Source of the DNA: Phytohabitans rumicis
GTDB taxonomy: Bacteria > Actinomycetota > Actinomycetes > Mycobacteriales > Micromonosporaceae
Assembly: GCF_011764445.1 (NCBI RefSeq)
Contig: NZ_BLPG01000002.1
Coordinates: 620,001-684,000 of the forward strand
Direction: 5' to 3'
Length of the DNA stretch: 64,000 nucleotides
The position numbers were made by a program, and so were the translations under genes. This document shows positions 1-64,000 of the stretch, in pieces. How positions within the stretch are numbered: position 1 is the first letter of the stretch; each line of letters begins with the position of its first letter. A model generated the notes under the pieces. That model was not told the origin of the DNA. It saw only the letters and a program-made list of their open reading frames with translations, and made no database searches.

Positions 1-19
1 TCCTGCGGTATTCGGGCAT
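1..19 (-). CDS. Possible start of the next gene, cut by the window edge
   Basis: An ATG on the minus strand at 19 opens a reading frame (M P E Y R R) that leaves the window. It begins two bases after the stop of the extradiol dioxygenase gene, as expected for the next gene of a tight operon. Only six codons are visible, so this is a positional guess; product unknown. Confidence 0.25.
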
Positions 20-21
20 CC

Positions 22-897
22 TCAGCTCCAGCCGTGCGGGGGGCGGTCGAACCAGACGTGCACCTGGCCGGTGCCGACCGCGTTCTCGTACTCGCTGTAG
101 AGGCGGCCGGGCGCCGTGCACCGCTGCTCGCCGAGCGCGCCGATCATCATCAGGTAGTGGCCGAACCGGGCCTCCGGCTTGACCTTCAGAAACTCCGGCA
201 TGGTGGAAAGGACCAGGTCGTGCCGGCCCTGCTCGAACCAGCCGATGCGCCGCAGGTCGGCCTCGTGGGCGGCCGCGGTGAAGATGTGCCTGGGGTCGCT
301 GGCCTCGTGGTCGCGGATCTGGCGCAGCGGCCAGAACGTGTGCGACAGCGCGCCGGACGCGATCAGCAGCACCTTGCGGTCGGTGGCGGCGATGCCGTCC
401 GCGAGGGCGCGGCCCAGGCGAAGGCTGTCCTCGCTGTCCGCGGTCTGGCAGACGCCGATGGACATCCACCGCTTCTCCGGTACGCCCAGGTACGTCCACA
501 GGTTCGTGGTGGCGTAGAAGATCGGCAGGTACGGGTCGTCGATCGGGGTGATCCAGGTGCCGTGCTTGTCGGCGTGCGCGGCGATCGCGTGGGCCAGCTC
601 CGGGTCGCCGGGGAAGTCGTACGGCATGCGGCACATGCCGCGCGGCAGTTCCTCGGAGGTGAACAGGCCGGCGCGGCGGCTCTGCGCGGTCACCACGAAC
701 TCGACCGTGGTCGCCCAGTGCGAGTCGAGCACCACGACTGTGTCGTAGTCGAGGGTCTCGAACACCTCGGCGCGCAGCCGCTTCAGGCCCGGTACGAGGC
801 TGATCTCCTTGCCCTCGTTGATCTCGCGCCGTTCGGCCTCGGGCAGCACGATCGTGGGTACGTGCGAGAGCAGGCCCGCACCGACGACCTCACCCAT
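22..897 (-). CDS. hpaD: Class III extradiol dioxygenase, probably 3,4-dihydroxyphenylacetate 2,3-dioxygenase
   Basis: LigB-fold class III extradiol dioxygenase of 291 aa, a normal length. Such enzymes cleave a catechol ring next to the two hydroxyls using non-haem Fe(II). Likely metal ligands are His12 (LLSHVPT) and His60 (VVVLDSHW). The ELPRGM stretch and the C-terminal GTGQVHVWF segment recall HpaD (homoprotocatechuate 2,3-dioxygenase). The start overlaps the end of the HpaE-like gene by 8 bp, so the two are translationally coupled; HpaD makes the semialdehyde that HpaE oxidises. Substrate is inferred; another catechol is possible. Transcription probably starts at the operator-bearing promoter around 2.36-2.41 kb. 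Confidence 0.8.
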   Translation of the reverse strand: MGEVVGAGLLSHVPTIVLPEAERREINEGKEISLVPGLKRLRAEVFETLDYDTVVVLDSHWATTVEFVVTAQSRRAGLFTSEELPRGMCRMPYDFPGDPELAHAIAAHADKHGTWITPIDDPYLPIFYATTNLWTYLGVPEKRWMSIGVCQTADSEDSLRLGRALADGIAATDRKVLLIASGALSHTFWPLRQIRDHEASDPRHIFTAAAHEADLRRIGWFEQGRHDLVLSTMPEFLKVKPEARFGHYLMMIGALGEQRCTAPGRLYSEYENAVGTGQVHVWFDRPPHGWS

Positions 898-2350
898 GGT
901 TCCGCCATCCTTCCGGTGCCGTGACGGTGTTCTTGACGTCGCAGTAGAAGTCGAAGCTCCAGGTGCCGCCCTCGCGGCCGACGCCGGACTGCCGGGAGCC
1001 GCCGAACGGCGCCCGCAGGTCGCGGACGAAGAAGCAGTTGACCCAGACGGTGCCGGCGACCAACCGCGCGCTCACCCGGGCCGCCCGCGACGGATCCCCG
1101 GTGACGACCACGGCGGCGAGGCCGAACCGGGTGCCGTTGGCCAGCGCCACCGCCTCCTGCTCGGTGCCGAACGTCTGCAGGGTCAGCACCGGGCCGAAGA
1201 TCTCCTCGGTGAGCGCCTCGGCGCCGGGTGGGAGCCCGGTCAGCAGCGTGGGCCGGTAGTACAGGCCGCCGAGGTCGGTGTTGGGGCCGCCGCCGACGGC
1301 CGCGCGGGCGCCGGAAGCGAGGGCCCGGCGTACGAAGCCGTCGACGCGGGCGAGGTGGTCGGCGTGGATGTTCGGGCCGATGTCGGTGTCCTCGTCGCGC
1401 GGGTCGCCCTGCCGCAGCGCGTGGACCCGGGCCACGAAGCGGGCGGTGAACTCGTCCGCGACCGCCGAGTCGACCAGCAGCCGGGTGCCGGACAGGCACA
1501 CCTGCCCGGCGTTGTCGTACTGCTCGACGGCCAGGTCCACGGCCAGGTCGAGGTCGGCGTCGGCGAACACCAGCAGCGGCGACTTGCCACCCAGCTCGAA
1601 GCTGGTCGGCACCAGGTTCGCGGCGGCCGCGGCGGCGATGCGCCGGGCGGTCGGCACCGAGCCGGTGAAGCTGATCCGGCGTACGTCCGGGTGCCCGACC
1701 AGGGCGGCGCCGGCCTCCGCCCCGTACCCCTGGACCACGTTGAGCACGCCCGGCGGCAGGCCGGCCTCGGCGGCGATGTCGGCCAGCAGCGAGGCGGTCA
1801 GCGGCGACCATTCGGCCGGCTTGAGGACCACCGTGTTGCCGGCGGCCAGGGCCGGCGCGACCTTCCAGGTGGCCAGCATCAGCGGCGCGTTCCACGGCGT
1901 GATGAGCACGCACGGGCCGGCCGGGTCCCAGCTGACGTGGTTGGTGTGGCCGCGGGTGTCGAAGTCGTCGTGGCGCAGACCGGTGAGCCAGTCGGCGAAG
2001 AACCGGAAGTTGTGCGCGACCCGGGGCATCACTCCGCGCCGGTGCGAGCGCAGCAGCGCGCCGTTGTCGGTGGTCTCGACGATCGCGAGCTCCTCCAGGC
2101 GCTTGTCCACCCCGTCCGCGACGGCGTGCAGGATCCGGGCGCGCTCGTCGCGGCCGGTCGCCGCCCAGGCCGGGAACGCATCGCGAGCCGCGACGACCGC
2201 CGCGTGCGCCTCGTCCGCTCCGCCGCGCGCGACCTCGGCGAGCAGCGTGCCGTCGATCGGCGAACGGTCGGGGAACGTCTGCGCCGAGGCGACCCGTTCG
2301 CCCCCGATCCAGTGCCGCGTGTCCACCGCCACGCCTGCCACCGTGTTCAT
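890..2350 (-). CDS. hpaE: Aldehyde dehydrogenase, HpaE-like (5-carboxymethyl-2-hydroxymuconate semialdehyde dehydrogenase)
   Basis: NAD(P)-dependent aldehyde dehydrogenase of 486 aa with intact catalytic residues: general base Glu252 (SFELGGKSP) and nucleophile Cys285 (NAGQVCLSG), plus the substrate-loop motif TPWNAPLMLATWK and the C-terminal APFGGSRQSGVGREGG. The start at 2350 is chosen because an in-frame upstream ATG at 2386 lies inside the palindromic operator. Coupling to the HpaD-like dioxygenase (8-bp overlap) supports oxidation of the ring-cleavage semialdehyde. Cofactor and exact substrate cannot be read from the sequence. Confidence 0.75.
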   Translation of the reverse strand: MNTVAGVAVDTRHWIGGERVASAQTFPDRSPIDGTLLAEVARGGADEAHAAVVAARDAFPAWAATGRDERARILHAVADGVDKRLEELAIVETTDNGALLRSHRRGVMPRVAHNFRFFADWLTGLRHDDFDTRGHTNHVSWDPAGPCVLITPWNAPLMLATWKVAPALAAGNTVVLKPAEWSPLTASLLADIAAEAGLPPGVLNVVQGYGAEAGAALVGHPDVRRISFTGSVPTARRIAAAAAANLVPTSFELGGKSPLLVFADADLDLAVDLAVEQYDNAGQVCLSGTRLLVDSAVADEFTARFVARVHALRQGDPRDEDTDIGPNIHADHLARVDGFVRRALASGARAAVGGGPNTDLGGLYYRPTLLTGLPPGAEALTEEIFGPVLTLQTFGTEQEAVALANGTRFGLAAVVVTGDPSRAARVSARLVAGTVWVNCFFVRDLRAPFGGSRQSGVGREGGTWSFDFYCDVKNTVTAPEGWRNHG

Positions 2351-2363
2351 CCGCGCCTCCACA

Positions 2364-2409
2364 TATCGTTTGGCTCCAAATAACATAGGCTAGAGTTTGG
2401 CTCCATAAC
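2364..2409. promoter_or_regulatory. Divergent promoter with two MarR-type operator boxes
   Basis: Two boxes lie between the divergent HpaE-like and PuuC-like genes: GTTTGGCTCCAAAT at 2368-2381, whose core TTTGGCTCCAAA is a perfect TTTGGNNCCAAA palindrome, and GTTTGGCTCCATAA at 2395-2408. They match six further boxes in the island, including one in front of the MarR gene. Binding by that MarR protein is inferred. Confidence 0.75.
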
Positions 2410-2422
2410 AAGGAGGGGCTTC

Positions 2423-3891
2423 ATGATCGATTGGATCCGGCTGGCCCGTACCCTCCAGCCGCCCACCAGCCACTACATCGACGGCGCCGACGAGGCCGGG
2501 GCGAACGGCGCCTTCGCCGTCGTCTCCCCCGCGACGGCCGCGCGGTCGCCGAGGTCGCGGACGCCGGCTCCGCCGAGGTCGACCTGGCGGTCGCCGCCGC
2601 CCGCCGCGCGTTCGACGCCGGCCCGTGGCCGCGCTGGTCACCCGCCGAGCGCGGCCGCGCCCTGCTCCGCCTCGCCGATCTCGTCGAGCGGGACCGGTCC
2701 GAGCTCGCGGTCACCATCAGCCTGGAGATGGGCAAGCCCATCACCGAGGCGTACGACATCGAGCTGCGCGCCGTCGTCAACACCTTCCGCTGGTACGGCC
2801 AGCTGGCCGACAAGCTGACCGACGAGTCCCCGCGTACGGCCGGCGACGCGCTCGCCCTGGTCACCCGGGAGCCCGCCGGGGTGGTCGCCGCCGTCGTGCC
2901 GTGGAACTTCCCGCTCACGCTGGCGTCCTGGAAGGTCGCGCCGGCCCTGGCCGCCGGCTGCACCGTCGTACTCAAGCCGTCCGAGCTGTCCCCGCTGTCC
3001 GCGCTGCGCCTGGCCCGGCTGGCCACCGAGGCGGGCCTGCCGCCCGGCGTGCTGAACGTCGTCGCCGGCGACGGGCCGACCGCCGGCCGCGCGCTGGGCC
3101 TGCACCCGGACGTCGACGTGCTCGCGTTCACCGGCTCGGCGGCGGTCGGCCGCCAGTTCCTGCGGTACGCCGCCGACTCCAACCTCAAGCGGGTCTGGCT
3201 GGAACTGGGCGGCAAGTCGCCCAACATCGTGCTGCCCGACGCGCCCGACCTGGACCGGGCCGCCGCGACCGCCGCCTGGGGCATCTTCTTCAACCAGGGC
3301 GAGATGTGCACCGCGCCGTCCCGGCTGCTCGTGCACCGTTCCATCGCGGAGCGGGTCACCGACGCCGTCGTCGCCCGCGCCGAGGCGCTGCGCATCGGCG
3401 ACCCGCTGGACCCGGCCACCGAGCTCGGCGCGATGGTCGGCGAGGACCACCTGGCCCGGGTGCTCGGCCACGTCGCCGCCGGCCGGTCCGAGGGGGCCCG
3501 GCTGCGCACCGGCGGGACGCGGTGGGGCACGGCCGGCTCGTTCCTGCGGCCCACCGTGTTCGACCGGGTCGACCCCGGGATGCGGCTGGCCCGCGAGGAG
3601 ATCTTCGGGCCGGTGCTGGCGGTGCTGGCGTTCGACACCGTCGAGGAGGCCGTACGCCTCGCCAACGCCACCGAGTACGGCCTGGCCGCGGCGGTGTGGA
3701 CGGCGGACCTGTCCACCGCGCACCGGGTGTCCCGCGCGCTACGCGCCGGCACCGTGTGGGTCAACTGCTACGAGGAGGGCGACCTGAGCGTGCCGTTCGG
3801 CGGCGTGAAGCAGTCCGGCCACGGGCGGGACAAGTCGGCGCACGCCTTGGACAAGTACATGGACCTCAAGACGACATGGATCCAGCTGTGA
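2423..3891 (+). CDS. puuC: Aldehyde dehydrogenase, PuuC-like, interrupted by one frameshift
   Basis: The reading frame starts at ATG 2423 after an AGGAGG-type ribosome site (aaggagggg) with MIDWIRLARTLQPPTSHYID and runs to about 2536. There a G or C is missing and the protein continues in another frame as RAVAEVADAGSAEVDL to 3891. Adding one base gives a normal 489-aa aldehyde dehydrogenase with Glu261 (LELGGKSPN) and Cys296 (GEMCTAPSR). It probably oxidises a gamma-glutamyl-aminoaldehyde, since the next gene is PuuD-like and a PuuA-like ligase is nearby. The break is likely a sequencing or assembly error because the rest of the protein is intact. Confidence 0.75.
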
Positions 3892-4547
3892 CCCGCCCTC
3901 TGGTCGCTATACCGGCCCGGTTCTCCGCGCACGCCTCCGCGCTGCGGTACCGCGCCGAGGTGGCCGCCCGCGCCCTGGTGGAGGCCGTCTACCGGGCCGG
4001 CGGCGAGCCGTGGATCATGCATCCGGACGCGGCGGAGGCGGAACAGCGGCTCGCCCGCGCCGACGCGCTGCTGCTGCCCGGCGGCGGCGACCTCGCGCCC
4101 CACCGGTACGGCGCCGCCGCCGTCCACGACACCGTGTACGACGTCGACGACGCGCAGGACGCCTTCGACCTCGCCGCCGCCCGGTACGCCCTCGCGGCCG
4201 GCCTGCCCACCCTCGCCATCTGCCGGGGCATGCAGGTCGTCAACGTCGCACTGGGCGGCACGCTGCGCCAGCACATGGACGGCGACCACCGGCACCTGGT
4301 CCAGCCCGTGGCGCTGGCCCCCGACTCGGCGCTGGCCGCGGCGGCCGGTGTGCCCAAAGTGGACGCCTCCTGCTACCACCACCAGTCCGTAGCCCGCCTG
4401 GGCACAGGGCTACGCCCGGTGGCCTGGGCCGCCGACGGCACCGTAGAAGCCCTGGAACTCCCCGGCACTCCCCTCCTCGCGGTGCAGTGGCACCCCGAGG
4501 ACGCGCCGGACGCCTGGCTCTTCGACGCGTGGCTCCGTCGATCTTGA
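3876..4547 (+). CDS. puuD: Class I glutamine amidotransferase-like hydrolase, PuuD-like (gamma-glutamyl-GABA hydrolase)
   Basis: Peptidase C26 protein of 223 aa. The catalytic triad is visible: Cys116 in AICRGMQV, His206 and Glu208 in AVQWHPED. PuuD enzymes hydrolyse the gamma-glutamyl bond of the oxidised amine and release glutamate and a GABA-like amino acid. ATG 3876 overlaps the PuuC-like gene by 16 bp; a GTG at 3888 overlapping its stop (GTGA) is an equally good start. The product would feed GabT and GabD further along. The stop codon lies inside the following terminator stem. Confidence 0.8.
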   Translation: MDPAVTRPLVAIPARFSAHASALRYRAEVAARALVEAVYRAGGEPWIMHPDAAEAEQRLARADALLLPGGGDLAPHRYGAAAVHDTVYDVDDAQDAFDLAAARYALAAGLPTLAICRGMQVVNVALGGTLRQHMDGDHRHLVQPVALAPDSALAAAAGVPKVDASCYHHQSVARLGTGLRPVAWAADGTVEALELPGTPLLAVQWHPEDAPDAWLFDAWLRRS

Positions 4548-4596
4548 AGTTGTCATGCCCGAATGTCCGATATGGAACCTGACAACCTCAAGATCG
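4539..4596. terminator. Bidirectional terminator between convergent puuD and marR
   Basis: Inverted repeat CGATCTTGAAGTTGTCA (4539-4555) and TGACAACCTCAAGATCG (4580-4596) with one mismatch and a 24-nt loop. The arms contain the stop codons of both convergent genes, so it can serve both strands. No long T tract is present, as is usual in this group. Confidence 0.7.
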
Positions 4597-5166
4597 ACCG
4601 TTGGGGCGGCGGCCGCCCCGCCGCGGCATCGGCGACGCGCCCTTGAGGAGGGCTAGGCGGCGAGCCTCGCCTTCGTCTTCCAGTTGCGAGACGATCTTGC
4701 GGAGGGCGGTGGCTACGGCCTCGCACTCGTCGGCGCTCAGGCGGGAGGTGACGAAGGCTTCTTCGGCGTTGAAGGCCGGGAACAGGCGGTTCATCAGCTC
4801 CTCGCCCGCCTCGGTGAGCGAGAGCAGGACCATCCGGCCGTCGGACGGATGGTTGGAGCGGACCACGAGGCCGCGGGACTCCAGGGTGCGGGCGACGCCG
4901 GTGAGCGTGCCCTTGGAGATGCCGGCCTCGGCGGCGACGTGCCGGGTCTCCATCTCGCCGAAGATCCAGACCACCCACAGCACCACGAACCCGGTCCAGG
5001 TCAGCTCGGCCTCGCGCAGCACGGTGTTCTCCACGTGCTGCCGGGTGGCGGCGGCGGCCCGGTAGATGTTGGACACGGCCGCCATGGCCTCGCGGTGCAG
5101 CCGGATCGCGCCGAGCTTGGCCTGGACGGCCTTCTCGGTCTCGGTGATCGAACGATGCCCAGTCAC
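4588..5166 (-). CDS. MarR-family regulator, probable master of the catabolic island
   Basis: 192-aa MarR-type regulator. Residues about 45-135 form the winged helix: the recognition region VAAEAGISKGTLTGVARTLE is followed by the wing RSNHPSDGRMVLLSLTEAG, whose DxR is typical of the family. A basic Pro/Arg-rich tail follows residue 175. A box GTTTGACTCCGAAC sits just upstream of its own start, suggesting autoregulation. The same box occurs in front of all neighbouring catabolic transcription units. Such proteins usually repress until an aromatic or amine ligand binds; the ligand here is unknown. Confidence 0.85.
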   Translation of the reverse strand: MTGHRSITETEKAVQAKLGAIRLHREAMAAVSNIYRAAAATRQHVENTVLREAELTWTGFVVLWVVWIFGEMETRHVAAEAGISKGTLTGVARTLESRGLVVRSNHPSDGRMVLLSLTEAGEELMNRLFPAFNAEEAFVTSRLSADECEAVATALRKIVSQLEDEGEARRLALLKGASPMPRRGGRRPNGRS

Positions 5167-5180
5167 CGGACAAGCGTACC

Positions 5181-5194
5181 GTTTGACTCCGAAC
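5181..5194. promoter_or_regulatory. MarR-type operator box in front of marR
   Basis: GTTTGACTCCGAAC, 15 bp upstream of the MarR start on the minus strand and touching the stop of the upstream acetoacetate decarboxylase-like gene. It fits the island consensus and implies feedback control of the regulator. Confidence 0.7.
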
Positions 5195-5999
5195 TAGACC
5201 GCGCCGGACGTGCCGCTCTCCAGCAGGGCACCGCCGTTCCAGGTCACGCCCACCTGCCGGTAGTACGCGCCGATCAGCTCGTCGACCCGCAGGTCGGCCA
5301 GCTCCTCGGTGGGCGCGTCGAACAGGCGCAGCTCGGCGTCGGCCGCCCAGGGCGTGCCGCCCTCGAAGGAGGCGGCCCCGGAGGACACCAGCTCGTCCAG
5401 CGCCAGGCCCTGGCCCGGCTCGATGGACGGCAGCCAGCGGTGGTGGGCCATCGGGTGGGCGTTCACGAAGCCGTTGCTCTGCGCCGGCTCGCGCAGCGTG
5501 ACGACGGCCTCGGCGAGCCGGCGGTCGCCCGCGGCCAGCGTCGCGCCGAACACCGCGCCCGCGGCGATCCGCGGCGCCGGGCCGTACGGGTGCGGCCGGG
5601 TCTGGTGGATCGACCCCAGCTTCTTCGGGTACCCCTGGTGGATCCCGCGCGCGATGGCGAAGTCCTTGTCCACCCAGATGTAGACGCAGCGGGAGAAGGT
5701 CCGGCCCCGGTACGCGCAGCGGACCACCGCGAAGCACTCCTTGTACTGCGCGCGCACCGGGTCCAGCAGTTCCTGCCGGGAGTCCGAGCAGGACTGCCAG
5801 TCCGCCCAGATGAGCGCCACCGCGCCCGGGTCGGTGTCGGCGGGCTCCAGCGGCGGGGCAGCAGCGCCGCCACCCGGGCCGGATCCGTCCGGTACTCGAT
5901 GGTGAGCAGGTCACCGGAGTAGTGCCACGGCGGCGGCGGGACGAGGGCCGAACGGCCGGTGCCGGTCTTGGGTGGGAAAAACCCCCGCACGCTGGACAT
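5194..5999 (-). CDS. Acetoacetate decarboxylase-family protein, interrupted by one frameshift
   Basis: The frame opens at ATG 5999 after a good ribosome site (AGGGGAGC) and encodes MSSVRGFFPPKTGTGRSALV. Near 5855-5858 a C is missing from a CCCC run (minus strand) and the protein continues from EPADTDPGAVALIWADW to 5194. Restored length is 268 aa, usual for the ADC fold, with the characteristic FVNAHPMAHHRW and YKECFAVVRCAYRG segments. Family members include decarboxylases and Schiff-base aldol-condensation enzymes, so the reaction cannot be fixed; here it may act on a keto acid of the pathway. A box of the MarR regulon lies upstream. Confidence 0.65.
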
Positions 6000-6032
6000 A
6001 AGCTCCCCTTAGCTGCCCCGTATGAACCGATC

Positions 6033-6095
6033 GTTTGGATCCGTACGATAACCCCTTGTCCAGCGTCGGGCAAGGCATATTGTTTGCACTCAAAC
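6033..6095. promoter_or_regulatory. Divergent promoter with two MarR-type operator boxes
   Basis: GTTTGGATCCGTAC (6033-6046) and GTTTGCACTCAAAC (6082-6095; GTTTG/CAAAC arms perfect) between the divergent decarboxylase-like and ligase genes. The second box ends 18 bp before the ligase start, well placed to block its transcription. Confidence 0.75.
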
Positions 6096-6113
6096 GAGCT
6101 GAGGGAGGTCGCT

Positions 6114-7451
6114 GTGAGCGTGCACGACGTGGTCACCGCCCTCGCGGACCAGCGCATCGACGTCATCCGGCTGTCGTACCCGGATCTGATCGGCGTGGAC
6201 CGCGGCCGCGACATCCTGGCGCACCACCTGCCCGCCGCCTGCGCCCACGGCCTGGCCTTCTGCCGGGCCGTGTACCACACGACGCCGCGCGGCGACGTCG
6301 TCGACGTCGCCGGCGGCCTGGACGCCGGACTGCCGGACGTCGTCGTCCGCCCCGACCTCGACACGCTGGTGCCGCTGCCGTGGGAGCCGGGCGTGGCCTG
6401 GTGCCTGGGCGACCCGGTGGACCCCGCGACCGGCCTGCCGTGCCCGGAGTCGCCGCGCGACCTGCTGCGCCGGGTCGTCGCCGACCTCGCGGCCGCCGGC
6501 CTGAGCGCCGTCGTCGGGCCGGAGCTGGAGTACTTCCTGCTGGACCGCGACGAGTCCGCCCCGGGCGGCTGGCGGCGGTACGCCGACGTGCCCGGCAACG
6601 TCTACACCGTGGGCCGCAAGAGCGACCCGGACGGTCACCTGACCCGCACTATGCGCCGGCTCGACGCGCTCGGCGTCGGCGCCATCGCCGGCAACCGCGA
6701 GTTCGACGGCGGCCAGTTCGAGATCAACCTGACCCACTCCCCGGCGCTGTCCGCAGCCGATCGGGCCTGGCGGTTCAAGGCCGCGATCAAGGAGCTGGCG
6801 CACGCCGAGGGCCGGCTGGCCACGTTCATGGCCAAGCCCTTCAACGACAGCGGTGGATCCGGCTTCCACCTGCACGTGTCGTGCACCGGCGCGGACGGCG
6901 GCAACGCCTTCGACGACCCGGCCGGCCCGCACGGCCTGTCCGATATCGCCCACCACGCCATCGCCGGCGTGCTCACCCACGCCCCCGCCATGGCCGCCCT
7001 GCTCAACCCGACCGTCAACTCGTACAAGCGGTTCGGGCCGGACACCCTCGCGCCCTGGCTGATCGACTGGGGCCTGGACAACCGCAGCGCGATGCTGCGC
7101 GTCCCGCCGGAACGCGGCCCCGGCGCCCGCTTCGAGCTACGCCTCGGCGACGCCTCCGCCAACCCGTACCTGGCCGTCGCCGCGGTCGTGGCCGCCATCG
7201 TGCTCGGCGTCCGCGCGCAGGCGCGACCACCGTCCCCGTTGCAGGGCTACGGGTACGACCGCAGCCGCGCCGCCCTGCTGCCGATGAACCTGACCGACGC
7301 CCTGGACGCGCTGACCGCCGACACCGCGCTGACCGAGGTGCTCGGCAAGGACTTCGTCACCGCCTTCGTCAGCTACAAGCGCGACGAGATCGAACGGTTC
7401 CGCCGGCACGTCACCGACTGGGAGTTCGGCGAGTACGCATACCACCTGTGA
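6114..7451 (+). CDS. puuA: Glutamine synthetase-family gamma-glutamyl-amine ligase, PuuA-like
   Basis: 445-aa glutamine synthetase-fold protein. The GTG start follows GGGAGG at a 6-nt distance. The metal and ATP motifs are present: GPELEYFL, NREFDGGQFEINL, GSGFHLHVS, NPTVNSYKRF and FELRLGDASANPYL. It lacks features of housekeeping GlnA such as the adenylylation loop and resembles the PuuA/GlnA3-4/AtdA1-type group that joins glutamate to an amine at the cost of ATP. It heads a unit with a P450 and a luciferase-like enzyme and would do the first committed step. Substrate could be a polyamine, a short aliphatic amine or an aromatic amine. Confidence 0.8.
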   Translation: MSVHDVVTALADQRIDVIRLSYPDLIGVDRGRDILAHHLPAACAHGLAFCRAVYHTTPRGDVVDVAGGLDAGLPDVVVRPDLDTLVPLPWEPGVAWCLGDPVDPATGLPCPESPRDLLRRVVADLAAAGLSAVVGPELEYFLLDRDESAPGGWRRYADVPGNVYTVGRKSDPDGHLTRTMRRLDALGVGAIAGNREFDGGQFEINLTHSPALSAADRAWRFKAAIKELAHAEGRLATFMAKPFNDSGGSGFHLHVSCTGADGGNAFDDPAGPHGLSDIAHHAIAGVLTHAPAMAALLNPTVNSYKRFGPDTLAPWLIDWGLDNRSAMLRVPPERGPGARFELRLGDASANPYLAVAAVVAAIVLGVRAQARPPSPLQGYGYDRSRAALLPMNLTDALDALTADTALTEVLGKDFVTAFVSYKRDEIERFRRHVTDWEFGEYAYHL

Positions 7452-7454
7452 GGG

Positions 7455-8711
7455 GTGTTGACCTTGTTACTGTCCGATGTGGACCTCGCCGACAACGACC
7501 GCTTCCTGGACGGCGAGACGCCGTGGCGCATGTTCGACACGCTGCGCCGGCACGACCCCGTGCACTGGCAGCCCGAACCGGCCCCCAACAGCGGCTTCTG
7601 GGCCGTCACCCGGCACGCCGACATCGTGCGCGTCGACCGCGATCCGTCGACGTTCACCTCCAGCCGGTTCGTCAACCTGGAAGAGGTCGACGACGACCTG
7701 ATGGCGATCCGGCGCTCCATGCTGGAGACCGACGGCGCCCGCCACCAGGTCCTGCGCAAGATACTCCAGCGGGACTTCTCGCACCGCGCCGTCGCCCAGT
7801 ACGAGGTGTTCCTGCGCGGGCTGACCGGGCGCACGCTGGACGCCGCGCTCGCCAAGGGCCGCTTCGACTTCGTCAAGGAGGTCTCCGCCGACTTCCCCAT
7901 CAACGTGCTCGCCCGCATGCTCGACGTGCCCGAGAGCGACACCCAGAAGCTCATCGACTGGGGCAACCGCATCATCGGCAACACCGACCCCGACTACGCC
8001 GACGTGCTGCTGCACAGCGAGGAGAGCGACCGCTACCGCGACCTGCCGTTCCGCAGCCCCGCCGCGCTGGAGGTCTTCGCGTACGGCCGGGAACTCGCCG
8101 CCGAACGCCGCGGCGGCACCGGCACCGACCTGGTCAGCAAGCTCGTCAACCAGCCCCCCTCGGACGGCGTGCCGCTGTCCGACACCGACTTCGACAACTA
8201 CTTCCTGCTGCTCGTGGTCGCCGGCAACGAGACCACCCGGCACGCCATCTCGCACTCGATGCTGGCCCTGCTGCGCCACCCCGACCAGCTCGACCGGCTG
8301 CGCGCCGACCCGAGCCTCATCCCGGTCGCGGTGGAGGAGTTCCTGCGCTGGGCCTCACCGGTCTACCACTTCCGCCGTACCGCCACCCGCGACGTCGAAC
8401 TCGGCGGCAAGCAGGTACGCGCGGGCGACAAGGTCGTGCTGTGGTTCGCCTCCGGCAACCGCGACGAGGACGTCTTCGCCGACCCGTACGCCTTCGACGT
8501 CACCCGCTCCCCCAACGACCACGTCACCTTCGGCAAGGGCAGCCCGCACTTCTGCCTGGGCAACACCCTCGCCCGGCTGGAGATCCGGGTCATGTTCTCC
8601 GAGCTGCTGCCCCGCCTGGCCGACATCCGCCTGACCGGCGACGTGCGGCGGGTCCGCTCCAACTTCGTCAACGGCATCAAGGAGCTCCCGGTCGAGGTGA
8701 CGCTCGCGTGA
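7455..8711 (+). CDS. Cytochrome P450
   Basis: 418-aa bacterial class I P450 without membrane anchor. Visible are the I-helix oxygen-activation motif VVAGNETTRHAI, the K-helix ExxR in VEEFLRWASPV, and the haem-binding loop FGKGSPHFCLGN with Cys367 as thiolate ligand. The GTG start is 3 bp after the ligase stop, and the next gene overlaps its stop by 4 bp. No ferredoxin or reductase is adjacent. Because no PuuB-type amine oxidase is seen in the island, the P450 might supply the oxidative step that yields the aldehyde; this is inference. Confidence 0.9.
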   Translation: MLTLLLSDVDLADNDRFLDGETPWRMFDTLRRHDPVHWQPEPAPNSGFWAVTRHADIVRVDRDPSTFTSSRFVNLEEVDDDLMAIRRSMLETDGARHQVLRKILQRDFSHRAVAQYEVFLRGLTGRTLDAALAKGRFDFVKEVSADFPINVLARMLDVPESDTQKLIDWGNRIIGNTDPDYADVLLHSEESDRYRDLPFRSPAALEVFAYGRELAAERRGGTGTDLVSKLVNQPPSDGVPLSDTDFDNYFLLLVVAGNETTRHAISHSMLALLRHPDQLDRLRADPSLIPVAVEEFLRWASPVYHFRRTATRDVELGGKQVRAGDKVVLWFASGNRDEDVFADPYAFDVTRSPNDHVTFGKGSPHFCLGNTLARLEIRVMFSELLPRLADIRLTGDVRRVRSNFVNGIKELPVEVTLA

Positions 8712-9653
8712 GCCCCGCACCCGTCTCCGGCGCTCCCCGGATGCTGCTCATCCTGAGCGAGAACTGGACCATGACCGACGGGCGGGACCTGCCCCGCCTG
8801 GTCCGCTGGGCCCGCGAGGCCGAAGACGCCGGCTTCGACGCCGTCATGCTCAGCGAGCACATCGTGCTCGGCCCCGACGCCGGCGCGCACGGCCTCATGC
8901 CCAACCCCGCGAGTACGCCCTGCCCGGCAACCAGGACCCGCGCACACCCTGGCCCAGTTCGCTGCTGTTGCTGTCCGCGATCGCCGCCGCCACCCAGCGG
9001 GTACGCCTCGTCGCCGGCGCCGTCCTCGCCCCGCTGCGCCACCCGCTGCACCTGGCCAAGGACCTGGCCACCCTCGACCTGCTCGCCCAGGGACGGCTGG
9101 TCGTGCTGCCCAGCGTGAGCTGGAGCCGCGACGAGTACGCCGCGCTCGGCGTCCCGTTCGGCAAGCGCGGCCAACTCCTGGACGAGCACCTGGAGATCTG
9201 GCGGGCGGCCTGGTGCGACTCCCCGCCGCGTACGACGGCGCCCACTACCGGTTCGCCGACGTCTACTGCGAACCCAAGCCGTACCGGCCGGACGGCCCAC
9301 CGCTGTGGTTCGGCGGGGCGGCCATGCACGACAAGCTGCTGTCCCGACTCGTCCGGTACGGCCAGGGCTTCAACCCCCTCGGCCGGCCCAGCCCGGACGA
9401 CCTGCGCCGGCTGGCCGACGGCATGGCCGAAGCCGGCCGGGACGTACGCGAGCTGGAACTGGTGGGCGGCACCCGCGCGGTCTTCCCCGACGACCACTCC
9501 TGCGCCGACCTCGCCCAGGCGCTCGACACCATCCCCGCGCAACAGGCCGACGGCTTCACCACGTTCTGCATCAAGCCGTCCCAGTTCACCGACGACCCCG
9601 ACGCCGTCGCCACCTTCTGCGCCGAAGTAATGCGCCGCCTCGCCCGCCTATAA
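8708..9653 (+). CDS. Luciferase-like (LLM) flavin/F420 oxidoreductase, interrupted by two frameshifts
   Basis: The protein begins at GTG 8708 (or ATG 8741) with MLLILSENWTMTDGRDLPR and EDAGFDAVMLSEHIVLGPD. A C is missing in CCCC at 8905-8908 and again in CCCC at 9221-9224. Restoring both gives a 315-aa protein running through RVRLVAGAVLAPLRHP, HFRFADVY-type and GQGFNPLGRPSPDDL segments to 9653. The fold is a TIM barrel that binds FMN or F420. It is the third gene of the ligase-P450 unit (GTGA overlap), so it probably acts on the same substrate. Two breaks in runs of C suggest data error rather than decay. Confidence 0.7.
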
Positions 9654-9715
9654 CCCCCGCCCTCTTCCCGCCCGCCCCCTCTTCCCGCCCCTCCCGCCCT
9701 CCCGCCCCCCTTCCC

Positions 9716-9780
9716 CGTCGATCAAGGGCGAATGGTCGTGCTTTGATCTCCAAACCACGACCATTCGCCCTTGATCGACG
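9716..9780. repeat. 65-bp palindromic repeat, copy 1
   Basis: Perfect 25-bp arms (9716-9740 and 9756-9780; core CGATCAAGGGCGAATGGTCG) around a 15-nt loop CTTTGATCTCCAAAC. It lies between the convergent ends of the LLM and XRE genes. Related copies occur at 10.03, 18.8, 48.5 and (half) 48.85 kb. The loop is conserved too, which a plain terminator would not need. Confidence 0.85.
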
Positions 9781-9923
9781 GGAAATCCCTTGATCGACGC
9801 AGCCTGGCCCCGGGCGCGGGTGGCGGGGTGGCGCGCGGTGTCCGGCCGTGACCTGGCGTCGGGTGGGGGCGAGGTTCGGGCGCGCTGAGGGCGGGCGGGA
9901 CGGATCACCGCGCCGGGTCGGGA

Positions 9924-9990
9924 CCCGGCTCGGCGCCCGCCGCCCGGCTCGGCGCCCGCCGCCCGGCTCGGCGCCCGCCGCCCGGCTCGG
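9924..9990. repeat. 19-bp tandem repeat, about 3.5 copies
   Basis: Three perfect head-to-tail units of CCCGGCTCGGCGCCCGCCG from 9924 to 9980, plus a decayed partial fourth, in the gap between two palindromic repeats. No coding potential is claimed. Confidence 0.8.
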
Positions 9991-10030
9991 CGCGCGGCGC
10001 CCAGCGAGCGCCGATCAAGGAATTCCGCCT

Positions 10031-10089
10031 CGATCAAGGGCAAATGGTCGTGGGTTGGAGATCAAAGCACGACCATATGCCCTTGATCG
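10031..10089. repeat. Palindromic repeat, copy 2 (inverted loop)
   Basis: 22-bp arms at 10031-10052 and 10068-10089 with one mismatch. The loop GGTTGGAGATCAAAG is close to the reverse complement of the loop in copy 1, so this copy is inserted in the opposite orientation. A stray half-unit CGATCAAGGAATTCCG precedes it at 10014. Confidence 0.8.
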
Positions 10090-10133
10090 ACGGGGAAGGG
10101 GGGCGGGCGGACATCGCGGTAGCTCTGGGCCGT

Positions 10134-11045
10134 CTATTCGTCGAGGGCTCGGAGCGCCTTGTGGAGGATCTCCGGTGTGCGTGCGGGCGGTTCGGCCTCG
10201 ATGAACAGGCGTCCCACGACCGCGGCGTAGGCGTCGATGTCTTCGCGTTTTTCCAGGTAGAGGGCGCTGGTGAGATGCTCGATGTAGACGACGTCCGGCA
10301 GTTCCTCGTCGGGGAAGCGCAGGATGCTGAACGCGCCGCCGGCGGCCGCGTGCCCGCCGGCCTCGAACGGCACCACCTGGAGCCGGACGCCGGGTAGCTC
10401 GCACGCCTGCGCCAGCGCGGCTATCTGGGCACGCATCACCTGGGGCCCGCCGATGGGTCGGCGCAGCACCGCCTCGTCGATCACCGCCCACAGGCGCGGC
10501 GGGTCCGGGCGGGTCAGGAGTTGCTTGCGGGCCATCCGCAACCCGACGCGGCGGTCGATCTCTGCGGCGCCGGCGTCACCGTGCCCGAGCATGATGACGG
10601 CACGGGCGTAGCCCTCAGTCTGCAACAGCCCAGGCACGAACTGGATCTCGTAGCTGCGGATCAGGGACGGCGCCGCCTCCAGGTCCAGGTAGTACTGGAA
10701 CCGGGAGGAGAGAAGGTCACCGTACGGCTGCCACCAGCCAGGCGTGTTGGCCTCGTGCGCCAGCGCCACCAGCGCTGCCCGCTCCTCGTCGTCGACCTCG
10801 TACAGCGTGAGCAGATCGGCGATGTCGCGCTCCTTGAAGCCGACCCGGCCCAGCTCCATCCGGCTGATCTTGGATTCGGACGCACGGATGCGCCAGCCGG
10901 CGTCCTCCCGGCTGACCCCCTTGGCCTCCCGCAGCCGGCGCAGCCGCGCACCGAGCTGCATGCGCCGCACGGTGGGCCCGCCGGCGGATCCACCGTGCGG
11001 GCCTTCGGATCGGAGTCCGTCCGTGTTACGCCTTCCGTCCGACAC
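10134..11045 (-). CDS. XRE-family regulator with DUF5753
   Basis: 303 aa. A Cro/C1-type helix-turn-helix occupies residues about 29-85 (LGARLRRLREAKGVSREDAG, SESKISRMELGR). It is followed by a DUF5753 ligand-binding-like region with the typical FVPGLLQTEGYARAV motif. In actinobacteria such proteins sit with small DUF397 or methyltransferase partners and control development or secondary metabolism. The GTG start at 11045 overlaps the upstream methyltransferase by 20 bp; a shorter start near residue 26 (VRRMQL) is possible. Confidence 0.85.
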   Translation of the reverse strand: MSDGRRNTDGLRSEGPHGGSAGGPTVRRMQLGARLRRLREAKGVSREDAGWRIRASESKISRMELGRVGFKERDIADLLTLYEVDDEERAALVALAHEANTPGWWQPYGDLLSSRFQYYLDLEAAPSLIRSYEIQFVPGLLQTEGYARAVIMLGHGDAGAAEIDRRVGLRMARKQLLTRPDPPRLWAVIDEAVLRRPIGGPQVMRAQIAALAQACELPGVRLQVVPFEAGGHAAAGGAFSILRFPDEELPDVVYIEHLTSALYLEKREDIDAYAAVVGRLFIEAEPPARTPEILHKALRALDE

Positions 11046-11841
11046 CGCAGTACTGGTCGATCTCGGGAAGGTCGTCGTTGTCGAGGCCCGGCCGCCAGCG
11101 GGTCACCGAGACCACGCCGGGCTCGACCAGCTCCAGGCCGTCGAAGAACCGGGCGATCCGCTCCGGGCTGCGCAAATGGTACTGAGGGTTGGCGGACTGG
11201 TTCCAGATGCGGGCCGCCTCCACGACGCCCGGGCTGGTGTCCGTGCCGTCGTACATCGCCACGTAGCTGCCGGCCGGCAGGACGTCCATGATGCCGCGCA
11301 CAATGGACTGTGCCTCGTCGTCCTCTTTGATGTGTCCGAGGATGCCCATCAGGATCAGCGCGGTCGGCTTGGTCAGGTCGAGCGTCCGCGACGCCTCCCG
11401 CACGATCTGATCAGCGTCGCGCATGTCGGCGTCGATGTAGTCGGTGGCGCCCTCCGGCGTGCTCGTCAGCAACGCCCGCGCGTGCACCAGCACCAGGGGA
11501 TCGTTGTCGACGTACACGATGCGTGACTCTGGGGCCACGGACTGCGCGACCTCGTGCGTGTTATCGGCCGTCGGCAGCCCGGTGCCGATGTCGAGGAACT
11601 GGCGGACACCCGCCTCACCGGCCAGGTACCGCACCGCCCGGACCAGGTACGCCCGGGACAGCCGCGCGTTCTCCACGATCTGCGGAAAGGCACCGTAGAT
11701 CTGGTCGCCGACCTCCCGGTCGACCGCGAAGTTGTCCTTGCCACCCAACCAGTAGTTCCAGATCCGGGCCGTCTGCGGCACCGTGGTGTCCAGGCTGGGC
11801 GCTTGCTTACCGTCGCCCCCGGCGGCCGAACTGTCCGACAT
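11026..11841 (-). CDS. SAM-dependent methyltransferase, DUF574 family
   Basis: 271 aa starting at ATG 11841 (MSDSSAAGGDGKQAP). The DUF574 signature is clear: TARIWNYWLGGKDNFAVDRE, the SAM-binding FLDIGTGLPT, IVYVDNDPLVLVHARALL and RVEPG-like VSVTRWRP near the end. The substrate of this family is unknown. It overlaps the XRE gene by 20 bp, a common pairing in Streptomyces and Micromonosporaceae, and is probably cotranscribed with it. Confidence 0.85.
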   Translation of the reverse strand: MSDSSAAGGDGKQAPSLDTTVPQTARIWNYWLGGKDNFAVDREVGDQIYGAFPQIVENARLSRAYLVRAVRYLAGEAGVRQFLDIGTGLPTADNTHEVAQSVAPESRIVYVDNDPLVLVHARALLTSTPEGATDYIDADMRDADQIVREASRTLDLTKPTALILMGILGHIKEDDEAQSIVRGIMDVLPAGSYVAMYDGTDTSPGVVEAARIWNQSANPQYHLRSPERIARFFDGLELVEPGVVSVTRWRPGLDNDDLPEIDQYCGVGRKA

Positions 11842-12017
11842 GAGCGCGTCCTTCAACTCGATAGAAACGGTCGACTCGATCTTCACCGGAAGTCTAGCGA
11901 TCTCCAATGTAGACCCGATGGGTGAGGCACCCCACTGACCGCGACGGCACCGCGGGATACGCTCCATCCCATGCGGAAAAAGGTGCGTATGGTCGCCCGC
12001 TTCTCGCAATCGCCGTC

Positions 12018-12185
12018 GTGAGCAGCGACTTCGCGTTTTGGAAGGTCGGTGCGGGCGACGCCGGTGAGATCTACGACGGCCTGGCCGACGGTGTCACCGA
12101 CGCGCTCACGCCGCTTCAGCGGCGTGGCCGGCGAGGCGTTCCCGTAGCCGCGACGGCGCGGACGCGGGGTGGGCGCTCCGTCTGA
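12018..12185 (+). CDS. Possible small protein or remnant
   Basis: A 55-codon frame from GTG 12018 reads VSSDFAFWKVGAGDAGEIYD and GLADGVTDALTPLQ before ending in an Arg-rich low-complexity tail. The first 35 residues look protein-like in composition and the rest does not, so it may be the N-terminal remnant of a longer hypothetical protein. No function is proposed. Confidence 0.3.
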   Translation: MSSDFAFWKVGAGDAGEIYDGLADGVTDALTPLQRRGRRGVPVAATARTRGGRSV

Positions 12186-12213
12186 CTCGGGGCGCCCACC
12201 GGACCACGGACTC

Positions 12214-13680
12214 TCAGCTCAGCTCGGCGGCCAGGTCGACCGCGGCGGTCGGGGTGAGCCGGGCGCGGATCGCGCCGTACGCGCCGAAGCCGAGCACGAA
12301 CGCCGCCGGTACCGTCAGGGCGAGCACCGCGGCCAGCCCGCCGGTGCCCCCGACGAGGGTGTCGAAGTTGGCCAGCACCAGGACCAGCGCGCCGGCCATC
12401 GCCACCGCGGAGGCCAGCGGCGCGACCAGGGTGTGCCACACCCGCGCGTCCCGCTCGGGGTGGACCCGGAAGTACCGGAACGTCGCGACCGAGCTGAGCC
12501 CGTAGAGCGCGACGATGCCGACCACCGCGACGCCGGAGCCCCAGAAGAACAGGGTGGTGACCGGGTCGGCGCCGGCGAGCATGAACGGCACCATGACCAC
12601 CAGGATGGACACGGTCTGCGTCACGGAGGCCACGTGCGGCGCGCGGGTACGGTGATGCACTGTGGACAGTCGTGCCGGGAGTACGCCGTCCCGGCCCAGG
12701 GTGAAGAGGTACCGGGCGATTCCATTGTGGAACGCCAGGGCGGCGGCGAACATCGACGTGATGACGAAGACGCTCATCGCGTGCGGCGCCCACGCGCCCA
12801 GGAACGTGTCGCCGGCGCCGAAGACGTACGCGGCGGGGTCGCCGGATTCGAGCGCCGAGCCGGCCGCGCCGACGGCACCCGCGGGGCCGTGCCCGACGAT
12901 CAGCGTCCACGACGTGAAGAGGAAGAAGCCGGTGATGAGCACGACCGACAGGTACGTCGCGCGGGCCACCGACTTCTTCGGGCTGCGCGCCTCTTCGCCG
13001 TAGATGGCACTGGACTCGAAGCCGAACATCGACGCGAACCCGAAGACCAGCGCCACCCCGGGCGCGCCGCTCATCAGCGAGTCGACGGAGAACACCTGCG
13101 AGAGGCCGAGCCCTTCGCCGGCGCCGCCCTTGGCGAGGATCACCAGGCCGAGCAGGAGCATCGTGCCCCACTCCACGATCATCAGCACGGCCAGCACGCG
13201 GGCGCCGAGCTCGATGTGCAGGTAGCCGAAGACCTGCACGAGCGCGACCAGGCCGAGGGTGAGCAGCCACCAGGGCACGTGCACGCCGGTCCACGAGTCG
13301 AGCGTGGCGCTGCCCACGACGCCGAAGAAGCCGTACACCGATGCCTGGATCGCGGTGTACGACCAGACGGCGACGCCGGCGGCGCCGAGTCCGGTGCGCA
13401 GGCCGAGCCCGCGACCGACGTACGCGTACAGGGCCCCGGCGTTGGTCACCTGGCGGGACATGGCGACGTAGCCGACACAGAACAGCAGCAGGACCAGGCC
13501 GACCGCGACGTACGCGAGGGGCGCGCCGAGGCCGTTGCCGACGACCATGGCGCTGGGCACGGCGCCGGTCAGCCCGATCAGCGGGCTGGCGGCGGCGAGG
13601 ACGAGGAAGACGATCCCGGCGGCGGATATCGCGTCGCGTTTGAGACCAGCGCCTTGAGGGGCGGCTTCATGACTGGCCAT
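12214..13680 (-). CDS. APC-superfamily amino acid/amine permease
   Basis: 488-aa integral membrane protein with about 12 transmembrane segments. The APC consensus is visible in the first two helices (AAGIVFLVLAAASPLIGLTG) and in FGFESSAIYGEEARSPKKSV after helix 6. The start at 13680 has GAAGGA six bases upstream. Divergent from gabT and preceded by a regulon box at 13716, it probably imports the amine or amino acid that the island degrades, such as GABA or putrescine. Substrate cannot be read from sequence. Confidence 0.85.
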   Translation of the reverse strand: MASHEAAPQGAGLKRDAISAAGIVFLVLAAASPLIGLTGAVPSAMVVGNGLGAPLAYVAVGLVLLLFCVGYVAMSRQVTNAGALYAYVGRGLGLRTGLGAAGVAVWSYTAIQASVYGFFGVVGSATLDSWTGVHVPWWLLTLGLVALVQVFGYLHIELGARVLAVLMIVEWGTMLLLGLVILAKGGAGEGLGLSQVFSVDSLMSGAPGVALVFGFASMFGFESSAIYGEEARSPKKSVARATYLSVVLITGFFLFTSWTLIVGHGPAGAVGAAGSALESGDPAAYVFGAGDTFLGAWAPHAMSVFVITSMFAAALAFHNGIARYLFTLGRDGVLPARLSTVHHRTRAPHVASVTQTVSILVVMVPFMLAGADPVTTLFFWGSGVAVVGIVALYGLSSVATFRYFRVHPERDARVWHTLVAPLASAVAMAGALVLVLANFDTLVGGTGGLAAVLALTVPAAFVLGFGAYGAIRARLTPTAAVDLAAELS

Positions 13681-13715
13681 GACATTCCTTCGGGGGTGGG
13701 GGTGACGCTCAGAAC

Positions 13716-13808
13716 GTTTGCATCCGTACGACCTAGGTGGCCGTAACGTAACGGCGGTCACACCAACCCGTCAAGGGGCCGCTTGGCCAAACTCGTTTGG
13801 ATCCGTAC
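13716..13808. promoter_or_regulatory. Divergent promoter with two MarR-type operator boxes
   Basis: GTTTGCATCCGTAC (13716-13729) serves the permease, and GTTTGGATCCGTAC (13795-13808) ends 11 bp before the gabT start. Both match the box at 6033 almost exactly, tying uptake and GABA breakdown to the same regulator. Confidence 0.75.
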
Positions 13809-13819
13809 GATCACCTGCC

Positions 13820-15091
13820 ATGGAACCCAGCCCGCGCTCAGCCGAACTACACGCGCGCCGGATCGACGCGGTCGCCCGGGGCGTCGGCAGCGTGCTGCCC
13901 GCCTACGTCGAGAGCGCCGGCGGCGGCATCGTCGTGGACGTCGACGGCAACCGCCTGATCGACTTCGGGTCGGGGATCGCGGTCACCTCGGTCGGCAACG
14001 CCGCACCCCGCGTCGTCGAAGCCGTCCAACGACAGGTCGAACGCTTCACCCACACCTGCTTCATGGTCGCCCCCTACGAGTCGTACGTCGCCGTCTGCGA
14101 AACACTGAACGGGCTGACGCCGGGCACGTTCGACAAACGGTCGGCCCTGTTCAACTCCGGCGCCGAAGCCGTCGAGAACGCCGTCAAGGTCGCCCGGCAC
14201 GCGACCGGCCGGCCGGCTGTAGTGGTCTTCGACCACGCCTACCACGGCCGCACCAACCTCACCATGGCGCTCACCGCGAAAAACATGCCCTACAAACACC
14301 GCTTCGGCCCCTTCGCGCCGGAGATCTACCGGGTACCGATGTCGTACCCCTACCGGGACGGCGGCCTGACCGGGGGGCAGGCCGCCGCCCGCGCCCTGGA
14401 ACAGATCGACAAACAAGTCGGCGCCGACAACGTCGCCGCCGTCCTCATCGAACCCATCCAAGGCGAAGGCGGCTTCGTCGTACCCGCCGAAGGTTTTCTC
14501 CCCGCCCTAGCCGACTGGACCCGACACGCCGGCGCCGTGTTCATCGCCGACGAAATCCAAACCGGCTTCTGCCGCACCGGAACATGGTTCGCGTGCGAGC
14601 GGGAGGCGGTGGTCCCCGACCTCGTCACCACCGCCAAGGGCATCGCCGGCGGCCTGCCGCTCGCCGCCGTCACCGGCCGAGCAGAACTCATGGACGCCGT
14701 CCACGTCGGCGGCCTCGGCGGCACCTACGGCGGCAACCCCATCGCCTGCGCCGCCGCGCTGGCCACCATCGACACCATGCGCGACCTCGACCTGTGCACC
14801 GCCGCCCGCCACATCGAAGCCGCCATGCTCCCCCGCCTACACGCACTGGCCGAGCGTGACCCCCGCATCGGCGACGTACGCGGACGCGGCGCCATGCTCG
14901 CCATCGAAACGGCGGCCGCCGACCCGGCGCTCGTGTCCACGGTCGCCCGCGCCTGCCACCGCGAAGGGCTGATCGTGCTGACCGCGGGCACGTACGGCAA
15001 CGTGCTGCGCTTCCTCCCGCCGCTGGTCATCGACGACGAGACCCTCGCCCGCGGCATGGACATCCTGGAAGGGGCGTTCGCGGATGCCTGA
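13820..15091 (+). CDS. gabT: Class III aminotransferase, 4-aminobutyrate aminotransferase-like
   Basis: 423-aa PLP-dependent class III aminotransferase. Lys273 in TTAKGIAGGLPLAAV is the Schiff-base lysine, with the upstream Asp of VFIADEIQTGF pairing with the pyridine nitrogen; NSGAEAVENAVKVAR and DHAYHGRTN bind phosphate and ring. It would transfer the amino group of GABA (or a GABA-like product released by the PuuD-like enzyme) to 2-oxoglutarate. It overlaps the following dehydrogenase by 8 bp, the classical gabT-gabD coupling. Confidence 0.85.
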   Translation: MEPSPRSAELHARRIDAVARGVGSVLPAYVESAGGGIVVDVDGNRLIDFGSGIAVTSVGNAAPRVVEAVQRQVERFTHTCFMVAPYESYVAVCETLNGLTPGTFDKRSALFNSGAEAVENAVKVARHATGRPAVVVFDHAYHGRTNLTMALTAKNMPYKHRFGPFAPEIYRVPMSYPYRDGGLTGGQAAARALEQIDKQVGADNVAAVLIEPIQGEGGFVVPAEGFLPALADWTRHAGAVFIADEIQTGFCRTGTWFACEREAVVPDLVTTAKGIAGGLPLAAVTGRAELMDAVHVGGLGGTYGGNPIACAAALATIDTMRDLDLCTAARHIEAAMLPRLHALAERDPRIGDVRGRGAMLAIETAAADPALVSTVARACHREGLIVLTAGTYGNVLRFLPPLVIDDETLARGMDILEGAFADA

Positions 15092-16466
15092 CGCGTTCCC
15101 GGTGCTCAACCCGTCCACCGGCGAGGTCATCACGGACGTGCCCCGCGCCGGCCGGGCCGACCTGGACCGGGCGCTCGCGGCGGCGCACGCGGCGCTGCCC
15201 GGGTGGGCCGGCGCGGCGCCCCGCGAACGCGGCGAGGTGCTGCGCCGGGCGTTCGAGCTGATGACCTCCCGGCACGCCGAGATCGCGCACCTGATCAGCC
15301 TGGAGATGGGCAAGGCCCTCCCGGACGCGCGCGCGGAGGTCACGTACGCGGCCGAGTTCTTCCGCTGGTTCGGCGAGGAGGCCGTCCGCGTCGACGGGCA
15401 GTTGCGCACGGCACCGTCCGGCGCGAACCGCATCCTGACGTTCCGCCGCCCGGTCGGCGTGGCGCTGCTGGTCACGCCGTGGAACTTCCCCGCCGCGATG
15501 GCCACCCGCAAGATCGCACCGGCGCTGGCGGCGGGCTGCCCGGTGATCCTCAAGCCGGCCGAGGACACCCCGCTGACCGCGCTGCTGCTCGCCGACCTGC
15601 TCGCCGCCGCCGGCGTACCCCCTGGTGTTGTGACGGTCCTGGCCACCGACCGGCCCGCCGAACTCGTGTCGGCCGCGCTGGCCGACCGGCGGGTGCGCAA
15701 GGTGTCGTTCACCGGCTCCACCGGCGTGGGCCGCGATCTGCTGAAGCTGGCCGCGGACCGGATCGTGAGCGCGTCGATGGAGCTCGGCGGCAACGACCCC
15801 TTCATCGTGCTCGACGACGCCGACCTCGACGCGGCCGTCGACGGCGCGCTGCTCGCCAAGATGCGCAACGGCGGCCAGGCGTGCACCGCCGCCAACCGCT
15901 TCCTGGTGCAGGACGCGGTCGCGGACGAGTTCGCGGCCCGGCTGGCCGGCGCCATGGCGGCGCTGCGCGTCGGGCCGGGCACCGACGAGCGCACCCAACT
16001 CGGCCCGATGGTCAACGCCCGCGCCGTCGACCGCATCGCGTCCACAGTGGAGCGCAGCGTCGCCGCGGGCGCGGTGCCACGCCTCGGCGGGACCCGGGCC
16101 GGCGGCCCGGGCTTCTACTACCCCGCCACAGTGCTGACCGACGTGCCGCGCGACGCACCCGCCGCGACGACCGAGATCTTCGGCCCGGTGGCACCCGTCA
16201 TCCGGGTACGCGACGAGCGCGACGCCCTGGCCGTCGCGAACGACACCGAGCTGGGGCTGGCGGCGTACGTCTACACCGGCGACCTGGCCCGCGGGCTACG
16301 GGTGGCCGAGCGGCTGGAGGTCGGGATGGTCGGGCTCAACCGTGGGCTCGTCTCCGACCCGGCGGCGCCGTTCGGCGGCGTCAAGCAGTCCGGGCTGGGC
16401 CGCGAGGGCGGCTACGAGGGCATCGACGAATACCTGGAAACGACGTACGTCGCCACCACCTGGTAG
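15084..16466 (+). CDS. gabD: NAD(P)-dependent succinate-semialdehyde dehydrogenase
   Basis: 460-aa aldehyde dehydrogenase with MELGGNDPF (general base Glu) and GGQACTAANRF (nucleophile Cys), and the terminal AAPFGGVKQSGLGREGG. Length and the ISLEMGKALPDAR segment fit the GabD group. It would convert succinate semialdehyde to succinate for the citric acid cycle. Translation is coupled to gabT. A strong hairpin follows its stop directly. Confidence 0.85.
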   Translation: MPDAFPVLNPSTGEVITDVPRAGRADLDRALAAAHAALPGWAGAAPRERGEVLRRAFELMTSRHAEIAHLISLEMGKALPDARAEVTYAAEFFRWFGEEAVRVDGQLRTAPSGANRILTFRRPVGVALLVTPWNFPAAMATRKIAPALAAGCPVILKPAEDTPLTALLLADLLAAAGVPPGVVTVLATDRPAELVSAALADRRVRKVSFTGSTGVGRDLLKLAADRIVSASMELGGNDPFIVLDDADLDAAVDGALLAKMRNGGQACTAANRFLVQDAVADEFAARLAGAMAALRVGPGTDERTQLGPMVNARAVDRIASTVERSVAAGAVPRLGGTRAGGPGFYYPATVLTDVPRDAPAATTEIFGPVAPVIRVRDERDALAVANDTELGLAAYVYTGDLARGLRVAERLEVGMVGLNRGLVSDPAAPFGGVKQSGLGREGGYEGIDEYLETTYVATTW

Positions 16467-16468
16467 CT

Positions 16469-16522
16469 GCAAGGAAGGGCACCTTGTTATCGCTTTCTGC
16501 ATAACAAGGTGCCCTTCCTTGC
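16469..16522. terminator. Strong bidirectional terminator
   Basis: Perfect 22-bp inverted repeat (16469-16490 and 16501-16522; core AAGGAAGGGCACCTTGTTAT) with a 10-nt loop, filling the gap between the convergent ends of gabD and the amidohydrolase gene. Confidence 0.9.
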
Positions 16523-16525
16523 ACT

Positions 16526-18412
16526 TCAGGCGCGAAGCTCGTCCGCAAGGCGGCAGCAGCACTTGCCCGCGCGCAGGCAGGCCGCCCCGCGCTCGTGCCC
16601 GGCGGCGGCCTCGGTCGTCGCCACGGGGCCCGCGGAACGCTCGTACACGACGCGGCCACCCACGACCGTGGTGGTGACCGGCAGGTTGACCAGCTCGTGC
16701 GGGTCGACGCCGAGCACGTCGCCGCCCACCACGCAGACGTCCGCGACCATGCCTTCGGCCAGCGTGCCCTTCCAGCCGCCCGCGTGGTCCTGCCAGGCCG
16801 GCGTCCGGGTGTAGGTGGCCAGCGCCTCCGGCACCGTGATCCGCTCGGCCTCGCCCGCGACGCCGCCGCCCGCGCCGCCAAAAACCATGCCCTCGCGTAG
16901 CGCGGCCGCCATCACCCCCTGCAGCCAGTTCGGGTACGTCACCGGCGCGTCGGACGCGCTGGTCACCCGCACACCGAGGTCCAGCGCACTGCGGTACGGC
17001 CACTGGTAGTCGGTGCGGGCCGGCCCGAGCACCGGGTCGAGCGTGCGGCCGAGCAGGTACTTGATGGTCGCGTTCATGTTCGCGCCGATGTCGTGGCGCG
17101 CCATCGTCCGCAGCGTCGCGCGCGGCGTGAGGTCGGCGTGGATGACGTAGTGGCGCAGGTCGGCGCGGCGCCAGTCGCGCCCCATCGCCTTGAGGTAGCC
17201 GGCGACGACCGCGTCGATCGTCGCGTCCCCGGTCGCGTGCGTACCGACCTGGAACCCGGCCCGCACCGCGACCCGGATCATCTCGTGCAGGTTGGCGACC
17301 TGCTCGGCGACCGTCGTCCCGTCGATGACAAGGCTGCCGTTGGTGCCGTCGAGATAAGGCTCGTGCAGCCACGCCGTCTTGGCCGCGGTCGGGATGCCGT
17401 CGGCGAAGAGCTTCACGCCGGCCACCCGCAGCACCCGCGGGTCGATCCCCCGCAACGGCCGGTACGCGGCCAGGACGTCCCGCAGCTGCTGCGGCGCGGT
17501 CCCGCCGGACAGCAGCGCGCTGACGCGTACGCCGAGCGTGCCGGCCCGTACCTTGTCGGCGTAGAGCCCCAGCGTGGCCAGGGTGATGCCGGGATCGGTG
17601 ACGCTGGTGATGCCCTGGGCGTGCAGCAGCGTGACGCCGGCGTCGATGCTGCGCGCCACCTCGTCCGCGGTGAACGCCGGCACCACCGCGCGCACCAGCC
17701 CTTGCGCGGTCTCGCGCAGCACGCCCGTCGGCTCGCCGTCGGCGTCCTTCTCGATCACGCCGCCGGGCGGCGGGACGGTGTCCCGGGTGATGCCGGCCAG
17801 CCGCAGCGCCGCCGTGTTGACCGCCATCGCGTGGAACGAGAAGTCGGTCAGCACGACCGGGTGGTCACCGGAGACCGGGTCGAGATCGGTACGCCGCGGC
17901 GGGCGCGGCAGCCGGTTGTCGTTCCACCCCTGGCCGCGGATCCAGCTGCCGGGCACGGACGCCGCCTCGACCGCCGTGCGCACCACGGCCACCAGCTCGT
18001 CGATCGTCGCGGTGTCCACACCGTACGAGAACGGCGGGAAGTTGAGGCCGAGCGCGTTGAGGTGCACGTGCGAGTCGTTGATGCCGGGCAGCACCGTGCC
18101 ACCGCCGGCGTCGAGCACCTGGGTACGGCGGCCGACGAGCCGGCGTACGTCCCTGGCCCGGCCGACGGCCAGCACCCGCCCGCCGCGGATGGCCACCGCC
18201 TCGGCCGTACGGAACCGCTCGTCCAGAACGAGCACCCGTCCATTGTGGATGACGAGGTCCGCGCTCGTGCCGTGGGCGTACGCGGCTCCCGCCGGCAGCG
18301 CCCCTGCCGCCACGGTGCCGGCGGCCACGGCGGCCGCGCCGCGGAGCAGTTGCCGGCGATCCAGCTCATAGCCCATGTCCGCATAGCCCATATCGAGATC
18401 ACCCCGGGTCAT
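16526..18412 (-). CDS. Exported amidohydrolase, YtcJ-like, with Tat signal
   Basis: 628-aa metal-dependent hydrolase of the YtcJ/amidohydrolase 3 group. ATG 18412 follows GAGGAG. The N terminus carries a twin-arginine signal (DRRQLLRGAAAVAAG) with a probable Ala-x-Ala cleavage near residue 45, so the folded enzyme is exported. Metal-site motifs include NDSHVHLNALG, KLFADG, GTHATGDATID and IHADLTP. Its promoter holds a regulon box, so it may release the amine substrate from an amide or carbamate outside the cell; this role is inferred. Confidence 0.8.
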   Translation of the reverse strand: MTRGDLDMGYADMGYELDRRQLLRGAAAVAAGTVAAGALPAGAAYAHGTSADLVIHNGRVLVLDERFRTAEAVAIRGGRVLAVGRARDVRRLVGRRTQVLDAGGGTVLPGINDSHVHLNALGLNFPPFSYGVDTATIDELVAVVRTAVEAASVPGSWIRGQGWNDNRLPRPPRRTDLDPVSGDHPVVLTDFSFHAMAVNTAALRLAGITRDTVPPPGGVIEKDADGEPTGVLRETAQGLVRAVVPAFTADEVARSIDAGVTLLHAQGITSVTDPGITLATLGLYADKVRAGTLGVRVSALLSGGTAPQQLRDVLAAYRPLRGIDPRVLRVAGVKLFADGIPTAAKTAWLHEPYLDGTNGSLVIDGTTVAEQVANLHEMIRVAVRAGFQVGTHATGDATIDAVVAGYLKAMGRDWRRADLRHYVIHADLTPRATLRTMARHDIGANMNATIKYLLGRTLDPVLGPARTDYQWPYRSALDLGVRVTSASDAPVTYPNWLQGVMAAALREGMVFGGAGGGVAGEAERITVPEALATYTRTPAWQDHAGGWKGTLAEGMVADVCVVGGDVLGVDPHELVNLPVTTTVVGGRVVYERSAGPVATTEAAAGHERGAACLRAGKCCCRLADELRA

Positions 18413-18487
18413 CGCCACTCCTCGAGATCGCAATCCGGGAGCCGGCATCACCCGCGGGCCGACACCGGCGTCGGTGACGGCAATACT

Positions 18488-18501
18488 GTTCGGACCCAAA
18501 C
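18488..18501. promoter_or_regulatory. MarR-type operator box in front of the amidohydrolase
   Basis: Read on the minus strand, GTTTGGGTCCGAAC fits the island consensus and is flanked by ATATC as at the hpaE promoter. It lies 76 bp upstream of the amidohydrolase start and marks the right edge of the regulon. Confidence 0.7.
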
Positions 18502-18678
18502 GATATGTCAAGGGTGGTGGCGCCGCGGCTCGCGCCGACCAGGCTCGACACCGCGTACGCGGCGGTCAAAGCTCGCGCCGCGCGCGGCGCTCAAGACCCG
18601 CGGCGTGCGGCGCTCAAGGCCCGCGACGCTCAAGGCCCGCGACGCACGGCCCGCGACGCACGGCCCGCGGCGCACGGC

Positions 18679-18734
18679 GCACGACCCGCGGCGCACGACC
18701 CGCGGCGCACGACCCGCGGCGCACGACCCGCGGC
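18679..18734. repeat. 14-bp tandem repeat within a low-complexity block
   Basis: Four perfect copies of GCACGACCCGCGGC. They sit in a roughly 230-bp block (18560-18790) of related GC-rich units such as GCACGGCCCGCGAC and GCTCAAGGCCCGCGGC. No gene is supported there despite open frames on both strands. Confidence 0.8.
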
Positions 18735-18800
18735 GCTCAAGGCCCGCGGCGTGCGGCCCGCGGCGTGCGGCGCACGGCCCGCGGCGATCAAGGAAAAGGC

Positions 18801-18865
18801 CGTCGATCAAGGGCAAACGGCTGTGGATCGGAGATCCAAGCACGACCGTTCGCCCTTGATCGACG
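18801..18865. repeat. 65-bp palindromic repeat, copy 3
   Basis: 25-bp arms (18801-18825, 18841-18865) with three mismatches and a 15-nt loop GATCGGAGATCCAAG. It belongs to the same family as the copies at 9.7 and 10.0 kb. Between it and the next gene (18866-18974) there is only GGCCCGGC-type low-complexity sequence. Confidence 0.8.
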
Positions 18866-18974
18866 GCGAGGGCCGGGCGGCCCGGCGGCCAGGGCCCGGC
18901 GGGGCCTGGCGGCCGAGCCGGGCGGGGGGCGCCCGGCTCGGCCAGAGCCGGGCGGGGGCCCGGCGGGAGGAGGG

Positions 18975-19961
18975 TCAGGAGGTGGGCGGCGCGCCGCTCG
19001 GGGGTGTGCCGCCGGGGCCCTGGCCGCCGCCCGGGGCGCCGCCGCCGGCCGGGGCCGCGCCGCCCGTGGGGGTCGTGGTGGTGTCGACACCGACGGTCAA
19101 GGCCACCGTGTATCCGCTGGTGGCGTCGCCGGTGACGGTGGCGAGCTGCTTCACCCCGCCGTCGTCGCCGAACACGTTGTCGCTGTCCAGGCTGACCTGC
19201 GCGAAGGTGCTGACCGACTTCTCGTAGCCGCTCACCGCGTACGCCGTCTTGCAGACGTCGGCGGGCAGCGCCACCTGGGACGTGGCGATGGCCTTGGTGG
19301 AGTCGGTGATGCTCGCCTGGTCCGGGTAGACCTCGAAGTGGATGTGCGGCCACCGCCCCGAGTAGCAGGCCGGGAAGATGCTGGTGAAGGTCACCTTGCC
19401 GGAGGAGTCCGCGATCTGGACACCACGCAGGTAGTTCTCGTTGGTGATCCCCTCCGAGTACAGGGAGTAGTTGCCGTCACGGTCGCAGTGCCACACGTAG
19501 ACGGCGGTGCCGGCGAAGGCGGCTCCACCGTTCGCCAGGTCCTGGATGGTCAGCTCCAGCGTCATCGGGATGCCCTCGGCCGTTCCGCTGGCGGAGCCGA
19601 AGCTGGACCGGATGTCCGACCGCACGACGCCGCTCTGCTCCAGCACGTCCGGGCCGTTCGACCCGTCGCCCGGGTACGGCCCGGCGGTCTCGTCCGGGAT
19701 CTCGCCCGAGGAGGTGGAGCTCGACGACGAGGAGGAGCTCGCGGCCGTCGAGCCGCTGCTGGAACCGCTGCCGGAGTTGCCGCCGCACGCCGCCAGGCCG
19801 AGGCCGGCGGCGCCGATGCCGAGCGCGCGCAGGAACCTGCGGCGACCCATCAGGGTCCCGATGTCGAAGCCGAGACCCTGGTCGAAGATGTCCTCGTCGG
19901 GTTTGGCCAGAGGACGGCCTTCGTACGTCCGTGGCGGCCCAGACTGCCCGCTGCGCTCCAT
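18975..19961 (-). CDS. Intradiol ring-cleavage dioxygenase-like lipoprotein
   Basis: 328-aa protein; ATG 19961 is chosen because AGGAGAA lies 6 bp upstream, while an earlier ATG at 20009 has no such site. A twin-arginine motif GRRRFLRALGIGAAG ends in a lipobox LAAC, followed by a Ser-rich spacer and then an intradiol dioxygenase domain (about 80-270). Likely Fe(III) ligands lie in YSLYSEG, CYSGRWPHIHFEVY and the two His of PHIHF. The C-terminal 45 residues are Gly/Pro-rich. Secreted intradiol-like proteins are common in actinobacteria; activity on catechols or lignin-derived aromatics is inferred. Confidence 0.8.
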   Translation of the reverse strand: MERSGQSGPPRTYEGRPLAKPDEDIFDQGLGFDIGTLMGRRRFLRALGIGAAGLGLAACGGNSGSGSSSGSTAASSSSSSSSTSSGEIPDETAGPYPGDGSNGPDVLEQSGVVRSDIRSSFGSASGTAEGIPMTLELTIQDLANGGAAFAGTAVYVWHCDRDGNYSLYSEGITNENYLRGVQIADSSGKVTFTSIFPACYSGRWPHIHFEVYPDQASITDSTKAIATSQVALPADVCKTAYAVSGYEKSVSTFAQVSLDSDNVFGDDGGVKQLATVTGDATSGYTVALTVGVDTTTTPTGGAAPAGGGAPGGGQGPGGTPPSGAPPTS

Positions 19962-20088
19962 CTCGGGTTCTCCTATCGTGGCTGGTTTGACCTCTTGCCG
20001 ATGACTCATCCTGGGAAAGGGTCCTAGGCGCCAGCCATGTGCCTTCTGAGAGCCGCCTGTGAAGATGGTGGGGGCCGCGACGGCCCGC

Positions 20089-20712
20089 TTATGGGCGTGG
20101 TGGCCCGAGTAGGGCATCGATGACCTCGTGCAGCGGGCCGGTCAGGTCCTCGGCGGTGGCGTCGCGCAACGGCCGCAGTCCGACGGTGGACCGCAGGACG
20201 GCGACGCCGACGCCGAGGGCGACCACCAGCTCCGCCCGCAGGAGGCGCTCGTCGTCGTCCCGCTCCGGCGGCGTACCCGAGGCGGCGAGCACCTGCTGGC
20301 TGAAGTCGTGCAGGGCCTGCCGGCGCAGGCTGTCGACCCGCTCGTCGCCGGAGACGCGCAGCAGCATCAGCACCGGGTGCTCGGCGAACTCCGACCAGGC
20401 GTGGCCGGACAGCTGGCGGCTGAGGGCCTCGGCGAGCGCGGCGCGATCCTGTGGTGGTTCGCCCGCGCCGCCGAGCGTCCGCGGCGTGGCCGCGAGCGCG
20501 GCCTTGAAGAGCCCCTCCTTGGAGTCGAAGTAGCGCTTGATGAGCGCCAGGTTGACCCCCACGTCGGCGGCGACGTCCCGCAGCGTCGTGCGGTCGTAGC
20601 CCATCCGGAGAAACCGGCTGCGCGCCGCCTCCAGCAGCTCCTGCCGGGTCGCCTCGGCGTCCCGGCGCCGGCGCTGCGGGGCGGGCTGCCCGGACGTCGT
20701 TCTCGTCGCCAT
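20089..20712 (-). CDS. TetR-family regulator
   Basis: 207 aa with an N-terminal TetR helix-turn-helix: ATRQELLEAARSRFLRMGYD, TTLRDVAADVGVNLALIKRYF and DSKEGLFKAAL at residues about 20-75. The C-terminal two thirds is the ligand and dimer domain. It is divergent from the isochorismatase-like gene, and two AAGTAATC elements between them are its probable operators. Confidence 0.85.
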   Translation of the reverse strand: MATRTTSGQPAPQRRRRDAEATRQELLEAARSRFLRMGYDRTTLRDVAADVGVNLALIKRYFDSKEGLFKAALAATPRTLGGAGEPPQDRAALAEALSRQLSGHAWSEFAEHPVLMLLRVSGDERVDSLRRQALHDFSQQVLAASGTPPERDDDERLLRAELVVALGVGVAVLRSTVGLRPLRDATAEDLTGPLHEVIDALLGPPRP

Positions 20713-20730
20713 GCCGCAGCATAGCCGACC

Positions 20731-20795
20731 AAGTAATCGCTCGTTGACATGCCTCGAACGGCCGAGCTAGGGTCCAAGTAATCACCTGATGACTT
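20731..20795. promoter_or_regulatory. TetR operators between divergent genes
   Basis: AAGTAATCACCTGATGACTT (20776-20795) is a 20-bp near-perfect palindrome. AAGTAATCGCTCGTTGACAT (20731-20750) is a weaker second copy. They flank the probable promoters of both divergent genes. Confidence 0.75.
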
Positions 20796-20813
20796 AGCTC
20801 TGGAAGGGCGACC

Positions 20814-21365
20814 GTGACCAAGCAGGCGCTCCTGGTAATGGATGTTCAACAGGTCGTGGTCGACCGCTACCCCGATCCCGGGTACCTGCCACGCCTGGGT
20901 ACGGCGATCGACGCGGCCCGGACGGCCGGCGTTCCGGTGATCTACGCGGTCGTCGGGTTCCGCCCCGGCTACCCGGAGGTCAGCACCCGCAACAAGATGT
21001 TCGGTGCGCTCGCGCTGCGCGGGCCCGCGGCCGGCGGCGACGACGCCACCCGGATCCACCCCGACGTCGCACCCGAGCCGGGCGACGTCGTCGTCACCAA
21101 GCGCCGCGTCAGCGCCTTCGCCGGCAGCGACCTCGACCTGGTCCTGCGGGCCGGCGACATCGGCCACCTCGTGCTGACCGGCGTCGCCACGAGCGGCGTC
21201 GTGCTGTCCACCCTGCGCCAGGCCGCCGACCTCGACTTCGGCCTCACCGTCCTGTCCGACGGCTGCCTCGACGCCGACCCCGAGGTGCACCGGGTCCTCA
21301 CCGAGAAGGTCTTCCCCCAGCAGGCGGACGTCACGACCGTGGCCGCCTGGGCGGCGGCAACCTAG
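20814..21365 (+). CDS. Isochorismatase-like hydrolase without the usual cysteine
   Basis: 183-aa isochorismatase-fold protein. Asp10 (LLVMDVQQ) and a Lys in VVTKRRVSAF match the family, but the motif that carries the nucleophilic Cys in nicotinamidase-type enzymes (GxxTxxCV) reads GVATSGVVLST, with Val in place of Cys. This resembles PhzD-like isochorismatases, which act without Cys, so vinyl-ether or non-amidase chemistry is possible. GTG start with GGAAGGG upstream. Control by the divergent TetR protein is likely. Confidence 0.8.
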   Translation: MTKQALLVMDVQQVVVDRYPDPGYLPRLGTAIDAARTAGVPVIYAVVGFRPGYPEVSTRNKMFGALALRGPAAGGDDATRIHPDVAPEPGDVVVTKRRVSAFAGSDLDLVLRAGDIGHLVLTGVATSGVVLSTLRQAADLDFGLTVLSDGCLDADPEVHRVLTEKVFPQQADVTTVAAWAAAT

Positions 21366-21551
21366 CCGGGGCACTTCGATGCTGGCGGCAAAGGCATCCG
21401 GTGTTCATCAAGGCGATGCCCCTCGCGATTGTCCGATATGGACGGAGGAATTATTCCACCGCTCGGTGGCTGAAGGGACATTCGGAATACTGGTCTCATA
21501 CCGCCGGACGGGACAGTGATCTTCGCACGCCTGTACGAGAATGTAGGAGTG

Positions 21552-22787
21552 ATGCCGGATGTGTTGACGCAGCTCAAGGCCACGGCCGACGCGAGCGTCA
21601 GCACACCCACGTGGTCGTTGCGCGACGAGGATCTGGTCGAGTGTTTGGACGCCGTGCACGCGATCACGCAGGCGGTGGCGGCGTTGCAGGCCCGGCTGGT
21701 TCGGGAGATCGACAGCCGCGGCCTGGCCATCACGCAGCACGCCTCCAGCACCAAAGCCTGGCTCCGAGAGCATCTGCGGATCAGCCCGCACGCGGCCAAG
21801 CGGATGCTCGAGCTCGCTGAAGCTCTCGACGCGCGGCCCGTCCTGGCCAAGGCGGTTGCCGACGGTCTGGTCAACACCGAGCAGGCGCAGGTGATCGCGG
21901 CCGCGCTACAGCAGCTTCCCGCTGAGGTGGTGGGCAAGGCGGAGAAGGCCATGATTGGTCGGGCCGCCGAGTTCGAGCCGAACACGCTCCGCCGCTACGG
22001 CGAAGGCATCCTCGCCTACGTCGCCCCCGAACTCGCCGAGGCCGCCGACGCGGAGGCGTTGGAACGCATGGAGGCCAGAGCGCGGCAGACCAGGGCGTTC
22101 CACCTGACCCGGCACGGCGACGGACGGGTGCGGCTGACCGGATGGCTGGACGAAGACGGCGCCGCCACCGTCAACGCCGCCCTCGACCCGTTATGCGCAC
22201 CACGCCACGACGTAGACGTCCGCACCCCGGCCCAACGCCGCGCCGACGCCCTGGTCGAGATCTGCGACCTGGCCATGCGGACCGAAGACCTACCGGAGAG
22301 CGGTGGGGAGCGGCCGCACGTGGTGGTCACCGTGTCGTTCGACCTGCTGCGCCTAGCCCTCGGTGTCGGCACGTTGGACACCGGTGAGCGGCTCAGTCCG
22401 GAGCAGGTGCGCCGGCTGGCCTGCGACGCCAAAATCATTCCCGCCGTGTTGGGTGGTGACGGGCAGATCCTGGACCTGGGCCGCACCCGCCGCCTCGTCA
22501 GCGGACCGTTGCGGCGGGCGCTGGAGTTGCGGGACAAGGGCTGCGCGTTCCCCGGCTGCGACCGGCCACCGCGCTGGTGTCACGGGCACCACATCGTGTC
22601 GTGGGCCGACGGCGGACCCACCACCTTGGACAACAGCGTCATGCTCTGCGGCTACCACCATAGGCTGATCCACCGTGGACATTGGATCGTCCGGATCGCC
22701 GCCGACGGGATGCCCGAGTTCATCCCACCCGCGTACGTGGACCTGGAGCGCCGACCACGGCGGAACACCTACCACCGCCGCGAATGA
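21552..22787 (+). CDS. DUF222-HNH endonuclease domain protein
   Basis: 411-aa protein: a helical DUF222 region (about 10-300) followed by a C-terminal HNH motif (CAFPGCDRPPRWCHGHH, WADGGPTTLDNSVMLCGYHH). This family occurs in many copies in actinobacterial genomes and is often linked to repeated or mobile sequence; function is not established. Codon use (more A/T third positions) is somewhat unlike the neighbours, consistent with transfer. Start uncertain: ATG 21552 or GTG 21561, the latter better spaced from AGGAG. Confidence 0.8.
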   Translation: MPDVLTQLKATADASVSTPTWSLRDEDLVECLDAVHAITQAVAALQARLVREIDSRGLAITQHASSTKAWLREHLRISPHAAKRMLELAEALDARPVLAKAVADGLVNTEQAQVIAAALQQLPAEVVGKAEKAMIGRAAEFEPNTLRRYGEGILAYVAPELAEAADAEALERMEARARQTRAFHLTRHGDGRVRLTGWLDEDGAATVNAALDPLCAPRHDVDVRTPAQRRADALVEICDLAMRTEDLPESGGERPHVVVTVSFDLLRLALGVGTLDTGERLSPEQVRRLACDAKIIPAVLGGDGQILDLGRTRRLVSGPLRRALELRDKGCAFPGCDRPPRWCHGHHIVSWADGGPTTLDNSVMLCGYHHRLIHRGHWIVRIAADGMPEFIPPAYVDLERRPRRNTYHRRE

Positions 22788-22835
22788 CCGCTACGGTGGG
22801 GGCTCCACGACATCCCCAGGCCGATCGGCAGGATG

Positions 22836-23684
22836 CTATGGACGACTGGTCGCCTGCGTGGCGAAGGCCGCTACGTCGGCTGCCGCACGTGCCGGGTCTT
22901 CCCAGTAGAAGGCGTGCCCTGCTCCGGGGTAGATCAGTAGCCGGGCGCCTGGGATCGCCGATGTCAGTCGTTCCTGGTCGTGTCTGGTCAGGATGGAATC
23001 CTGATCGCCCCAGATCACGAGCGTCGGGGCAACGATCCGGTCGAGCTCGGCGAATGAATCGTCCTCGATCAGACCTTCGAACGTCGATCGCCAGACCCGC
23101 GCTGAAACCTTCAGGTTCTCCTGCACCATGGTCTCCATCAGCCCGGCAGGTAGGGCATGCACGACGACACTTTCGGCGAATCCGCGCACCCAGTCGGGAT
23201 CAACGGGGTCGGTCAAGGTGGAGATGGTCGAGTCCCACAGCTGGCGCAGCGCTGGCTTGTTCGCCAACGTGTCCGGTGAACCCAGCAATACAAGCCCACG
23301 CGTGCTGTCCGGGTGATCGATCGCGAAGCGGCGAGCCACGACGCCACCGCTCGAACCCCCCACAACTACCGCCTCGTCAAGGTGCAAAGCATCGAAGAAC
23401 GACCCCAGGTCAGCGGCGAAATCCTCGGGACGGTAGCCGTTGGTCGGCTCGCTTGCGCCGGCGGAACCACGCTGTGTGAGCGCGAAGGCATGGATTTCCG
23501 CGGGCAGGTGCGCCAAGAGTGGTTCAAACGCGCGCCACGAGTCGGCGACGGCGTGCACGAACACGACCGGCACCCCGTCGTGGTCCCCTTGCTCAACGAA
23601 GGGCAGCGTCACGCCGGAGGCCACCTTCACCGAGGTGGTAGCCACCACGTGTTGATCATAAGGTGCCCCGGACGCCGTCGGCAT
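22836..23684 (-). CDS. Alpha/beta hydrolase
   Basis: 282-aa alpha/beta hydrolase-fold protein. The nucleophile elbow VVGGSSGGVV gives the Ser, WGDQDSI supplies the acid region and GAGHAFYWEDP the catalytic His; the oxyanion region is FVHAVADSW. No signal peptide. Substrate unknown (ester, lactone or haloalkane are all possible). The true start may be later, near VATTSVKV, because residues 1-14 are weakly hydrolase-like. Confidence 0.8.
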   Translation of the reverse strand: MPTASGAPYDQHVVATTSVKVASGVTLPFVEQGDHDGVPVVFVHAVADSWRAFEPLLAHLPAEIHAFALTQRGSAGASEPTNGYRPEDFAADLGSFFDALHLDEAVVVGGSSGGVVARRFAIDHPDSTRGLVLLGSPDTLANKPALRQLWDSTISTLTDPVDPDWVRGFAESVVVHALPAGLMETMVQENLKVSARVWRSTFEGLIEDDSFAELDRIVAPTLVIWGDQDSILTRHDQERLTSAIPGARLLIYPGAGHAFYWEDPARAAADVAAFATQATSRP

Positions 23685-23771
23685 CGGCGACTCAGATTTC
23701 GCGGACCACGCGCCTCAAGCCCACATCGACGCCGACCCGACCGACTCGATCACGAGGATAGGCTTCGCCGG

Positions 23772-24068
23772 ATGGAGGATCTCCTAGTGTTCCTGGCTGT
23801 CGCTGGCGGCTTCGCCGCCATCCTGGGAGCCGTCGCATGGTTAGGAACCCGGATTCGGAGACGCGGCATCGGCGGCGGTCTCATGGGCCCGATCGACGAG
23901 ATCTACAACCCCGGCGCCCATCGGGCCCGCCTGGACGTCCAGACACACGAGGAACGCGTGGCGCCCATGCCGTCGCCCGACGACCGGTGGAGCCGCGTCC
24001 GCGCCCGTCATCCGAAACCAGGCGACGGACCCACCACGGGTGACCCGCCGCCACTGGATGCCGGCTGA
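23772..24068 (+). CDS. Small membrane protein, hypothetical
   Basis: 98 aa with one N-terminal transmembrane helix (residues about 4-25), a basic stop-transfer (RIRRRG) and a Pro/Asp-rich soluble tail containing MGPIDEIYNPGAHRARLDVQ. The tail resembles C-terminal parts of small actinobacterial membrane proteins, but no function can be given. Confidence 0.6.
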   Translation: MEDLLVFLAVAGGFAAILGAVAWLGTRIRRRGIGGGLMGPIDEIYNPGAHRARLDVQTHEERVAPMPSPDDRWSRVRARHPKPGDGPTTGDPPPLDAG

Positions 24069-24196
24069 CCCCGGAACCGCAGCACCGCGATCCAACCGCC
24101 AACCGCAAGAGCCTCAGCCCCGTGGGCGGTTGGCACCCGGAGCGGGAGCCTGAGCCGGCGACGAAGACGGCGTCGGCTCTTCGGCGCGGACGCCCA

Positions 24197-24505
24197 TCAC
24201 CGCGGCCAACGGGGCCCCGCGTCCGTACCGGCCCGCTTCGCGCGGAAGCCGTTGAGCGCGCCGTACAGCACGAAGAACGCCACCATGCCGGCCAGCAGGC
24301 CGATGGCGTACAGGCCGAACAGTTCCGTCCCGGGCTCGAAGAGGCCGGTAACCGCGGCGCCGCCGACCACGCCGACCACGCTGGCCAGGTCGCCGATCGC
24401 GGCCCGCTCGGTGTTGCGGGCCAGGGTCCGGTAGGTGAGGTAGCCGATGACCAGGCCGAAGCATACGGCTCCGGCCTGGGCGAGCAGGCCCGGTTCGGGG
24501 TTCAC
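24197..24505 (-). CDS. Small three-helix membrane protein coupled to a CHAT protease
   Basis: 102 aa with three predicted transmembrane segments (about 10-28, 38-56, 62-84) and a short basic tail (FRAKRAGTD). Its GTG start overlaps the stop of the CHAT protease gene by 4 bp (GTGA), so both are made together. Caspase-like proteases in bacterial conflict systems often act on a membrane-disrupting partner. This protein is a candidate partner or anchor, but no known effector motif is seen. Confidence 0.65.
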   Translation of the reverse strand: MNPEPGLLAQAGAVCFGLVIGYLTYRTLARNTERAAIGDLASVVGVVGGAAVTGLFEPGTELFGLYAIGLLAGMVAFFVLYGALNGFRAKRAGTDAGPRWPR

Positions 24506-26648
24506 GGTTCGGTCCTTTCCACAACGTCCTGGGCAGGAAGGCGGGCCGGACGGATCCGCAGGCCCGCCAGGCAGTACGGGGTGTAGGCGAGCCCCGTCAC
24601 GTTGCCGCGGGCGACCAGGTCCCAGCGTGCCCGGCGCAGGGCGTCGCCGGCGGTCGCGCCGCGCATGAAGCGGGCCAGGAAGGACTCCATGAACAGGCTG
24701 GCCAGGCCCTGCTCGACGGCGACCTCGGTGCCGATCATCCCGGCCGCGCCGGCCCGCCGGACGAACGCCTCGACGAAGTTGCCGAGGGTGCCGCTGGTGA
24801 CGTCGACCGTGTGGCAGCCGTTGAGCACCACCAGCGGCCGGCGGGTCGCCCAGTGCCGGCTCGGCCAGGGCGCGTACGTCCAGGCGTCGACGTCCAGCGG
24901 GTCGACGTGCCCGCCGCCGAACACCAGGTACGACGAGGGCGGCTCCCGGTCGCTGGTCTGCCGGTATCCACAGTGGCAGTACAGGTAGGCGACGTCCATC
25001 GACTCGCCGGCGAGGGCGTGCGCCAGTGCCGTGGAGGAGTCGATGGTCGGGCTCGCCACGGCCGCGGCGCCCAGGGCGGCGCGCAGCGCGGAGACGTGCC
25101 GGACGGTGATCTCCGGCTCCAGGTCGGAGCCGGCGGCGAGCAGCACGGACGCGGGCGGGTCGGTTTCGGTGACGACGGTCGCCGGGTCGCGGTCGCCGGT
25201 GGGCGGCTGCTCCAGTTCACAGGACAGTCCCCAGAAGCCGAACAGGCACAGGACGTTGGTCGGCTGCGGGTGCGGGAAGGGGCAGTGCGCCGGCGGCGGG
25301 CCGCCCTCACCGCCGGGGCCGAACCGGTACACCGACTCGCACACCTGGTACGTGTCCGGCTCCGAGCCCACCGGCAGGTCGTACAGCATGGCCCAGGGGA
25401 CGAGGCGCTTGCCCTGGGCGGCGACGGCCTCGGCCACGCTGAGCACGGCGGGCCGGCCGCGCGCCCGCGCCTCCTGGCGGATCAGGTCCGGCAGCGCCCG
25501 CTCCACGTCCAGGTGCGGGAAGAGGCGGGTGTACACGCGCCGGCCGAACTCGGCCAGCTTGCGCAGGTCCGCCACGAACTCCTCGCGGGCTTGCGGTACT
25601 CCGCGTCGTACCGGCTGCTTTCGGCGCCGTTGGCCGCGGCGCTCAGGTGGGCGTCGTACAGCAGGTCGCGCTCGACGCGGACGGCCGCGTCGGCGAGGTT
25701 GGCTTCCACCGCGAACGGGTTGTCCACGAAGGACAGGCCGTTCACGATCAGCCGGGCGGCGGGGTCGTCGGGCACCAGGATGCTCGCGGTGCGCTCGGCG
25801 AGCGACCGCAGGTTCGCGAACGTGGTGGTCAGCCGGTAGATCAGGGTGGCGGTCGGGCCGCCGGCGGCGTCGCCGACGGGCAGCGCCAGCCGCTGCACGT
25901 GGACCGCGACGGCCTCGTAGTAGATGATCAGCTGGCCGCGCTCGGTGCCGCCGGCCGGCGTCGTCAGGCCGAAGCGCACCCACGGGCGGGGCGCGCACCG
26001 GGCGCCGTGCCCGCCGCCCGCGGGGCAGTCGCAGGCGAAGCTCTCCCCCTGTGCCGGCAGCGTGAACGCCGCGACCAGCGGCTGCGGCCGCGAGTCCAGC
26101 AGCAGCACCGCCCGCAGCGCCAGGTCGCCGTCCGGGAGCAGGTCGTCGGGCCACCCGCCGTCCGTCGTGGACAGCAGGCTGCCGCGCCGCGGGGCGCCGA
26201 TGTTGACCAGCAGCTCGTAGCGCGCGTCCGGGTACAGCGGCCGGTCCGGCGGGACCGGCTCGTCGGTGCCGCCGGCGGCGAGCACCGTGTTGACGAACCG
26301 GACCGGCGGCGGCGCCACGCGCTCGGCCGACGACGACGGGACGTCCGGCCGGTGGGTGGAGCCCGGCGGCCGCACGACACCGCCGACCCAGGCGGCGTGG
26401 CGGCGCACCGGCTCCGGCGCGGATACGGTGCTGTGCGGCTCGAGCCTGCTGTCGCGGGGGCGCAGCCGGTCGAGCTCGTCGAGGGCCAGTGCGAGCGCTT
26501 CGACGTCGCCGGCTTCGGCGGCGCGGTCCACCTCGTCGAGGATCTCCTCCACCCGCAGCCAGGCCGCTGGCGTGAGCCTGGCCCTCGCCACCAGGTCGGC
26601 GACGGTCGCGCGCAGCAGGGCCAACGCCTTGGCACGGGACACGGTCAC
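24502..26648 (-). CDS. CHAT-domain caspase-like protease, interrupted by one frameshift
   Basis: GTG 26648 opens with VTVSRAKALALLRATVADLV. About 90 residues of charged helix are followed by a beta-rich middle region. A C is missing from CCC near 25587-25589 (minus strand), after YDAEYRKP; adding it continues to EEFVADLRKLAEFGRRV and a C-terminal CHAT domain, 715 aa in all. The caspase-type dyad is visible: His in YLYCHCGYRQ and Cys in VVLNGCHTVDVTSG. The C-terminal part GLASLFMESFLARFMRGATA is typical of CHAT. It is divergent from a helical partner gene and coupled to a small membrane protein. Role in programmed response or defence is inferred. Confidence 0.75.
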
Positions 26649-26749
26649 GGTGCCGTATGGTATCCGCACCTGGTGGCCGGCGCCGCAGTCGCGAACACGA
26701 CAGGGGTACAGCACTTGAAAGCCGCCGCCGTGTGGGCTCAGCTAGTTCG

Positions 26750-28132
26750 ATGATGTCTGTGGACGAGCTGCGGGAGCGTGCCGTCGCGTTGCGGGAGCGG
26801 CGGGCCGCCGCCGACGCCGACCTGGTCCGGCGGATCGCGTCCGATGTGGAGGAGTACCGCGGCCACGTCGGCGAGCGCCGCACGCCGGAGCCGCCGGAGG
26901 AACTGACCCAGCGGCTGTGGCTGATGGGCTGGCTGATCTACGAGGCGTCGTGGGAGGCGGTCCAGCGGGTCGAGCCGGCGTTCGAGTCGCTCGGCGGGCA
27001 GCGGCAGGAGGACAGCGCGGCCGCGTACGAGCTGATCGCCCGGACCGCCGACGCCGCGCGGGGGCTGCCGTGGCCGGAGTTCGCGCCCCGGGCGCTCGGC
27101 GCCGTCCGCGCCCAGGCGCTCGCCGCGTCCAAACGCGACACCCCCATCGGGTACGACGAAGCGTGGATCCTGCACGACGAGGCGCGCGAGACGCACGACA
27201 ACTTCAGCGCGGCGCACGCCGGCGTGCGCGGCCCGAAGGACGAGTCCCCCGGGGACCCGGATCACCCGCGGGCCCGCTACCTGCTCGCGTTGGACGAGTT
27301 GGTGCTCCAGTTGGCGCTCGCCGAGACCGGCACGGCCTGCCGTACGGCGGAGCGGGTGATCGGCCGCTGGTCCGAGGAGGTGGCGGAGGCCGGCGGGGAC
27401 TGGACCGAGAACGACGACGCGCTGTGGACCCAGAAGCTGTTCCGCCAGCTGCACCGCGGGCTGCGCTACGGCGAGCAGGCGCTGGAGATCGCCGACGAGA
27501 TCCGCGACCGGCACCGCTTCGCGGCCAAGGTGGACGAGGACCGCCTCGCGTTGAAGACCGCCTACCAGAACCCGGGCATCATGACCGCCCGGGCGGGGCT
27601 GCTGGTGCTGGCGCTGTGCCCGGAGATGGAACGGCTGGGCCGCGACCCGGTGGATGGCTACGACACGTGGCAGCTGGCCCGCAAGGCCATGCTGGCGCGC
27701 GCCGCGCACGCGTACGCGAAGATCGGCGAGCGGGACGAGGACGGCGAACCGGTGCCGCTCAACAAGGCCCACCAGCGCTCGGCGGTGCAGCTGCGGCTCA
27801 ACTTCGCGATCCAGGCCCCCGGGTACGCGCCGGCACGCGAGCCGCTCTTCGACCCGGATCTGGAGCGGGACCCGCTCGACGGCGCGGCCCTGGAGGCGCT
27901 GTCGGGGTGGCTCGCCGAGGAGGTCGACGGCCGGCAGCGCGGCGACGCGAACGTCATCGGCAGCGCCACCATGCCGAGCTTCATCCGTTCCGTGGAGGCC
28001 GGCCAGGTCGCGTTCGGCGCGCCGGCCGGATACCGGGACTGGCGGCGGCGCTGGCCCCAGCTCGACCGGTACGTCCACGAGTCCGGCCGGGCGGAGCGGG
28101 TGGCGCGGGCGCTGGACGCCAGCGCCGCCTGA
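26750..28132 (+). CDS. Large helical protein associated with CHAT genes, unknown function
   Basis: 460 aa starting at ATG 26750 (a second ATG follows at once). Predicted to be almost entirely alpha-helical, with no signal or membrane segment. Residues about 243-262 (ALEIADEIRDRHRFAAKVDE) and the following 35 residues resemble a segment of the next CHAT protein (ALAIADRIRGRWRVIARSQG), hinting at a shared helical repeat. It lies between two CHAT genes, divergent from one and tail-to-tail with the other (stops adjacent at 28132/28133). Perhaps a sensor or adaptor. Confidence 0.65.
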   Translation: MMSVDELRERAVALRERRAAADADLVRRIASDVEEYRGHVGERRTPEPPEELTQRLWLMGWLIYEASWEAVQRVEPAFESLGGQRQEDSAAAYELIARTADAARGLPWPEFAPRALGAVRAQALAASKRDTPIGYDEAWILHDEARETHDNFSAAHAGVRGPKDESPGDPDHPRARYLLALDELVLQLALAETGTACRTAERVIGRWSEEVAEAGGDWTENDDALWTQKLFRQLHRGLRYGEQALEIADEIRDRHRFAAKVDEDRLALKTAYQNPGIMTARAGLLVLALCPEMERLGRDPVDGYDTWQLARKAMLARAAHAYAKIGERDEDGEPVPLNKAHQRSAVQLRLNFAIQAPGYAPAREPLFDPDLERDPLDGAALEALSGWLAEEVDGRQRGDANVIGSATMPSFIRSVEAGQVAFGAPAGYRDWRRRWPQLDRYVHESGRAERVARALDASAA

Positions 28133-30571
28133 TCAGCGCACGTACGCGGCGAGCAGGGCCCACGCGTACTCGCTGCGCCACAGCATCGTGCGCTGGGCCC
28201 GGCGCAGCGCCACGTCCAGCCGTACCCCGCCGGCCCGGACCTGGACGACCAGGTCCGCGGCGAGGCCCGCCGTCGGACGGTCCCACACCGTGTCGATCGC
28301 GGCGACCACGCAGCGGCCACCGCCGGTGAGCACCGCCATCACGAAGCTGAGCGGTTCGGCGTCCTCCGGGTTGACCAGCCGGCCGATGTGGCAGGAGGCC
28401 ATCAGCACCGACCCGGGCCAGGGCAGGGCCAGCGCGTGGCCGGCCGACAGCCGCTCCGGCAGCCGCACGTGCTGGCTCAGGTCCAGGCCGCCGCCGTGCG
28501 CGGCGACGTGCACGAACCCCCAGCCGGCCGCCGGATCCGCCAGGGCCTCGGCCAGCCCGCGACCCAATGCGACCGGCGCCGGGTTCGGGTCCGGGGCGAC
28601 CGTGCAGTGGTGCGGCGGGACCCGACCGCCCGGCCGGATCCCCCAGGCGGCGCACTCGTCGTGGATGTCGATGGCCTTCAGGCCGGCATCCGCGTTCTCG
28701 TCGGCGCCGACCAGCCGCACCAGCGCCGGGCCGGTCACCGCCGGCGGGTACGCGTCGGACAGGCAGGTGAGCACCGGGGTCTGGGCCACCACGGCGCGGT
28801 CGATCAGGCGGGTGCCCGCGTCGAGCCGCAGCGCCGGCCACGGCAGCAGGCTCAGCGCCGAGTGGGCGCAGATGAGCAGCTCGGCAGGGTCGTCGTCGGT
28901 GCGCGCCAGCAGCTGGCCGGTCAGCGCGGCGGGCAGCAGCTCGCCGGCGAGCCCGCGCCAGTCCGGCCCGTCGCCGGGTGTGGCGTCCGCGAGCCGGTTC
29001 ACCCACGGCCTCCGGCCGGGGGCGTCGTCGAAGTACGCCTCGAACGCGCCGCCGGGCTCGAAGCGCTCGAACGTCACGTCGCCGTCCGGGGTGATCAGGG
29101 TCCGGAACCAGTTCAGCGCCGCCGACCCTGCCCGGGGCGGGGTGAGCGTGTCGGGCAGGGCGGCGTAGTCCACCGCGTACCGGCGGCCGACCCGCTCCAG
29201 CAGCCGCGGCAGGTCGGCGGGCGTGGGCAGCACGGTGTCGGCGAGCATCGCGGAGAACGCGTTGCGCAGCTCCTGCCGGCGGTCGGCCAGCTCCTCCTCG
29301 GCCACCCGGGTCGACGCGCCGCTGGTACGGGGGTCGGCCAGCTCCTCCTCCGCCGTGATGATCTCGTCCAGCACGGTACGGACGCGGTCGTTGACGATCA
29401 GCGTCCTGCCTGTCCGCATCCGGCTGGCGAAGCCGGTCTGCTTGGCCGACAGGGTGACCCGCAGCCCCAGCTCGGCGGCCGCCCGGCCGGCCAGCCGCGA
29501 GGTGAGCAGGGCGATGTCGCCGTACAGCCGGCGGAAGGCGATCGCCAGCGGCCCCTGGGACCGGGCGATGACGCGCCAGCGGCCCCGGATGCGGTCGGCG
29601 ATGGCCAGCGCCTCGTCGGCGAGGGCGACCACCGCCGCGGCCTGGGGCTCGTCGCGGGCCGCCAGGTACTCGCCGAGGGCAAGCGTGACCGACAGCAGCC
29701 GTACGTCGCGCTGCTCCTCCTGGCTGCGGGTGCGCCGCGGGGGCAGCCCCACGCCGGCCACCAGGTGCTCGCGGGCCTGCACCAGGCGGCCGAGGGCAGC
29801 ATCGGGACCACCCGGGCCACGCTCGCCGTCCGCCCACGCCGCCAGCCCGAGTACGAAGTGGACGCGGTCCCGGGTGTCCAGGTTGGCCACCCGGTCCTGG
29901 GTCCAGTGCAGCTCGTCGGACTCGATCAGCGCCTGCCGCACCTGCGCCGGCTGTCCCTTGCGGATCAGGCAGACGCCCAGCTCGTACTCGTACATCGCCC
30001 GGTAGCGCTCGACGGCGCCGGCGAGGAAGTAGTCGTCCGGCCGGGTCGCCAGGTCCTGGGCGCCGTCCAGGTCGCCGCGCAGCCGGCGGTCCCGGACCGT
30101 CTCGTACGTGGTCATGACGCCGAGGCCCAGCGAGCGGTCCAGCGGGGCGTCCCACCGCCGGTCCGCGGGGTCGACCAGCTCGGCCGCGGCGCGCTCGTAC
30201 AGCCGCTCGGTCTCCTCGTCGGGCACCGGCACGCCGTCGACGGTCGGCGTGATGCCGACCAGCCGGCAGAACCGGACGATCACGGCGGCGTGCCGGTAGG
30301 CGTGGTTGCGAACCGCCCACTCCTGGGAACTCTCGGCGAGGGTCAGTTGGCGCCGCAGGGCGTACCCGAAAAGGTCCTGCTCGCCGCCGATCACGCGCTC
30401 CAGGGCGGCGCGCTGAGCGGCGCCGGCGCCCAGCGGGCGCGCCGGGGCGTCCCGCTCCTGCACGATGCCCACCGCCGCCTCGGCGTCCTGGGCCAGCGAC
30501 AGCAGGTCGTCGCGGGCCAGCACCCGGCGGACCGGGGCGGAGACGGGATCCTCCGGCGCCACCGCGGTCAC
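28133..30571 (-). CDS. Helical-repeat CHAT protease of a MoxR-VWA operon
   Basis: 812-aa protein. Residues 1-~500 are helical and TPR-like. The C-terminal ~300 residues form a CHAT caspase-like domain with His692 (VHVAAHGGG) and Cys727 (LMASCHIGRLVN) in the expected order, and the end motif ALRRAQRTMLWRSEYAWALL. GTG 30571 overlaps the VWA stop by 4 bp, giving a MoxR > VWA > CHAT operon. In ternary MoxR-VWA systems the third protein carries the output, here proteolysis; targets are unknown. Confidence 0.8.
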   Translation of the reverse strand: MTAVAPEDPVSAPVRRVLARDDLLSLAQDAEAAVGIVQERDAPARPLGAGAAQRAALERVIGGEQDLFGYALRRQLTLAESSQEWAVRNHAYRHAAVIVRFCRLVGITPTVDGVPVPDEETERLYERAAAELVDPADRRWDAPLDRSLGLGVMTTYETVRDRRLRGDLDGAQDLATRPDDYFLAGAVERYRAMYEYELGVCLIRKGQPAQVRQALIESDELHWTQDRVANLDTRDRVHFVLGLAAWADGERGPGGPDAALGRLVQAREHLVAGVGLPPRRTRSQEEQRDVRLLSVTLALGEYLAARDEPQAAAVVALADEALAIADRIRGRWRVIARSQGPLAIAFRRLYGDIALLTSRLAGRAAAELGLRVTLSAKQTGFASRMRTGRTLIVNDRVRTVLDEIITAEEELADPRTSGASTRVAEEELADRRQELRNAFSAMLADTVLPTPADLPRLLERVGRRYAVDYAALPDTLTPPRAGSAALNWFRTLITPDGDVTFERFEPGGAFEAYFDDAPGRRPWVNRLADATPGDGPDWRGLAGELLPAALTGQLLARTDDDPAELLICAHSALSLLPWPALRLDAGTRLIDRAVVAQTPVLTCLSDAYPPAVTGPALVRLVGADENADAGLKAIDIHDECAAWGIRPGGRVPPHHCTVAPDPNPAPVALGRGLAEALADPAAGWGFVHVAAHGGGLDLSQHVRLPERLSAGHALALPWPGSVLMASCHIGRLVNPEDAEPLSFVMAVLTGGGRCVVAAIDTVWDRPTAGLAADLVVQVRAGGVRLDVALRRAQRTMLWRSEYAWALLAAYVR

Positions 30572-31659
30572 CGGCGCGAGACCAGCTCGGCCAGCGATCG
30601 CAGCGCGGCGTAGCTGTGCCCCGGCACGACCTCGTGGATGTCGCGGCGGCCGTGCCGCAGCACCGGCGCGGCGTCCACGTGCCCGTGCCGGCCGGCCAGC
30701 GGGTTGACCCACACCAGCCGGTACGCCAGCCGGGACAGGCGGGCCACCCGGCGGATCAGGACGGCCGGCTGGCCGCCGTGGTCCCAGCCGTCCGAGGCGA
30801 TCACGACGACCGCCGACCGGACCGCCCGCCGCCGGTCGCCGGGGCGCAGCAGGTCGGCGAGGCCCGCGCCGAGGCGAGTGCCGCCACCCCGGGGGCGCAA
30901 CGCGAGCACGCCGCCGAGCGCGGCCTCCGGATCGGGGGTACGCAGCGCGGCGGTGATCGGGACGAGCCCGGTGCCGACCGTGAAGACCTCGGTCGTGGCC
31001 GGCCCGGTACGCACCGCCGCGTGGGCGAAGCGCAGCAGCGGGTCGGCGTACGCCGCCACGGACAGGCTGACGTCGATCAGCAGCACCAGGCGGCGGGGGC
31101 GGCGGGTCCGGCGCCGGTACCTCAGGCGGGCCGGCTCGCCGCAGGTGCGCAGCATGGCGCGGGCGGTGCGGCCCAGGTCGACGCGGTGCCGGCCGCCGGG
31201 CACCTGCCGTACCGCCCGGCGGGTCCCGGGCCTGGGCCGCAGGGCCGCGATCCAGGCGTTCGCCTCGGCGCGCTCGGCCGGCGCCAGTTCGGTCAGGTCG
31301 CGTTCGGCCCAGCCGGCGGTGCCTACGGGCGTGGGCTCGTCGGCGGCGGTTGCCGTGCCCGGGACGGGCGCGCCGCCGGCCGGCGGGGGCGCGGCGCCCT
31401 CCCCCGGCACCTGGACGGCGACCAGCGGCACCGGCTCGCCGAACCAGGCGCCGAAGACGGCGTCGAACACCGGCAGGTCGTCGCGCCGGGAGCAGAACGC
31501 GAGCCGGGTGGCCCAGTAGATGCCCGCCCGCCCACGCGGGCCGAGCTGCAGCAGCGCGCGGGCGGCCAGGCCCAGCCGCGCGAGGTCCGCCTTGAGGCCG
31601 GCCGCGCGCAGGGCGTTCGCGAACCCGGTCAGCTCGGCGGCCAGGTCGCCGCCGGTCAT
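30568..31659 (-). CDS. VWA-domain protein of a MoxR ternary system
   Basis: 363 aa. An N-terminal helical region and a Pro/Ala linker (85-115) precede a von Willebrand A domain whose metal site reads LVLLIDVSLS (Asp196, Ser198, Ser200). Later motifs GGGTRLGAGL and VVVIASDGWDHGG fit the CoxE-like group. Such proteins bind a MoxR ATPase partner and switch with metal and ligand binding. 4-bp overlaps with both neighbours show tight coupling. Confidence 0.85.
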   Translation of the reverse strand: MTGGDLAAELTGFANALRAAGLKADLARLGLAARALLQLGPRGRAGIYWATRLAFCSRRDDLPVFDAVFGAWFGEPVPLVAVQVPGEGAAPPPAGGAPVPGTATAADEPTPVGTAGWAERDLTELAPAERAEANAWIAALRPRPGTRRAVRQVPGGRHRVDLGRTARAMLRTCGEPARLRYRRRTRRPRRLVLLIDVSLSVAAYADPLLRFAHAAVRTGPATTEVFTVGTGLVPITAALRTPDPEAALGGVLALRPRGGGTRLGAGLADLLRPGDRRRAVRSAVVVIASDGWDHGGQPAVLIRRVARLSRLAYRLVWVNPLAGRHGHVDAAPVLRHGRRDIHEVVPGHSYAALRSLAELVSRR

Positions 31660-32534
31660 CCCGGCATCAGGCGGGGCAGCAGCGCGCGCACCTTCTCCCA
31701 GTCGTCGCGGTGCTTCACCACGGTGCCGAGGGCCGCCGCGGTGCGCCGCGGATCCAGCACGTCCGCGCCCAGGGCGAGCACGCCCTGGGCCAGGCAGACC
31801 GACTCGGCCACGCCGGGCTGCTTGACCAGCTCGACCCGGCGCAGCTCGACCATCAGGGTGGCGACCTGCCGGGCCAGCGGCTCGCAGCCGTCCGGCAGGT
31901 TACGGCGCACGATGTCGGTCTCCCGGTCCAGCTCCGGGTGGTCGATCCAGTGGTAGACGCACCGGCGTTTGATGGCGTCGTGGACGTCCCGCGTCTGGTT
32001 GGAGGTGAGGACGACCATCGGCGGCGCGGGCGCGCTGATCCGCTCCCCCAGTTCCGGAATGGACACCGCGTAGTCGTCGAGCACCTCGAGCAGGAACGCC
32101 TCGAACTCGTCGTCGGCCCGGTCGATCTCGTCGATGAGCAGTACCACGGCCGGGCTCTCCCGGATCGCCTTCAGGATCGGCCGTTCGATGAGAAACCGTT
32201 CCTCGTACAGCGAGGCGCTGGACGGCTTGCGGCCGCCCGCCTCGGCCGCGCGCAGTTCCAGGATCTGGCCGGGAAAGTTCCAGTCGTAAAGCGCCTGGGA
32301 CGCCTCGATGCCGCCGTAGCACTGTAGGCGGCGAAACGGCACGCCCATCGCGGCGGCGAGGGTACGCGCGAAGACCGTCTTTCCGACGCCGGGCTCGCCC
32401 TCCAGGAATAGCGGACGGCCGAGCTTGCGCGCCACGAAGGCGGCGGTGGCGAGTCCTTCGTCGGCCAGATAGTTCTGCACGTCGAGAGCGGCCGCGAGCT
32501 CCTCGGGGCTGGCGAAGTCCGGCGCGGTCACCAT
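31656..32534 (-). CDS. MoxR-type AAA ATPase
   Basis: 292 aa, full length for MoxR. Walker A GEPGVGKT (46-53), Walker B VVLLIDEIDRAD (Asp135, Glu136), sensor-1 region MVVLTSNQTRDVHDA and the arginine-finger region AIKRRCVYHW are intact. MoxR ATPases remodel or load metals and partners together with VWA proteins. It is the first gene of the minus-strand operon and is divergent from the ubiquitin-like operon 316 bp away. Confidence 0.9.
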   Translation of the reverse strand: MVTAPDFASPEELAAALDVQNYLADEGLATAAFVARKLGRPLFLEGEPGVGKTVFARTLAAAMGVPFRRLQCYGGIEASQALYDWNFPGQILELRAAEAGGRKPSSASLYEERFLIERPILKAIRESPAVVLLIDEIDRADDEFEAFLLEVLDDYAVSIPELGERISAPAPPMVVLTSNQTRDVHDAIKRRCVYHWIDHPELDRETDIVRRNLPDGCEPLARQVATLMVELRRVELVKQPGVAESVCLAQGVLALGADVLDPRRTAAALGTVVKHRDDWEKVRALLPRLMPG

Positions 32535-32770
32535 CCGAGCATCGCGGGACGGAAAGACGATGTCGATCGGCTGGACGGCGGATCCCCGACGGGTACATTC
32601 TCCTCAGTGGACGGTGTGCGCAGTCGGGTTTTTGACACCCCGATGTCCGGCGCGTTCTCAAGGACCCCGAGCGGCTATTGCGGAACCTCTCCTCCGAACG
32701 TAGGAAATGGCGCTCGTCTTCTCCTTGATCGACAATAACAACGGCGGTAATCGCGGGGCAGCCAACGGGA

Positions 32771-32799
32771 TTGACACGATAGGTAGCCTGTGCTCAATC
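32771..32799 (+). promoter_or_regulatory. Putative promoter of the ubiquitin-like operon
   Basis: TTGACA at 32771-32776, a 17-bp spacer and a weak -10 TCAATC at 32794-32799, about 50 bp before the Ubl start. The surrounding gap 32535-32849 is AT-richer than its neighbours; nothing else was recognised in it. Confidence 0.45.
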
Positions 32800-32849
32800 T
32801 TTCGATACCGCGATTGTTCGCGATTCTCGCGTGCTCCAGAAAGGCATTG

Positions 32850-33101
32850 ATGAGCGCTACCGTCACGTTCCGGAACGCGATCACGGACGCCCGCCAGGAG
32901 GTCCAGGTCGCCCCGGGACAGACCGTACGGCAAGCCGTGGAAAACAGCGGCTTCGTCGCCGCGGGCAGCGCGTTCAGCGTCCGCGACAAGAATGGCCAGG
33001 TAGTCGACGACCAGCCCGCGACCACGCACGCGAACACCGTGCTGTCGGTGGGCCTGCCCGGCGACCGGGTTGTCGGCGGCGGCCTCCGCCCACCCGACTG
33101 A
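32850..33101 (+). CDS. Ubiquitin-like beta-grasp protein with processable Gly-Gly tail
   Basis: 83 aa. ATG 32850 follows AGAAAGG at 5 nt. The sequence fits a beta-grasp fold: TVTFRNAITDARQEVQV hairpin, helix TVRQAVENSGF, then AFSVRDKNGQVV and TVLSVGLPG strands. It ends VVGGGLRPPD, so a Gly-Gly (77-78) is followed by five residues that a JAMM protease could remove, as in ubiquitin precursors. First gene of an operon with E1, E2-like, JAMM and CDC48-like proteins, which favours protein conjugation over a ThiS/MoaD sulfur-carrier role. Too short for a multi-ubiquitin. Confidence 0.8.
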   Translation: MSATVTFRNAITDARQEVQVAPGQTVRQAVENSGFVAAGSAFSVRDKNGQVVDDQPATTHANTVLSVGLPGDRVVGGGLRPPD

Positions 33102-33112
33102 CAGCCGGGGCC

Positions 33113-34882
33113 ATGGACAGATACGCACGCCAGCGCGGGCTGGTCGCGCAGGACCTCGTCGCCGACGCGGTCGTCGAGGTGCACGGCACCGGGCCGGCCC
33201 TGCCGTACCTGTTGCAGTGCCTGGCGCTGGTCGGTGCCGGCACCCGCCACGGCGGCATCCGGCTGCACGTCCCGGACCGGGTGGTCGAGGAGGCCGACCT
33301 CGCCCATCAGTTCCTGCTCGACCGCGCCGACGCCGGCCGCCCGCTCGCCGAGGCGCTGATCGACCGCGTCGAGCTGCTCAACCCCACGGTCGACCTCCGT
33401 ACGGCGGACCACGGCTCGGCGCGTACCCGCGGGCGCGGTCTGGGCGTCGCGGTGCCCGGCGCCGCGGAACGGCCCGCGCTGGTCGCCGCCCTCGGCGCCG
33501 ACCCGGCGATCGTCGCCTGGGGCGAGGTGCTGCCCACCGCCGTCTACGTGGGACCGGCGCCGCTGCGTGCCGGCACCGGCGGGCACCCGACGCTGCTGAC
33601 CGCCGCGCTCGCCGCCACCTGCGGCGGCCTGCTCGCCCAGGTGCTGCTCGGCCAGCTCGGTGCGATCATCGACGGCCCCACCGTGCTGTCCCGGTGGTTC
33701 GAGGAGCGGCTCTGGATCGCGTACCCGGACATCGGCCGGCACGCGATGGCGGCCGAGGCCGAAGGGGCGCTGGCCCCGGCGCTGCGCGGGGTCCTGGAAC
33801 GGTTCGACTCGCCCCGGGTGGCCGAGCGCTTCCAGATCCTGCTGGACGGGCGGACGGCCGACCCGCGGGTGACCACGGTCGTCGACCACGACGCCGTCGT
33901 CGTCACCGTGCCCGCCCCGCAGGCGAGCATGACCGGCGCCGCCGTCCGGCCAGGGCTGGCCGACCCGCCGCCGGTACGCCCGCTGCTCTGGTCCCCGGTG
34001 GACGGCCCCACGCTCGACGGCGGCACGGTCACCGGGATGGCCGCCGCGCCCGTGCCACCGCGGACACCGCCGCGCGTCGTCCTCTGCGGCGCCGGCGCGC
34101 TCGGCAGCTGGGCGGCGGCCGTCCTGGCCGCCTCCGGCCTGCCCGGACTGGATCTGTCCATCGTGGACATGGACGACACCGTCGAGAGCCACAACCTCAA
34201 CCGGCAGGTGCTCTTCGACGACGCCGACGTGGGGCTGCCCAAGGCCGCGCAGGCGATGGCACGGCTCGGCAAGATCAACCCGCGGCTGGCGCTGCGCGCG
34301 CTGCCCGTGATGGTCAGCCCGGAGACCATCGAGGACCTGGTCGGCGGCGGCACGCAGTACGAGCTGCTCGCCGACGACCCGCGGTGGCGGGCGTACCGGG
34401 AGCAGGTCGACCAGCTCGCCGGTGCCCTGAAGGACGCCACCGCGATCCTGTCCTGCCCGGACAACCACCAGACCAGGTGGAGCCTCAACGTCATCGCCGA
34501 ACGGCTCGGCATCCCCCTGGTCAACGGCGCGGTGGACGGCTTCGTGGGCCGGGTGCACGTCTGCGACCCGGGCGACCGCGGGCGCTGCCTGGTGTGCTGG
34601 CTCGGCGAGTCGATCGCCGACGAGCCGGAACGGCGTTCCTGCACCGACGTGGTGGGCACCGCCCCGGTCCCGTCGATCGTCACCAGCGCCGCGGTGATCG
34701 GCGCCGCGCAGGCCGCCACGCTCCTCGCCCAGCTCGGCGGGCCCGCGTCCCGGGTACGCCGGTTCCACGCGTTCGACGGACTGGCCGGCACGCTGGACGG
34801 CTACCGGGCCGCGGACCGCGACCCGGACGAATGCCCCGCCCATCTCGTCGGGGCCGGGCCCGACGGCCGGGAGGCGCGCTGA
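33113..34882 (+). CDS. E1-like ThiF-fold activating enzyme, two domains
   Basis: 589 aa. The C-terminal half is an active adenylation domain: VVLCGAGALGSWAAAV (nucleotide loop near 322-337), DMDDTVESHNLNRQVLF with the Arg-Gln of family members near 364, and ILSCPDNHQTR. Cys510 in RRSCTDVVGTAPVPSIV is placed like the E1 thioester Cys; GRCLVCW may bind metal. The N-terminal ~310 residues look like a degenerate partner domain with no nucleotide motif. It would adenylate the Ubl C terminus and pass it to the E2-like proteins. The stop overlaps the next start (TGATG). Confidence 0.85.
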   Translation: MDRYARQRGLVAQDLVADAVVEVHGTGPALPYLLQCLALVGAGTRHGGIRLHVPDRVVEEADLAHQFLLDRADAGRPLAEALIDRVELLNPTVDLRTADHGSARTRGRGLGVAVPGAAERPALVAALGADPAIVAWGEVLPTAVYVGPAPLRAGTGGHPTLLTAALAATCGGLLAQVLLGQLGAIIDGPTVLSRWFEERLWIAYPDIGRHAMAAEAEGALAPALRGVLERFDSPRVAERFQILLDGRTADPRVTTVVDHDAVVVTVPAPQASMTGAAVRPGLADPPPVRPLLWSPVDGPTLDGGTVTGMAAAPVPPRTPPRVVLCGAGALGSWAAAVLAASGLPGLDLSIVDMDDTVESHNLNRQVLFDDADVGLPKAAQAMARLGKINPRLALRALPVMVSPETIEDLVGGGTQYELLADDPRWRAYREQVDQLAGALKDATAILSCPDNHQTRWSLNVIAERLGIPLVNGAVDGFVGRVHVCDPGDRGRCLVCWLGESIADEPERRSCTDVVGTAPVPSIVTSAAVIGAAQAATLLAQLGGPASRVRRFHAFDGLAGTLDGYRAADRDPDECPAHLVGAGPDGREAR

Positions 34883-35310
34883 TGGCCGTCACACCCGCCG
34901 ACTTCCACGCCGTCAAGGGCCACTACCTGAGCCTGGACGCGCTGAGCACCGACCAGGACGGCTGGATCACCGCGATCGCGGTGACCGTGCAGGGCATCGT
35001 CGGCTCGGCGGCGGAGAAGCACCGGCGGGACCGCATGCAGTACCGATTGCTCGCCTCGGTACAGAACCTCCAATCGGGGCTGCCGGTGGTCTGGATCGCC
35101 TCGCCGGACGACAGCCAGATCAAGCACGTCAACATCTTCCGGCCCCGGGAGCGCTGCCCGTTCGTGGGCAAGAAGCTCCCGGACATCTGCTGGGGCACCA
35201 GCTCGGCCGCCTGGAAGGCGGCCAGCCCCGGCGAACGCACCCTGGCCAACCTCCTGGAGGCCGCCCGCCAGGTGCTCGACAACGCCAACCTCAACAGCCG
35301 AGCCCGCTGA
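34882..35310 (+). CDS. E2-like ubiquitin-conjugating protein A
   Basis: 142 aa, the length of a minimal E2 core. The key region IKHVNIFRPRERC then KKLPDICWGTS parallels the E2 pattern HPNI...ICLD, putting the catalytic Cys at 103; a Trp follows it instead of Leu. Preceding strands (GLPVVWIASPDDSQ) and the final helix (ANLLEAARQVLDNAN) also fit. It starts on the last base of the E1 stop. Function as E2 is inferred from motif and neighbours. Confidence 0.75.
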   Translation: MAVTPADFHAVKGHYLSLDALSTDQDGWITAIAVTVQGIVGSAAEKHRRDRMQYRLLASVQNLQSGLPVVWIASPDDSQIKHVNIFRPRERCPFVGKKLPDICWGTSSAAWKAASPGERTLANLLEAARQVLDNANLNSRAR

Positions 35311-35312
35311 CG

Positions 35313-35810
35313 ATGGGGGTGTCCGAAGCGTCCATCGCCCGCCTCCGCCGCGAGTACCCGGACATCGCCGTGCTGGCCCGCGCGAGCGGTCCGGCGCGTC
35401 CACGCGGCGGGTTCCGGGCCTGGCTGCACCGCACGTTCCCGAACTGGAGCGCCCGCCGGACCGGAGGCGGTCCGGTCCTCGCCGTCCGGGTCCGGGTCGA
35501 GGGCATCCGGGGCATGCGCAGCACCGCCCGCTGCCGGTACGACCTCATCGTCGACACCACCAACCTGACCGCGCTCCTGCCGGCGGTCTGGATCGCGGCG
35601 CCACCGGACCACGAGATCAGGCACGTCAACGTCTGGCCCGCCCGGAACAGCTTCTGCCGGTGGTCCGGGCGCAAACTGCCCAGCCTCTGCTGGCACACGT
35701 ACGCCCGCGGCTGGGCCGAGGCACCGCCACACGCCCGCACGCTGGGCGCCGCCCTGGAGTACGCCAAGCAGCTACTCAATACGGAGAACCATGACAGCCC
35801 AGCCCGCTGA
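35313..35810 (+). CDS. E2-like ubiquitin-conjugating protein B
   Basis: 165-aa paralogue of the preceding gene with the same IRHVNVWPARN and KLPSLCWHTYARGW motifs; the putative catalytic Cys is 126. A basic N-terminal extension (RPRGGFRAWLHRTFPNW) and a second Cys (SFCRWSG) 14 residues before the first are specific to this copy. Starts 2 bp after protein A and overlaps the JAMM gene by 20 bp. Two E2-like proteins may serve different targets or form a heterodimer. Confidence 0.7.
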   Translation: MGVSEASIARLRREYPDIAVLARASGPARPRGGFRAWLHRTFPNWSARRTGGGPVLAVRVRVEGIRGMRSTARCRYDLIVDTTNLTALLPAVWIAAPPDHEIRHVNVWPARNSFCRWSGRKLPSLCWHTYARGWAEAPPHARTLGAALEYAKQLLNTENHDSPAR

Positions 35811-36891
35811 GGTCGCCCCTGTCCCCATCGGCCCGCCGTTCTGGCGCCTGGCCTTCGGCACGCTCGGCTGGGTGACGTACCTCGTCACCCTCATCGGGAT
35901 CTACGCGCTCGCCTACCAACGCGACAGCATGCCCGGCCAGATCGCCGCCGGCTGGGCGCTGTCCATCTCGCTCTCGGTGGCGCTGCTGGTGTTGCCGGTC
36001 GCCGCCGGTCACGTGGACGGGCGCGGACTGCGCCTGGGCCGGATCACCCGCCGCGTACCCGAGGTGGTGGCCGTGCTCCTGCTCGCCGCCGGCTCGTTCG
36101 CGGTGATCTGGGTGGCGGTGAGCCTGACGCTCGCCGACGAGGCCGCCGGCGCCTGGACGCTCGCCGCGCCCGCGTCCGCGGCCCCCATCGCCGTACTCAC
36201 CGCGGCGTCCGGGCGGCGACCGCGCAAGCGGGCGGCGCGGCCCGACGGCGCGACACCGCAGCCACCGCCGGACGAGGAGGACGCGCGGCCCCGCGGGCTG
36301 CTCGGCCGGGACTGGGCGGCCGGTTTCGCCGAACGCCAACTCTCGGTCGCCCTGGACGACGGCTTCTGGCAGGCGGCGATGGACGAGCTGGCCCTGGACG
36401 AGAAGGAACGCGGCGGAGTGGCGCTGCTGGTCCGCCGGGACGACGCCCTGCTCGTGCTCGGCGCGGTGTTCCCGCCGCAGGTGTCCGCCACGTCGGTGCG
36501 CTGCGAGTTCTCCACGGTCGACGTCGACCGGATGCGCCGGGCCATGGACACGATCGCCGACGATCTGGGCATCCGGCCCGGCGAGGTCATCGTCACCTGG
36601 GTGCACACCCATCCGGGGCTGAGCGTCTTCCTCTCCGGGACGGACGTCGCCACCGCCGACGATTGGCGGCAGCTCGACCCGGACTTCACGCCGATCGTCA
36701 TCGACCCGCACAAGAGCCACCTGCGGCAACAGATCGCCGTCTTCGACGCCGGCGGCGAGCCGATCCGCCCGATGGGCGTGGTGAAGGGGCTCGTCGACGA
36801 GGCCGCGATGGCACGGCTGGCACGGGCGGTCCGGGGCACGTACCGGGCGGACGGGCTCGCCGCGCCCATGGTCCTCTTCGCGGGCGCGTAG
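35791..36891 (+). CDS. Membrane-anchored JAMM/MPN+ isopeptidase
   Basis: 366 aa. Four predicted transmembrane helices (about 22-42, 52-72, 90-114, 119-139) precede a cytoplasmic linker and a JAMM metalloprotease domain (190-345). The zinc motif reads WVHTHPGLSVFLSGTD: His272, His274, Ser282 and Asp285; the catalytic Glu lies upstream in EKERGGVALL. Such enzymes cleave Ubl from targets or trim Ubl precursors. Membrane placement suggests that conjugation occurs at, or is directed to, membrane proteins. Confidence 0.85.
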   Translation: MTAQPAEVAPVPIGPPFWRLAFGTLGWVTYLVTLIGIYALAYQRDSMPGQIAAGWALSISLSVALLVLPVAAGHVDGRGLRLGRITRRVPEVVAVLLLAAGSFAVIWVAVSLTLADEAAGAWTLAAPASAAPIAVLTAASGRRPRKRAARPDGATPQPPPDEEDARPRGLLGRDWAAGFAERQLSVALDDGFWQAAMDELALDEKERGGVALLVRRDDALLVLGAVFPPQVSATSVRCEFSTVDVDRMRRAMDTIADDLGIRPGEVIVTWVHTHPGLSVFLSGTDVATADDWRQLDPDFTPIVIDPHKSHLRQQIAVFDAGGEPIRPMGVVKGLVDEAAMARLARAVRGTYRADGLAAPMVLFAGA

Positions 36892-36892
36892 G

Positions 36893-37579
36893 GTGCGTGC
36901 GGCGGTGGACGAGACGCGCGGGGACCAGCGCGCCATCGAGGTCCTGTTCGGCCCGGGGCTGGTGCGTTCGCTCCTCGCCTACATCGGCGGTGCCCGCCAG
37001 CACGAACGCGGCGGCGTGTTGCTCGGTCGCCGGGACGAGCGTGCCGTGCGGATCGGCGCCGCGGTCTTCCCGCCGCAGCTGGCCCAGGCCCGCGACCACT
37101 GCGCCTTCGACGTGACCAGCATCGATGTGATCCGCAAGGCGGTGACCGAGCTGCCCGACCGGCGTACCCGGGAGATGGTCGGCGCCATCGTCGGCTGGGT
37201 GCACAGCCATCCGGGCCACGGCCTGTTCCTGTCCCGCACCGACATGGTCACGCTGAGCGCGTGGGCGCAGCTCGACGAGCGGGCGATCGCGGTGGTGGTG
37301 GACCCGTTCCTGCACGGCCCGCCGGAGGAGCGGATCGCCTGGTGGCCCGCCGTAGGTGGGCGGGGGCGTACGGCCGGGACAAGCGGCGGAGAGGACGATG
37401 GCATGACCGTCACCATGGCGTCCGCCGTGGCCGACCAGATCGCGGACGCGCCGCGGGCGTCGTACGAGAGCTGGGACCTCGTCACGTCGTACTCCATCAT
37501 CAGCGTGTTTCCGCGGCCGGCGGCGCCGGGTGGCGGCGGCCACCGCGCCACGCCGAAGCGGCGGGAGCCCCGGTGGTAG
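36893..37579 (+). CDS. Soluble JAMM/MPN+ isopeptidase
   Basis: 228 aa, GTG start 2 bp after the previous stop. Complete JAMM motif: Glu in HERGGVLLGRRDE, then VHSHPGHGLFLSRTD with His104, His106, Ser114 and Asp117. No membrane segment; residues after 160 are low-complexity and may be a recognition tail. With the membrane form it gives two proteases for one Ubl, possibly one for maturation and one for release. Overlaps the AAA gene by 7 bp. Confidence 0.85.
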   Translation: MRAAVDETRGDQRAIEVLFGPGLVRSLLAYIGGARQHERGGVLLGRRDERAVRIGAAVFPPQLAQARDHCAFDVTSIDVIRKAVTELPDRRTREMVGAIVGWVHSHPGHGLFLSRTDMVTLSAWAQLDERAIAVVVDPFLHGPPEERIAWWPAVGGRGRTAGTSGGEDDGMTVTMASAVADQIADAPRASYESWDLVTSYSIISVFPRPAAPGGGGHRATPKRREPRW

Positions 37580-39678
37580 CCGCGACGGTGCAGGGCGCGG
37601 CCGCCGGCGACGTGCACCACGGGCACTGCTTCAGCAACGTGAACGGCCTGCGGGCCGGCGACCCGGTCAGCATCTCGACCGGCACCGCCACGATCTACAC
37701 CCGGCTGGCCTGGGATTTCACCAACCGGTTCGGCGCGGCCGACCTGGTCGCCCTGGACGGGTGGCAGTGCGCGGCCCTGGGCGTGCAGGACGGCGCCCGC
37801 GTCGACGTGACCGGGCTGGACCCGGCCGACCTGCCCGTCGCCGACTTCGCCGAAGTGCAGCTCACCCGCTGGTCCGGGCCGCCGGTGGAGCACCGGGCCG
37901 GCCTGCCGGACTTCCTGCGGACCGGCAAGTACCTCCTGCACCCCGGACTGCGGTTCAGCTACACCCCGCTCGGCGGCACCGGCACGGGCGAGTTCCGGGT
38001 CACCAGGATCACCGCCGCCGGCGAGAACGCGCCGGTCGCGCTGATCGGCGACGGCCTGTCGCTGGCCGTACGGCGGCTCGCCGGCGTGGGCGACTGGCCA
38101 CCGTCCTATGAGGACATTGGCGGCCTGGACGCGGTGATCGCCCTGCTGCGCCGGGAGATCGAGCTGCCGCTGCGCCGCCCGCAGGAGCTGCGCGAGATCG
38201 GCGTGACCGCGCCCTCCGGGGTGCTCCTGCACGGCCCGTCGGGCACCGGCAAGACGCTGCTGGCCCGCGCCGTCGCCTACCACAGCGGGGTACGCTCCAC
38301 CGTCCTGCGCGGCGCGGAGATCGCCAGCTACTCGCTGGCGCAGGCCGAGCAGGTGCTCCGGGCCGCGCTCGCCCCCGACGGCGAAGCGGACGCGCCCCAC
38401 CTGGTCATCATCGACGACCTGGATTTCCTCGCACCGAGCCGGACCCTGCCGCTCGCCTCCACGTCGCTGCTCGGGCTGGTCCAGAGCATGCTGGAGGGCT
38501 CGGGCCGGCCGCTCGTGATCGCCACGACCAGCCGCCGGGACGAGATCGACCCGGCCATCCGCCGGCTCGGCCGGATCGGCCACGAGATCCCGGTGCCCGC
38601 GCCGAGCGAGGGCGACCGCGCCGCGATCCTCGCCGTGCACACCCGCGGGCTGCCGCTGGCCGACGAGGCGGACGACCGCGACGCGCTCACCGCCGACCTG
38701 GCCCGCCGTACGGCCGGGTTCGTCGGCGCGGACCTCGCCGCGCTCTGCCAAGAGGCGGGCCGCCTGGCGCTGCGCCGCGCGTTCCCCGTCGAGACCCTGG
38801 AGTCGCAGTCGCCGCAGCCCCAGGCGCCGCTGGTGATCCGGGCCGAGGACTGGACGGAGGCGCTGCGCCTGGTCACCCCGTCGGCCGTCGGCGGCGTCGT
38901 CTCGGACGTACCGCCCACCAGCTTCGCCGACGTCGCCGGCCTCGACGCGACCGTCACCACGTTGCGGGAGCGCTTGGTCCTGCCGCTGTCGCGCCCGCAC
39001 GTCTTCGCCGAGGCCGGGCTACGGATCGAGCGCGGCGTGCTCTTCTACGGCCCGCCCGGCACCGGCAAGACGCTGCTCGCCCGCGCGGTCGCCCACGAGT
39101 GCGGCGCGCGGTTCATCTCGGTACGCGGCCCGGAACTGCTCACCAAGTGGTTCGGCGAGTCCGAGCAGGCGGTCCGGGACCTGTTCGAGCGGGCCCGCTC
39201 GGTGGCCCCGTGCGTCATCTTCTTCGACGAGATCGAGGCGATCGCGCGCAGCCGCTCCCGCAACTCGCACGACTCCGGCGCCGCCGACCGGGTCGTCAAC
39301 CAGCTCCTGGCCGAGATCGACGGCCTCGTCGACCTGGGCCAGGTCTCGATCATCGGCGCGACGAACAACCCCGCCAGCATCGACCCGGCGCTGCTGCGAC
39401 CCGGCCGCCTCGGCCTGCACATCGAGGTCCCCCTCCCCGACGCCGGCGGCCGCCGCGACCTGTTCGCGATCTACCTGAACGCGGACGAGCTGGCCCCGCG
39501 GTACGCCGAGTACGCCGCGATGACCCCGGGCCGCTCGGGCGCGGACATCGCCATGATCGCCCGGGAGGCGAAGCTCAACGCCCTGCGCCGCGAGCGGTTC
39601 GAGCGGGCGGTGCCGGTGACACACGCCGACGTCGTGGCCGGCATCAACGCGCCGGCGCCGCTCACCGCGACGGACTAG
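37573..39678 (+). CDS. CDC48/p97-like double AAA ATPase
   Basis: 701 aa. An N-domain like that of CDC48 (about 1-170, VNGLRAGDPVSISTGTATIY) is followed by two AAA modules. D1 has Walker A GPSGTGKT but Walker B LVIIDDLDF with Asp where Glu is usual, and lacks the aromatic pore loop. D2 is canonical: GPPGTGKT, pore loop LTKWFGESE, Walker B CVIFFDEIEA, sensor GATNNP, arginine fingers RPGRLG. It probably unfolds or extracts Ubl-tagged proteins, as p97 does for ubiquitin. Last gene of the operon; its end overlaps the convergent gene by 17 bp. Confidence 0.85.
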   Translation: MVAATVQGAAAGDVHHGHCFSNVNGLRAGDPVSISTGTATIYTRLAWDFTNRFGAADLVALDGWQCAALGVQDGARVDVTGLDPADLPVADFAEVQLTRWSGPPVEHRAGLPDFLRTGKYLLHPGLRFSYTPLGGTGTGEFRVTRITAAGENAPVALIGDGLSLAVRRLAGVGDWPPSYEDIGGLDAVIALLRREIELPLRRPQELREIGVTAPSGVLLHGPSGTGKTLLARAVAYHSGVRSTVLRGAEIASYSLAQAEQVLRAALAPDGEADAPHLVIIDDLDFLAPSRTLPLASTSLLGLVQSMLEGSGRPLVIATTSRRDEIDPAIRRLGRIGHEIPVPAPSEGDRAAILAVHTRGLPLADEADDRDALTADLARRTAGFVGADLAALCQEAGRLALRRAFPVETLESQSPQPQAPLVIRAEDWTEALRLVTPSAVGGVVSDVPPTSFADVAGLDATVTTLRERLVLPLSRPHVFAEAGLRIERGVLFYGPPGTGKTLLARAVAHECGARFISVRGPELLTKWFGESEQAVRDLFERARSVAPCVIFFDEIEAIARSRSRNSHDSGAADRVVNQLLAEIDGLVDLGQVSIIGATNNPASIDPALLRPGRLGLHIEVPLPDAGGRRDLFAIYLNADELAPRYAEYAAMTPGRSGADIAMIAREAKLNALRRERFERAVPVTHADVVAGINAPAPLTATD

Positions 39679-40009
39679 CCGCGCTGCCGTTCTCGACGAC
39701 CACGGGCAGCAGCTGGGTGGACGGCGGGTCGGCGGCCGGGATCCGGTCGAGCAGCCGCCGGATCAGCTCGGCCTGCTCGCGCTGGAGCTGGATGAGCCGG
39801 GCCAGCCACGAGCTGAAGAAGATCAGCGCGCCGCTGACGGTCAGCCCGAGCCCGAAGAGCCCGCCGGAGACCAGGTACGGGACCTGCTCGAACACGTACC
39901 CGGTGTGGGCCGTGCCGTACCAGCCGATGCCGATCACGGCGAGGCCGAGCGGCATGAGGAACCCGCCGGCGATCGTGAGGACCTGTTGCAGACGCTGCTC
40001 GGATCGCAT
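39662..40009 (-). CDS. Small membrane protein, last gene of the ABC transporter operon
   Basis: 115 aa with two transmembrane helices (about 10-32, 45-68), a short amphipathic or coiled segment (QLQREQAELIRRLLDRIP) and an acidic-neutral tail. It starts 3 bp after the secreted-protein gene, so it belongs to that operon and not to the convergent Ubl operon whose end it overlaps. Function unknown. Confidence 0.7.
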   Translation of the reverse strand: MRSEQRLQQVLTIAGGFLMPLGLAVIGIGWYGTAHTGYVFEQVPYLVSGGLFGLGLTVSGALIFFSSWLARLIQLQREQAELIRRLLDRIPAADPPSTQLLPVVVENGSAASPSR

Positions 40010-40012
40010 GGC

Positions 40013-41386
40013 TCAGCTCTCCTTGGAAGGGTCTCGCAGGTCGGGGACGCCGGCGGGCACGCCGAGGTCGCACCCGCCGGCGCCGAACATGAGGGCCACA
40101 TATCTACGCAGCCCGTACGAGACCGCGGCGGCCGCGGCGAAGCCGAGGACGAAGGCGTACCAGGGGACGCCCGGGAAGACCGGCCACTGGTGGCCCGCGA
40201 CCGGCGTGACGGCCTCGCCGGCCGCGTCCCCGGACGGGGTGTCGCCGCCGGTGCCGCCGACGCCGGAGCCGCCGGCCGAGTCGCCCGTGCCACCGGCCGG
40301 ACCGGCGGCGGGCGGCGCGGCCGGCGGCGGCGCGGCGGCGGCGGCCGCGGGGGTGGCCGTCGCCTGGCTGGTCGCGGTGCCCAGCACGAAGACGAACCGG
40401 GGCGCGAGGTTGAGCCATGGGGTCAGCTGGGTGCGCACGTCGGCCGGGAGCAGCGCGAGCAGCGGCTCCAGCAGCGTGGTCAGGTTGAGCCGGCGCAGCA
40501 GCGCGCCGGTGTCGAGGGTGACGGTCAGGCCGCGCCCGGTCGCCTTGGCGCCCGCGCCGTCCACCTTCTTGTCCACTGTGGGCACGTTGACGGCCAGGCC
40601 CAGGGTCGCCAGCTGCTTGGTGAGGTCGGCCGGCAGCGTCGGCAGCTTGGTCACACCGGTCGGGGCGGCCACGCCGTCCTGGTTGACCGCCACCTTCTGG
40701 CCGGCCAGGGTCAGCGACTGCCACACCACGGTGCCGGTGGTGGTGCCGCGGGCGCCGTCGCTGGCCGCCTCGGTGTCCACCCGCAACCCGTCCACCTTGA
40801 CCAGCCCGCCCAGCAGCGAGACGGAGCCCGCGGTGGCGTACGAGACCGCGGTGGCCCGGTCGCCGGTGACGGTGGTCCTGCTCTGCGACGAGAAGCCCTC
40901 CATGGCGACCAGCACCGGCGGGATCGGCAGGCCGGGCACGGCGACGGCGGGGCTGGCGTGCTTGGCCCCGTGCGCCTCCGCCTGGACCGACGTGGCGTCC
41001 GCGTGCGAGGTCATCGCCGCACCCGGGGCGATCTCCTGCTTGGCGTCCTTGGGCCCGGACGGGTGTGCGGCGTCGACCTTGACCGGGTAGGTGGCGTCCG
41101 GGCTCTGCAGCAGCTCCGGCAGGCCGTACCCGACCGCGTCGCCGGGCCACATCAGGCTGGACACGGCCCGGCCGGTCGGGCCGCTGGACAGCTTCGCCCG
41201 GGAGTACGACAGGTTCAGCTCCAGCTGCGGCTCGGCCGGGATCGGGAGGGTCGGCTCGAAGATCTGCACGGCGATCGGCGCCGCGTCCGCGGTGAGGGTG
41301 AACCCACCGAGATCAGCGGCCTTGGCCGGTGCCGGCACGGCGAGCAGGGCGGCGCCGACGGAGATGGTCACAAAGAGGCTCTTCAT
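40013..41386 (-). CDS. Secreted, C-terminally anchored protein of the ABC transporter operon
   Basis: 457 aa. Signal peptide MKSLFVTISVGAALLAVPAP with cleavage near AKA-A. A beta-rich extracellular region (30-340) precedes a Gly/Ala/Pro linker, a transmembrane helix (YAFVLGFAAAAAVSYGLRRY) and a short cytoplasmic end, i.e. a surface-anchored protein. ATG 41386 overlaps livF by 4 bp. It may help bind a hydrophobic substrate and pass it to the transporter; this is inferred only from operon position. Confidence 0.7.
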   Translation of the reverse strand: MKSLFVTISVGAALLAVPAPAKAADLGGFTLTADAAPIAVQIFEPTLPIPAEPQLELNLSYSRAKLSSGPTGRAVSSLMWPGDAVGYGLPELLQSPDATYPVKVDAAHPSGPKDAKQEIAPGAAMTSHADATSVQAEAHGAKHASPAVAVPGLPIPPVLVAMEGFSSQSRTTVTGDRATAVSYATAGSVSLLGGLVKVDGLRVDTEAASDGARGTTTGTVVWQSLTLAGQKVAVNQDGVAAPTGVTKLPTLPADLTKQLATLGLAVNVPTVDKKVDGAGAKATGRGLTVTLDTGALLRRLNLTTLLEPLLALLPADVRTQLTPWLNLAPRFVFVLGTATSQATATPAAAAAAPPPAAPPAAGPAGGTGDSAGGSGVGGTGGDTPSGDAAGEAVTPVAGHQWPVFPGVPWYAFVLGFAAAAAVSYGLRRYVALMFGAGGCDLGVPAGVPDLRDPSKES

Positions 41387-42087
41387 ACGGCGCTTCCCAG
41401 GTAGAGGTTGGCCAGTTCGTCGGCGATGTCGTCGGGCCCGCCGGCGGCGACGACCCGGCCGTGGACCAGCACGGCGGCGCGGTCGGCGACCGCGAGCGCG
41501 GCGTCGGCGAACTGCTCGACCACGAGCACGCTCACCCCGTCCGCGGCCAGCCCGGCGACCACCTCGTACAGCTCGCGCACGACCAGCGGGGCCAGGCCCA
41601 TGGACAGCTCGTCGATCAGCAGCACGGCCGGGTTGGTGGCGAGCGCCCGGGCCATCGCCAGCATCTGCTGCTCGCCGCCGGACAGCGAGCCGGCGAGTTG
41701 GCCGGCGCGCTCGGCCAGCCGGGGAAACCGGTCGAACGCGGTCGCGTACACGTGCGCCGCGCTCACCCCGGCGTAGGAGGCGAGGCGCAGGTTCTCCCGC
41801 ACGGTGAGGTTGGGGAAGACCGAGCGGCCCTCCGGGATGGTGCACAGCCCGGCCCGGGCCAGCGCGTCGGGTGCGGCGCCGTTCACGTGCGCCCCGCCCA
41901 CGTGTACGTGGCCGGCGGTGGCCCGCACCTGTCCACTGGCGACCTTCAGCAGGGTGGTCTTGCCCGCGCCGTTCGGGCCGAGCAGCGCCATCACCGCGCC
42001 CCGGGGCAGCGTGAGGTCGACGCCGTGCAGCACCTCGATCCGGCCGTACCCGGCCGTGACGCCGACCAGCTCCAGGATGGGCGTCAT
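41383..42087 (-). CDS. livF: Branched-chain amino acid type ABC transporter ATP-binding protein LivF
   Basis: 234 aa, normal for LivF. Walker A GPNGAGKT (37-44), signature SLSGGEQQMLAMARAL, Walker B AVLLIDELSMGLAP with the LivF-type ELSMGL, and switch His region. One of two ATPases powering the LivHM-type permease. 4-bp overlaps on both sides. Confidence 0.9.
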   Translation of the reverse strand: MTPILELVGVTAGYGRIEVLHGVDLTLPRGAVMALLGPNGAGKTTLLKVASGQVRATAGHVHVGGAHVNGAAPDALARAGLCTIPEGRSVFPNLTVRENLRLASYAGVSAAHVYATAFDRFPRLAERAGQLAGSLSGGEQQMLAMARALATNPAVLLIDELSMGLAPLVVRELYEVVAGLAADGVSVLVVEQFADAALAVADRAAVLVHGRVVAAGGPDDIADELANLYLGSAV

Positions 42088-42821
42088 TCGGCCCCGCCCA
42101 GGTACGCCCGCTGCACGTCCGTGTCGGCGCGGACCTCCGCGGGGGTGCCGGACGCGATGACCGCGCCGAAGTTGAGCACGGTGACCCGGTCGCAGACCCG
42201 CATGATGAGGTCCATGTCGTGCTCGACGATGAGCACCGCCTTCCCCTCCCCGGCCAGCTCCCGCAGCAGCTCGCCGAACGCCTCGGTCTCGGCCGTGCTC
42301 AACCCGGACGACGGCTCGTCCAGCAGCAGCAGGCGCGGGTCGAGGGCGAGCGCGCGGGCCAGCTCCAGCAGCCGGGCGATGCCGGTGGGCACGGTGTCGG
42401 CCGGCCGGTGCGCGTACCGGTCCAGGCCCACCCGCGCGATCAGCCGCTCGGCCACCTGCGCCGGCGACTGCTGGTGCCGCCGGCGGCGCCGCCCGTGCCG
42501 GTGGTGGATCTCCGCCGCCACGAGCACGTTCTCCCGGACCGACAGCGACCCGAACGCCTCCAGCCGCTGGAACGTGCGGGCGATGCCGCGCCGGGCCCGC
42601 TCGTGCGTGGCGCGCCGGGTGATGTCCTCGCCGGCGAACCGGACCGCGCCGCGGGTCGGCCGCTGCAGCCCGGTGATCACGTTGAACAGCGTGGTCTTGC
42701 CGGCGCCGTTGGGCCCGATCAGCCCGGTCACCTGGCCGGCCGCGGCGTCCACCGTGGCGGCGCGTACCGCGGTCACGCCGCCGAACCGCACGGTCACGTC
42801 GGCCGCCTCCAGCAGCGTCAT
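42084..42821 (-). CDS. livG: Branched-chain amino acid type ABC transporter ATP-binding protein LivG
   Basis: 245 aa. Walker A GPNGAGKT (36-43), Walker B LLLLDEPSSGLS and the LivG-type GEDITRRATHERARRGIART and VEHDMDLIM are present. The signature is divergent (VPTGIARLLELARAL instead of the usual YGxQRxLEIARAL), which may be a group feature. An insert HHRHGRRRRRHQQS is strongly basic. Start at 42821 overlaps the permease stop by 4 bp. Confidence 0.9.
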   Translation of the reverse strand: MTLLEAADVTVRFGGVTAVRAATVDAAAGQVTGLIGPNGAGKTTLFNVITGLQRPTRGAVRFAGEDITRRATHERARRGIARTFQRLEAFGSLSVRENVLVAAEIHHRHGRRRRRHQQSPAQVAERLIARVGLDRYAHRPADTVPTGIARLLELARALALDPRLLLLDEPSSGLSTAETEAFGELLRELAGEGKAVLIVEHDMDLIMRVCDRVTVLNFGAVIASGTPAEVRADTDVQRAYLGGAE

Positions 42822-44697
42822 GGTCGGGCTCCCGCGTTGGAGGGGCGCAGCGCGGGCTGGATGTCCCGCGAGCGCCAGCGGCCCAGCCTGAACAGGTGGC
42901 TGACCACGCCGTTCGGGTCCCGGCCGAGGCCGACCGAGGCGATGCCGACGCACAGGTAGACCAGCCCGCCCAGCGCCGGGAACTCGCTGGCCAGCACCGG
43001 CAGCAGCATCAGCGCCATCCCGCCCAGCGCCGCGCCGGAAACCGAGGTGACGCCGGCGACCACCGCGAGCAGCAACAGCGGCAGGCTGTTGAAGAGCTGG
43101 AAGTCGGTCGCCGCGACGGTCTGCCGCAGGCCGCCGTAGAGCCCGCCGGCGAAGCCGGCGATGCCCGCGGAGAGCGCGAACAGGCGCACCCGGGTCCACC
43201 GCATATTCAGGCCGAGGGTGGCGCAGCCGGCCGGGCTGTCGCGCATGGCGAGCAGGATCCGGCCGTACGCGCTGCGCCGCAACGCCAGCACGCCCAGCCC
43301 GACCAGGACGAACGCGGCTGCGCAGACCACCAGGTAGGCGCGCTCGCCGCGCAGGTCGAGGCCCGGCAAACCCAGCCGGGGTACGGAGCGGCTGCCGTTG
43401 AAGCCGAACGCGAAGCTGGACTGCAAGACGAGCTTGTCCATCAGCAGCCCGAACGCCAATGTGGACAGTGCGAGGTAGAGCCCGCGCAGGCGCAGCGCGG
43501 GCAGCGCCACCAGCGCGCCGACCACCGCCGCCACACCGGCCGCCGCCAGCAGGCCGAGCGGCGACGGGGTGCCCAGCCGCGCCACGGTGACCGCGCCGAC
43601 GCCGACGAAGGTCAGCTGGGTGAGCGAGACGAAGCCGCCGTACCCGGTCAGCGGCACCAGCGACAGCAGCACGATGCCGTACACGAACCCGAGCGCCAGC
43701 CGGTCGCTCTGCGCGGCCGGGACGGCGAGCGAGGCGGCCGCGGCCGCGGCGACCACCGCCGCCCCGATGGCGGCGGCCCGCCGGGCGCCCGGCACCGGCA
43801 CCCCCGCGACTCCCGTGATCTGGCCGACCCGCAGTGGCGCCTGCGGCGACAGCAGCAGCGCGGCGAACAGGAACAGGGCCGGAATCGCCGCGCGCAGTCC
43901 ACTGAGGACCTCGGAGGGCGGCAGGTAGCCCACGGCGTACGACTGGGCCAGACCGAGCAGCAGCGCGCCTACGAACGTCCACGGCAGGCTGCGCAGCCGG
44001 CCCACCACGGCGGCGGCGTACGCGCTGATCACCAGCAGGGTGAGGTCGTAGTAGCTCAGGCCGACGACGGGCGTCAACAGGATGCCGGCGAGCGCCGCCA
44101 GCGCCGCGCCGATCGCCCAGCTCAGCGCGGAGATGAGCGAGGTGCGCCCGCCGTACAGGCGGAGCAGGTCGCGGTTGTCGACGGACGCGCGCATGGCCGC
44201 GCCGATCCGGGTGTAGGCGAGCAGTCCATAGAGGACACCGGCGGCGGCCACGGCCGCCGCGACCATCACCAGGTCGTGGAACGTGACGAACGCGCTGCCC
44301 ACCCGGAAGCCGCGCTGGCCGAAGAACGGCTCGACCGGCCGGGCGGTCGCCGGCCAGATCGCCTGCGCCGCACCGATCAGCATCACCAGCAGCCCCACGG
44401 TGACAACCAGCGCGGTGCCGTCGGGGCGCCGGCCAGGTGCCGCATCATCACCCGTTCCGCGAACGCGCCGAGCAGCGGCGCCGCGACGCCGACGACCACC
44501 AGCACGGCCAGCCAGACCGGCAGTCCACGCTGGACGGTCAGCTCCCAGCACAGGAACGCCATCACCATGCCGATCGCGCCGTGCGCCACGTTGAAGACGC
44601 GGGACGTGCTGTACGTGAGCACCAGGCCGCTGGCGGCGACCGCGTACCCGGCGCCGGTGACGAGGCCGAGCACGGTGAACGCCAGGAATCCCGTCAT
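42818..44697 (-). CDS. livHM: Fused LivH-LivM permease, interrupted by one frameshift
   Basis: ATG 44697 begins a LivH half (MTGFLAFTVLGLVTGAGYAV, STSRVFNVAHGAIGM). A C is missing from CCCC near 44423-44426 (minus strand) after RHLAGAP; adding it continues DGTALVVTVGLLVMLIG through the LivH end (about residue 290) and directly into a LivM half (GYGGFVSLTQLTFVGVGAV, LALSTLAFGLLMD). Restored length 626 aa. Both permease subunits in one chain occur in some actinobacterial Liv systems. The break is probably a data error. Confidence 0.8.
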
Positions 44698-46106
44698 GCG
44701 CCGACACCCGTGTTCATCAACTGCCCACAGCGGAACCCGGATCCGGGCGCCTCGCGGGACCACCGCCCGCCCTGGAGGCGGATGAACGCCCAGCACTTCG
44801 CGGTCCGCTTGCCGCCCACGTCCTGCGGCGAGAAGAGCCCGTTCGCGGTGTACGCGTGCACGCCCTTGACCGCGTCGAGCAGCGCCTTGCGGGTGAGGTT
44901 GGGGCCGATCTTCGCGGCCAACTCGACGAAGAGCTTGGCCGCGCCCCAGGCGAAGAAGCCGAAGTAGTCCGGCGCCGCGCCCGGCGCGACCCGGGCCAGC
45001 CAGGACCGGTAGAGCTTCATCTCGGCGTTCTTGCCGCCCTCTTCGAGCAGGGCGGTGTTGGTGAAGACCGCGACGCCGTCGGCCGCGTCGCCGGCCTGCT
45101 TGACGAAGTTGGCGTCGTACGCGACCGGGTCCATGACGAAGACGTCCGGCTTGAAGCCCTGCTGCTTCATCGCCTGCAGCAGCCGGGCCGCGTGCTGGTA
45201 CGAGCCCAGCCACTGCACGTATCGCACGCCGCGGTCCTTCATCTGCACCACGTACGGCGCGTAGTTGAAGTCGGCCACGTCGATCGCCTGCTCGTACACG
45301 AAGGAGAAGCCGCGGGAGGTGAACGCCTTGACGAAGCTCGCCTCGTTCTGCTTGGTGACCTCGGAGTTGAGGTAGAGGAAAGCGGCCTTGGACGCGGCGG
45401 CCGGGAACTTGCTCTTGAAGTGGTCGGCGACCGCGGTGGACTGGAAGTTGACCTTGTTGGAGTTGACCCCGTACGTGACCGCCACCTTCTGGCGCTGGGC
45501 GGTCGTGGTCACCGCCCGCAGGTCGGGGATGCCGCAGCCGCCGGCCGTCGCGGCGCCGCCCTGGTCGTACGCCGACATCGAGCCGACCAGCGCGAACGCC
45601 TGGGAGCACGCCTGCGCGGTGCCCTCCTGGTCGCCCCGGGAGTCGGTGCGCGAGTCCAGCGCCATCAGCTCGAGGGTGCGCCCGCAGACCCCGCCGGTGC
45701 TGTTGACGTAGCCGACGTACGCCTTGACCGCCTGCTGCGCCGACTCGAACAGGCCCTGCACCGGGCCGCTGACGTCGGAGACGTTCGCAATCTTGATCTT
45801 GTTGGCCGTGACGCCCGGCGCGGTCGCGCCGCCGGTGCCCTGGCACTTGACCGGGGCGCCGCCGCCCCCTGGGCCGGCGCCCGGAGCGCCGGCCGGGCCA
45901 CCGCCACCGGACGCGGGTCCATCGCCGGTGCCGGACCCGGCCACCGCGCCGCCGCCGTCACTCCCGGCACCCGACGCGGCGCCGTCACCGCCGCCGCCGG
46001 GCGCGCCGAGCACGTCGGCGCGCTGCTCCGGGGTCAGGGCGGACCCGCACCCCGGCAGCACGAGGCACAGCACAATAGCCATAAATACGCACGATCCTGG
46101 TCGCAC
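44694..46106 (-). CDS. livJ: ABC transporter substrate-binding lipoprotein, LivJ-like
   Basis: 470 aa. A lipoprotein signal (VFMAIVLCLVLPGC) is followed by a Gly/Ala/Ser-rich spacer of about 70 residues and a type I periplasmic binding fold (KIKIANVSDVSGPVQGLFES to the end). The many hydrophobic pocket residues and KstR-like boxes in its promoter suggest a lipid or steroid-type ligand rather than leucine; this is inference. GTG 46106 is used to include an Arg in the signal; ATG 46082 is an alternative because the first box lies only 8 bp before the GTG. Confidence 0.85.
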   Translation of the reverse strand: MRPGSCVFMAIVLCLVLPGCGSALTPEQRADVLGAPGGGGDGAASGAGSDGGGAVAGSGTGDGPASGGGGPAGAPGAGPGGGGAPVKCQGTGGATAPGVTANKIKIANVSDVSGPVQGLFESAQQAVKAYVGYVNSTGGVCGRTLELMALDSRTDSRGDQEGTAQACSQAFALVGSMSAYDQGGAATAGGCGIPDLRAVTTTAQRQKVAVTYGVNSNKVNFQSTAVADHFKSKFPAAASKAAFLYLNSEVTKQNEASFVKAFTSRGFSFVYEQAIDVADFNYAPYVVQMKDRGVRYVQWLGSYQHAARLLQAMKQQGFKPDVFVMDPVAYDANFVKQAGDAADGVAVFTNTALLEEGGKNAEMKLYRSWLARVAPGAAPDYFGFFAWGAAKLFVELAAKIGPNLTRKALLDAVKGVHAYTANGLFSPQDVGGKRTAKCWAFIRLQGGRWSREAPGSGFRCGQLMNTGVGA

Positions 46107-46114
46107 TAGGACAG

Positions 46115-46185
46115 TAGAACAGGTTCTAAGAGCTAGAACAAGGGCTGAAGTGCGCCTTACTTAATGATCTAGAAACACGTTCTAG
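46115..46185. promoter_or_regulatory. Two KstR-like palindromic boxes
   Basis: TAGAACAGGTTCTA (46115-46128) fits TNNAACNNGTTNNA exactly and is a perfect palindrome around its central AG. CTAGAAACACGTTCTAG (46169-46185) contains AGAAACACGTTCTA with one mismatch to the motif. A half site TAGAACAAGG lies between them at about 46134. They separate the ABC operon from the divergent 46267 gene and could control both. Confidence 0.65.
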
Positions 46186-46266
46186 CTGCGCCTACGTCGC
46201 CGCCATCTATCTATCGCCGGCGCGGGCCGGAACGTTACCGACGACTTCGCGGATAAGGTGGCGCCC

Positions 46267-46854
46267 ATGTTCGCGCAAGCCCTGAGGGACCTGCTGGCGG
46301 CGCTCGGCGAGCAGAGCCCGCCGCCGGACTGGCCCGGCGACCTGCGCGCCGCCGCGCGGCACGCCCTGCGCGGCCGGCCGGCGCGGGACGAGTGGTTCGC
46401 GCCCCTGGTGCGGGCCGCCGTCTACGACCCGAACCCGAGCTACAACCGCCGGCTGATCGAGCCGGCGCTGAAGGCGTTCGGCCGCCGCCGAGTGCAGGCC
46501 GCGGTGCTCGACTATCTCCGCACCGGCACCAACGCGGAACGCGCCGGCGCGGCCCGCGCCTGGTATTGGACGCAGGCGCCGCTGACCTACATCGGCAGGT
46601 CGCCCACGCCGACACCGGAGAGCCAAGCCGAGTACGACGCGGTCGCCGGCCTGCGGCAGCAGTGGCGCGACGCGGCGCTGCACCTGTTCGTCAGCACCGA
46701 CGACCTCGGCCTGCGGCGGCAACTGTTGCCCGGACTGGACCTGCGCACGGCGCACTACCCCGCGGAACTGCGCGAGACGGTGGCGCAGGCGATCCACATC
46801 GCCCGGACCCACCCGGACGAGTACCTGCGCCACCGCGTCGAACAGCAAATCTAA
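46267..46854 (+). CDS. Hypothetical helical protein
   Basis: 195 aa from ATG 46267, with GGATAAGG 9 nt upstream (a GTG at 46258 is closer to the site and less likely). The sequence is helical and Arg/Ala-rich, HEAT-like in pattern (WFAPLVRAAVYDPNPSYNRR, ALKAFGRRRVQAAVLDYLR). No signal or membrane segment and no recognised domain. It is divergent from the ABC operon and may share its KstR-like boxes. Confidence 0.6.
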   Translation: MFAQALRDLLAALGEQSPPPDWPGDLRAAARHALRGRPARDEWFAPLVRAAVYDPNPSYNRRLIEPALKAFGRRRVQAAVLDYLRTGTNAERAGAARAWYWTQAPLTYIGRSPTPTPESQAEYDAVAGLRQQWRDAALHLFVSTDDLGLRRQLLPGLDLRTAHYPAELRETVAQAIHIARTHPDEYLRHRVEQQI

Positions 46855-46875
46855 GTAGCGGATCTGAGCATCGAC

Positions 46876-48321
46876 TCAGCCGGCCGGCAATATCCGCGCG
46901 ATCTTGATCGACGTGCCGCTGCCGGCCGCCGGATAGGCGACGCTCCCATCGGGGTACGCCTTGAACGCCTGGTAGCTGTGGTCCCGCACGCCGATCGTGA
47001 ACTTGCTCCCCACCGTCTTGCCGGTGCCGGAGTCGTACACCTGGGCGGCCATCGACGAGCCCGACTCCCACGCCAGCAGCATCCGGCCGGTCCCGTAGCT
47101 GACCAGGTGCGGATGGCTCGACTTGGCCGCGGTCTTGACGGTGGAGTCGGACGCCCCGGTGGTGAAGTGCTCCAGGCGTACCTGGCCACCCTGGCTCCAC
47201 GCGGTCCAGTAGCCCTTGGACTTGGCCAGCACGAGGTCGCCGCCGAAGAGCGTGCCGTCACAGGTGCCCGCGGCCACGCCGCGGTACGGGTTGGGCCGCG
47301 CGATCCGGCACGCGTTGTCCGTGGCGCAGACCATCACGTAGTGGCTGGTCCGCGGATCCCACACCACGCGCGACGTCCAGCTGTGACTGCACCCCACCTC
47401 GAAGCTGTCCCGGTGGTTCGAGGCCAGCGACCCGTTCGCGTTGACCACCTGCATCCGGTCGCCCTCGTGGATGTCGACGCAGTTGCCGTTCTTGACGGTG
47501 ATCGCCACACCGAAGTACGCCGCGTAGCTCTTGCCGTCCGAGGCGAGCCTGCCGTGGTGCTGGTACCACCAGATGAACCGGGCCCCGTCGTCGTACCCCT
47601 GCCGGCTGCCGCTCAGGTTGGTGACCTGCCGCTCCCACACCTGCTTGCCGGAGTTGTCGAACCGGATCATGTGCATCGTGTTGCACGGGCTGGACGAGCC
47701 GCCGCACAGCGGCCCGGTGCCGCAGGTGCCCTTGCGGGTCAGCAGCACGACGCCGCCGTTGGCGTCCGCCTGCACGTCCTGCAGGTCGATGCCGACGAAG
47801 CTGGTGGGCGTGCCGACCAGCTTGTCGTTGCAGTCCAGCTTGCCCAGGTACACCCGGCCGTTGGTGCCCAGCCACGCCAGCCAGGAGCCGCCGGCCGGCC
47901 GGGACGCGATCGCCATCGGCAGCGGGTCGGTGTCCCCCTCCGACCCGTAGCCGGTCACCTTCACCCCCACCTTGACCTCGGTGACCTTCACCGCCGCGGC
48001 CGCGCCGACCGTCCGCCCGCACGGTCCCTCCGGCTTGGCCGCCGGCACGCTCGCGCTGGCCGTCGCGGTCGGGATGGGCGTCGCGGCGGCGGTCGCCAGC
48101 GTGCCACCCGGGGTGGGCGAGCCGCTGACCTCGGCGGCCGCGGGCGAGGTGGACCCGGACTCGCCGCCGGCCTTCTCGTCCGGGGCGACCGCGGAGAGAG
48201 CCGCCGCGGCGCCCAGGACCGTGGCGGCGGCGAGGCCGACCACGGCCGCGATCACGACCCGCCGCCGCGTCGGCACACGCCGTCTACGGCGGCCGGGTGG
48301 ATTCTCCGGCGTTTCACTCAT
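46876..48321 (-). CDS. Secreted or membrane-anchored beta-propeller-like protein
   Basis: 481 aa. A very basic N terminus (GRRRRRVPTRRR) precedes one transmembrane helix (about 22-46), then a Ser/Thr/Pro/Ala stalk to residue ~100. The extracellular part is rich in Trp, Gly and repeated beta-blade-like segments (GGSWLAWLGTNGRVYLG, NGGVVLLTRKG, GYWTAWSQGGQVRLEHF, GRMLLAWESGSS) with paired Cys, suggesting a propeller. Catalytic residues not recognised. The upstream 40 bp are unusually AT-rich. Confidence 0.65.
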   Translation of the reverse strand: MSETPENPPGRRRRRVPTRRRVVIAAVVGLAAATVLGAAAALSAVAPDEKAGGESGSTSPAAAEVSGSPTPGGTLATAAATPIPTATASASVPAAKPEGPCGRTVGAAAAVKVTEVKVGVKVTGYGSEGDTDPLPMAIASRPAGGSWLAWLGTNGRVYLGKLDCNDKLVGTPTSFVGIDLQDVQADANGGVVLLTRKGTCGTGPLCGGSSSPCNTMHMIRFDNSGKQVWERQVTNLSGSRQGYDDGARFIWWYQHHGRLASDGKSYAAYFGVAITVKNGNCVDIHEGDRMQVVNANGSLASNHRDSFEVGCSHSWTSRVVWDPRTSHYVMVCATDNACRIARPNPYRGVAAGTCDGTLFGGDLVLAKSKGYWTAWSQGGQVRLEHFTTGASDSTVKTAAKSSHPHLVSYGTGRMLLAWESGSSMAAQVYDSGTGKTVGSKFTIGVRDHSYQAFKAYPDGSVAYPAAGSGTSIKIARILPAG

Positions 48322-48498
48322 GTCAATGTCCTTCGCATTAAATTGTCTTTATGAGCGACTTAATTTGTCCTTACGAGCGCGAATTGAATTCACACCCGGA
48401 AAGACTTTACCTATCGCTCTCGCGCTTTTGTCGACTGGGTAACCGAGCGCCGGCCTCCGCCGACCTCTTGGCCGTGTCCTGGCCGTGTCCTGGCCGTG

Positions 48499-48597
48499 TC
48501 GATCAAGGACTTCCGCGTCGATCAAGGGCAAACGGCCGTGCTTCGATCTCTAAACCACGACCATATGCCCTTGATCGACGCGGAAGTCCTTGATCGA
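48499..48597. repeat. Extended palindromic repeat, copy 4
   Basis: Arms of 42 bp (48499-48540 and 48556-48597) around the conserved 15-nt loop CTTCGATCTCTAAAC, with few mismatches. It contains the family core CGATCAAGGGC twice per arm in related form (also CGATCAAGGACTTCCGCG). Longest hairpin in the window. Confidence 0.85.
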
Positions 48598-48678
48598 GAG
48601 GGCTCGGCGGTGCAGGCCCGTCCCGCCCGGTCCCGCCCGGTCCCCGGCCCAAAAGGGCCACCCTCTTGGGTGCCGCGA

Positions 48679-48734
48679 CGTGAGTAGGGCTCCCCTATGC
48701 CTGCCAGAGCGTGCATAGGGGAGCCCTACTCACG
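48679..48734. repeat. Perfect 22-bp hairpin
   Basis: Inverted repeat 48679-48700 / 48713-48734 (core GTGAGTAGGGCTCCCCTATG) with a 12-nt loop. Not related to the 65-bp family except for lying in the same gap. It may act as a terminator for the MFS gene on the minus strand. Confidence 0.8.
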
Positions 48735-48776
48735 CGAAACCAAGGCCGGCGCCGTGCCGTGGGGCGCCCGCCCACC

Positions 48777-48837
48777 CGTGAGTGGAACACCATTGCTGTC
48801 AAAGGGCGCCCATAACAGCCCTGGTGTTCCACTCACG
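48777..48837. repeat. Two-step hairpin beginning with CGTGAGT
   Basis: Outer arms CGTGAGTGGAACACCA (48777-48792) and its perfect complement at 48822-48837; inner arms GCTGT (48795-48799) and ACAGC (48815-48819). It shares the terminal CGTGAGT with the preceding hairpin. Confidence 0.75.
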
Positions 48838-48850
48838 TCGTCGCGATGCG

Positions 48851-48910
48851 CACGACCGTATGCCCTTGATCGACGGGGAAGCTCTCGATCGACGGGGAAG
48901 CCCTTGATCG
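48851..48910. repeat. Half copy of the palindromic repeat family
   Basis: CACGACCGTATGCCCTTGAT followed by CGACGGGGAAGCTCTCGATC and CGACGGGGAAGCCCTTGATCG: a right arm with a duplicated end and no left arm. The 48911-49003 remainder is GCCGGCC-type low complexity with no gene. Confidence 0.7.
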
Positions 48911-49003
48911 GCGCGGCCGAGCCGGCCGAGGCCCGCCGGGGCCCGCCGTAGCCCGCGAGCCGGCCAGCGCGGCCGGGCCGTGGAGGCGGCGGGGTGGCGG
49001 GGG

Positions 49004-51036
49004 CTATGCGGAGTGGACCGGGTCGCGTTCGTGGATGACCAGGCGGCGGGCGATGTTGTCCAGGGCCTGGTCGAGGCGGGCCCGGTCCGCCGGGTCGGTG
49101 ACGGACCAGTCGTCCAGTTGGCTGTCGAGCCAGCGCCGCCACGCCGAGTACAGCAGGCCGAGCTGGGCGCGCCCGTTCGGGGTGAGCTGGACCCGGTCGC
49201 CGTCGCGGGTGGCGTACCCGGCGGCGATGACCCCGGCGAACGTCGGCTCCAGCACGTCGGGGGCAGGTGGTGGGCGCGGGCGACGGCGCCGACGGTGGCC
49301 GGCACCTCGGCCCGCTCGCGCATGCGCAGCTGGTGCAGCGTCCACGCCTGGCCGGGGCTGAGCGCGGTACCCGCGTCGACGAAGATCTGGTGCCCGAACT
49401 CGGGGTCCCGCTGGGCGCGCCGCATCACCGCGCCGACCGCCCGTTCCAGTTGGGCCACGCGGTCCGCGGATTCCGGCGCGCCGAAGCCCTCGCCCAGGTC
49501 GGTGGCGGCGGCGCGGGCGGTGTCGCGCAACGGCACCTGCTTGAGGAACCAGGCGACGACGAAGCCGACCACCGCGACGGGTACGACCCAGCGGAACACG
49601 AAGGCGATCGTGTCCGCGTACGCCTGGACGATCGGCGCGGCGAGCTGGGCGGGCAGCGCGTTGAGCGCGGACGGGTTCTGCGCGACCTCGGCCGTCACGC
49701 CGGGTGCCTGGGCGAGCGCGGCGCGCAGGTTCGGCTCCAGCTCGTTGCCGTAGAGGGTGCCGAACACCGCCGTACCGAAGGAGCTGCCCAGCGTCCGGAA
49801 GAACGTCACGCCGGACGTGGCGGTGCCGAGCTGGGCGTACGGGACGGTGTTCTGCACGACGATGGTCAGCACCTGCATGGCCAGGCCGATGCCCGCGCCG
49901 AGCACCAGCATGTACAGCGACTCCAGCCACGCGCCGGTGTCGGTGTCCATGGTGGACATCAGGTACAGGCCGACGGCCATGACGGCCATGCCGGCGATCG
50001 GGAACGCCTTGTAGTACCCGGTGCGACTGACGACCGTGCCGGAGATCATCGAGGTGCCCAGCAGCCCGATCACCATCGGGACGGTGCGCAGCCCGGACTC
50101 GGTGGCGGACGCCCCGTCGACGAACTGGAGATACGTCGGCAGGTAGGTCATCGCGCCGAGCATCGCGAAGCCGACGATGAAGCTGAGCGTCCCGCAGACC
50201 ACGAACACCGGGTTGCGGAAGAGCGTCATCGGCAGCATCGGCTCCCGGGCCCGCAGCTCCACCAGCACGAACGCCGCCAGCAGCAGCACCGACACGGCGA
50301 ACAGTCCGAGGATGACGGGCGATCCCCACGCGTACTCGTTGCCGCCCCACTCCAAGGCCAGGATGAGGCCGGAGGCGCCGAGCGCGACGAGCGCGATGCC
50401 GGCGTAGTCGATGATGGGCCGCGTCGCGGCCCGGACCGACGGGATGGTGCGCGCCGCCATTGCGATCATGACAACCGCGATGGGTACGTTGACGTAGAAG
50501 CACCACCGCCAGCTCGCGTGGTCGGTGAAGAGCCCGCCCAGCGTCGGCCCGAGGACGGTGGTCACGCCGAACACGGCGCCCAGCGCGCCCTGGTACTTGC
50601 CGCGCTCGCGCAGCGGGATCGCGTCGGCGATCAGCGCCATCGCGGTGACCATCAACCCGCCCGCGCCCACGCCCTGGATGGCGCGCGCCACGATCAGCAT
50701 CAGCATGCTGCCTGAGACACCGGCCAGGGCGGAGCCGGCGATGAACACCACCGCGCTGATCTGGAACACCCGCTTGCGGCCGAACAGATCGCCGAACTTG
50801 CCGGCCAGCACCGTCGACACGGTCTCGGCCAGCAGGTACGAGGTGACCACCCACGACATGTGCCCGGCGCCGCCCAGGTCGGCGACGATCGTGGGCAGGG
50901 CCGTCGACACGATCGTCTGGTCCAGCGCGGCCAGCAGCATGCCGAGCACGATCGTCACGAACACGACGTTGGTCTGGCGGCGGCTCAGCTCCGGCGGCGC
51001 CGGGGCGCTCGGTTCGAGCGTGGCGGTGGTGCTCAT
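49004..51036 (-). CDS. MFS drug exporter (EmrB/QacA type) with C-terminal winged-helix-like tail, interrupted by one frameshift
   Basis: ATG 51036 (MSTTATLEPSAPAPPELSRR). Fourteen predicted transmembrane helices with motif A-type GKFGDLFGRKRVF and LGPTLGGLF. The last ~150 residues after the membrane part look like a winged-helix/MarR-type domain (LERAVGAVMRRAQ, LSPGQAWTLHQLRM, VIAAGYATRDGDRVQLTPNG). A C is missing from CCCCC at 49259-49263 (minus strand) after ARAHHLPP; restored length 677 aa. Exports drugs or metabolites by proton antiport; substrate unknown. Confidence 0.8.
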
Positions 51037-51128
51037 GGTGTAGATCTTCGTACCAGTACGCCCGCTATGCGGGGTTATTCGCCAAGGACGCACCCTCGAC
51101 ACCTCGACCTATGGGTCATCATCAATGC

Positions 51129-52199
51129 ATGACGACCGGGCGGCTCTTCGGCGCGCAGCGCCAGGAACTGCTGCTCGCCGAGCTTCGCGGGCACGGCGCC
51201 GTACGGGTGCGGGACCTCGCCCGCGAGCTCGGCGTCAGCGAGCTGACCATCCGCCGGGACATCGCCGTCCTCGCCGAGCGCGGCCTGGTGTGCAAGGTCC
51301 ACGGCGGCGCCACGCTGCCCGCCCGCGACGGCGCCGCGAGCCGGCTCCGGCGGGCCGCGATGCGGTTCACCATCGGCATGGTCGTGCCGTCGCTGGACTT
51401 CTACTGGCCGCCGATCGTGGCCGGCGCGCGGGCCGCCGCCGCGGCGCTCGGCGTGAGCATCCAGCTGCGCGGCTCCAGCTACGACCAGGACGAGGACCGC
51501 CGGCAGATCGGCCGCCTGGTCGACGCCCAGCAGGTGCAGGGGATGCTGCTGGCCCCGAGCCTGGAGGGGGAACGCGCCGACGAGGTGATCGAGTGGATCG
51601 GCCAGCTGCCGGTGCCCACCATCCTCGTCGAACGCCAGCCGCGCCGGTGGACGCCGGCCGCGCGCCACATCGAGTGCGTACGCAGCGACCACGCGCTCGG
51701 CATGGAGATCGCCGTGCACCACCTCCGGCAGCACGGGCACCGGCGCATCGGGCTGGTCCTGTCCCCCGGCAGCCCGACGTCGGCGTACCTGCTGCGCGGC
51801 TGGCACCGCGTCGCCGCCGATCTCGGCCTGCCGGACGCCCTGGTCGTACGGGAGGCGGTGGCCCCCGCCGTCCTACTCGGCGAGTGCCGGCGCTCGAAGA
51901 TCACGGCGCTGGTCGTGCACAGCGACCCGGACGCCGTGGCGGTCGCCGAGTACTGCGCCGGACACGGCGTCGCCATCCCCGACGACCTGGCCATCGTGTC
52001 GTACGACGACGAGGTGGCCCATCTCGCGGAGCCCGCGCTCACCGCGGTCCGGCCGCCCAAGAGCCACGTCGGCCGGCTGGCCGTGGAGCTCATGGTCGGG
52101 CGCCTGCTCGGCGGGGAGCGCCGGCCCGCGCAGCGGGTACTCGTCGCCCCCGAACTGGTCGTGCGCGCCTCCTCGCTGCCACGCTCCCGCGTGCGGTAG
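51129..52199 (+). CDS. Transcriptional regulator: DeoR-type HTH fused to LacI-type sugar-binding domain
   Basis: 356 aa. Residues about 5-60 are a DeoR-type helix-turn-helix (ELLLAELRGHGAVRVRDLAR, SELTIRRDIAVLAERGLV, KVHGGAT). From residue 80 a LacI/GalR periplasmic-binding-like domain follows (FTIGMVVPSLDFYWPPIV to PDDLAIVSYDDE and TAVRPPKSHVG). It probably senses a sugar and controls the adjacent GH5 gene, whose promoter holds a LacI-like palindrome. Confidence 0.85.
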   Translation: MTTGRLFGAQRQELLLAELRGHGAVRVRDLARELGVSELTIRRDIAVLAERGLVCKVHGGATLPARDGAASRLRRAAMRFTIGMVVPSLDFYWPPIVAGARAAAAALGVSIQLRGSSYDQDEDRRQIGRLVDAQQVQGMLLAPSLEGERADEVIEWIGQLPVPTILVERQPRRWTPAARHIECVRSDHALGMEIAVHHLRQHGHRRIGLVLSPGSPTSAYLLRGWHRVAADLGLPDALVVREAVAPAVLLGECRRSKITALVVHSDPDAVAVAEYCAGHGVAIPDDLAIVSYDDEVAHLAEPALTAVRPPKSHVGRLAVELMVGRLLGGERRPAQRVLVAPELVVRASSLPRSRVR

Positions 52200-52216
52200 C
52201 CGCCCGCCTGTTCGTT

Positions 52217-52230
52217 TGTGAACGTTCCTG
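52217..52230. promoter_or_regulatory. LacI-like operator in front of the GH5 gene
   Basis: TGTGAACGTTCCTG contains the perfect centre GAACGTTC and matches 11 of 14 positions of the common actinobacterial TGTGAACGTTCACA. It lies between the regulator and the glycanase gene. Confidence 0.5.
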
Positions 52231-52248
52231 AATGACCCGGAACGGATC

Positions 52249-53745
52249 GTGGTGTATCGATTCAATGTCGGCTACCAAGATGACGTGCGAACGAATAGAC
52301 GGTTCCTTCCGTTCGGGGTGGCGCTCGCCGTGGCCGCGGGCGCGGTCGTCACGTGGGTAGCCGTGACCACCGCGCCCGCCCAAGCCGCGACCAACGACTT
52401 CCGCGGCGTCAACTGGGCCGACCAGCGCGACAACTTCGTCAACGACACCCTCGTACTCGGCGGTCTGGCCACCTCGGACAGCTACGCGACGACGCAGGCC
52501 AAGGCCGACCGGATCCTGTCCGGATTCCAGGCCAACCTGGGCGCCAACACGGTGCGCCTGCCGGTCAACTACCCCACCGTCTCGGGGTCCTACTGGAACT
52601 CCTACGTCGGCGCCATCGACATGGCCACCAGCAAGGGCATGAAGGTCATCCTCAGTTACTGGGAGGCCGACAACTCCCGGGACGGCCTGGTGGACAACAC
52701 CACCCAGTTCTGGTCGATGTGGCAGACGATCGTCAACCGGTACGCCGGCAACGGCCTCGTCTACTTCGAGCCGATGAACGAGCCGCACGGCTACAGCGAC
52801 GCGGACTGGAAGAACGTCGCCGCGCAGTGGCTGAGCAACTACCCGAGCGTGCCGCGCGGCCGGATCATCGTCAGCGGGGCCGGGTACAACACCCGGCTGA
52901 TCACCATCGGCAGCGACAGCCGCTTCAACGGAACGCTGATCTCGCGCCACATCTACCGGTTCTTCAACAACAACCTCACCACCGAGGCACAGTTCCGGGC
53001 CGAGCTGCGCACCAGCGTCGGCAGCTACGCCAGCCGGGTCCTCATCACCGAGTGGGGCTCGTTCATGACCGACGGCCGCAACTACAACCAGCCCTCGGCC
53101 GGCGACGCCTTCGTCTCGTTCATCCGCGGCGTCGCCGCCGAGGCCCGGTCGCTGCAGCTGGGCACCGTCTACTGGCCGGGCGTACGCATCGCCGACCCGT
53201 ACCGGCTGCAGGAGGTCAGCGGCAGCGGCACGAACCTGACGGTGTCGACCACCAACGCCTCCGGGCGCGACCAGCTGCGGTACTCCTGGGGCCTCAACGA
53301 CAACCTGCCGCCGACGCCGCCCGCACCGACGTACTACCGGGTGGTCAACCGCAACAGCGGCCGGGTCATGGACGTCGTCGGCGCGTCGACCGCCAACAAC
53401 GCCGAGGTCAAGCAGTACGCCTGGAACGGCGGCGGGAACCAGATGTGGGTCTTCGAGGACGCCGGCAGCGGGTACGTCCGGCTCGTCAACGCGGGCAGCG
53501 GCAAGTGCCTGGACGTGGCCGGCGCCGCCACCGCCGACGGCGCCAACATCATCCAGTACACCTGCGGCAGCGCCACCAACCAGCAGTGGCAGTGGCGCGC
53601 CACCGGCAGCTACTTCCAGCTGGTAGCCCGGCACAGCGGCAAGTGCCTGGACGTGGTCGGCGCCGGCACCGCCGACGGCGTCGACATCACCCAGTACACC
53701 TGCGGCAGCGGCACGAACCAGCAGTGGTCGCGGATCCAGTCGTGA
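52249..53745 (+). CDS. Secreted GH5-type glycanase with ricin-type lectin domain
   Basis: 498 aa. A signal peptide (RRFLPFGVALAVAAGAVVTW ... APAQA) leads to a GH5-like TIM barrel (50-345): acid/base Glu in YFEPMNEPHGY and nucleophile Glu in VLITEWGS. After a PTPPAPT linker, a ricin-type trefoil (365-498) has three QxW-like repeats (GKCLDVAGAATADG, CGSATNQQW, GKCLDVVGAGTADG). Likely a cellulase or mannanase. GTG 52249 has GGAACGG upstream; GTG 52285 (VRTNRRF) would give a more usual signal peptide. Confidence 0.85.
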   Translation: MVYRFNVGYQDDVRTNRRFLPFGVALAVAAGAVVTWVAVTTAPAQAATNDFRGVNWADQRDNFVNDTLVLGGLATSDSYATTQAKADRILSGFQANLGANTVRLPVNYPTVSGSYWNSYVGAIDMATSKGMKVILSYWEADNSRDGLVDNTTQFWSMWQTIVNRYAGNGLVYFEPMNEPHGYSDADWKNVAAQWLSNYPSVPRGRIIVSGAGYNTRLITIGSDSRFNGTLISRHIYRFFNNNLTTEAQFRAELRTSVGSYASRVLITEWGSFMTDGRNYNQPSAGDAFVSFIRGVAAEARSLQLGTVYWPGVRIADPYRLQEVSGSGTNLTVSTTNASGRDQLRYSWGLNDNLPPTPPAPTYYRVVNRNSGRVMDVVGASTANNAEVKQYAWNGGGNQMWVFEDAGSGYVRLVNAGSGKCLDVAGAATADGANIIQYTCGSATNQQWQWRATGSYFQLVARHSGKCLDVVGAGTADGVDITQYTCGSGTNQQWSRIQS

Positions 53746-53763
53746 ACGGAGGCGACGCCGGGT

Positions 53764-56700
53764 TCAGGCCGTACGCCAGTGCGTGGAGCGCAGGGCCTCC
53801 AGGCCACGGCTGGGCGCGCCGCCCCGTACGGCGGTCACGATCGCCGGGGCCTCGCGGGGCAGGTTGAGCAGCACCGCGCCGGCCACCCGGCCGTCGGACA
53901 CCACGAGCCGGCCGTACGCGTACCGGTCCGGGTCCTCGTGCGTGAGCACGGCGTCCCCGGCCGCCGGATGCACCCGGCCGACCGAGACGAGGTCGAGGCC
54001 GATGCCCTTCAGCAGCATCGGCGTCGCCGTGCCGGGCACCGTCTGATGCTCGCCGAGCGCGTTCGCCGCCGCGGCGGTCGCTTGCGCCACCGCGGCCGGC
54101 CATAGCCCGCTCACCTCGCCCCGCACCTCGGCGCAGTCGCCCGCCGCGTAGACGCCGGCACTGCTGGTACGCAGTTCGTCGTCGACGACGATGCCGTGCC
54201 GGACCGCGACCCCGGCAGCCCGCGCGAGGTCGGCTTCCGGGGTGGCCCCGATGGCGAGCAGCACCAGGTCGGTCGGCATCTGGCGGCCGTCGGCCAGCGT
54301 CGCCACGCGTACCCGATCGGGGCCGTGTATCGCGGCCATGGCCGCGCCCGGCACCAGTGCGATGCCGCGGGCCCGCAGGTAGCTGGTCAGCAGTTGCGCC
54401 GAGCGCTCGTCGACGTACCGCCGCAGGACGGCCGGCCCGCGTACCACGATGGACACCTTGAGACCCAGCTCGTGCAACGCGTACGCGCCCTCGACGGCGA
54501 GCGGTCCCGCGCCGACCACGACCGCCCGGGTGGCCCGGTGCTCCTGCACGTACGCCCGGATGCGCACGGCGTCGTCGGCGTCGCGGAGCGCGAAGCAGCC
54601 GGGCATGGCCACGCCCGGGATCGCGGGCACGTCGGCGCGGGCCCCGGTGGCCAGGATGAGCCGGTCGAAGGCCACCTGCTCGCCGGTGCCGAGCGCCACC
54701 GTGCGGCCGGCGAGGTCGATGCCGACCGCCCGGGTGTTGAGCCAGCAGGTGATGTCGTGCCGCTCGTACCAGTCTTCGGCGAGCAGAAACAGCCCGGCCA
54801 TCGCCGAACGCCCGTAGACCACGCGCGAGATGCCCATCCGGTTGTACAGCGGGTGCGGTTCGCGGCCGACGACGTGCACCTCGCAGTCGGGGTCCATGCG
54901 GCGGATCTCCTGCGCGGCGGTGACGCCGGCGATGCCGTTGCCGACCACGACCACCCGCAGGGTGACCGGCCCTCGGCGGCGCACGGCGACGGAGTCCCCG
55001 TGGTGGCCGCGGTGCCGCGGGTGTCGAGCGAGACCGTGACCGGTCCCCGGACCCGGGCGCAGCAGGCCATCCGGACGTGTGGGCCGAGGTCGAGGCGCCG
55101 CAGCGTGGCCCGTTCGTCCTCGGTCGGCGGGGACAGCTCGTCCGCGCCGGCCAGGATGGCCACCGGATCCGCGCCGCAGACACCCATCCGGCAGCCTGCC
55201 TCGATCGGCAGCCCGTCCTTCTCCGCCAGGTCGAGGAGGCTCTCCCCGGCGGCGGCGACCACCTGCCGCCCCTGGGGTTGAAACACCACCTCGCATCCGG
55301 TGCCGCCGGCCAGCTTGGCCGAGCCAGCCGGCGCGAGCCGCACCGCCTGCGTCTGCACCGACCACTGCAGGAACAGCCGCCGGATGCCGAGCGTCCGGGC
55401 CACCCAGACGGCGGCGAGGCCGAACACCGCGACGCGCAGCGGCCAGGCGACCGCCGCCGGTGGCGCACCGGTGAGGTCGTGCACTGTCGCGCCGAGCACG
55501 GCGGCCGCGAACCAGTAGAACGTGGACAGTGCGACGGCCCCGTAGATGACCGCGAGCGCGCTGGCGGGCAGGCGCAGCAGCGCGTCGAGGGCGAAGAACG
55601 AGCCGGCGCTGGCCAGGACGGTGGCGAAGAAGATGAGGTAGAACCAGGCGGGCGCGATGGCCGGCGGGCCGGGGACGACGAAGAACCCGATGACGACCCC
55701 CGGGAAGCAGCCGGCGAAGAACGCGCGCGGCGCGGTCCACCGCGGGTCCGCGTCGTGCAGGTCCGCCTGGTACGCGACCCGGGGGTTGAAGTCGTAGCAG
55801 TTCTTCGCGCACCCCACGCAGGGCCGGCAGTGGCTGTTGGGCACCGTGACGAACGGCGTCTGCCCGTACAGCCGCTGGACCGGCAGCAGCGGGCACACGC
55901 TGGAGCACCAGCCGCTCTTGCCCCGGAAGAGCAGCCCGCCGGCGAGCGCGCCGGCCATGACCCCGGCCAGCAGGACGGCGGTTGCCGGGCCGCTGTGGTC
56001 GAAGAGCACGCGCCGGCTCGGCACCAGGACGAGGAACAGCACGACCGCCACGACGTACCCGCCGTTGCGCAGCCAGGCCGGCGGCGGCGCCGGACGACCG
56101 ACGCCGGTCCGTCGCGGCAACTGGTTCGTGGCCGCGAGCGGGCAGCTGTTGCGCCACACGCCCGGCGCGACGACCCACAACAACGGCAGCAGCGGCACCA
56201 CCAGCTGCCACATCACCCGCAGGCCGATGGCCGGCCGGAGCAGGAGTACGACGCACAGCCCGGCGACCGTGACCACGGCGACGGCCTGCGGCACGACCCA
56301 GGCGCCGGCCGGCACCCGGCGGCGCAACTGGAGATAGTTGGGGAACGGCCGGGTCACGGCAGGTGGCTCCGCGGGCGGTTCGGCCGGCCGCTCGGGAGGC
56401 TGCGTGGCGGCCTCATGCGAGGTCCGCGCGCCGACCACGACCATGCCGACCGACCCGAGCTTGACGGTGTCGCCGAGCGCCAACCGGGCCAGCCCGCTGA
56501 CCCGTACGCCGTTGACCAGCGTGCCGTTCATGCTGCCGAGGTCCGTGATGGTCAGCTCGCCGCCGAACACCTGGAGCCGGGCGTGGCGGCGCGACACGCT
56601 CGGATGCCGCACCGTGAGCATCCCCGACGCCTCGTCCACCCGCCGCCGGCCCACCTCGACAAGGTCCTCGATCAGCACCCGCCGCGGGTCCCGACCGGGC

Positions 56701-56780
56701 TCGCGGACCTCCACGAAGTACTCGCGCCGCACGCCGGCCCGCAGGTCCAATGTAGACACCAGCGAGCCATGCGCGCTCAT
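53764..56780 (-). CDS. FHA - membrane Fe-S - ferredoxin - FAD oxidoreductase fusion, interrupted by one frameshift
   Basis: About 1005 aa after repair. Order: FHA domain (20-105; RHPSVSRRHARLQV, DLGSMNGTLVNG); membrane region with about 8 helices and Fe-S cysteines (SSVCPLLPVQ, CRPCVGCAKNCYDF) like NosR/NapH; a ferredoxin-like domain (EAGCRMGVCGADP and MACCARV; the third Cys of the usual CGxC is Asp); and an FAD/NAD-binding reductase (VVVVGNGIAGVTAAQEIRR, ILATGARADVP, GVYAAGDCAEVRGEV). A G is missing near 54970-54972 between ferredoxin and reductase. The start overlaps the CNBD gene (TGATG). Probably a regulated membrane electron-transfer protein. Confidence 0.75.
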
Positions 56781-57229
56781 CAGCGCACCACCAGCCTCCG
56801 GAGCCGGTGCAGCCGGATCGCGAGCACCCGTGCGAGGTCGAACAGCAGATGCCGGGCGAGCGTCGGGTCCTTGCCGGCCAACACCTCGAAGCCGGCCAGG
56901 CTCAGGCGCAGGACCGTGACGTCCGTGCTGGCGTGCACCGTGGCCTGCGCCGGCTCGCCGGTGAGGAAGGTCAGCTCGCCGAACACCCCGCTGGGCCCCA
57001 GCTCGTCGACCACGTGCCGGCCCGCGGCGACGGTGACCCGGCCCGCCACCACGATCCACAGACACCGCTCGGCGTCGTTGGCCGCGAGGATCCGCTCTCC
57101 CGACTCGTACCGCCGCCGCTGCGCGTGCTCGCCGATCATCGTCCAGTCCGCCATGCTGGCCTCGCGCAGGAGCACGCCGGCGTCGGCGGCGGGCTCGCGG
57201 CCCGGGTAGTCGAACAGACCGGAGGCCAT
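56780..57229 (-). CDS. Cyclic nucleotide-binding domain protein
   Basis: 149 aa Crp-like effector domain (GERILAANDAERCLWIVVAG to GVFGELTFLTGEPAQATVHA) without a DNA-binding helix-turn-helix. The phosphate-binding cassette is GVFGELTFLTGEPAQAT, where the usual Arg is missing, so cAMP binding is doubtful. Coupled to the FHA flavoprotein by a 1-nt overlap, it probably senses a ligand or membrane signal for it. Confidence 0.8.
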   Translation of the reverse strand: MASGLFDYPGREPAADAGVLLREASMADWTMIGEHAQRRRYESGERILAANDAERCLWIVVAGRVTVAAGRHVVDELGPSGVFGELTFLTGEPAQATVHASTDVTVLRLSLAGFEVLAGKDPTLARHLLFDLARVLAIRLHRLRRLVVR

Positions 57230-57287
57230 TGGCAGTCCTCAATTCGGCTGGACTACCGCAGTATACGAACGCCCCGCAAGGCGCCCC

Positions 57288-57965
57288 TTAGTAGGAGCCG
57301 ACGTCCTGGAAGTGGCCCCACGCACCGCAGGGGTCGTCGTACTTGCCCTTGATGTAGCCCAGACCCCACTTGATCTGCGTCGCCGGGTTGTTACGCCAGT
57401 CGTCCGCGATCTTCCCCATCTTCTCCGGTGGGTACGCCTGCGGGATCCCGTAGGCACCGGACGACGAGTTGCGGGCCTTGTGGTTCCAGCCGCTCTCCTT
57501 CGTCCACAACTTCTCCAGGCACGGGAACTGGTCGATCGTGAAACCCGCGGCGATCATCAGCGCGCAGCCGGTCTTGCGGTTGCCGCTGAACTCGTTGCAG
57601 GACGCCGGGATCGGACCGGTGTACGGCGTCGCCGGCTCGTTCCCCGCCGCCTCCTCGCGCTTCTTGCGGCCGGCCGCCTCCTGCGCCTGGCGGGCCCGCT
57701 CGGCCTCCGCCCTGGCCGCCGCGGCCGCCTTCTCCGCGGCGATCCGCTCGGCCTCGCGCCGCTGCGCCGTGGCGGCCATGTACTCGCGCTGGCGGTCCTT
57801 GAGGTACTGCAATTCCTCCTGGTCCGCCTCGGCGACAAGCTGGGCGCTCACGCCTTGCTGCTCGATCTTCTGGTGCTGACCGAGGTAGACCCCGCCGGCA
57901 ACGCCCATGAGGAGCAGCACGACGGCGAACGCTCGAAGGCCGAACCGGCTCCACAGCCGACTCAC
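57288..57965 (-). CDS. Membrane-anchored transglycosylase-like protein
   Basis: 225 aa from GTG 57965 (AGGGA upstream). Transmembrane helix 9-28, long charged coiled coil (45-105, EAERIAAEKAAAAARAEAER) and a C-terminal lysozyme-like domain with CLEKLWTKESGWNHKARNSS, GAYGIPQA and GLGYIKGKY. The Glu of KESGWN is the expected catalytic acid. It would cut peptidoglycan outside the membrane. Common in Micromonosporaceae. Confidence 0.8.
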   Translation of the reverse strand: MSRLWSRFGLRAFAVVLLLMGVAGGVYLGQHQKIEQQGVSAQLVAEADQEELQYLKDRQREYMAATAQRREAERIAAEKAAAAARAEAERARQAQEAAGRKKREEAAGNEPATPYTGPIPASCNEFSGNRKTGCALMIAAGFTIDQFPCLEKLWTKESGWNHKARNSSSGAYGIPQAYPPEKMGKIADDWRNNPATQIKWGLGYIKGKYDDPCGAWGHFQDVGSY

Positions 57966-58025
57966 GAAGAGGTCCCTTCGTCGGGGCAAGGACACAATCC
58001 GAACCGACGAACGGTACCAGTGGTG

Positions 58026-58050
58026 CAGTGGTGCCCGCTGGGCACCACTG
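58026..58050. terminator. Short hairpin upstream of the transglycosylase gene
   Basis: CAGTGGTGCCC (58026-58036), loop GCT, GGGCACCACTG (58040-58050). It lies 61 bp 5' of the minus-strand gene, so it may end leftward transcription coming from the insertion sequence side or be part of a regulatory leader. Confidence 0.4.
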
Positions 58051-58151
58051 CGCACAGTGAGACGGATGAGGGTGCCTAGTGGTCGAGGGTGGCTAGCCTG
58101 GGTGATTCGTGGTGATCATCAAGATGGGCCGGTTGTCGGCGTGTAGATAAG

Positions 58152-58225
58152 CGGAAGTGCCTGTCCTGTAAGGGAAACTTGTGATTGCGACATCTACAGG
58201 TTTCTCTGTTAGGGAGGCACTTCCG
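58152..58225 (+). promoter_or_regulatory. Hairpin leader masking the transposase ribosome site
   Basis: Arms CGGAAGTGCCT (58152-58162) and AGGCACTTCCG (58215-58225) enclose a second stem, AGGGAAACTTGT (58171) with ACAGGTTTCTCT (58196). The only good ribosome site, AGGGAGG at 58211-58217, lies in and beside the outer right arm, just before GTG 58228. The structure probably limits transposase translation, as in other insertion sequences. Confidence 0.6.
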
Positions 58226-58227
58226 AG

Positions 58228-59610
58228 GTGCAGTCTACGGCGTGGTCGAAGGATCTGCGGGTTACCGCGGACGGTTCGGGTGTGGTGTCGCACGTCGGTG
58301 CGGTGCTGCTGCGGATGCTGGCCGATCGGGCCGGCCTGACCGAGGCGGTCTCCGGTGTTTTGGCTCGACGTGGCTGGTGGCCGGGCCATGATCGAGGTCG
58401 GGTGTTGGTCGACCTGGCGGTGATGATCGCCGACGGTGGCGAGGCGATTTGCGACATCGACGTGCTGCGCCATCAGGGTGAGCTGTTCGGACCGGTCGCC
58501 TCACCGGCGACCTGCTGGCGGGCCCTGGACGAGGTCGGCGACCGCCAGCTGCGGCGGATCGCCGCGGCCCGTGCACAGGTCCGCGCCCGCGTGTGGGCGC
58601 TGCTCGGGCAGCTACCGCGAGCACGGGCCGCCGGCCGGGACATCGGCGACGGGGTAGTCGTGCTCGATGTCGACTCCACGATCGTGTTGGCGCATAGCGA
58701 CAAGGAAGGCGCGGCGCCGACCTACAAGCACACGTTCGGGTTCCATCCGATCCTGGTCACCTGTGATAACACCGGCGAGTTGTTAGCGGTCAAGCTGCGG
58801 CCCGGCAACGCCGGCGCGAACACCGCCGCAGATCATCTCCAGGTCCTGGCGGAGGCGTTCGCGCAGATTCCCGCCGCCCATCGCAGGCACTTGCTGGTCC
58901 GTGGTGACTCGGCCGCCGCGACGCACGCCGTGCTGGACTGGTTGGTCGAGCAAGGCAAGCGTCGCGGCCGCGCCGTGGAGTACTCGATCGGCTGGGCGAT
59001 CGGCGAAGCCGAGCGGACCGCTATCGCCGCCATCCCCACCTCGGGGTGGTCACCGGCCATCAACGCCGACGGCGGCATCCGCGAGGGTGCGCAGGTCGCC
59101 GAACTGACCGGCCTGCTCGATCTGCCCGGCTGGCCGGACGGGATGCGGGTGATCGTGCGCCGCGAACGCCCGCACCCCGGTGCACAGCTGACCCTCTTCG
59201 AGGAACGCGACGGCTGGCGCTACACCGCGTTCATCACCGGCACCCAGGTCGGTGCACTGCAATGGTTGGAGGCCCGCCACCGCGCCCACGCCCGCGTCGA
59301 GGACCGCATCCGCACCGGCAAAGACACCGGTCTTGGCCGACTGCCGTCCCGCGAGTTCGCGATCAACCAAGCCTGGTGCACCGCCGCAGCGATCGCCGTC
59401 GACCTGCTCCGCTGGCTCCAACTGCTCGGCCTGGACGGCGATCTCGCCCTGGCCGAACCCAAACGGCTGCGCTACCGCGTGCTGCACACCGCCGCCCGTC
59501 TGACCCGCGGCCAACGCCGCCGCTGGCTTCGCATCCCCGCCACCTGGCCCTGGGCCACCCAGATCACCGCCGCGTTCGACCGGATCGCGGCGATCCCCGC
59601 ACCCGGCTGA
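58228..59610 (+). CDS. IS1380-family transposase
   Basis: 460 aa, full length. DDE-type acidic residues are visible in VVLDVDSTIVLAHSDK and HLLVRGDSAAATHAVLD, with the family-typical TFGFHPILVTCDNTGE and RPGNAGANTAADH. C-terminal GLGRLPSREFAINQAWC and WLQLLGL fit IS1380. GTG start in the leader hairpin described separately. Catalyses cut-and-paste or copy-in movement of the element. Confidence 0.9.
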   Translation: MQSTAWSKDLRVTADGSGVVSHVGAVLLRMLADRAGLTEAVSGVLARRGWWPGHDRGRVLVDLAVMIADGGEAICDIDVLRHQGELFGPVASPATCWRALDEVGDRQLRRIAAARAQVRARVWALLGQLPRARAAGRDIGDGVVVLDVDSTIVLAHSDKEGAAPTYKHTFGFHPILVTCDNTGELLAVKLRPGNAGANTAADHLQVLAEAFAQIPAAHRRHLLVRGDSAAATHAVLDWLVEQGKRRGRAVEYSIGWAIGEAERTAIAAIPTSGWSPAINADGGIREGAQVAELTGLLDLPGWPDGMRVIVRRERPHPGAQLTLFEERDGWRYTAFITGTQVGALQWLEARHRAHARVEDRIRTGKDTGLGRLPSREFAINQAWCTAAAIAVDLLRWLQLLGLDGDLALAEPKRLRYRVLHTAARLTRGQRRRWLRIPATWPWATQITAAFDRIAAIPAPG

Positions 59611-59767
59611 CCATCTCAGCCCTTATCCCGCCGACCGGAGGACCAAGGAGACCACGCCACCGCCGCGACAGACGGCCCACCACCATGCCCGGAACCTCAT
59701 CGCATCGATCACCAGCGATCAACGCCACCGGGTCGCAACATCCGACCTCAGGCGCGAATGATCGAGG

Positions 59768-61102
59768 CTAGTGGAGGATCTTCTCCTTGGCCACGGTGAA
59801 TTCCTCGTCGGTGAGCAGGCCCGAGTTCTTGAGCTCGCCGAGCCCGCGCAGTTCGGAGAGAAGTTCGGCGCCGTTGCCCGCGGTCACGTCCGCCGGCTCC
59901 ATCATGCGCACCGGCACGGCCGGCGGCGCGGGCGGAGGCGGCGGTGGCGCCTCCTGGTATCCGGTCAGGTTGATCAGGTCGGCCAGCGAGCCGGCGAACC
60001 TGTTCGCGTCCGTGGTGGGCTGGGTGCCGGTCACCGCGTCGCTGGCGAACTGCAGGATGGTGGGCTTTCGCCCGCTGTACGCCGACCATGACGAGGCCGG
60101 CACGCCCCGATACTGATCCTTGAACGGCCGTGGAGCGCCGCTGCCGGTGTAGTTGCTCGCCCACAGGTCATAGGGGAACGGCTTGAGTGAATTCTCGTAC
60201 AGCCAGCGCGGCGCGTAGGCGATGAGATATCCCTTGCCACCGGTGAGCTTCCGCAACTGGTCCATGAAGGTGATAATCTCCGCCCGGTTCGGCGCCCGGT
60301 CCATGTAGTCGAACTTTTCGGCGTCGCACTGCCAGATAAACGGGACGTCTTTGAACCAGGGCGTATTCGCCGCGACGTGGTCGAAAAACACCTTCGCTTC
60401 GCGTTTGGCGTCACCCGGATGCAGCACGTGATAGGCGCCGAGCACGGGAATCCGGGCGGCGCGGGCGCGGTTTAGCGCCTCTTTGTAGTGCTTGTCCTTG
60501 AACGTCACGCCCTCGGATGCCTTGTGCGTGAAGAAGCTGATGCCGGCCGCGCGTGCGGCGCCCATGTTCATCGGGCCACGGCCCCAGTCGTGGTTGCTGG
60601 CGTCCCATCCCCATACCGCGGTCGACGCCGCCGCCGCGGGCTGGGTCGCGGGTTGGACCGCCGGACCAGCGCCGCCGAGCTTCGCCAGGATGCGGTCCGC
60701 GCTGACCGCCGACATCGCCACGTGTACGTGGTTCAGGTGGGCCGCCATGGTGCCGGGGTCGAAGTTGTGCCACCGTCCGTTCTGGATGTAGAAACCGTTG
60801 TCATCCGGATACGGCGTGGTGTGGATCAGCTCGGCCAAATCACGCTTGAACTTGTCGAAAAGCCATTTCGCGAAGTCTCGCATGTCGGCCTGGTCCTTGG
60901 AGTTCGGCTCCGGATCGTCGTACGCGCCGAAGTCCAGCGCCGCCGTCGGTGAACCGCCCCAGGACAGCCCGTTGTGGTGCGATCCCGGCTCGTTTCGGAA
61001 AGCGCTGGTTACGTAGAGTTGCTTGGCCTTTGGGTACTTTTCTGCGACGGCGAGGATCTTTCGCCCTGTCGGACCAATCGTCACACCCGGTTTAATCTGC
61101 AT
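59768..61102 (-). CDS. GH25-like lysozyme with N-terminal peptidase-like domain and SHOCT tail
   Basis: 444 aa without signal peptide. Residues 1-130 resemble an extracellular-type His/Asp metallo-fold (SAFRNEPGSHHNGLSWGG, ALDFGAYDD, HNHVHVAM-like LNHVHVA). Residues 150-375 are a GH25-type barrel (VWGWDASNHDWG, FIWQCDAEKFDY, GYLIAYAP). After a Pro-rich linker a SHOCT motif ends the chain (LGELKNSGLLTDEEFTVAKE). Two wall-active modules plus a SHOCT tail suggest a phage- or tail-like lysin, or export by a non-Sec route. The stop TAG lies in the CTAG target duplication of the IS element. Confidence 0.75.
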   Translation of the reverse strand: MQIKPGVTIGPTGRKILAVAEKYPKAKQLYVTSAFRNEPGSHHNGLSWGGSPTAALDFGAYDDPEPNSKDQADMRDFAKWLFDKFKRDLAELIHTTPYPDDNGFYIQNGRWHNFDPGTMAAHLNHVHVAMSAVSADRILAKLGGAGPAVQPATQPAAAASTAVWGWDASNHDWGRGPMNMGAARAAGISFFTHKASEGVTFKDKHYKEALNRARAARIPVLGAYHVLHPGDAKREAKVFFDHVAANTPWFKDVPFIWQCDAEKFDYMDRAPNRAEIITFMDQLRKLTGGKGYLIAYAPRWLYENSLKPFPYDLWASNYTGSGAPRPFKDQYRGVPASSWSAYSGRKPTILQFASDAVTGTQPTTDANRFAGSLADLINLTGYQEAPPPPPPAPPAVPVRMMEPADVTAGNGAELLSELRGLGELKNSGLLTDEEFTVAKEKILH

Positions 61103-61184
61103 GACCGCTCCTTAAGACCGGTTCCCCCTATAACGAGGCTAGGCCAGCGACACCGGGCGCGTTCGGCAAATCGAGACCCGCTCC

Positions 61185-61610
61185 TCAGCAGGGCAGGAAG
61201 TTGCTGAAGTAGACAATGTCCGGGTACGCGTTGTCGGAGCAGTAGTCATCGCCCTCCCCGCCGTCCAGCACGTCGTTGCCGGAACGGCCGCCCAGCTTGT
61301 CGCTGCCGTGGTTGCCGAACAGCCGGTCGCCGCACGCGCTGCCGAGCAGAATGTCGTGGCCCGGACCGCCGACGAGCACATCCCCGCCGCCGTTCCCGTC
61401 GATGATGTCGTCCCCCGCACCGCCGAAGATGATGTCGGCCCCCGGGGTGCCCAAGTAGAGGTCGTCGCCGTCCCCCAGGAACACGATCTCGCCCGGGCCC
61501 GGATTCTCGCACCCGACCGGGATGGCCTGGGCCGGCGTCGCGACGACCGTCTGCCCGGCGGACATCAGCAGGACCGCCGCCGCCGTCGCGATCAAGGATC
61601 GTGGTCGCAT
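61185..61610 (-). CDS. Small secreted RTX calcium-binding protein
   Basis: 141 aa. Signal peptide MRPRSLIATAAAVLLMSAGQ ending ATPAQA. Then about six nonapeptide RTX repeats (GDGDDLYLG, GGAGDDIID, GGPGHDILL, GNHGSDKLG, GRSGNDVLD, GGEGDDYCS) that form a calcium-binding beta roll. Four Cys may form disulfides. No catalytic domain, so likely a cell-surface or structural protein. It is divergent from the next secreted protein. Confidence 0.8.
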   Translation of the reverse strand: MRPRSLIATAAAVLLMSAGQTVVATPAQAIPVGCENPGPGEIVFLGDGDDLYLGTPGADIIFGGAGDDIIDGNGGGDVLVGGPGHDILLGSACGDRLFGNHGSDKLGGRSGNDVLDGGEGDDYCSDNAYPDIVYFSNFLPC

Positions 61611-61797
61611 GATTCGTTCCCTCCGCTTCCTCCCCGGCCACCTGTTGCCGGCCACCGAACGGTCGCAGCCGGGCATCATCGTGGCGTCAGCGTCGAGGGT
61701 GTGAGGTCGCGCTGACGCCGCGCTGACGGCGCCCGCCGACCCTGTTGCCGAACCGCCGCCCCATCCCGTGGGCGGGAGTCGAACAGGGAGGCAACAC

Positions 61798-62400
61798 ATG
61801 AACATGACCCCCGTACGGCGTGCCGCAGCGTCGGCCGCCGCCATCGCGATCGCCGGGCTGGGAATCCAGGCGGTTCCGGCGCCGGCCCTGGCCAACCCGG
61901 AGGACGGCGGCCAGCACTGCGTCGCCCGGGTGACCACCGGAACGCCGGAGGCGGTGTGCTTCGACACCTTCGCCGAGGCGCTCAGCAGGGCCAGCGGCGG
62001 CCGGCTCACCTACGGACCGAAGAACGCCGAGGAGGCGGCGCGGACACCCGGGTTCGCGGCGCGGGTGAACGCGGCGAACGCGGCCAACCGGGTCAGCGCC
62101 GCCGCGGGGTACGACACCGTCCTCAGCATCCACTACACCGCCAGCAACTGGGGCGGCTCCGACCTGATCTGGGTCGGCACCAGCAACTGCAGCACGTCGA
62201 CCAACAACACCGACTACGAGATCGACACCATGCCGGCGGGCTGGGTCAACGTCATCACGTCGTACCTGACGTTCGCCAACTGCTGGGTCCAGCACTGGGA
62301 GGACACCTTCCAGGGCGGCGACCACGTCGGCTACCACGGCAGCCGCAGCTACATCGGCTCCACCATGGACAACAGGACCAGCTCGCTACGCTGGTCCTGA
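61798..62400 (+). CDS. Secreted I36/beta-gamma-crystallin-like protein
   Basis: 200 aa; ATG 61798 follows AGGGAGG. Signal peptide to about residue 38 (PALANPED). The C-terminal half (VLSIHYTASNWGGSDLIWVG, NTDYEIDTMP, HWEDTFQGGDHVGYHG, SSLRWS) resembles peptidase-inhibitor family I36 proteins with a crystallin-like fold; the paired Cys support an extracellular site. Inhibitor activity is not shown by sequence. Confidence 0.65.
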   Translation: MNMTPVRRAAASAAAIAIAGLGIQAVPAPALANPEDGGQHCVARVTTGTPEAVCFDTFAEALSRASGGRLTYGPKNAEEAARTPGFAARVNAANAANRVSAAAGYDTVLSIHYTASNWGGSDLIWVGTSNCSTSTNNTDYEIDTMPAGWVNVITSYLTFANCWVQHWEDTFQGGDHVGYHGSRSYIGSTMDNRTSSLRWS

Positions 62401-62417
62401 CGCCCGAGCCGCTGGCG

Positions 62418-64000
62418 CTACACCTGGGTGCGGAGCCAGTGTTGGTTGGTGGTGGTGCCGCAGGTCCATTGGACTACCTGGGCTCCGTCGGTGGTGGCGG
62501 AGTTCAGGACGGCGAGGCACTTGTTGCTGTGCCTGGCGATGAGCTGCACGTAGCCGCTGCCCACGTCCTGCAGGCGCCACTGCTGGTTGGTGCCGCCGTG
62601 GCAGGCCCACTGGGCCACCCGTACGCCGTCGCCGGTCGCGCCGGTGCCGCCGTACACGTCGAGGCACTTGCCGCTGTTGACGCTGACCACTGTGGAGTAT
62701 CCACCGCCGGCGTCCTGGAAGCGCCACCGCTGGTTGGACTGCCCGTTCGCGGCCCACTGGACCACGTCCGCACCGTCCGCTGTGGACGCGTTGTAGACGT
62801 CGAGCAGCTTGCCGCTGTGCCGGGCCGCCACCGTGTACGTGGCCGGCGTCGGCGTGGTGGTCTGCGGCGCCAGCCGGTACAGGCCGGCGCCGTGGGCCGG
62901 GATCGAACGGCTGAACGTGCCGCTCACCGTGCCGAGTCCGGCGCCGGACCACAGGTCGGTCGCGGTGGCCGACCCGATGCCGAGGTCGGCGAGGTTCATC
63001 GACACGGTGGCGGCCGCCGCTTCGCGGTTGAACAGGGCGACGTACCGGTGGTTGGTGCCCGGCACGTCGGCGGTCCAGACCTGCCGCGTACCCCCGACGA
63101 GCTGGCGGTTGTTGGCGCTGGACTGGTCGACGGCGAGCACCGCGGCGTTGGTCATCAACGCCAGCTCCGCGGCGCGGTTCTCGACCAGGTTGCCGCCCCA
63201 CATCAGCGGAGCCCGGTTGATCGCCCACAGCGTCATGAGCGTGCGCTGCTCGTCGGCGGTCAGGCCGGAGTAGCGCGGCGAGCCGACCGGCCCGTACTTG
63301 GACAGCCGGCCGATCGGGATCATGTCCGGGTCGGGCCAGGCGCCGGTCGCCCGGTACGGCGTCCAGTTGCGCAGTTGGTCGAAGAGGGCGTCGAGGGCGC
63401 CCCAGTTGTCCCACAGGTCGTTGACGATCCGCCACATGTGCGCGTTGGCCTGCACGTGCGAGCCGCTGGCCAGCGGCGTCGCGCCGGGCGAGAGGCTCAG
63501 CACCATAGGGCGGCCGCTGCGCTGGATCGCCAGCCGGTACCCGTCGACCTCCGCCTGCCGGTAGGTCGGTGCCGCGATGTCGTCGACCTTCACGTAGTCG
63601 ACGCCCCAGCCGGCCAGCAGCGCGAACACCGAGTCCAGGTACGCCTGCGCGCACGAGTTGGACATGTTCAGGCCCCACATCAGGTTGAGCCAGGCCGCGG
63701 TGGTGCTGTTGTTGATCTGGTTGGCCCGGCAGCTGGTGCCGAGGATCGGCACGTTGTCGGCCACGGCCTGGCGCGGGATGCCGCGCATCAGGTGGACGCC
63801 GAACTTCAGCCCCTGGGCGTGCACGTAGTCCGCGAGGGCTTGAACCCGTTGCTGCCGGCCGCCGACGGGAAGCGGGTGGTGTCCGGCAGCAGCCGCCCGT
63901 TGGCGTCCATCCGCAGCCGCGGGTTGAGGTTGGCGTCCTGGTTGGGGCTGTTGTTGTGCCGGCCGGGGTAGTACCAGGCCCAGTCGATGACGACGTACTG
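62418..64000 (-). CDS. GH27-type alpha-galactosidase with ricin-type lectin, truncated at the window edge and frameshifted
   Basis: The 5' part lies outside the window. The visible start reads YVVIDWAWYYPGRHNNSPNQ. A C is missing from CCC at 63836-63838 (minus strand) after AAGSNGFK, and the frame continues LADYVHAQGLKFGVHLMRG to 62418. GH27 features: nucleophile Asp in VDYVKVDDIA, AINRAPLMWGGNL, and a C-terminal beta domain. A ricin-type trefoil (last ~130 aa; SGKLLDVYNASTADG, GKCLDVYGGTGATG, NKCLAVLNSATTDG) should bind carbohydrate. Probably secreted, like the GH5 enzyme nearby. Confidence 0.8.
   Translation of the reverse strand, partial: VRRHRLGLVLPRPAQQQPQPGRQPQPAAADGRQRAAAAGHHPLPVGGRQQRVQALADYVHAQGLKFGVHLMRGIPRQAVADNVPILGTSCRANQINNSTTAAWLNLMWGLNMSNSCAQAYLDSVFALLAGWGVDYVKVDDIAAPTYRQAEVDGYRLAIQRSGRPMVLSLSPGATPLASGSHVQANAHMWRIVNDLWDNWGALDALFDQLRNWTPYRATGAWPDPDMIPIGRLSKYGPVGSPRYSGLTADEQRTLMTLWAINRAPLMWGGNLVENRAAELALMTNAAVLAVDQSSANNRQLVGGTRQVWTADVPGTNHRYVALFNREAAAATVSMNLADLGIGSATATDLWSGAGLGTVSGTFSRSIPAHGAGLYRLAPQTTTPTPATYTVAARHSGKLLDVYNASTADGADVVQWAANGQSNQRWRFQDAGGGYSTVVSVNSGKCLDVYGGTGATGDGVRVAQWACHGGTNQQWRLQDVGSGYVQLIARHSNKCLAVLNSATTDGAQVVQWTCGTTTNQHWLRTQV

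Follow-up and report, generated by a model that had tools for sequence, protein, structure and literature searches.

Phytohabitans rumicis, a soil actinomycete of the Micromonosporaceae, carries a cassette of seven genes that likely encodes a pathway for attaching and removing a ubiquitin-like (Ubl) modifier, linked to a p97-type unfoldase of its own. The cassette occupies positions 32850-39678 of the window, the whole 64,000-nt stretch of DNA analyzed here (GCF_011764445.1, NZ_BLPG01000002.1 positions 620,001-684,000). A p97-type unfoldase is the partner of ubiquitin in eukaryotes, and Ubl conjugation in Bacteria is known from Bil, CBASS, and Bub systems. The cassette genetically ties a modifier, its enzymes, and its proteases to an unfoldase of this type. 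If our reading is correct, Bacteria possess a link between tagging and ATP-driven extraction that comprises seven genes and lends itself to reconstitution, and the origin of the ubiquitin-p97 partnership becomes directly testable.

A conserved seven-gene cassette

All seven genes lie on the plus strand and overlap or abut, with intergenic distances of +11, -1, +2, -20, +1, and -7 bp in cassette order. These gene models confirm the tight spacing described in a first-pass annotation of this DNA. A promoter and terminator scan gave nothing above chance. The gene-neighborhood survey that the first-pass annotation had proposed shows the genes, in unchanged order, in all five of the other genomes found to carry them, which are actinomycetes (Streptomyces, two; Actinoplanes, two; and Allorhizocola). 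Cassettes L011, L014, and L015 are complete; contig ends interrupt L012 and L013/L016, the latter being two contigs of one genome. The 20-bp overlap of E2b and JAB1 is identical in all five rows that contain both genes (window, L011, L012, L014, and L015). Because gene order recurs 5/5 and this overlap is kept 5/5, the cassette is more than a chance arrangement. The catalytic residues of E1, E2, JAMM, and D2 are intact in the aligned rows, in alignments that are shallow because only five other genomes are available. Conservation, profile, and fold evidence support the earlier description of a Ubl pathway that has two E2-like proteins and as many JAMM proteases, includes a p97-like ATPase, and lacks a recognizable E3. 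The E2 assignment, where this evidence is weakest, is the weakest link of the system.

The modifier and its activating enzyme

The Ubl gene (32850..33101, +) encodes an 83-aa pro-form whose C-terminus reads LSVGLPGDRVVGG and then GLRPPD. Ubl copies are 76 to 89 aa long with one beta-grasp domain each. The GG position is fixed in 6/6 copies, five of which continue into a variable tail; the Actinoplanes italicus Ubl terminates exactly at GG. Every copy thus has the exposed or exposable di-glycine C-terminus that a modifier requires, and at the sequence level a fixed GG with a variable or absent tail is the mark of a trimmed, conjugated modifier. The only Pfam match of the Ubl is a weak one to Ub-RnfH (0.0085, under cut-off), and the E2s have none, so the identities of these proteins rest on structure and comparison. 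Foldseek searches with the Ubl AlphaFold model (pLDDT 78.8) recovered beta-grasp proteins at a probability of about 1.00, only two of them with E < 0.001. Matches included the BRAF RBD (3.5e-4), an ISG15 complex (1.7e-3), and the Bil-type Ubl 8tyx (3.5e-3), with ubiquitins lower. Matches of the Ubl profile to BLIP-II (E 0.003-0.004) were rejected as summed repeat matches, each with an i-Evalue > 100.

The E1 (33113..34882, +; Pfam ThiF, 1.9e-43) consists of a degenerate, IAD-like N-terminal adenylation half and an active ThiF half. In an hhalign comparison, these tandem halves matched each other at E 2.1e-5 and a probability of 76.6%, with a score that 0/100 column shuffles reached. Cys510, the predicted catalytic cysteine as previously proposed, lies in an SCTD motif and is, with other key residues, invariant in 6/6 copies. 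We take C492xxC495/C574xxH577, from its motif, to be a probable Zn site. In curated models, the active half is nearest to ThiF/MoeB, and in the PDB ranking ThiF comes first with UBA7 behind it.

This affinity agrees with a role in sulfur-carrier or small-molecule biosynthesis, in which the Ubl would receive a thiocarboxylate in the manner of ThiS/MoaD and the JAMM would do no more than trim it. Operons of ThiS/MoaD-like, E1, and JAB genes are described in the available part of PMC1779556. We nevertheless consider this explanation very improbable. Against it stand the two E2-like proteins with HxN...C sites, the degenerate-plus-active tandem of the E1, the presence of two JAMMs, and the p97-like ATPase. 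Genes for a rhodanese, a cysteine synthase, or sulfur metabolism are also absent from the seven genes, the three left neighbors, and the two right neighbors scanned.

A pair of E2-like proteins

E2a (34882..35310, +) carries the site H82-x-N84-x7-C92, with canonical HPN-to-Cys spacing, and a second invariant cysteine, Cys103. Its paralogue E2b (35313..35810, +) carries H104-x-N106...C115 and a second invariant cysteine, Cys126. The HxN...C motif suggests that the nucleophiles are probably Cys92 and Cys115; the first-pass annotation had named Cys103 and Cys126, which, while also invariant, are probably the wrong pair.

The two proteins are 43% identical over residues 27-142, and the E2b clade separates from E2a with a support of 1.00. 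They derive from an old duplication and occur side by side in each genome found; in Allorhizocola, they share one reading frame. This constant pairing, together with an Asn-to-Cys interval 1-3 residues longer in E2b, would also fit a UEV-like role for E2b, in which it would position the acceptor for E2a in the style of Ubc13-Mms2. Since E2b retains the His, the Asn, and both cysteines in 5/5 aligned copies, we regard this variant of the conjugation reading as possible and do not favor it.

Of the five AlphaFold models of E2a, the best reached a pLDDT of 87.3 and the other four 69.8-81.7. The top six Foldseek matches are UEV, Atg3, and Cap2 entries (E 0.033-0.17, TM-score <=0.49); UEV ranks first, and no match has E < 0.001. 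An E2a profile compared by hhalign with three canonical E2s placed HVN..C on HPN..C (E 0.0016, probability 15.9%), at an alignment score that 0/200 shuffles reached. The fold predictions that had been called for support the beta-grasp of the Ubl. For E2a, fold and profile comparisons agree on a probable UBC fold, at weak fold E values (best 0.033), TM-scores, and hhalign probability. No family library scanned gave a meaningful match to either E2. The only library match below 0.01 was that of E2b to SenA (NCBIfam 0.0018, 17.8 bits vs a cut-off of 420), and PDB profile matches to EgtB/SenA had E values of 0.24 and 0.84. Because the predicted fold is UBC-like, we took these weak matches as chance and rejected relatedness to EgtB/SenA.

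Two JAMM proteases and a p97-like ATPase

JAB1 (35791..36891, +) joins N-terminal membrane helices to a JAMM domain whose residues E206, H272, H274, S282, and D285 are invariant in 6/6 copies. Its Pfam JAB match (1.4e-4, 22.0 bits) lies just under the cut-off of 22.5. The earlier description of a four-helix membrane JAMM needs correction in its helix count: at the threshold used, hydropathy gives two strong segments in the window protein and three to five, partly overlapping, in its orthologues. JAB2 (36893..37579, +; GTG start) has no predicted membrane part, matches Pfam Prok-JAB above cut-off (1.6e-7), and keeps E38, H104, H106, S114, and D117 in 4/4 aligned copies, an alignment that excludes L016 and the cut L012 copy. 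Among solved structures, RPN11 is nearest to both JAMMs (top PDB profile matches of 4.5e-7 for JAB1 and 5.3e-13 for JAB2).

The ATPase (37573..39678, +; GTG start) has an N-D1-D2 layout. It matches TIGR01243 at 1.3e-141 and 473 bits, under the model's 803-bit cut-off, and scores 317 bits on the FtsH model (cut-off 600). The genome's separate Cpa-like protein (40% identity to ATPase residues 176-685) also scores below the TIGR01243 cut-off. In the PDB, it matches 47 distinct sequences of p97/VCP/Cdc48 at E <=1e-150. The N-domain profile recovers double-psi barrels (3.9e-4 to 0.008), one of them named Cdc48; both hallmarks of Cdc48/p97, a double-psi-barrel N-domain and two AAA modules, are therefore present. 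In a four-row alignment, the D1 Walker B is degenerate (DD) and D2 is canonical (FFDEIE, pore loop KWFGESE).

A membrane-anchored JAMM also invites a different explanation, in which the Ubl is placed on a membrane lipid or one fixed membrane partner, as in Atg8-like or Cap2-like regulatory tagging. JAB1 would then be a membrane deconjugase and the ATPase would recycle the complex, with general extraction not the point. The Atg3 and Cap2 entries among the nearest E2a folds and the lack of a recognizable E3 agree with this, but those fold ranks are weak with UEV on top, HxN...C is the site of ordinary lysine-directed E2s, and p97 relatives usually serve many substrates. We judge it unlikely.

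Proposed pathway

From the gene set and order, the conservation of the genes and their catalytic residues, and the predicted folds, we infer the following reactions. A JAMM protease would trim the Ubl precursor, exposing the di-glycine end. E1 would adenylate the Ubl and then accept it on Cys510. E2a and E2b, as a pair, would carry the Ubl thioester (probably on Cys92/Cys115) to target lysines, without a recognizable E3. The ATPase would recognize Ubl-tagged targets through its N-domain and pull or unfold them, powered mainly by the D2 ring; some targets may lie at the membrane, where JAB1 sits. The JAMM proteases would finally remove the Ubl for recycling. Extraction at the membrane is plausible, given the predicted membrane anchor of one JAMM and the p97-like ATPase; at this step, the JAB1 membrane part and the degenerate D1 Walker B are counted against the model, as is, for the pathway as a whole, the lack of a recognizable E3.

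The single invariant lysine of the Ubl is Lys47, in a hairpin that by eye corresponds to that of ubiquitin's Lys48. A fuller counterpart of the ubiquitin-p97-proteasome route, with Lys47-linked Ubl chains built by the E2 pair, p97 extraction from membranes or complexes, recycling by RPN11-like JAMMs, and delivery to the host's presumed 20S proteasome beside and independent of Pup, is conceivable and rather improbable. The pooled lysine content of the cassette is lower than that outside in 6/6 loci (1.01 vs 1.67% in the window). When each of the seven window proteins is ranked against 103 genes outside cassettes, the values run from 0.25 to 0.94, and selection against self-modification is not clearly evident.

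Relation to known systems

The cassette is a variant of known bacterial Ubl systems; the part of the literature that was searched contains no description of the seven-gene combination. In agreement with the first-pass annotation, the cassette departs from the standard Bil and CBASS forms, since several defining features of Bil and type II CBASS are absent.

In the accessible portion of PMC11354881, Bil comprises BilA (Ubl), BilB (E2), BilC (JAB), and BilD (E1), with a Ubl end that needs exposing and an E1 of inactive and active halves. The cassette likewise has a Ubl with an end to expose, inactive and active E1 halves, an E2, and a JAMM, and its fold matches include 8tz0 and 8tyx (bacterial E1-E2-Ubl and Ubl-deubiquitinase complexes). 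By that same partial account, BilA has two Ubl domains, whereas the cassette Ubl has one; the Bil E2 has a CEHH motif, whereas the cassette E2 has HxN...C (invariant H82, N84, C92, and C103). The cassette E1 lacks, by eye, an approximately 80-residue helical insert around the cysteine, and the cassette adds a second E2, a second JAMM (one of the two in the membrane), and the p97-like ATPase. The BilD profile scored about 17 bits in 2/3 relatives' E1s, over the nucleotide site only and behind CBASS models, and gave no match in the third; BilD is absent from the best 25 of 26 matches of the window E1. The BilC profile matched JAB2 at E 1.9e-4, again behind CBASS JAB models. Neither profile thus identifies the cassette as Bil.

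Type II CBASS shares E1-, E2-, and JAMM-type parts, and Cap2 entries are among the E2a fold matches. However, Cap2 is an E1-E2 fusion, whereas the cassette encodes E1 and E2 separately and has a Ubl gene; no CD-NTase was found among 10 proteins scanned. Bacterial operon sets of Ubl, E1, E2-like, and JAB genes include types 6d and 6e of Iyer 2006 (PMC1779556) and, as far as secondary mentions go, the Bub operons. In the sections of PMC1779556 available, type 6d includes a helical protein, and its E2 lacks the usual histidine; type 6e has a poly-Ubl, an inactive E2-like domain, and a JAB-E1 fusion. Neither description, within those sections, lists Cdc48 or two E2s, both of which the cassette has.

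The FtsH-ternary tri-ligase systems (Kaur 2020, PMC7159879), in the excerpts available, place Ubl, E1, E2, and JAB alongside an AAA+ protein within MoxR-vWA systems. There, Ubl and E2 form one protein, the Ubl occurs with EAD1, and a RING E3 and a second ATPase, FtsH, are present; neither RING nor EAD had a match among the cassette's seven proteins. The ATPase itself resembles Cpa, an actinobacterial Cdc48-like protein with an N-domain, a degenerate D1, and an intact D2, which is reported, in the part of PMC6017811 available, to bind the 20S proteasome. According to the same part, cpa sits with psd/pssA rather than Ubl genes, and the source genome has its own Cpa-like gene.

Distribution and flanking genes

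The cassette is rare (3/200 family genomes, its own genome counted) and patchily distributed, with flanking neighborhoods that differ between copies. The window copy faces a MoxR-VWA-CHAT set. We rejected this set as a part of the system, as the flanks examined at the other loci lack it (upstream, about 8 kb for L011, L013, L014, and L015 and 1.4 kb for L012); the sole MoxR match in those loci is 25 residues in L016, inside the CDC48 gene. A kinase-FHA-AAA-radical SAM module lies directly upstream of the cassette in three relatives. It is also found without the cassette and was rejected as a core part.

The cassette probably serves in stress or conflict. A purely anti-phage or conflict effector, acting solely by attaching the Ubl to phage or toxin proteins, overlaps our main reading and would suit the rarity, the patchiness, the differing neighborhoods, and the two flanking modules. 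Set against this, PADLOC models had no match to the E2s or Ubl copies scanned; the E1, JAB2, and ATPase match generic PADLOC E1-E2, JAB, and AAA models (the nearest to the E1 being those of CBASS); and no nucleotidyltransferase or other named CBASS part occurs among the 10 proteins scanned. So exclusive a role appears somewhat doubtful.

The coupled conjugation-unfoldase cassette has probably spread horizontally. Carriage by phage or plasmid was rejected: at 1e-5, E2a matched none of the 72,556 plasmid and 50,697 phage records, and viral contigs yielded neither an E2 relative nor a Ubl relative, with a single partial E1 match of 54 residues. The 12 plasmid records that matched the E1 did so partially, over no more than 30% of the query, and are ThiF/MoeB-like. 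A search for a clean empty site in G057, a genome of the same genus without an E2 match, yielded none; the block corresponding to 39662-46073 is conserved there and spread across two contigs.

Cassette composition and distribution

We find that the seven plus-strand genes at 32850-39678, encoding a ubiquitin-like modifier (Ubl), E1, E2a, E2b, JAB1, JAB2, and a CDC48-like ATPase, probably constitute a ubiquitin-like conjugation pathway, given their many conserved features. The first-pass annotation proposed this operon from the sequence alone, and gene models bear out all seven of its gene positions, with successive intergenic gaps of +11, -1, +2, -20, +1, and -7 bp. Curated models identify E1 as ThiF (1.9e-43) and recognize the Ubl weakly. 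JAB2 scores above the JAMM-family cut-off and JAB1 slightly below it, while the ATPase matches TIGR01243 CDC48 at 1.3e-141, yet under that model's cut-off. E2a and E2b are not recognized by curated family models, and the E2 assignment is the weakest part of the pathway reading.

An alignment of both E2 paralogues was searched against a collection of 84,980 species, from which the window's own genome is possibly absent. Among 192 stretches that fitted the pattern, 6 were confirmed, representing six loci in five genomes. The cassette is complete in Streptomyces sp. BK340 (L011), Actinoplanes italicus (L014), and Actinoplanes sp. KI2 (L015); cut by a contig end in Streptomyces sp. SID5910 (L012); and split between two contigs in Allorhizocola rhizosphaerae (L013 and L016). 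The order Ubl-E1-E2a-E2b-JAB1-JAB2-CDC48 is kept in all six loci as far as the contigs extend, and E2b and JAB1 overlap by an identical 20 bp in all five compared rows containing both genes. In the single draft genome of Allorhizocola, E2a continues into E2b as one reading frame up to the contig end (L013:9995-10579), a stretch that the start of L016 overlaps by 47 bp.

The cassette is rare in the sampled genomes. Within the family, E2a matched 3 of 200 genomes, the window's own counted. The E2 profile matched only the window's own genome in the genus (1/6), and in the class (2/394) that genome plus one marginal match (46 residues, 21.7 bits). At E 1e-30, E1 was found in 1 of 397 genomes of the order and 1 of 396 of the phylum, both times the window's own. 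These counts are lower bounds, because the searches covered genome samples and scored few candidates per genome (3 for E1, 9 for the E2 class search). E2a had no match among the plasmid or phage records searched.

An operon that joins a Ubl and an E1 to paired E2s, paired JAMMs, and Cdc48 was not found in the available portions of PMC1779556, PMC7159879, PMC11354881, PMC13373217, PMC12687455, PMC3482391, PMC1949818, and PMC8195603, nor elsewhere in the open-licence literature searched; other papers may mention it earlier.

Components of the predicted pathway

The Ubl has a predicted beta-grasp structure (pLDDT 78.8). Its Foldseek matches at probability 1.00 include the BRAF RBD, an ISG15 complex, ubiquitins, and the bacterial Ubl of 8tyx, with two chains only below E 0.001. 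The core ends in V-V-G-G in the six copies, except for V-R-G-G in KI2. The tail after GG varies in length and sequence in five of six copies and is missing in A. italicus, a pattern consistent with tail removal from a precursor. All six copies contain a single lysine, at a common aligned position (Lys47 in the window, 32988-32990), which by eye appears to correspond to ubiquitin Lys48. The conserved single lysine is only a hint, because the neighbourhood is generally lysine-poor.

The second half of E1 carries the nucleotide site, Cys510 (SCTD), and CxxC and CxxH motifs, all invariant in six of six copies; the latter two resemble the zinc site known from ThiF/MoeB relatives. No long insert around the cysteine is apparent by eye. 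An hhalign comparison of the two halves (E 2.1e-5, probability 76.6%) scores 43.0, and none of 100 column shuffles exceeds 23.9. By this profile comparison, the first half is a degenerate copy of the second. Such an inactive-plus-active layout is found in eukaryotic E1 and, according to PMC11354881, in BilD.

Among five AlphaFold models of E2a, the best reached pLDDT 87.3 (others 69.8 to 81.7), with a helix, a strand meander, the active-site region, and two helices. Foldseek rows 1-6 were yeast Vps23 UEV, TSG101 UEV, Atg3, two Cap2 complexes, and TSG101. Below these, rows 7 and 9 held unrelated proteins, row 8 a chain from a bacterial E1-E2-Ubl complex, and row 10 an E2 of human origin. We infer that the match inside Cap2 is its E2 domain and that the row 8 chain is an E2. 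The related rows have weak E-values, from 0.033 to 0.73, and no TM-score exceeds 0.49. When the E2 profile was aligned with three canonical E2s (E 0.0016, probability 15.9%), HVN...C fell on HPN...C, and the last helix together with N..SPAR lined up with the PNPDDP motif. This alignment scores 26.2; 200 column shuffles gave a mean of 11.9 and a maximum of 23.0. The ten-residue His82-Cys92 spacing of E2a equals that of UBE2D2 (sequence typed by hand). Cys92 and Cys103 (E2a numbering) are both invariant in ten aligned E2a/E2b sequences. The E2a/E2b split has a support of 1.00; the duplication therefore predates the spread of the cassette.

The JAMM motif E...HxH(x7)SxxD is intact in every aligned row (JAB1, n=6; JAB2, n=4). 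The closest solved structures are of RPN11 (JAB2, 5.3e-13; JAB1, 4.5e-7), and an archaeal N11-like protein is among the best solved relatives.

Among solved structures, the ATPase matches p97. Its N-domain profile matches double-psi barrels (3.9e-4 to 0.008), one of which bears the name Cdc48; the others are designed variants derived from Cdc48. Walker B is degenerate in the first AAA module (D1) and canonical in the second (D2). The surprising element is a bacterial Ubl cascade coupled to a p97-type ATPase.

The main contig of the same genome also encodes a second, Cpa-like Cdc48 (L056:2281-4452, minus strand; 40% identity to the cassette ATPase) and, elsewhere, two adjacent proteasome-family genes (L023, L024). 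The latter may be the alpha and beta subunits of a 20S proteasome, an identity drawn from the gene pair, because the family also matches HslV-type proteins in control genomes. Cpa is reported to bind the 20S proteasome (PMC6017811).

Genomic context

A conserved same-strand module of six genes (Ser/Thr kinase, unknown, Clp-type AAA, FHA, unknown, radical SAM) lies directly upstream of the cassette in L013 (47-7970), L014 (130-8083), and L015 (17-8057), with a 4-bp overlap at the junction in L014 and L015 and a 77-bp gap in L013. A module protein matched 8 of 200 family genomes, six of which lack the cassette, provided that, as the genome labels suggest, this sample is the 200-genome E2a sample. 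In 20-kb loci from four of those six (L035-L038), the module is whole or partial and no cassette gene was recognized. The module AAA matches the PADLOC candidate model PDC-M37B (2.3e-26).

Left of the window's cassette, divergent minus-strand genes encode a MoxR-like AAA, VWA_CoxE, and a CHAT protease (28133-32534); they were not found in the examined flanks of other cassette copies. VWA relatives occur in 6/6 genus genomes, the window's own counted (best non-own matches, 44-47% identity).

The block right of the cassette (39662-46073) is conserved in the same-genus genome G057, which has no E2 match; it lies there on two contigs (L057 and L059; 74-94% identity per match). No window gene was matched in the 18 kb beyond this block in G057. 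In the window, the ATPase gene and the next gene overlap tail to tail by 17 bp.
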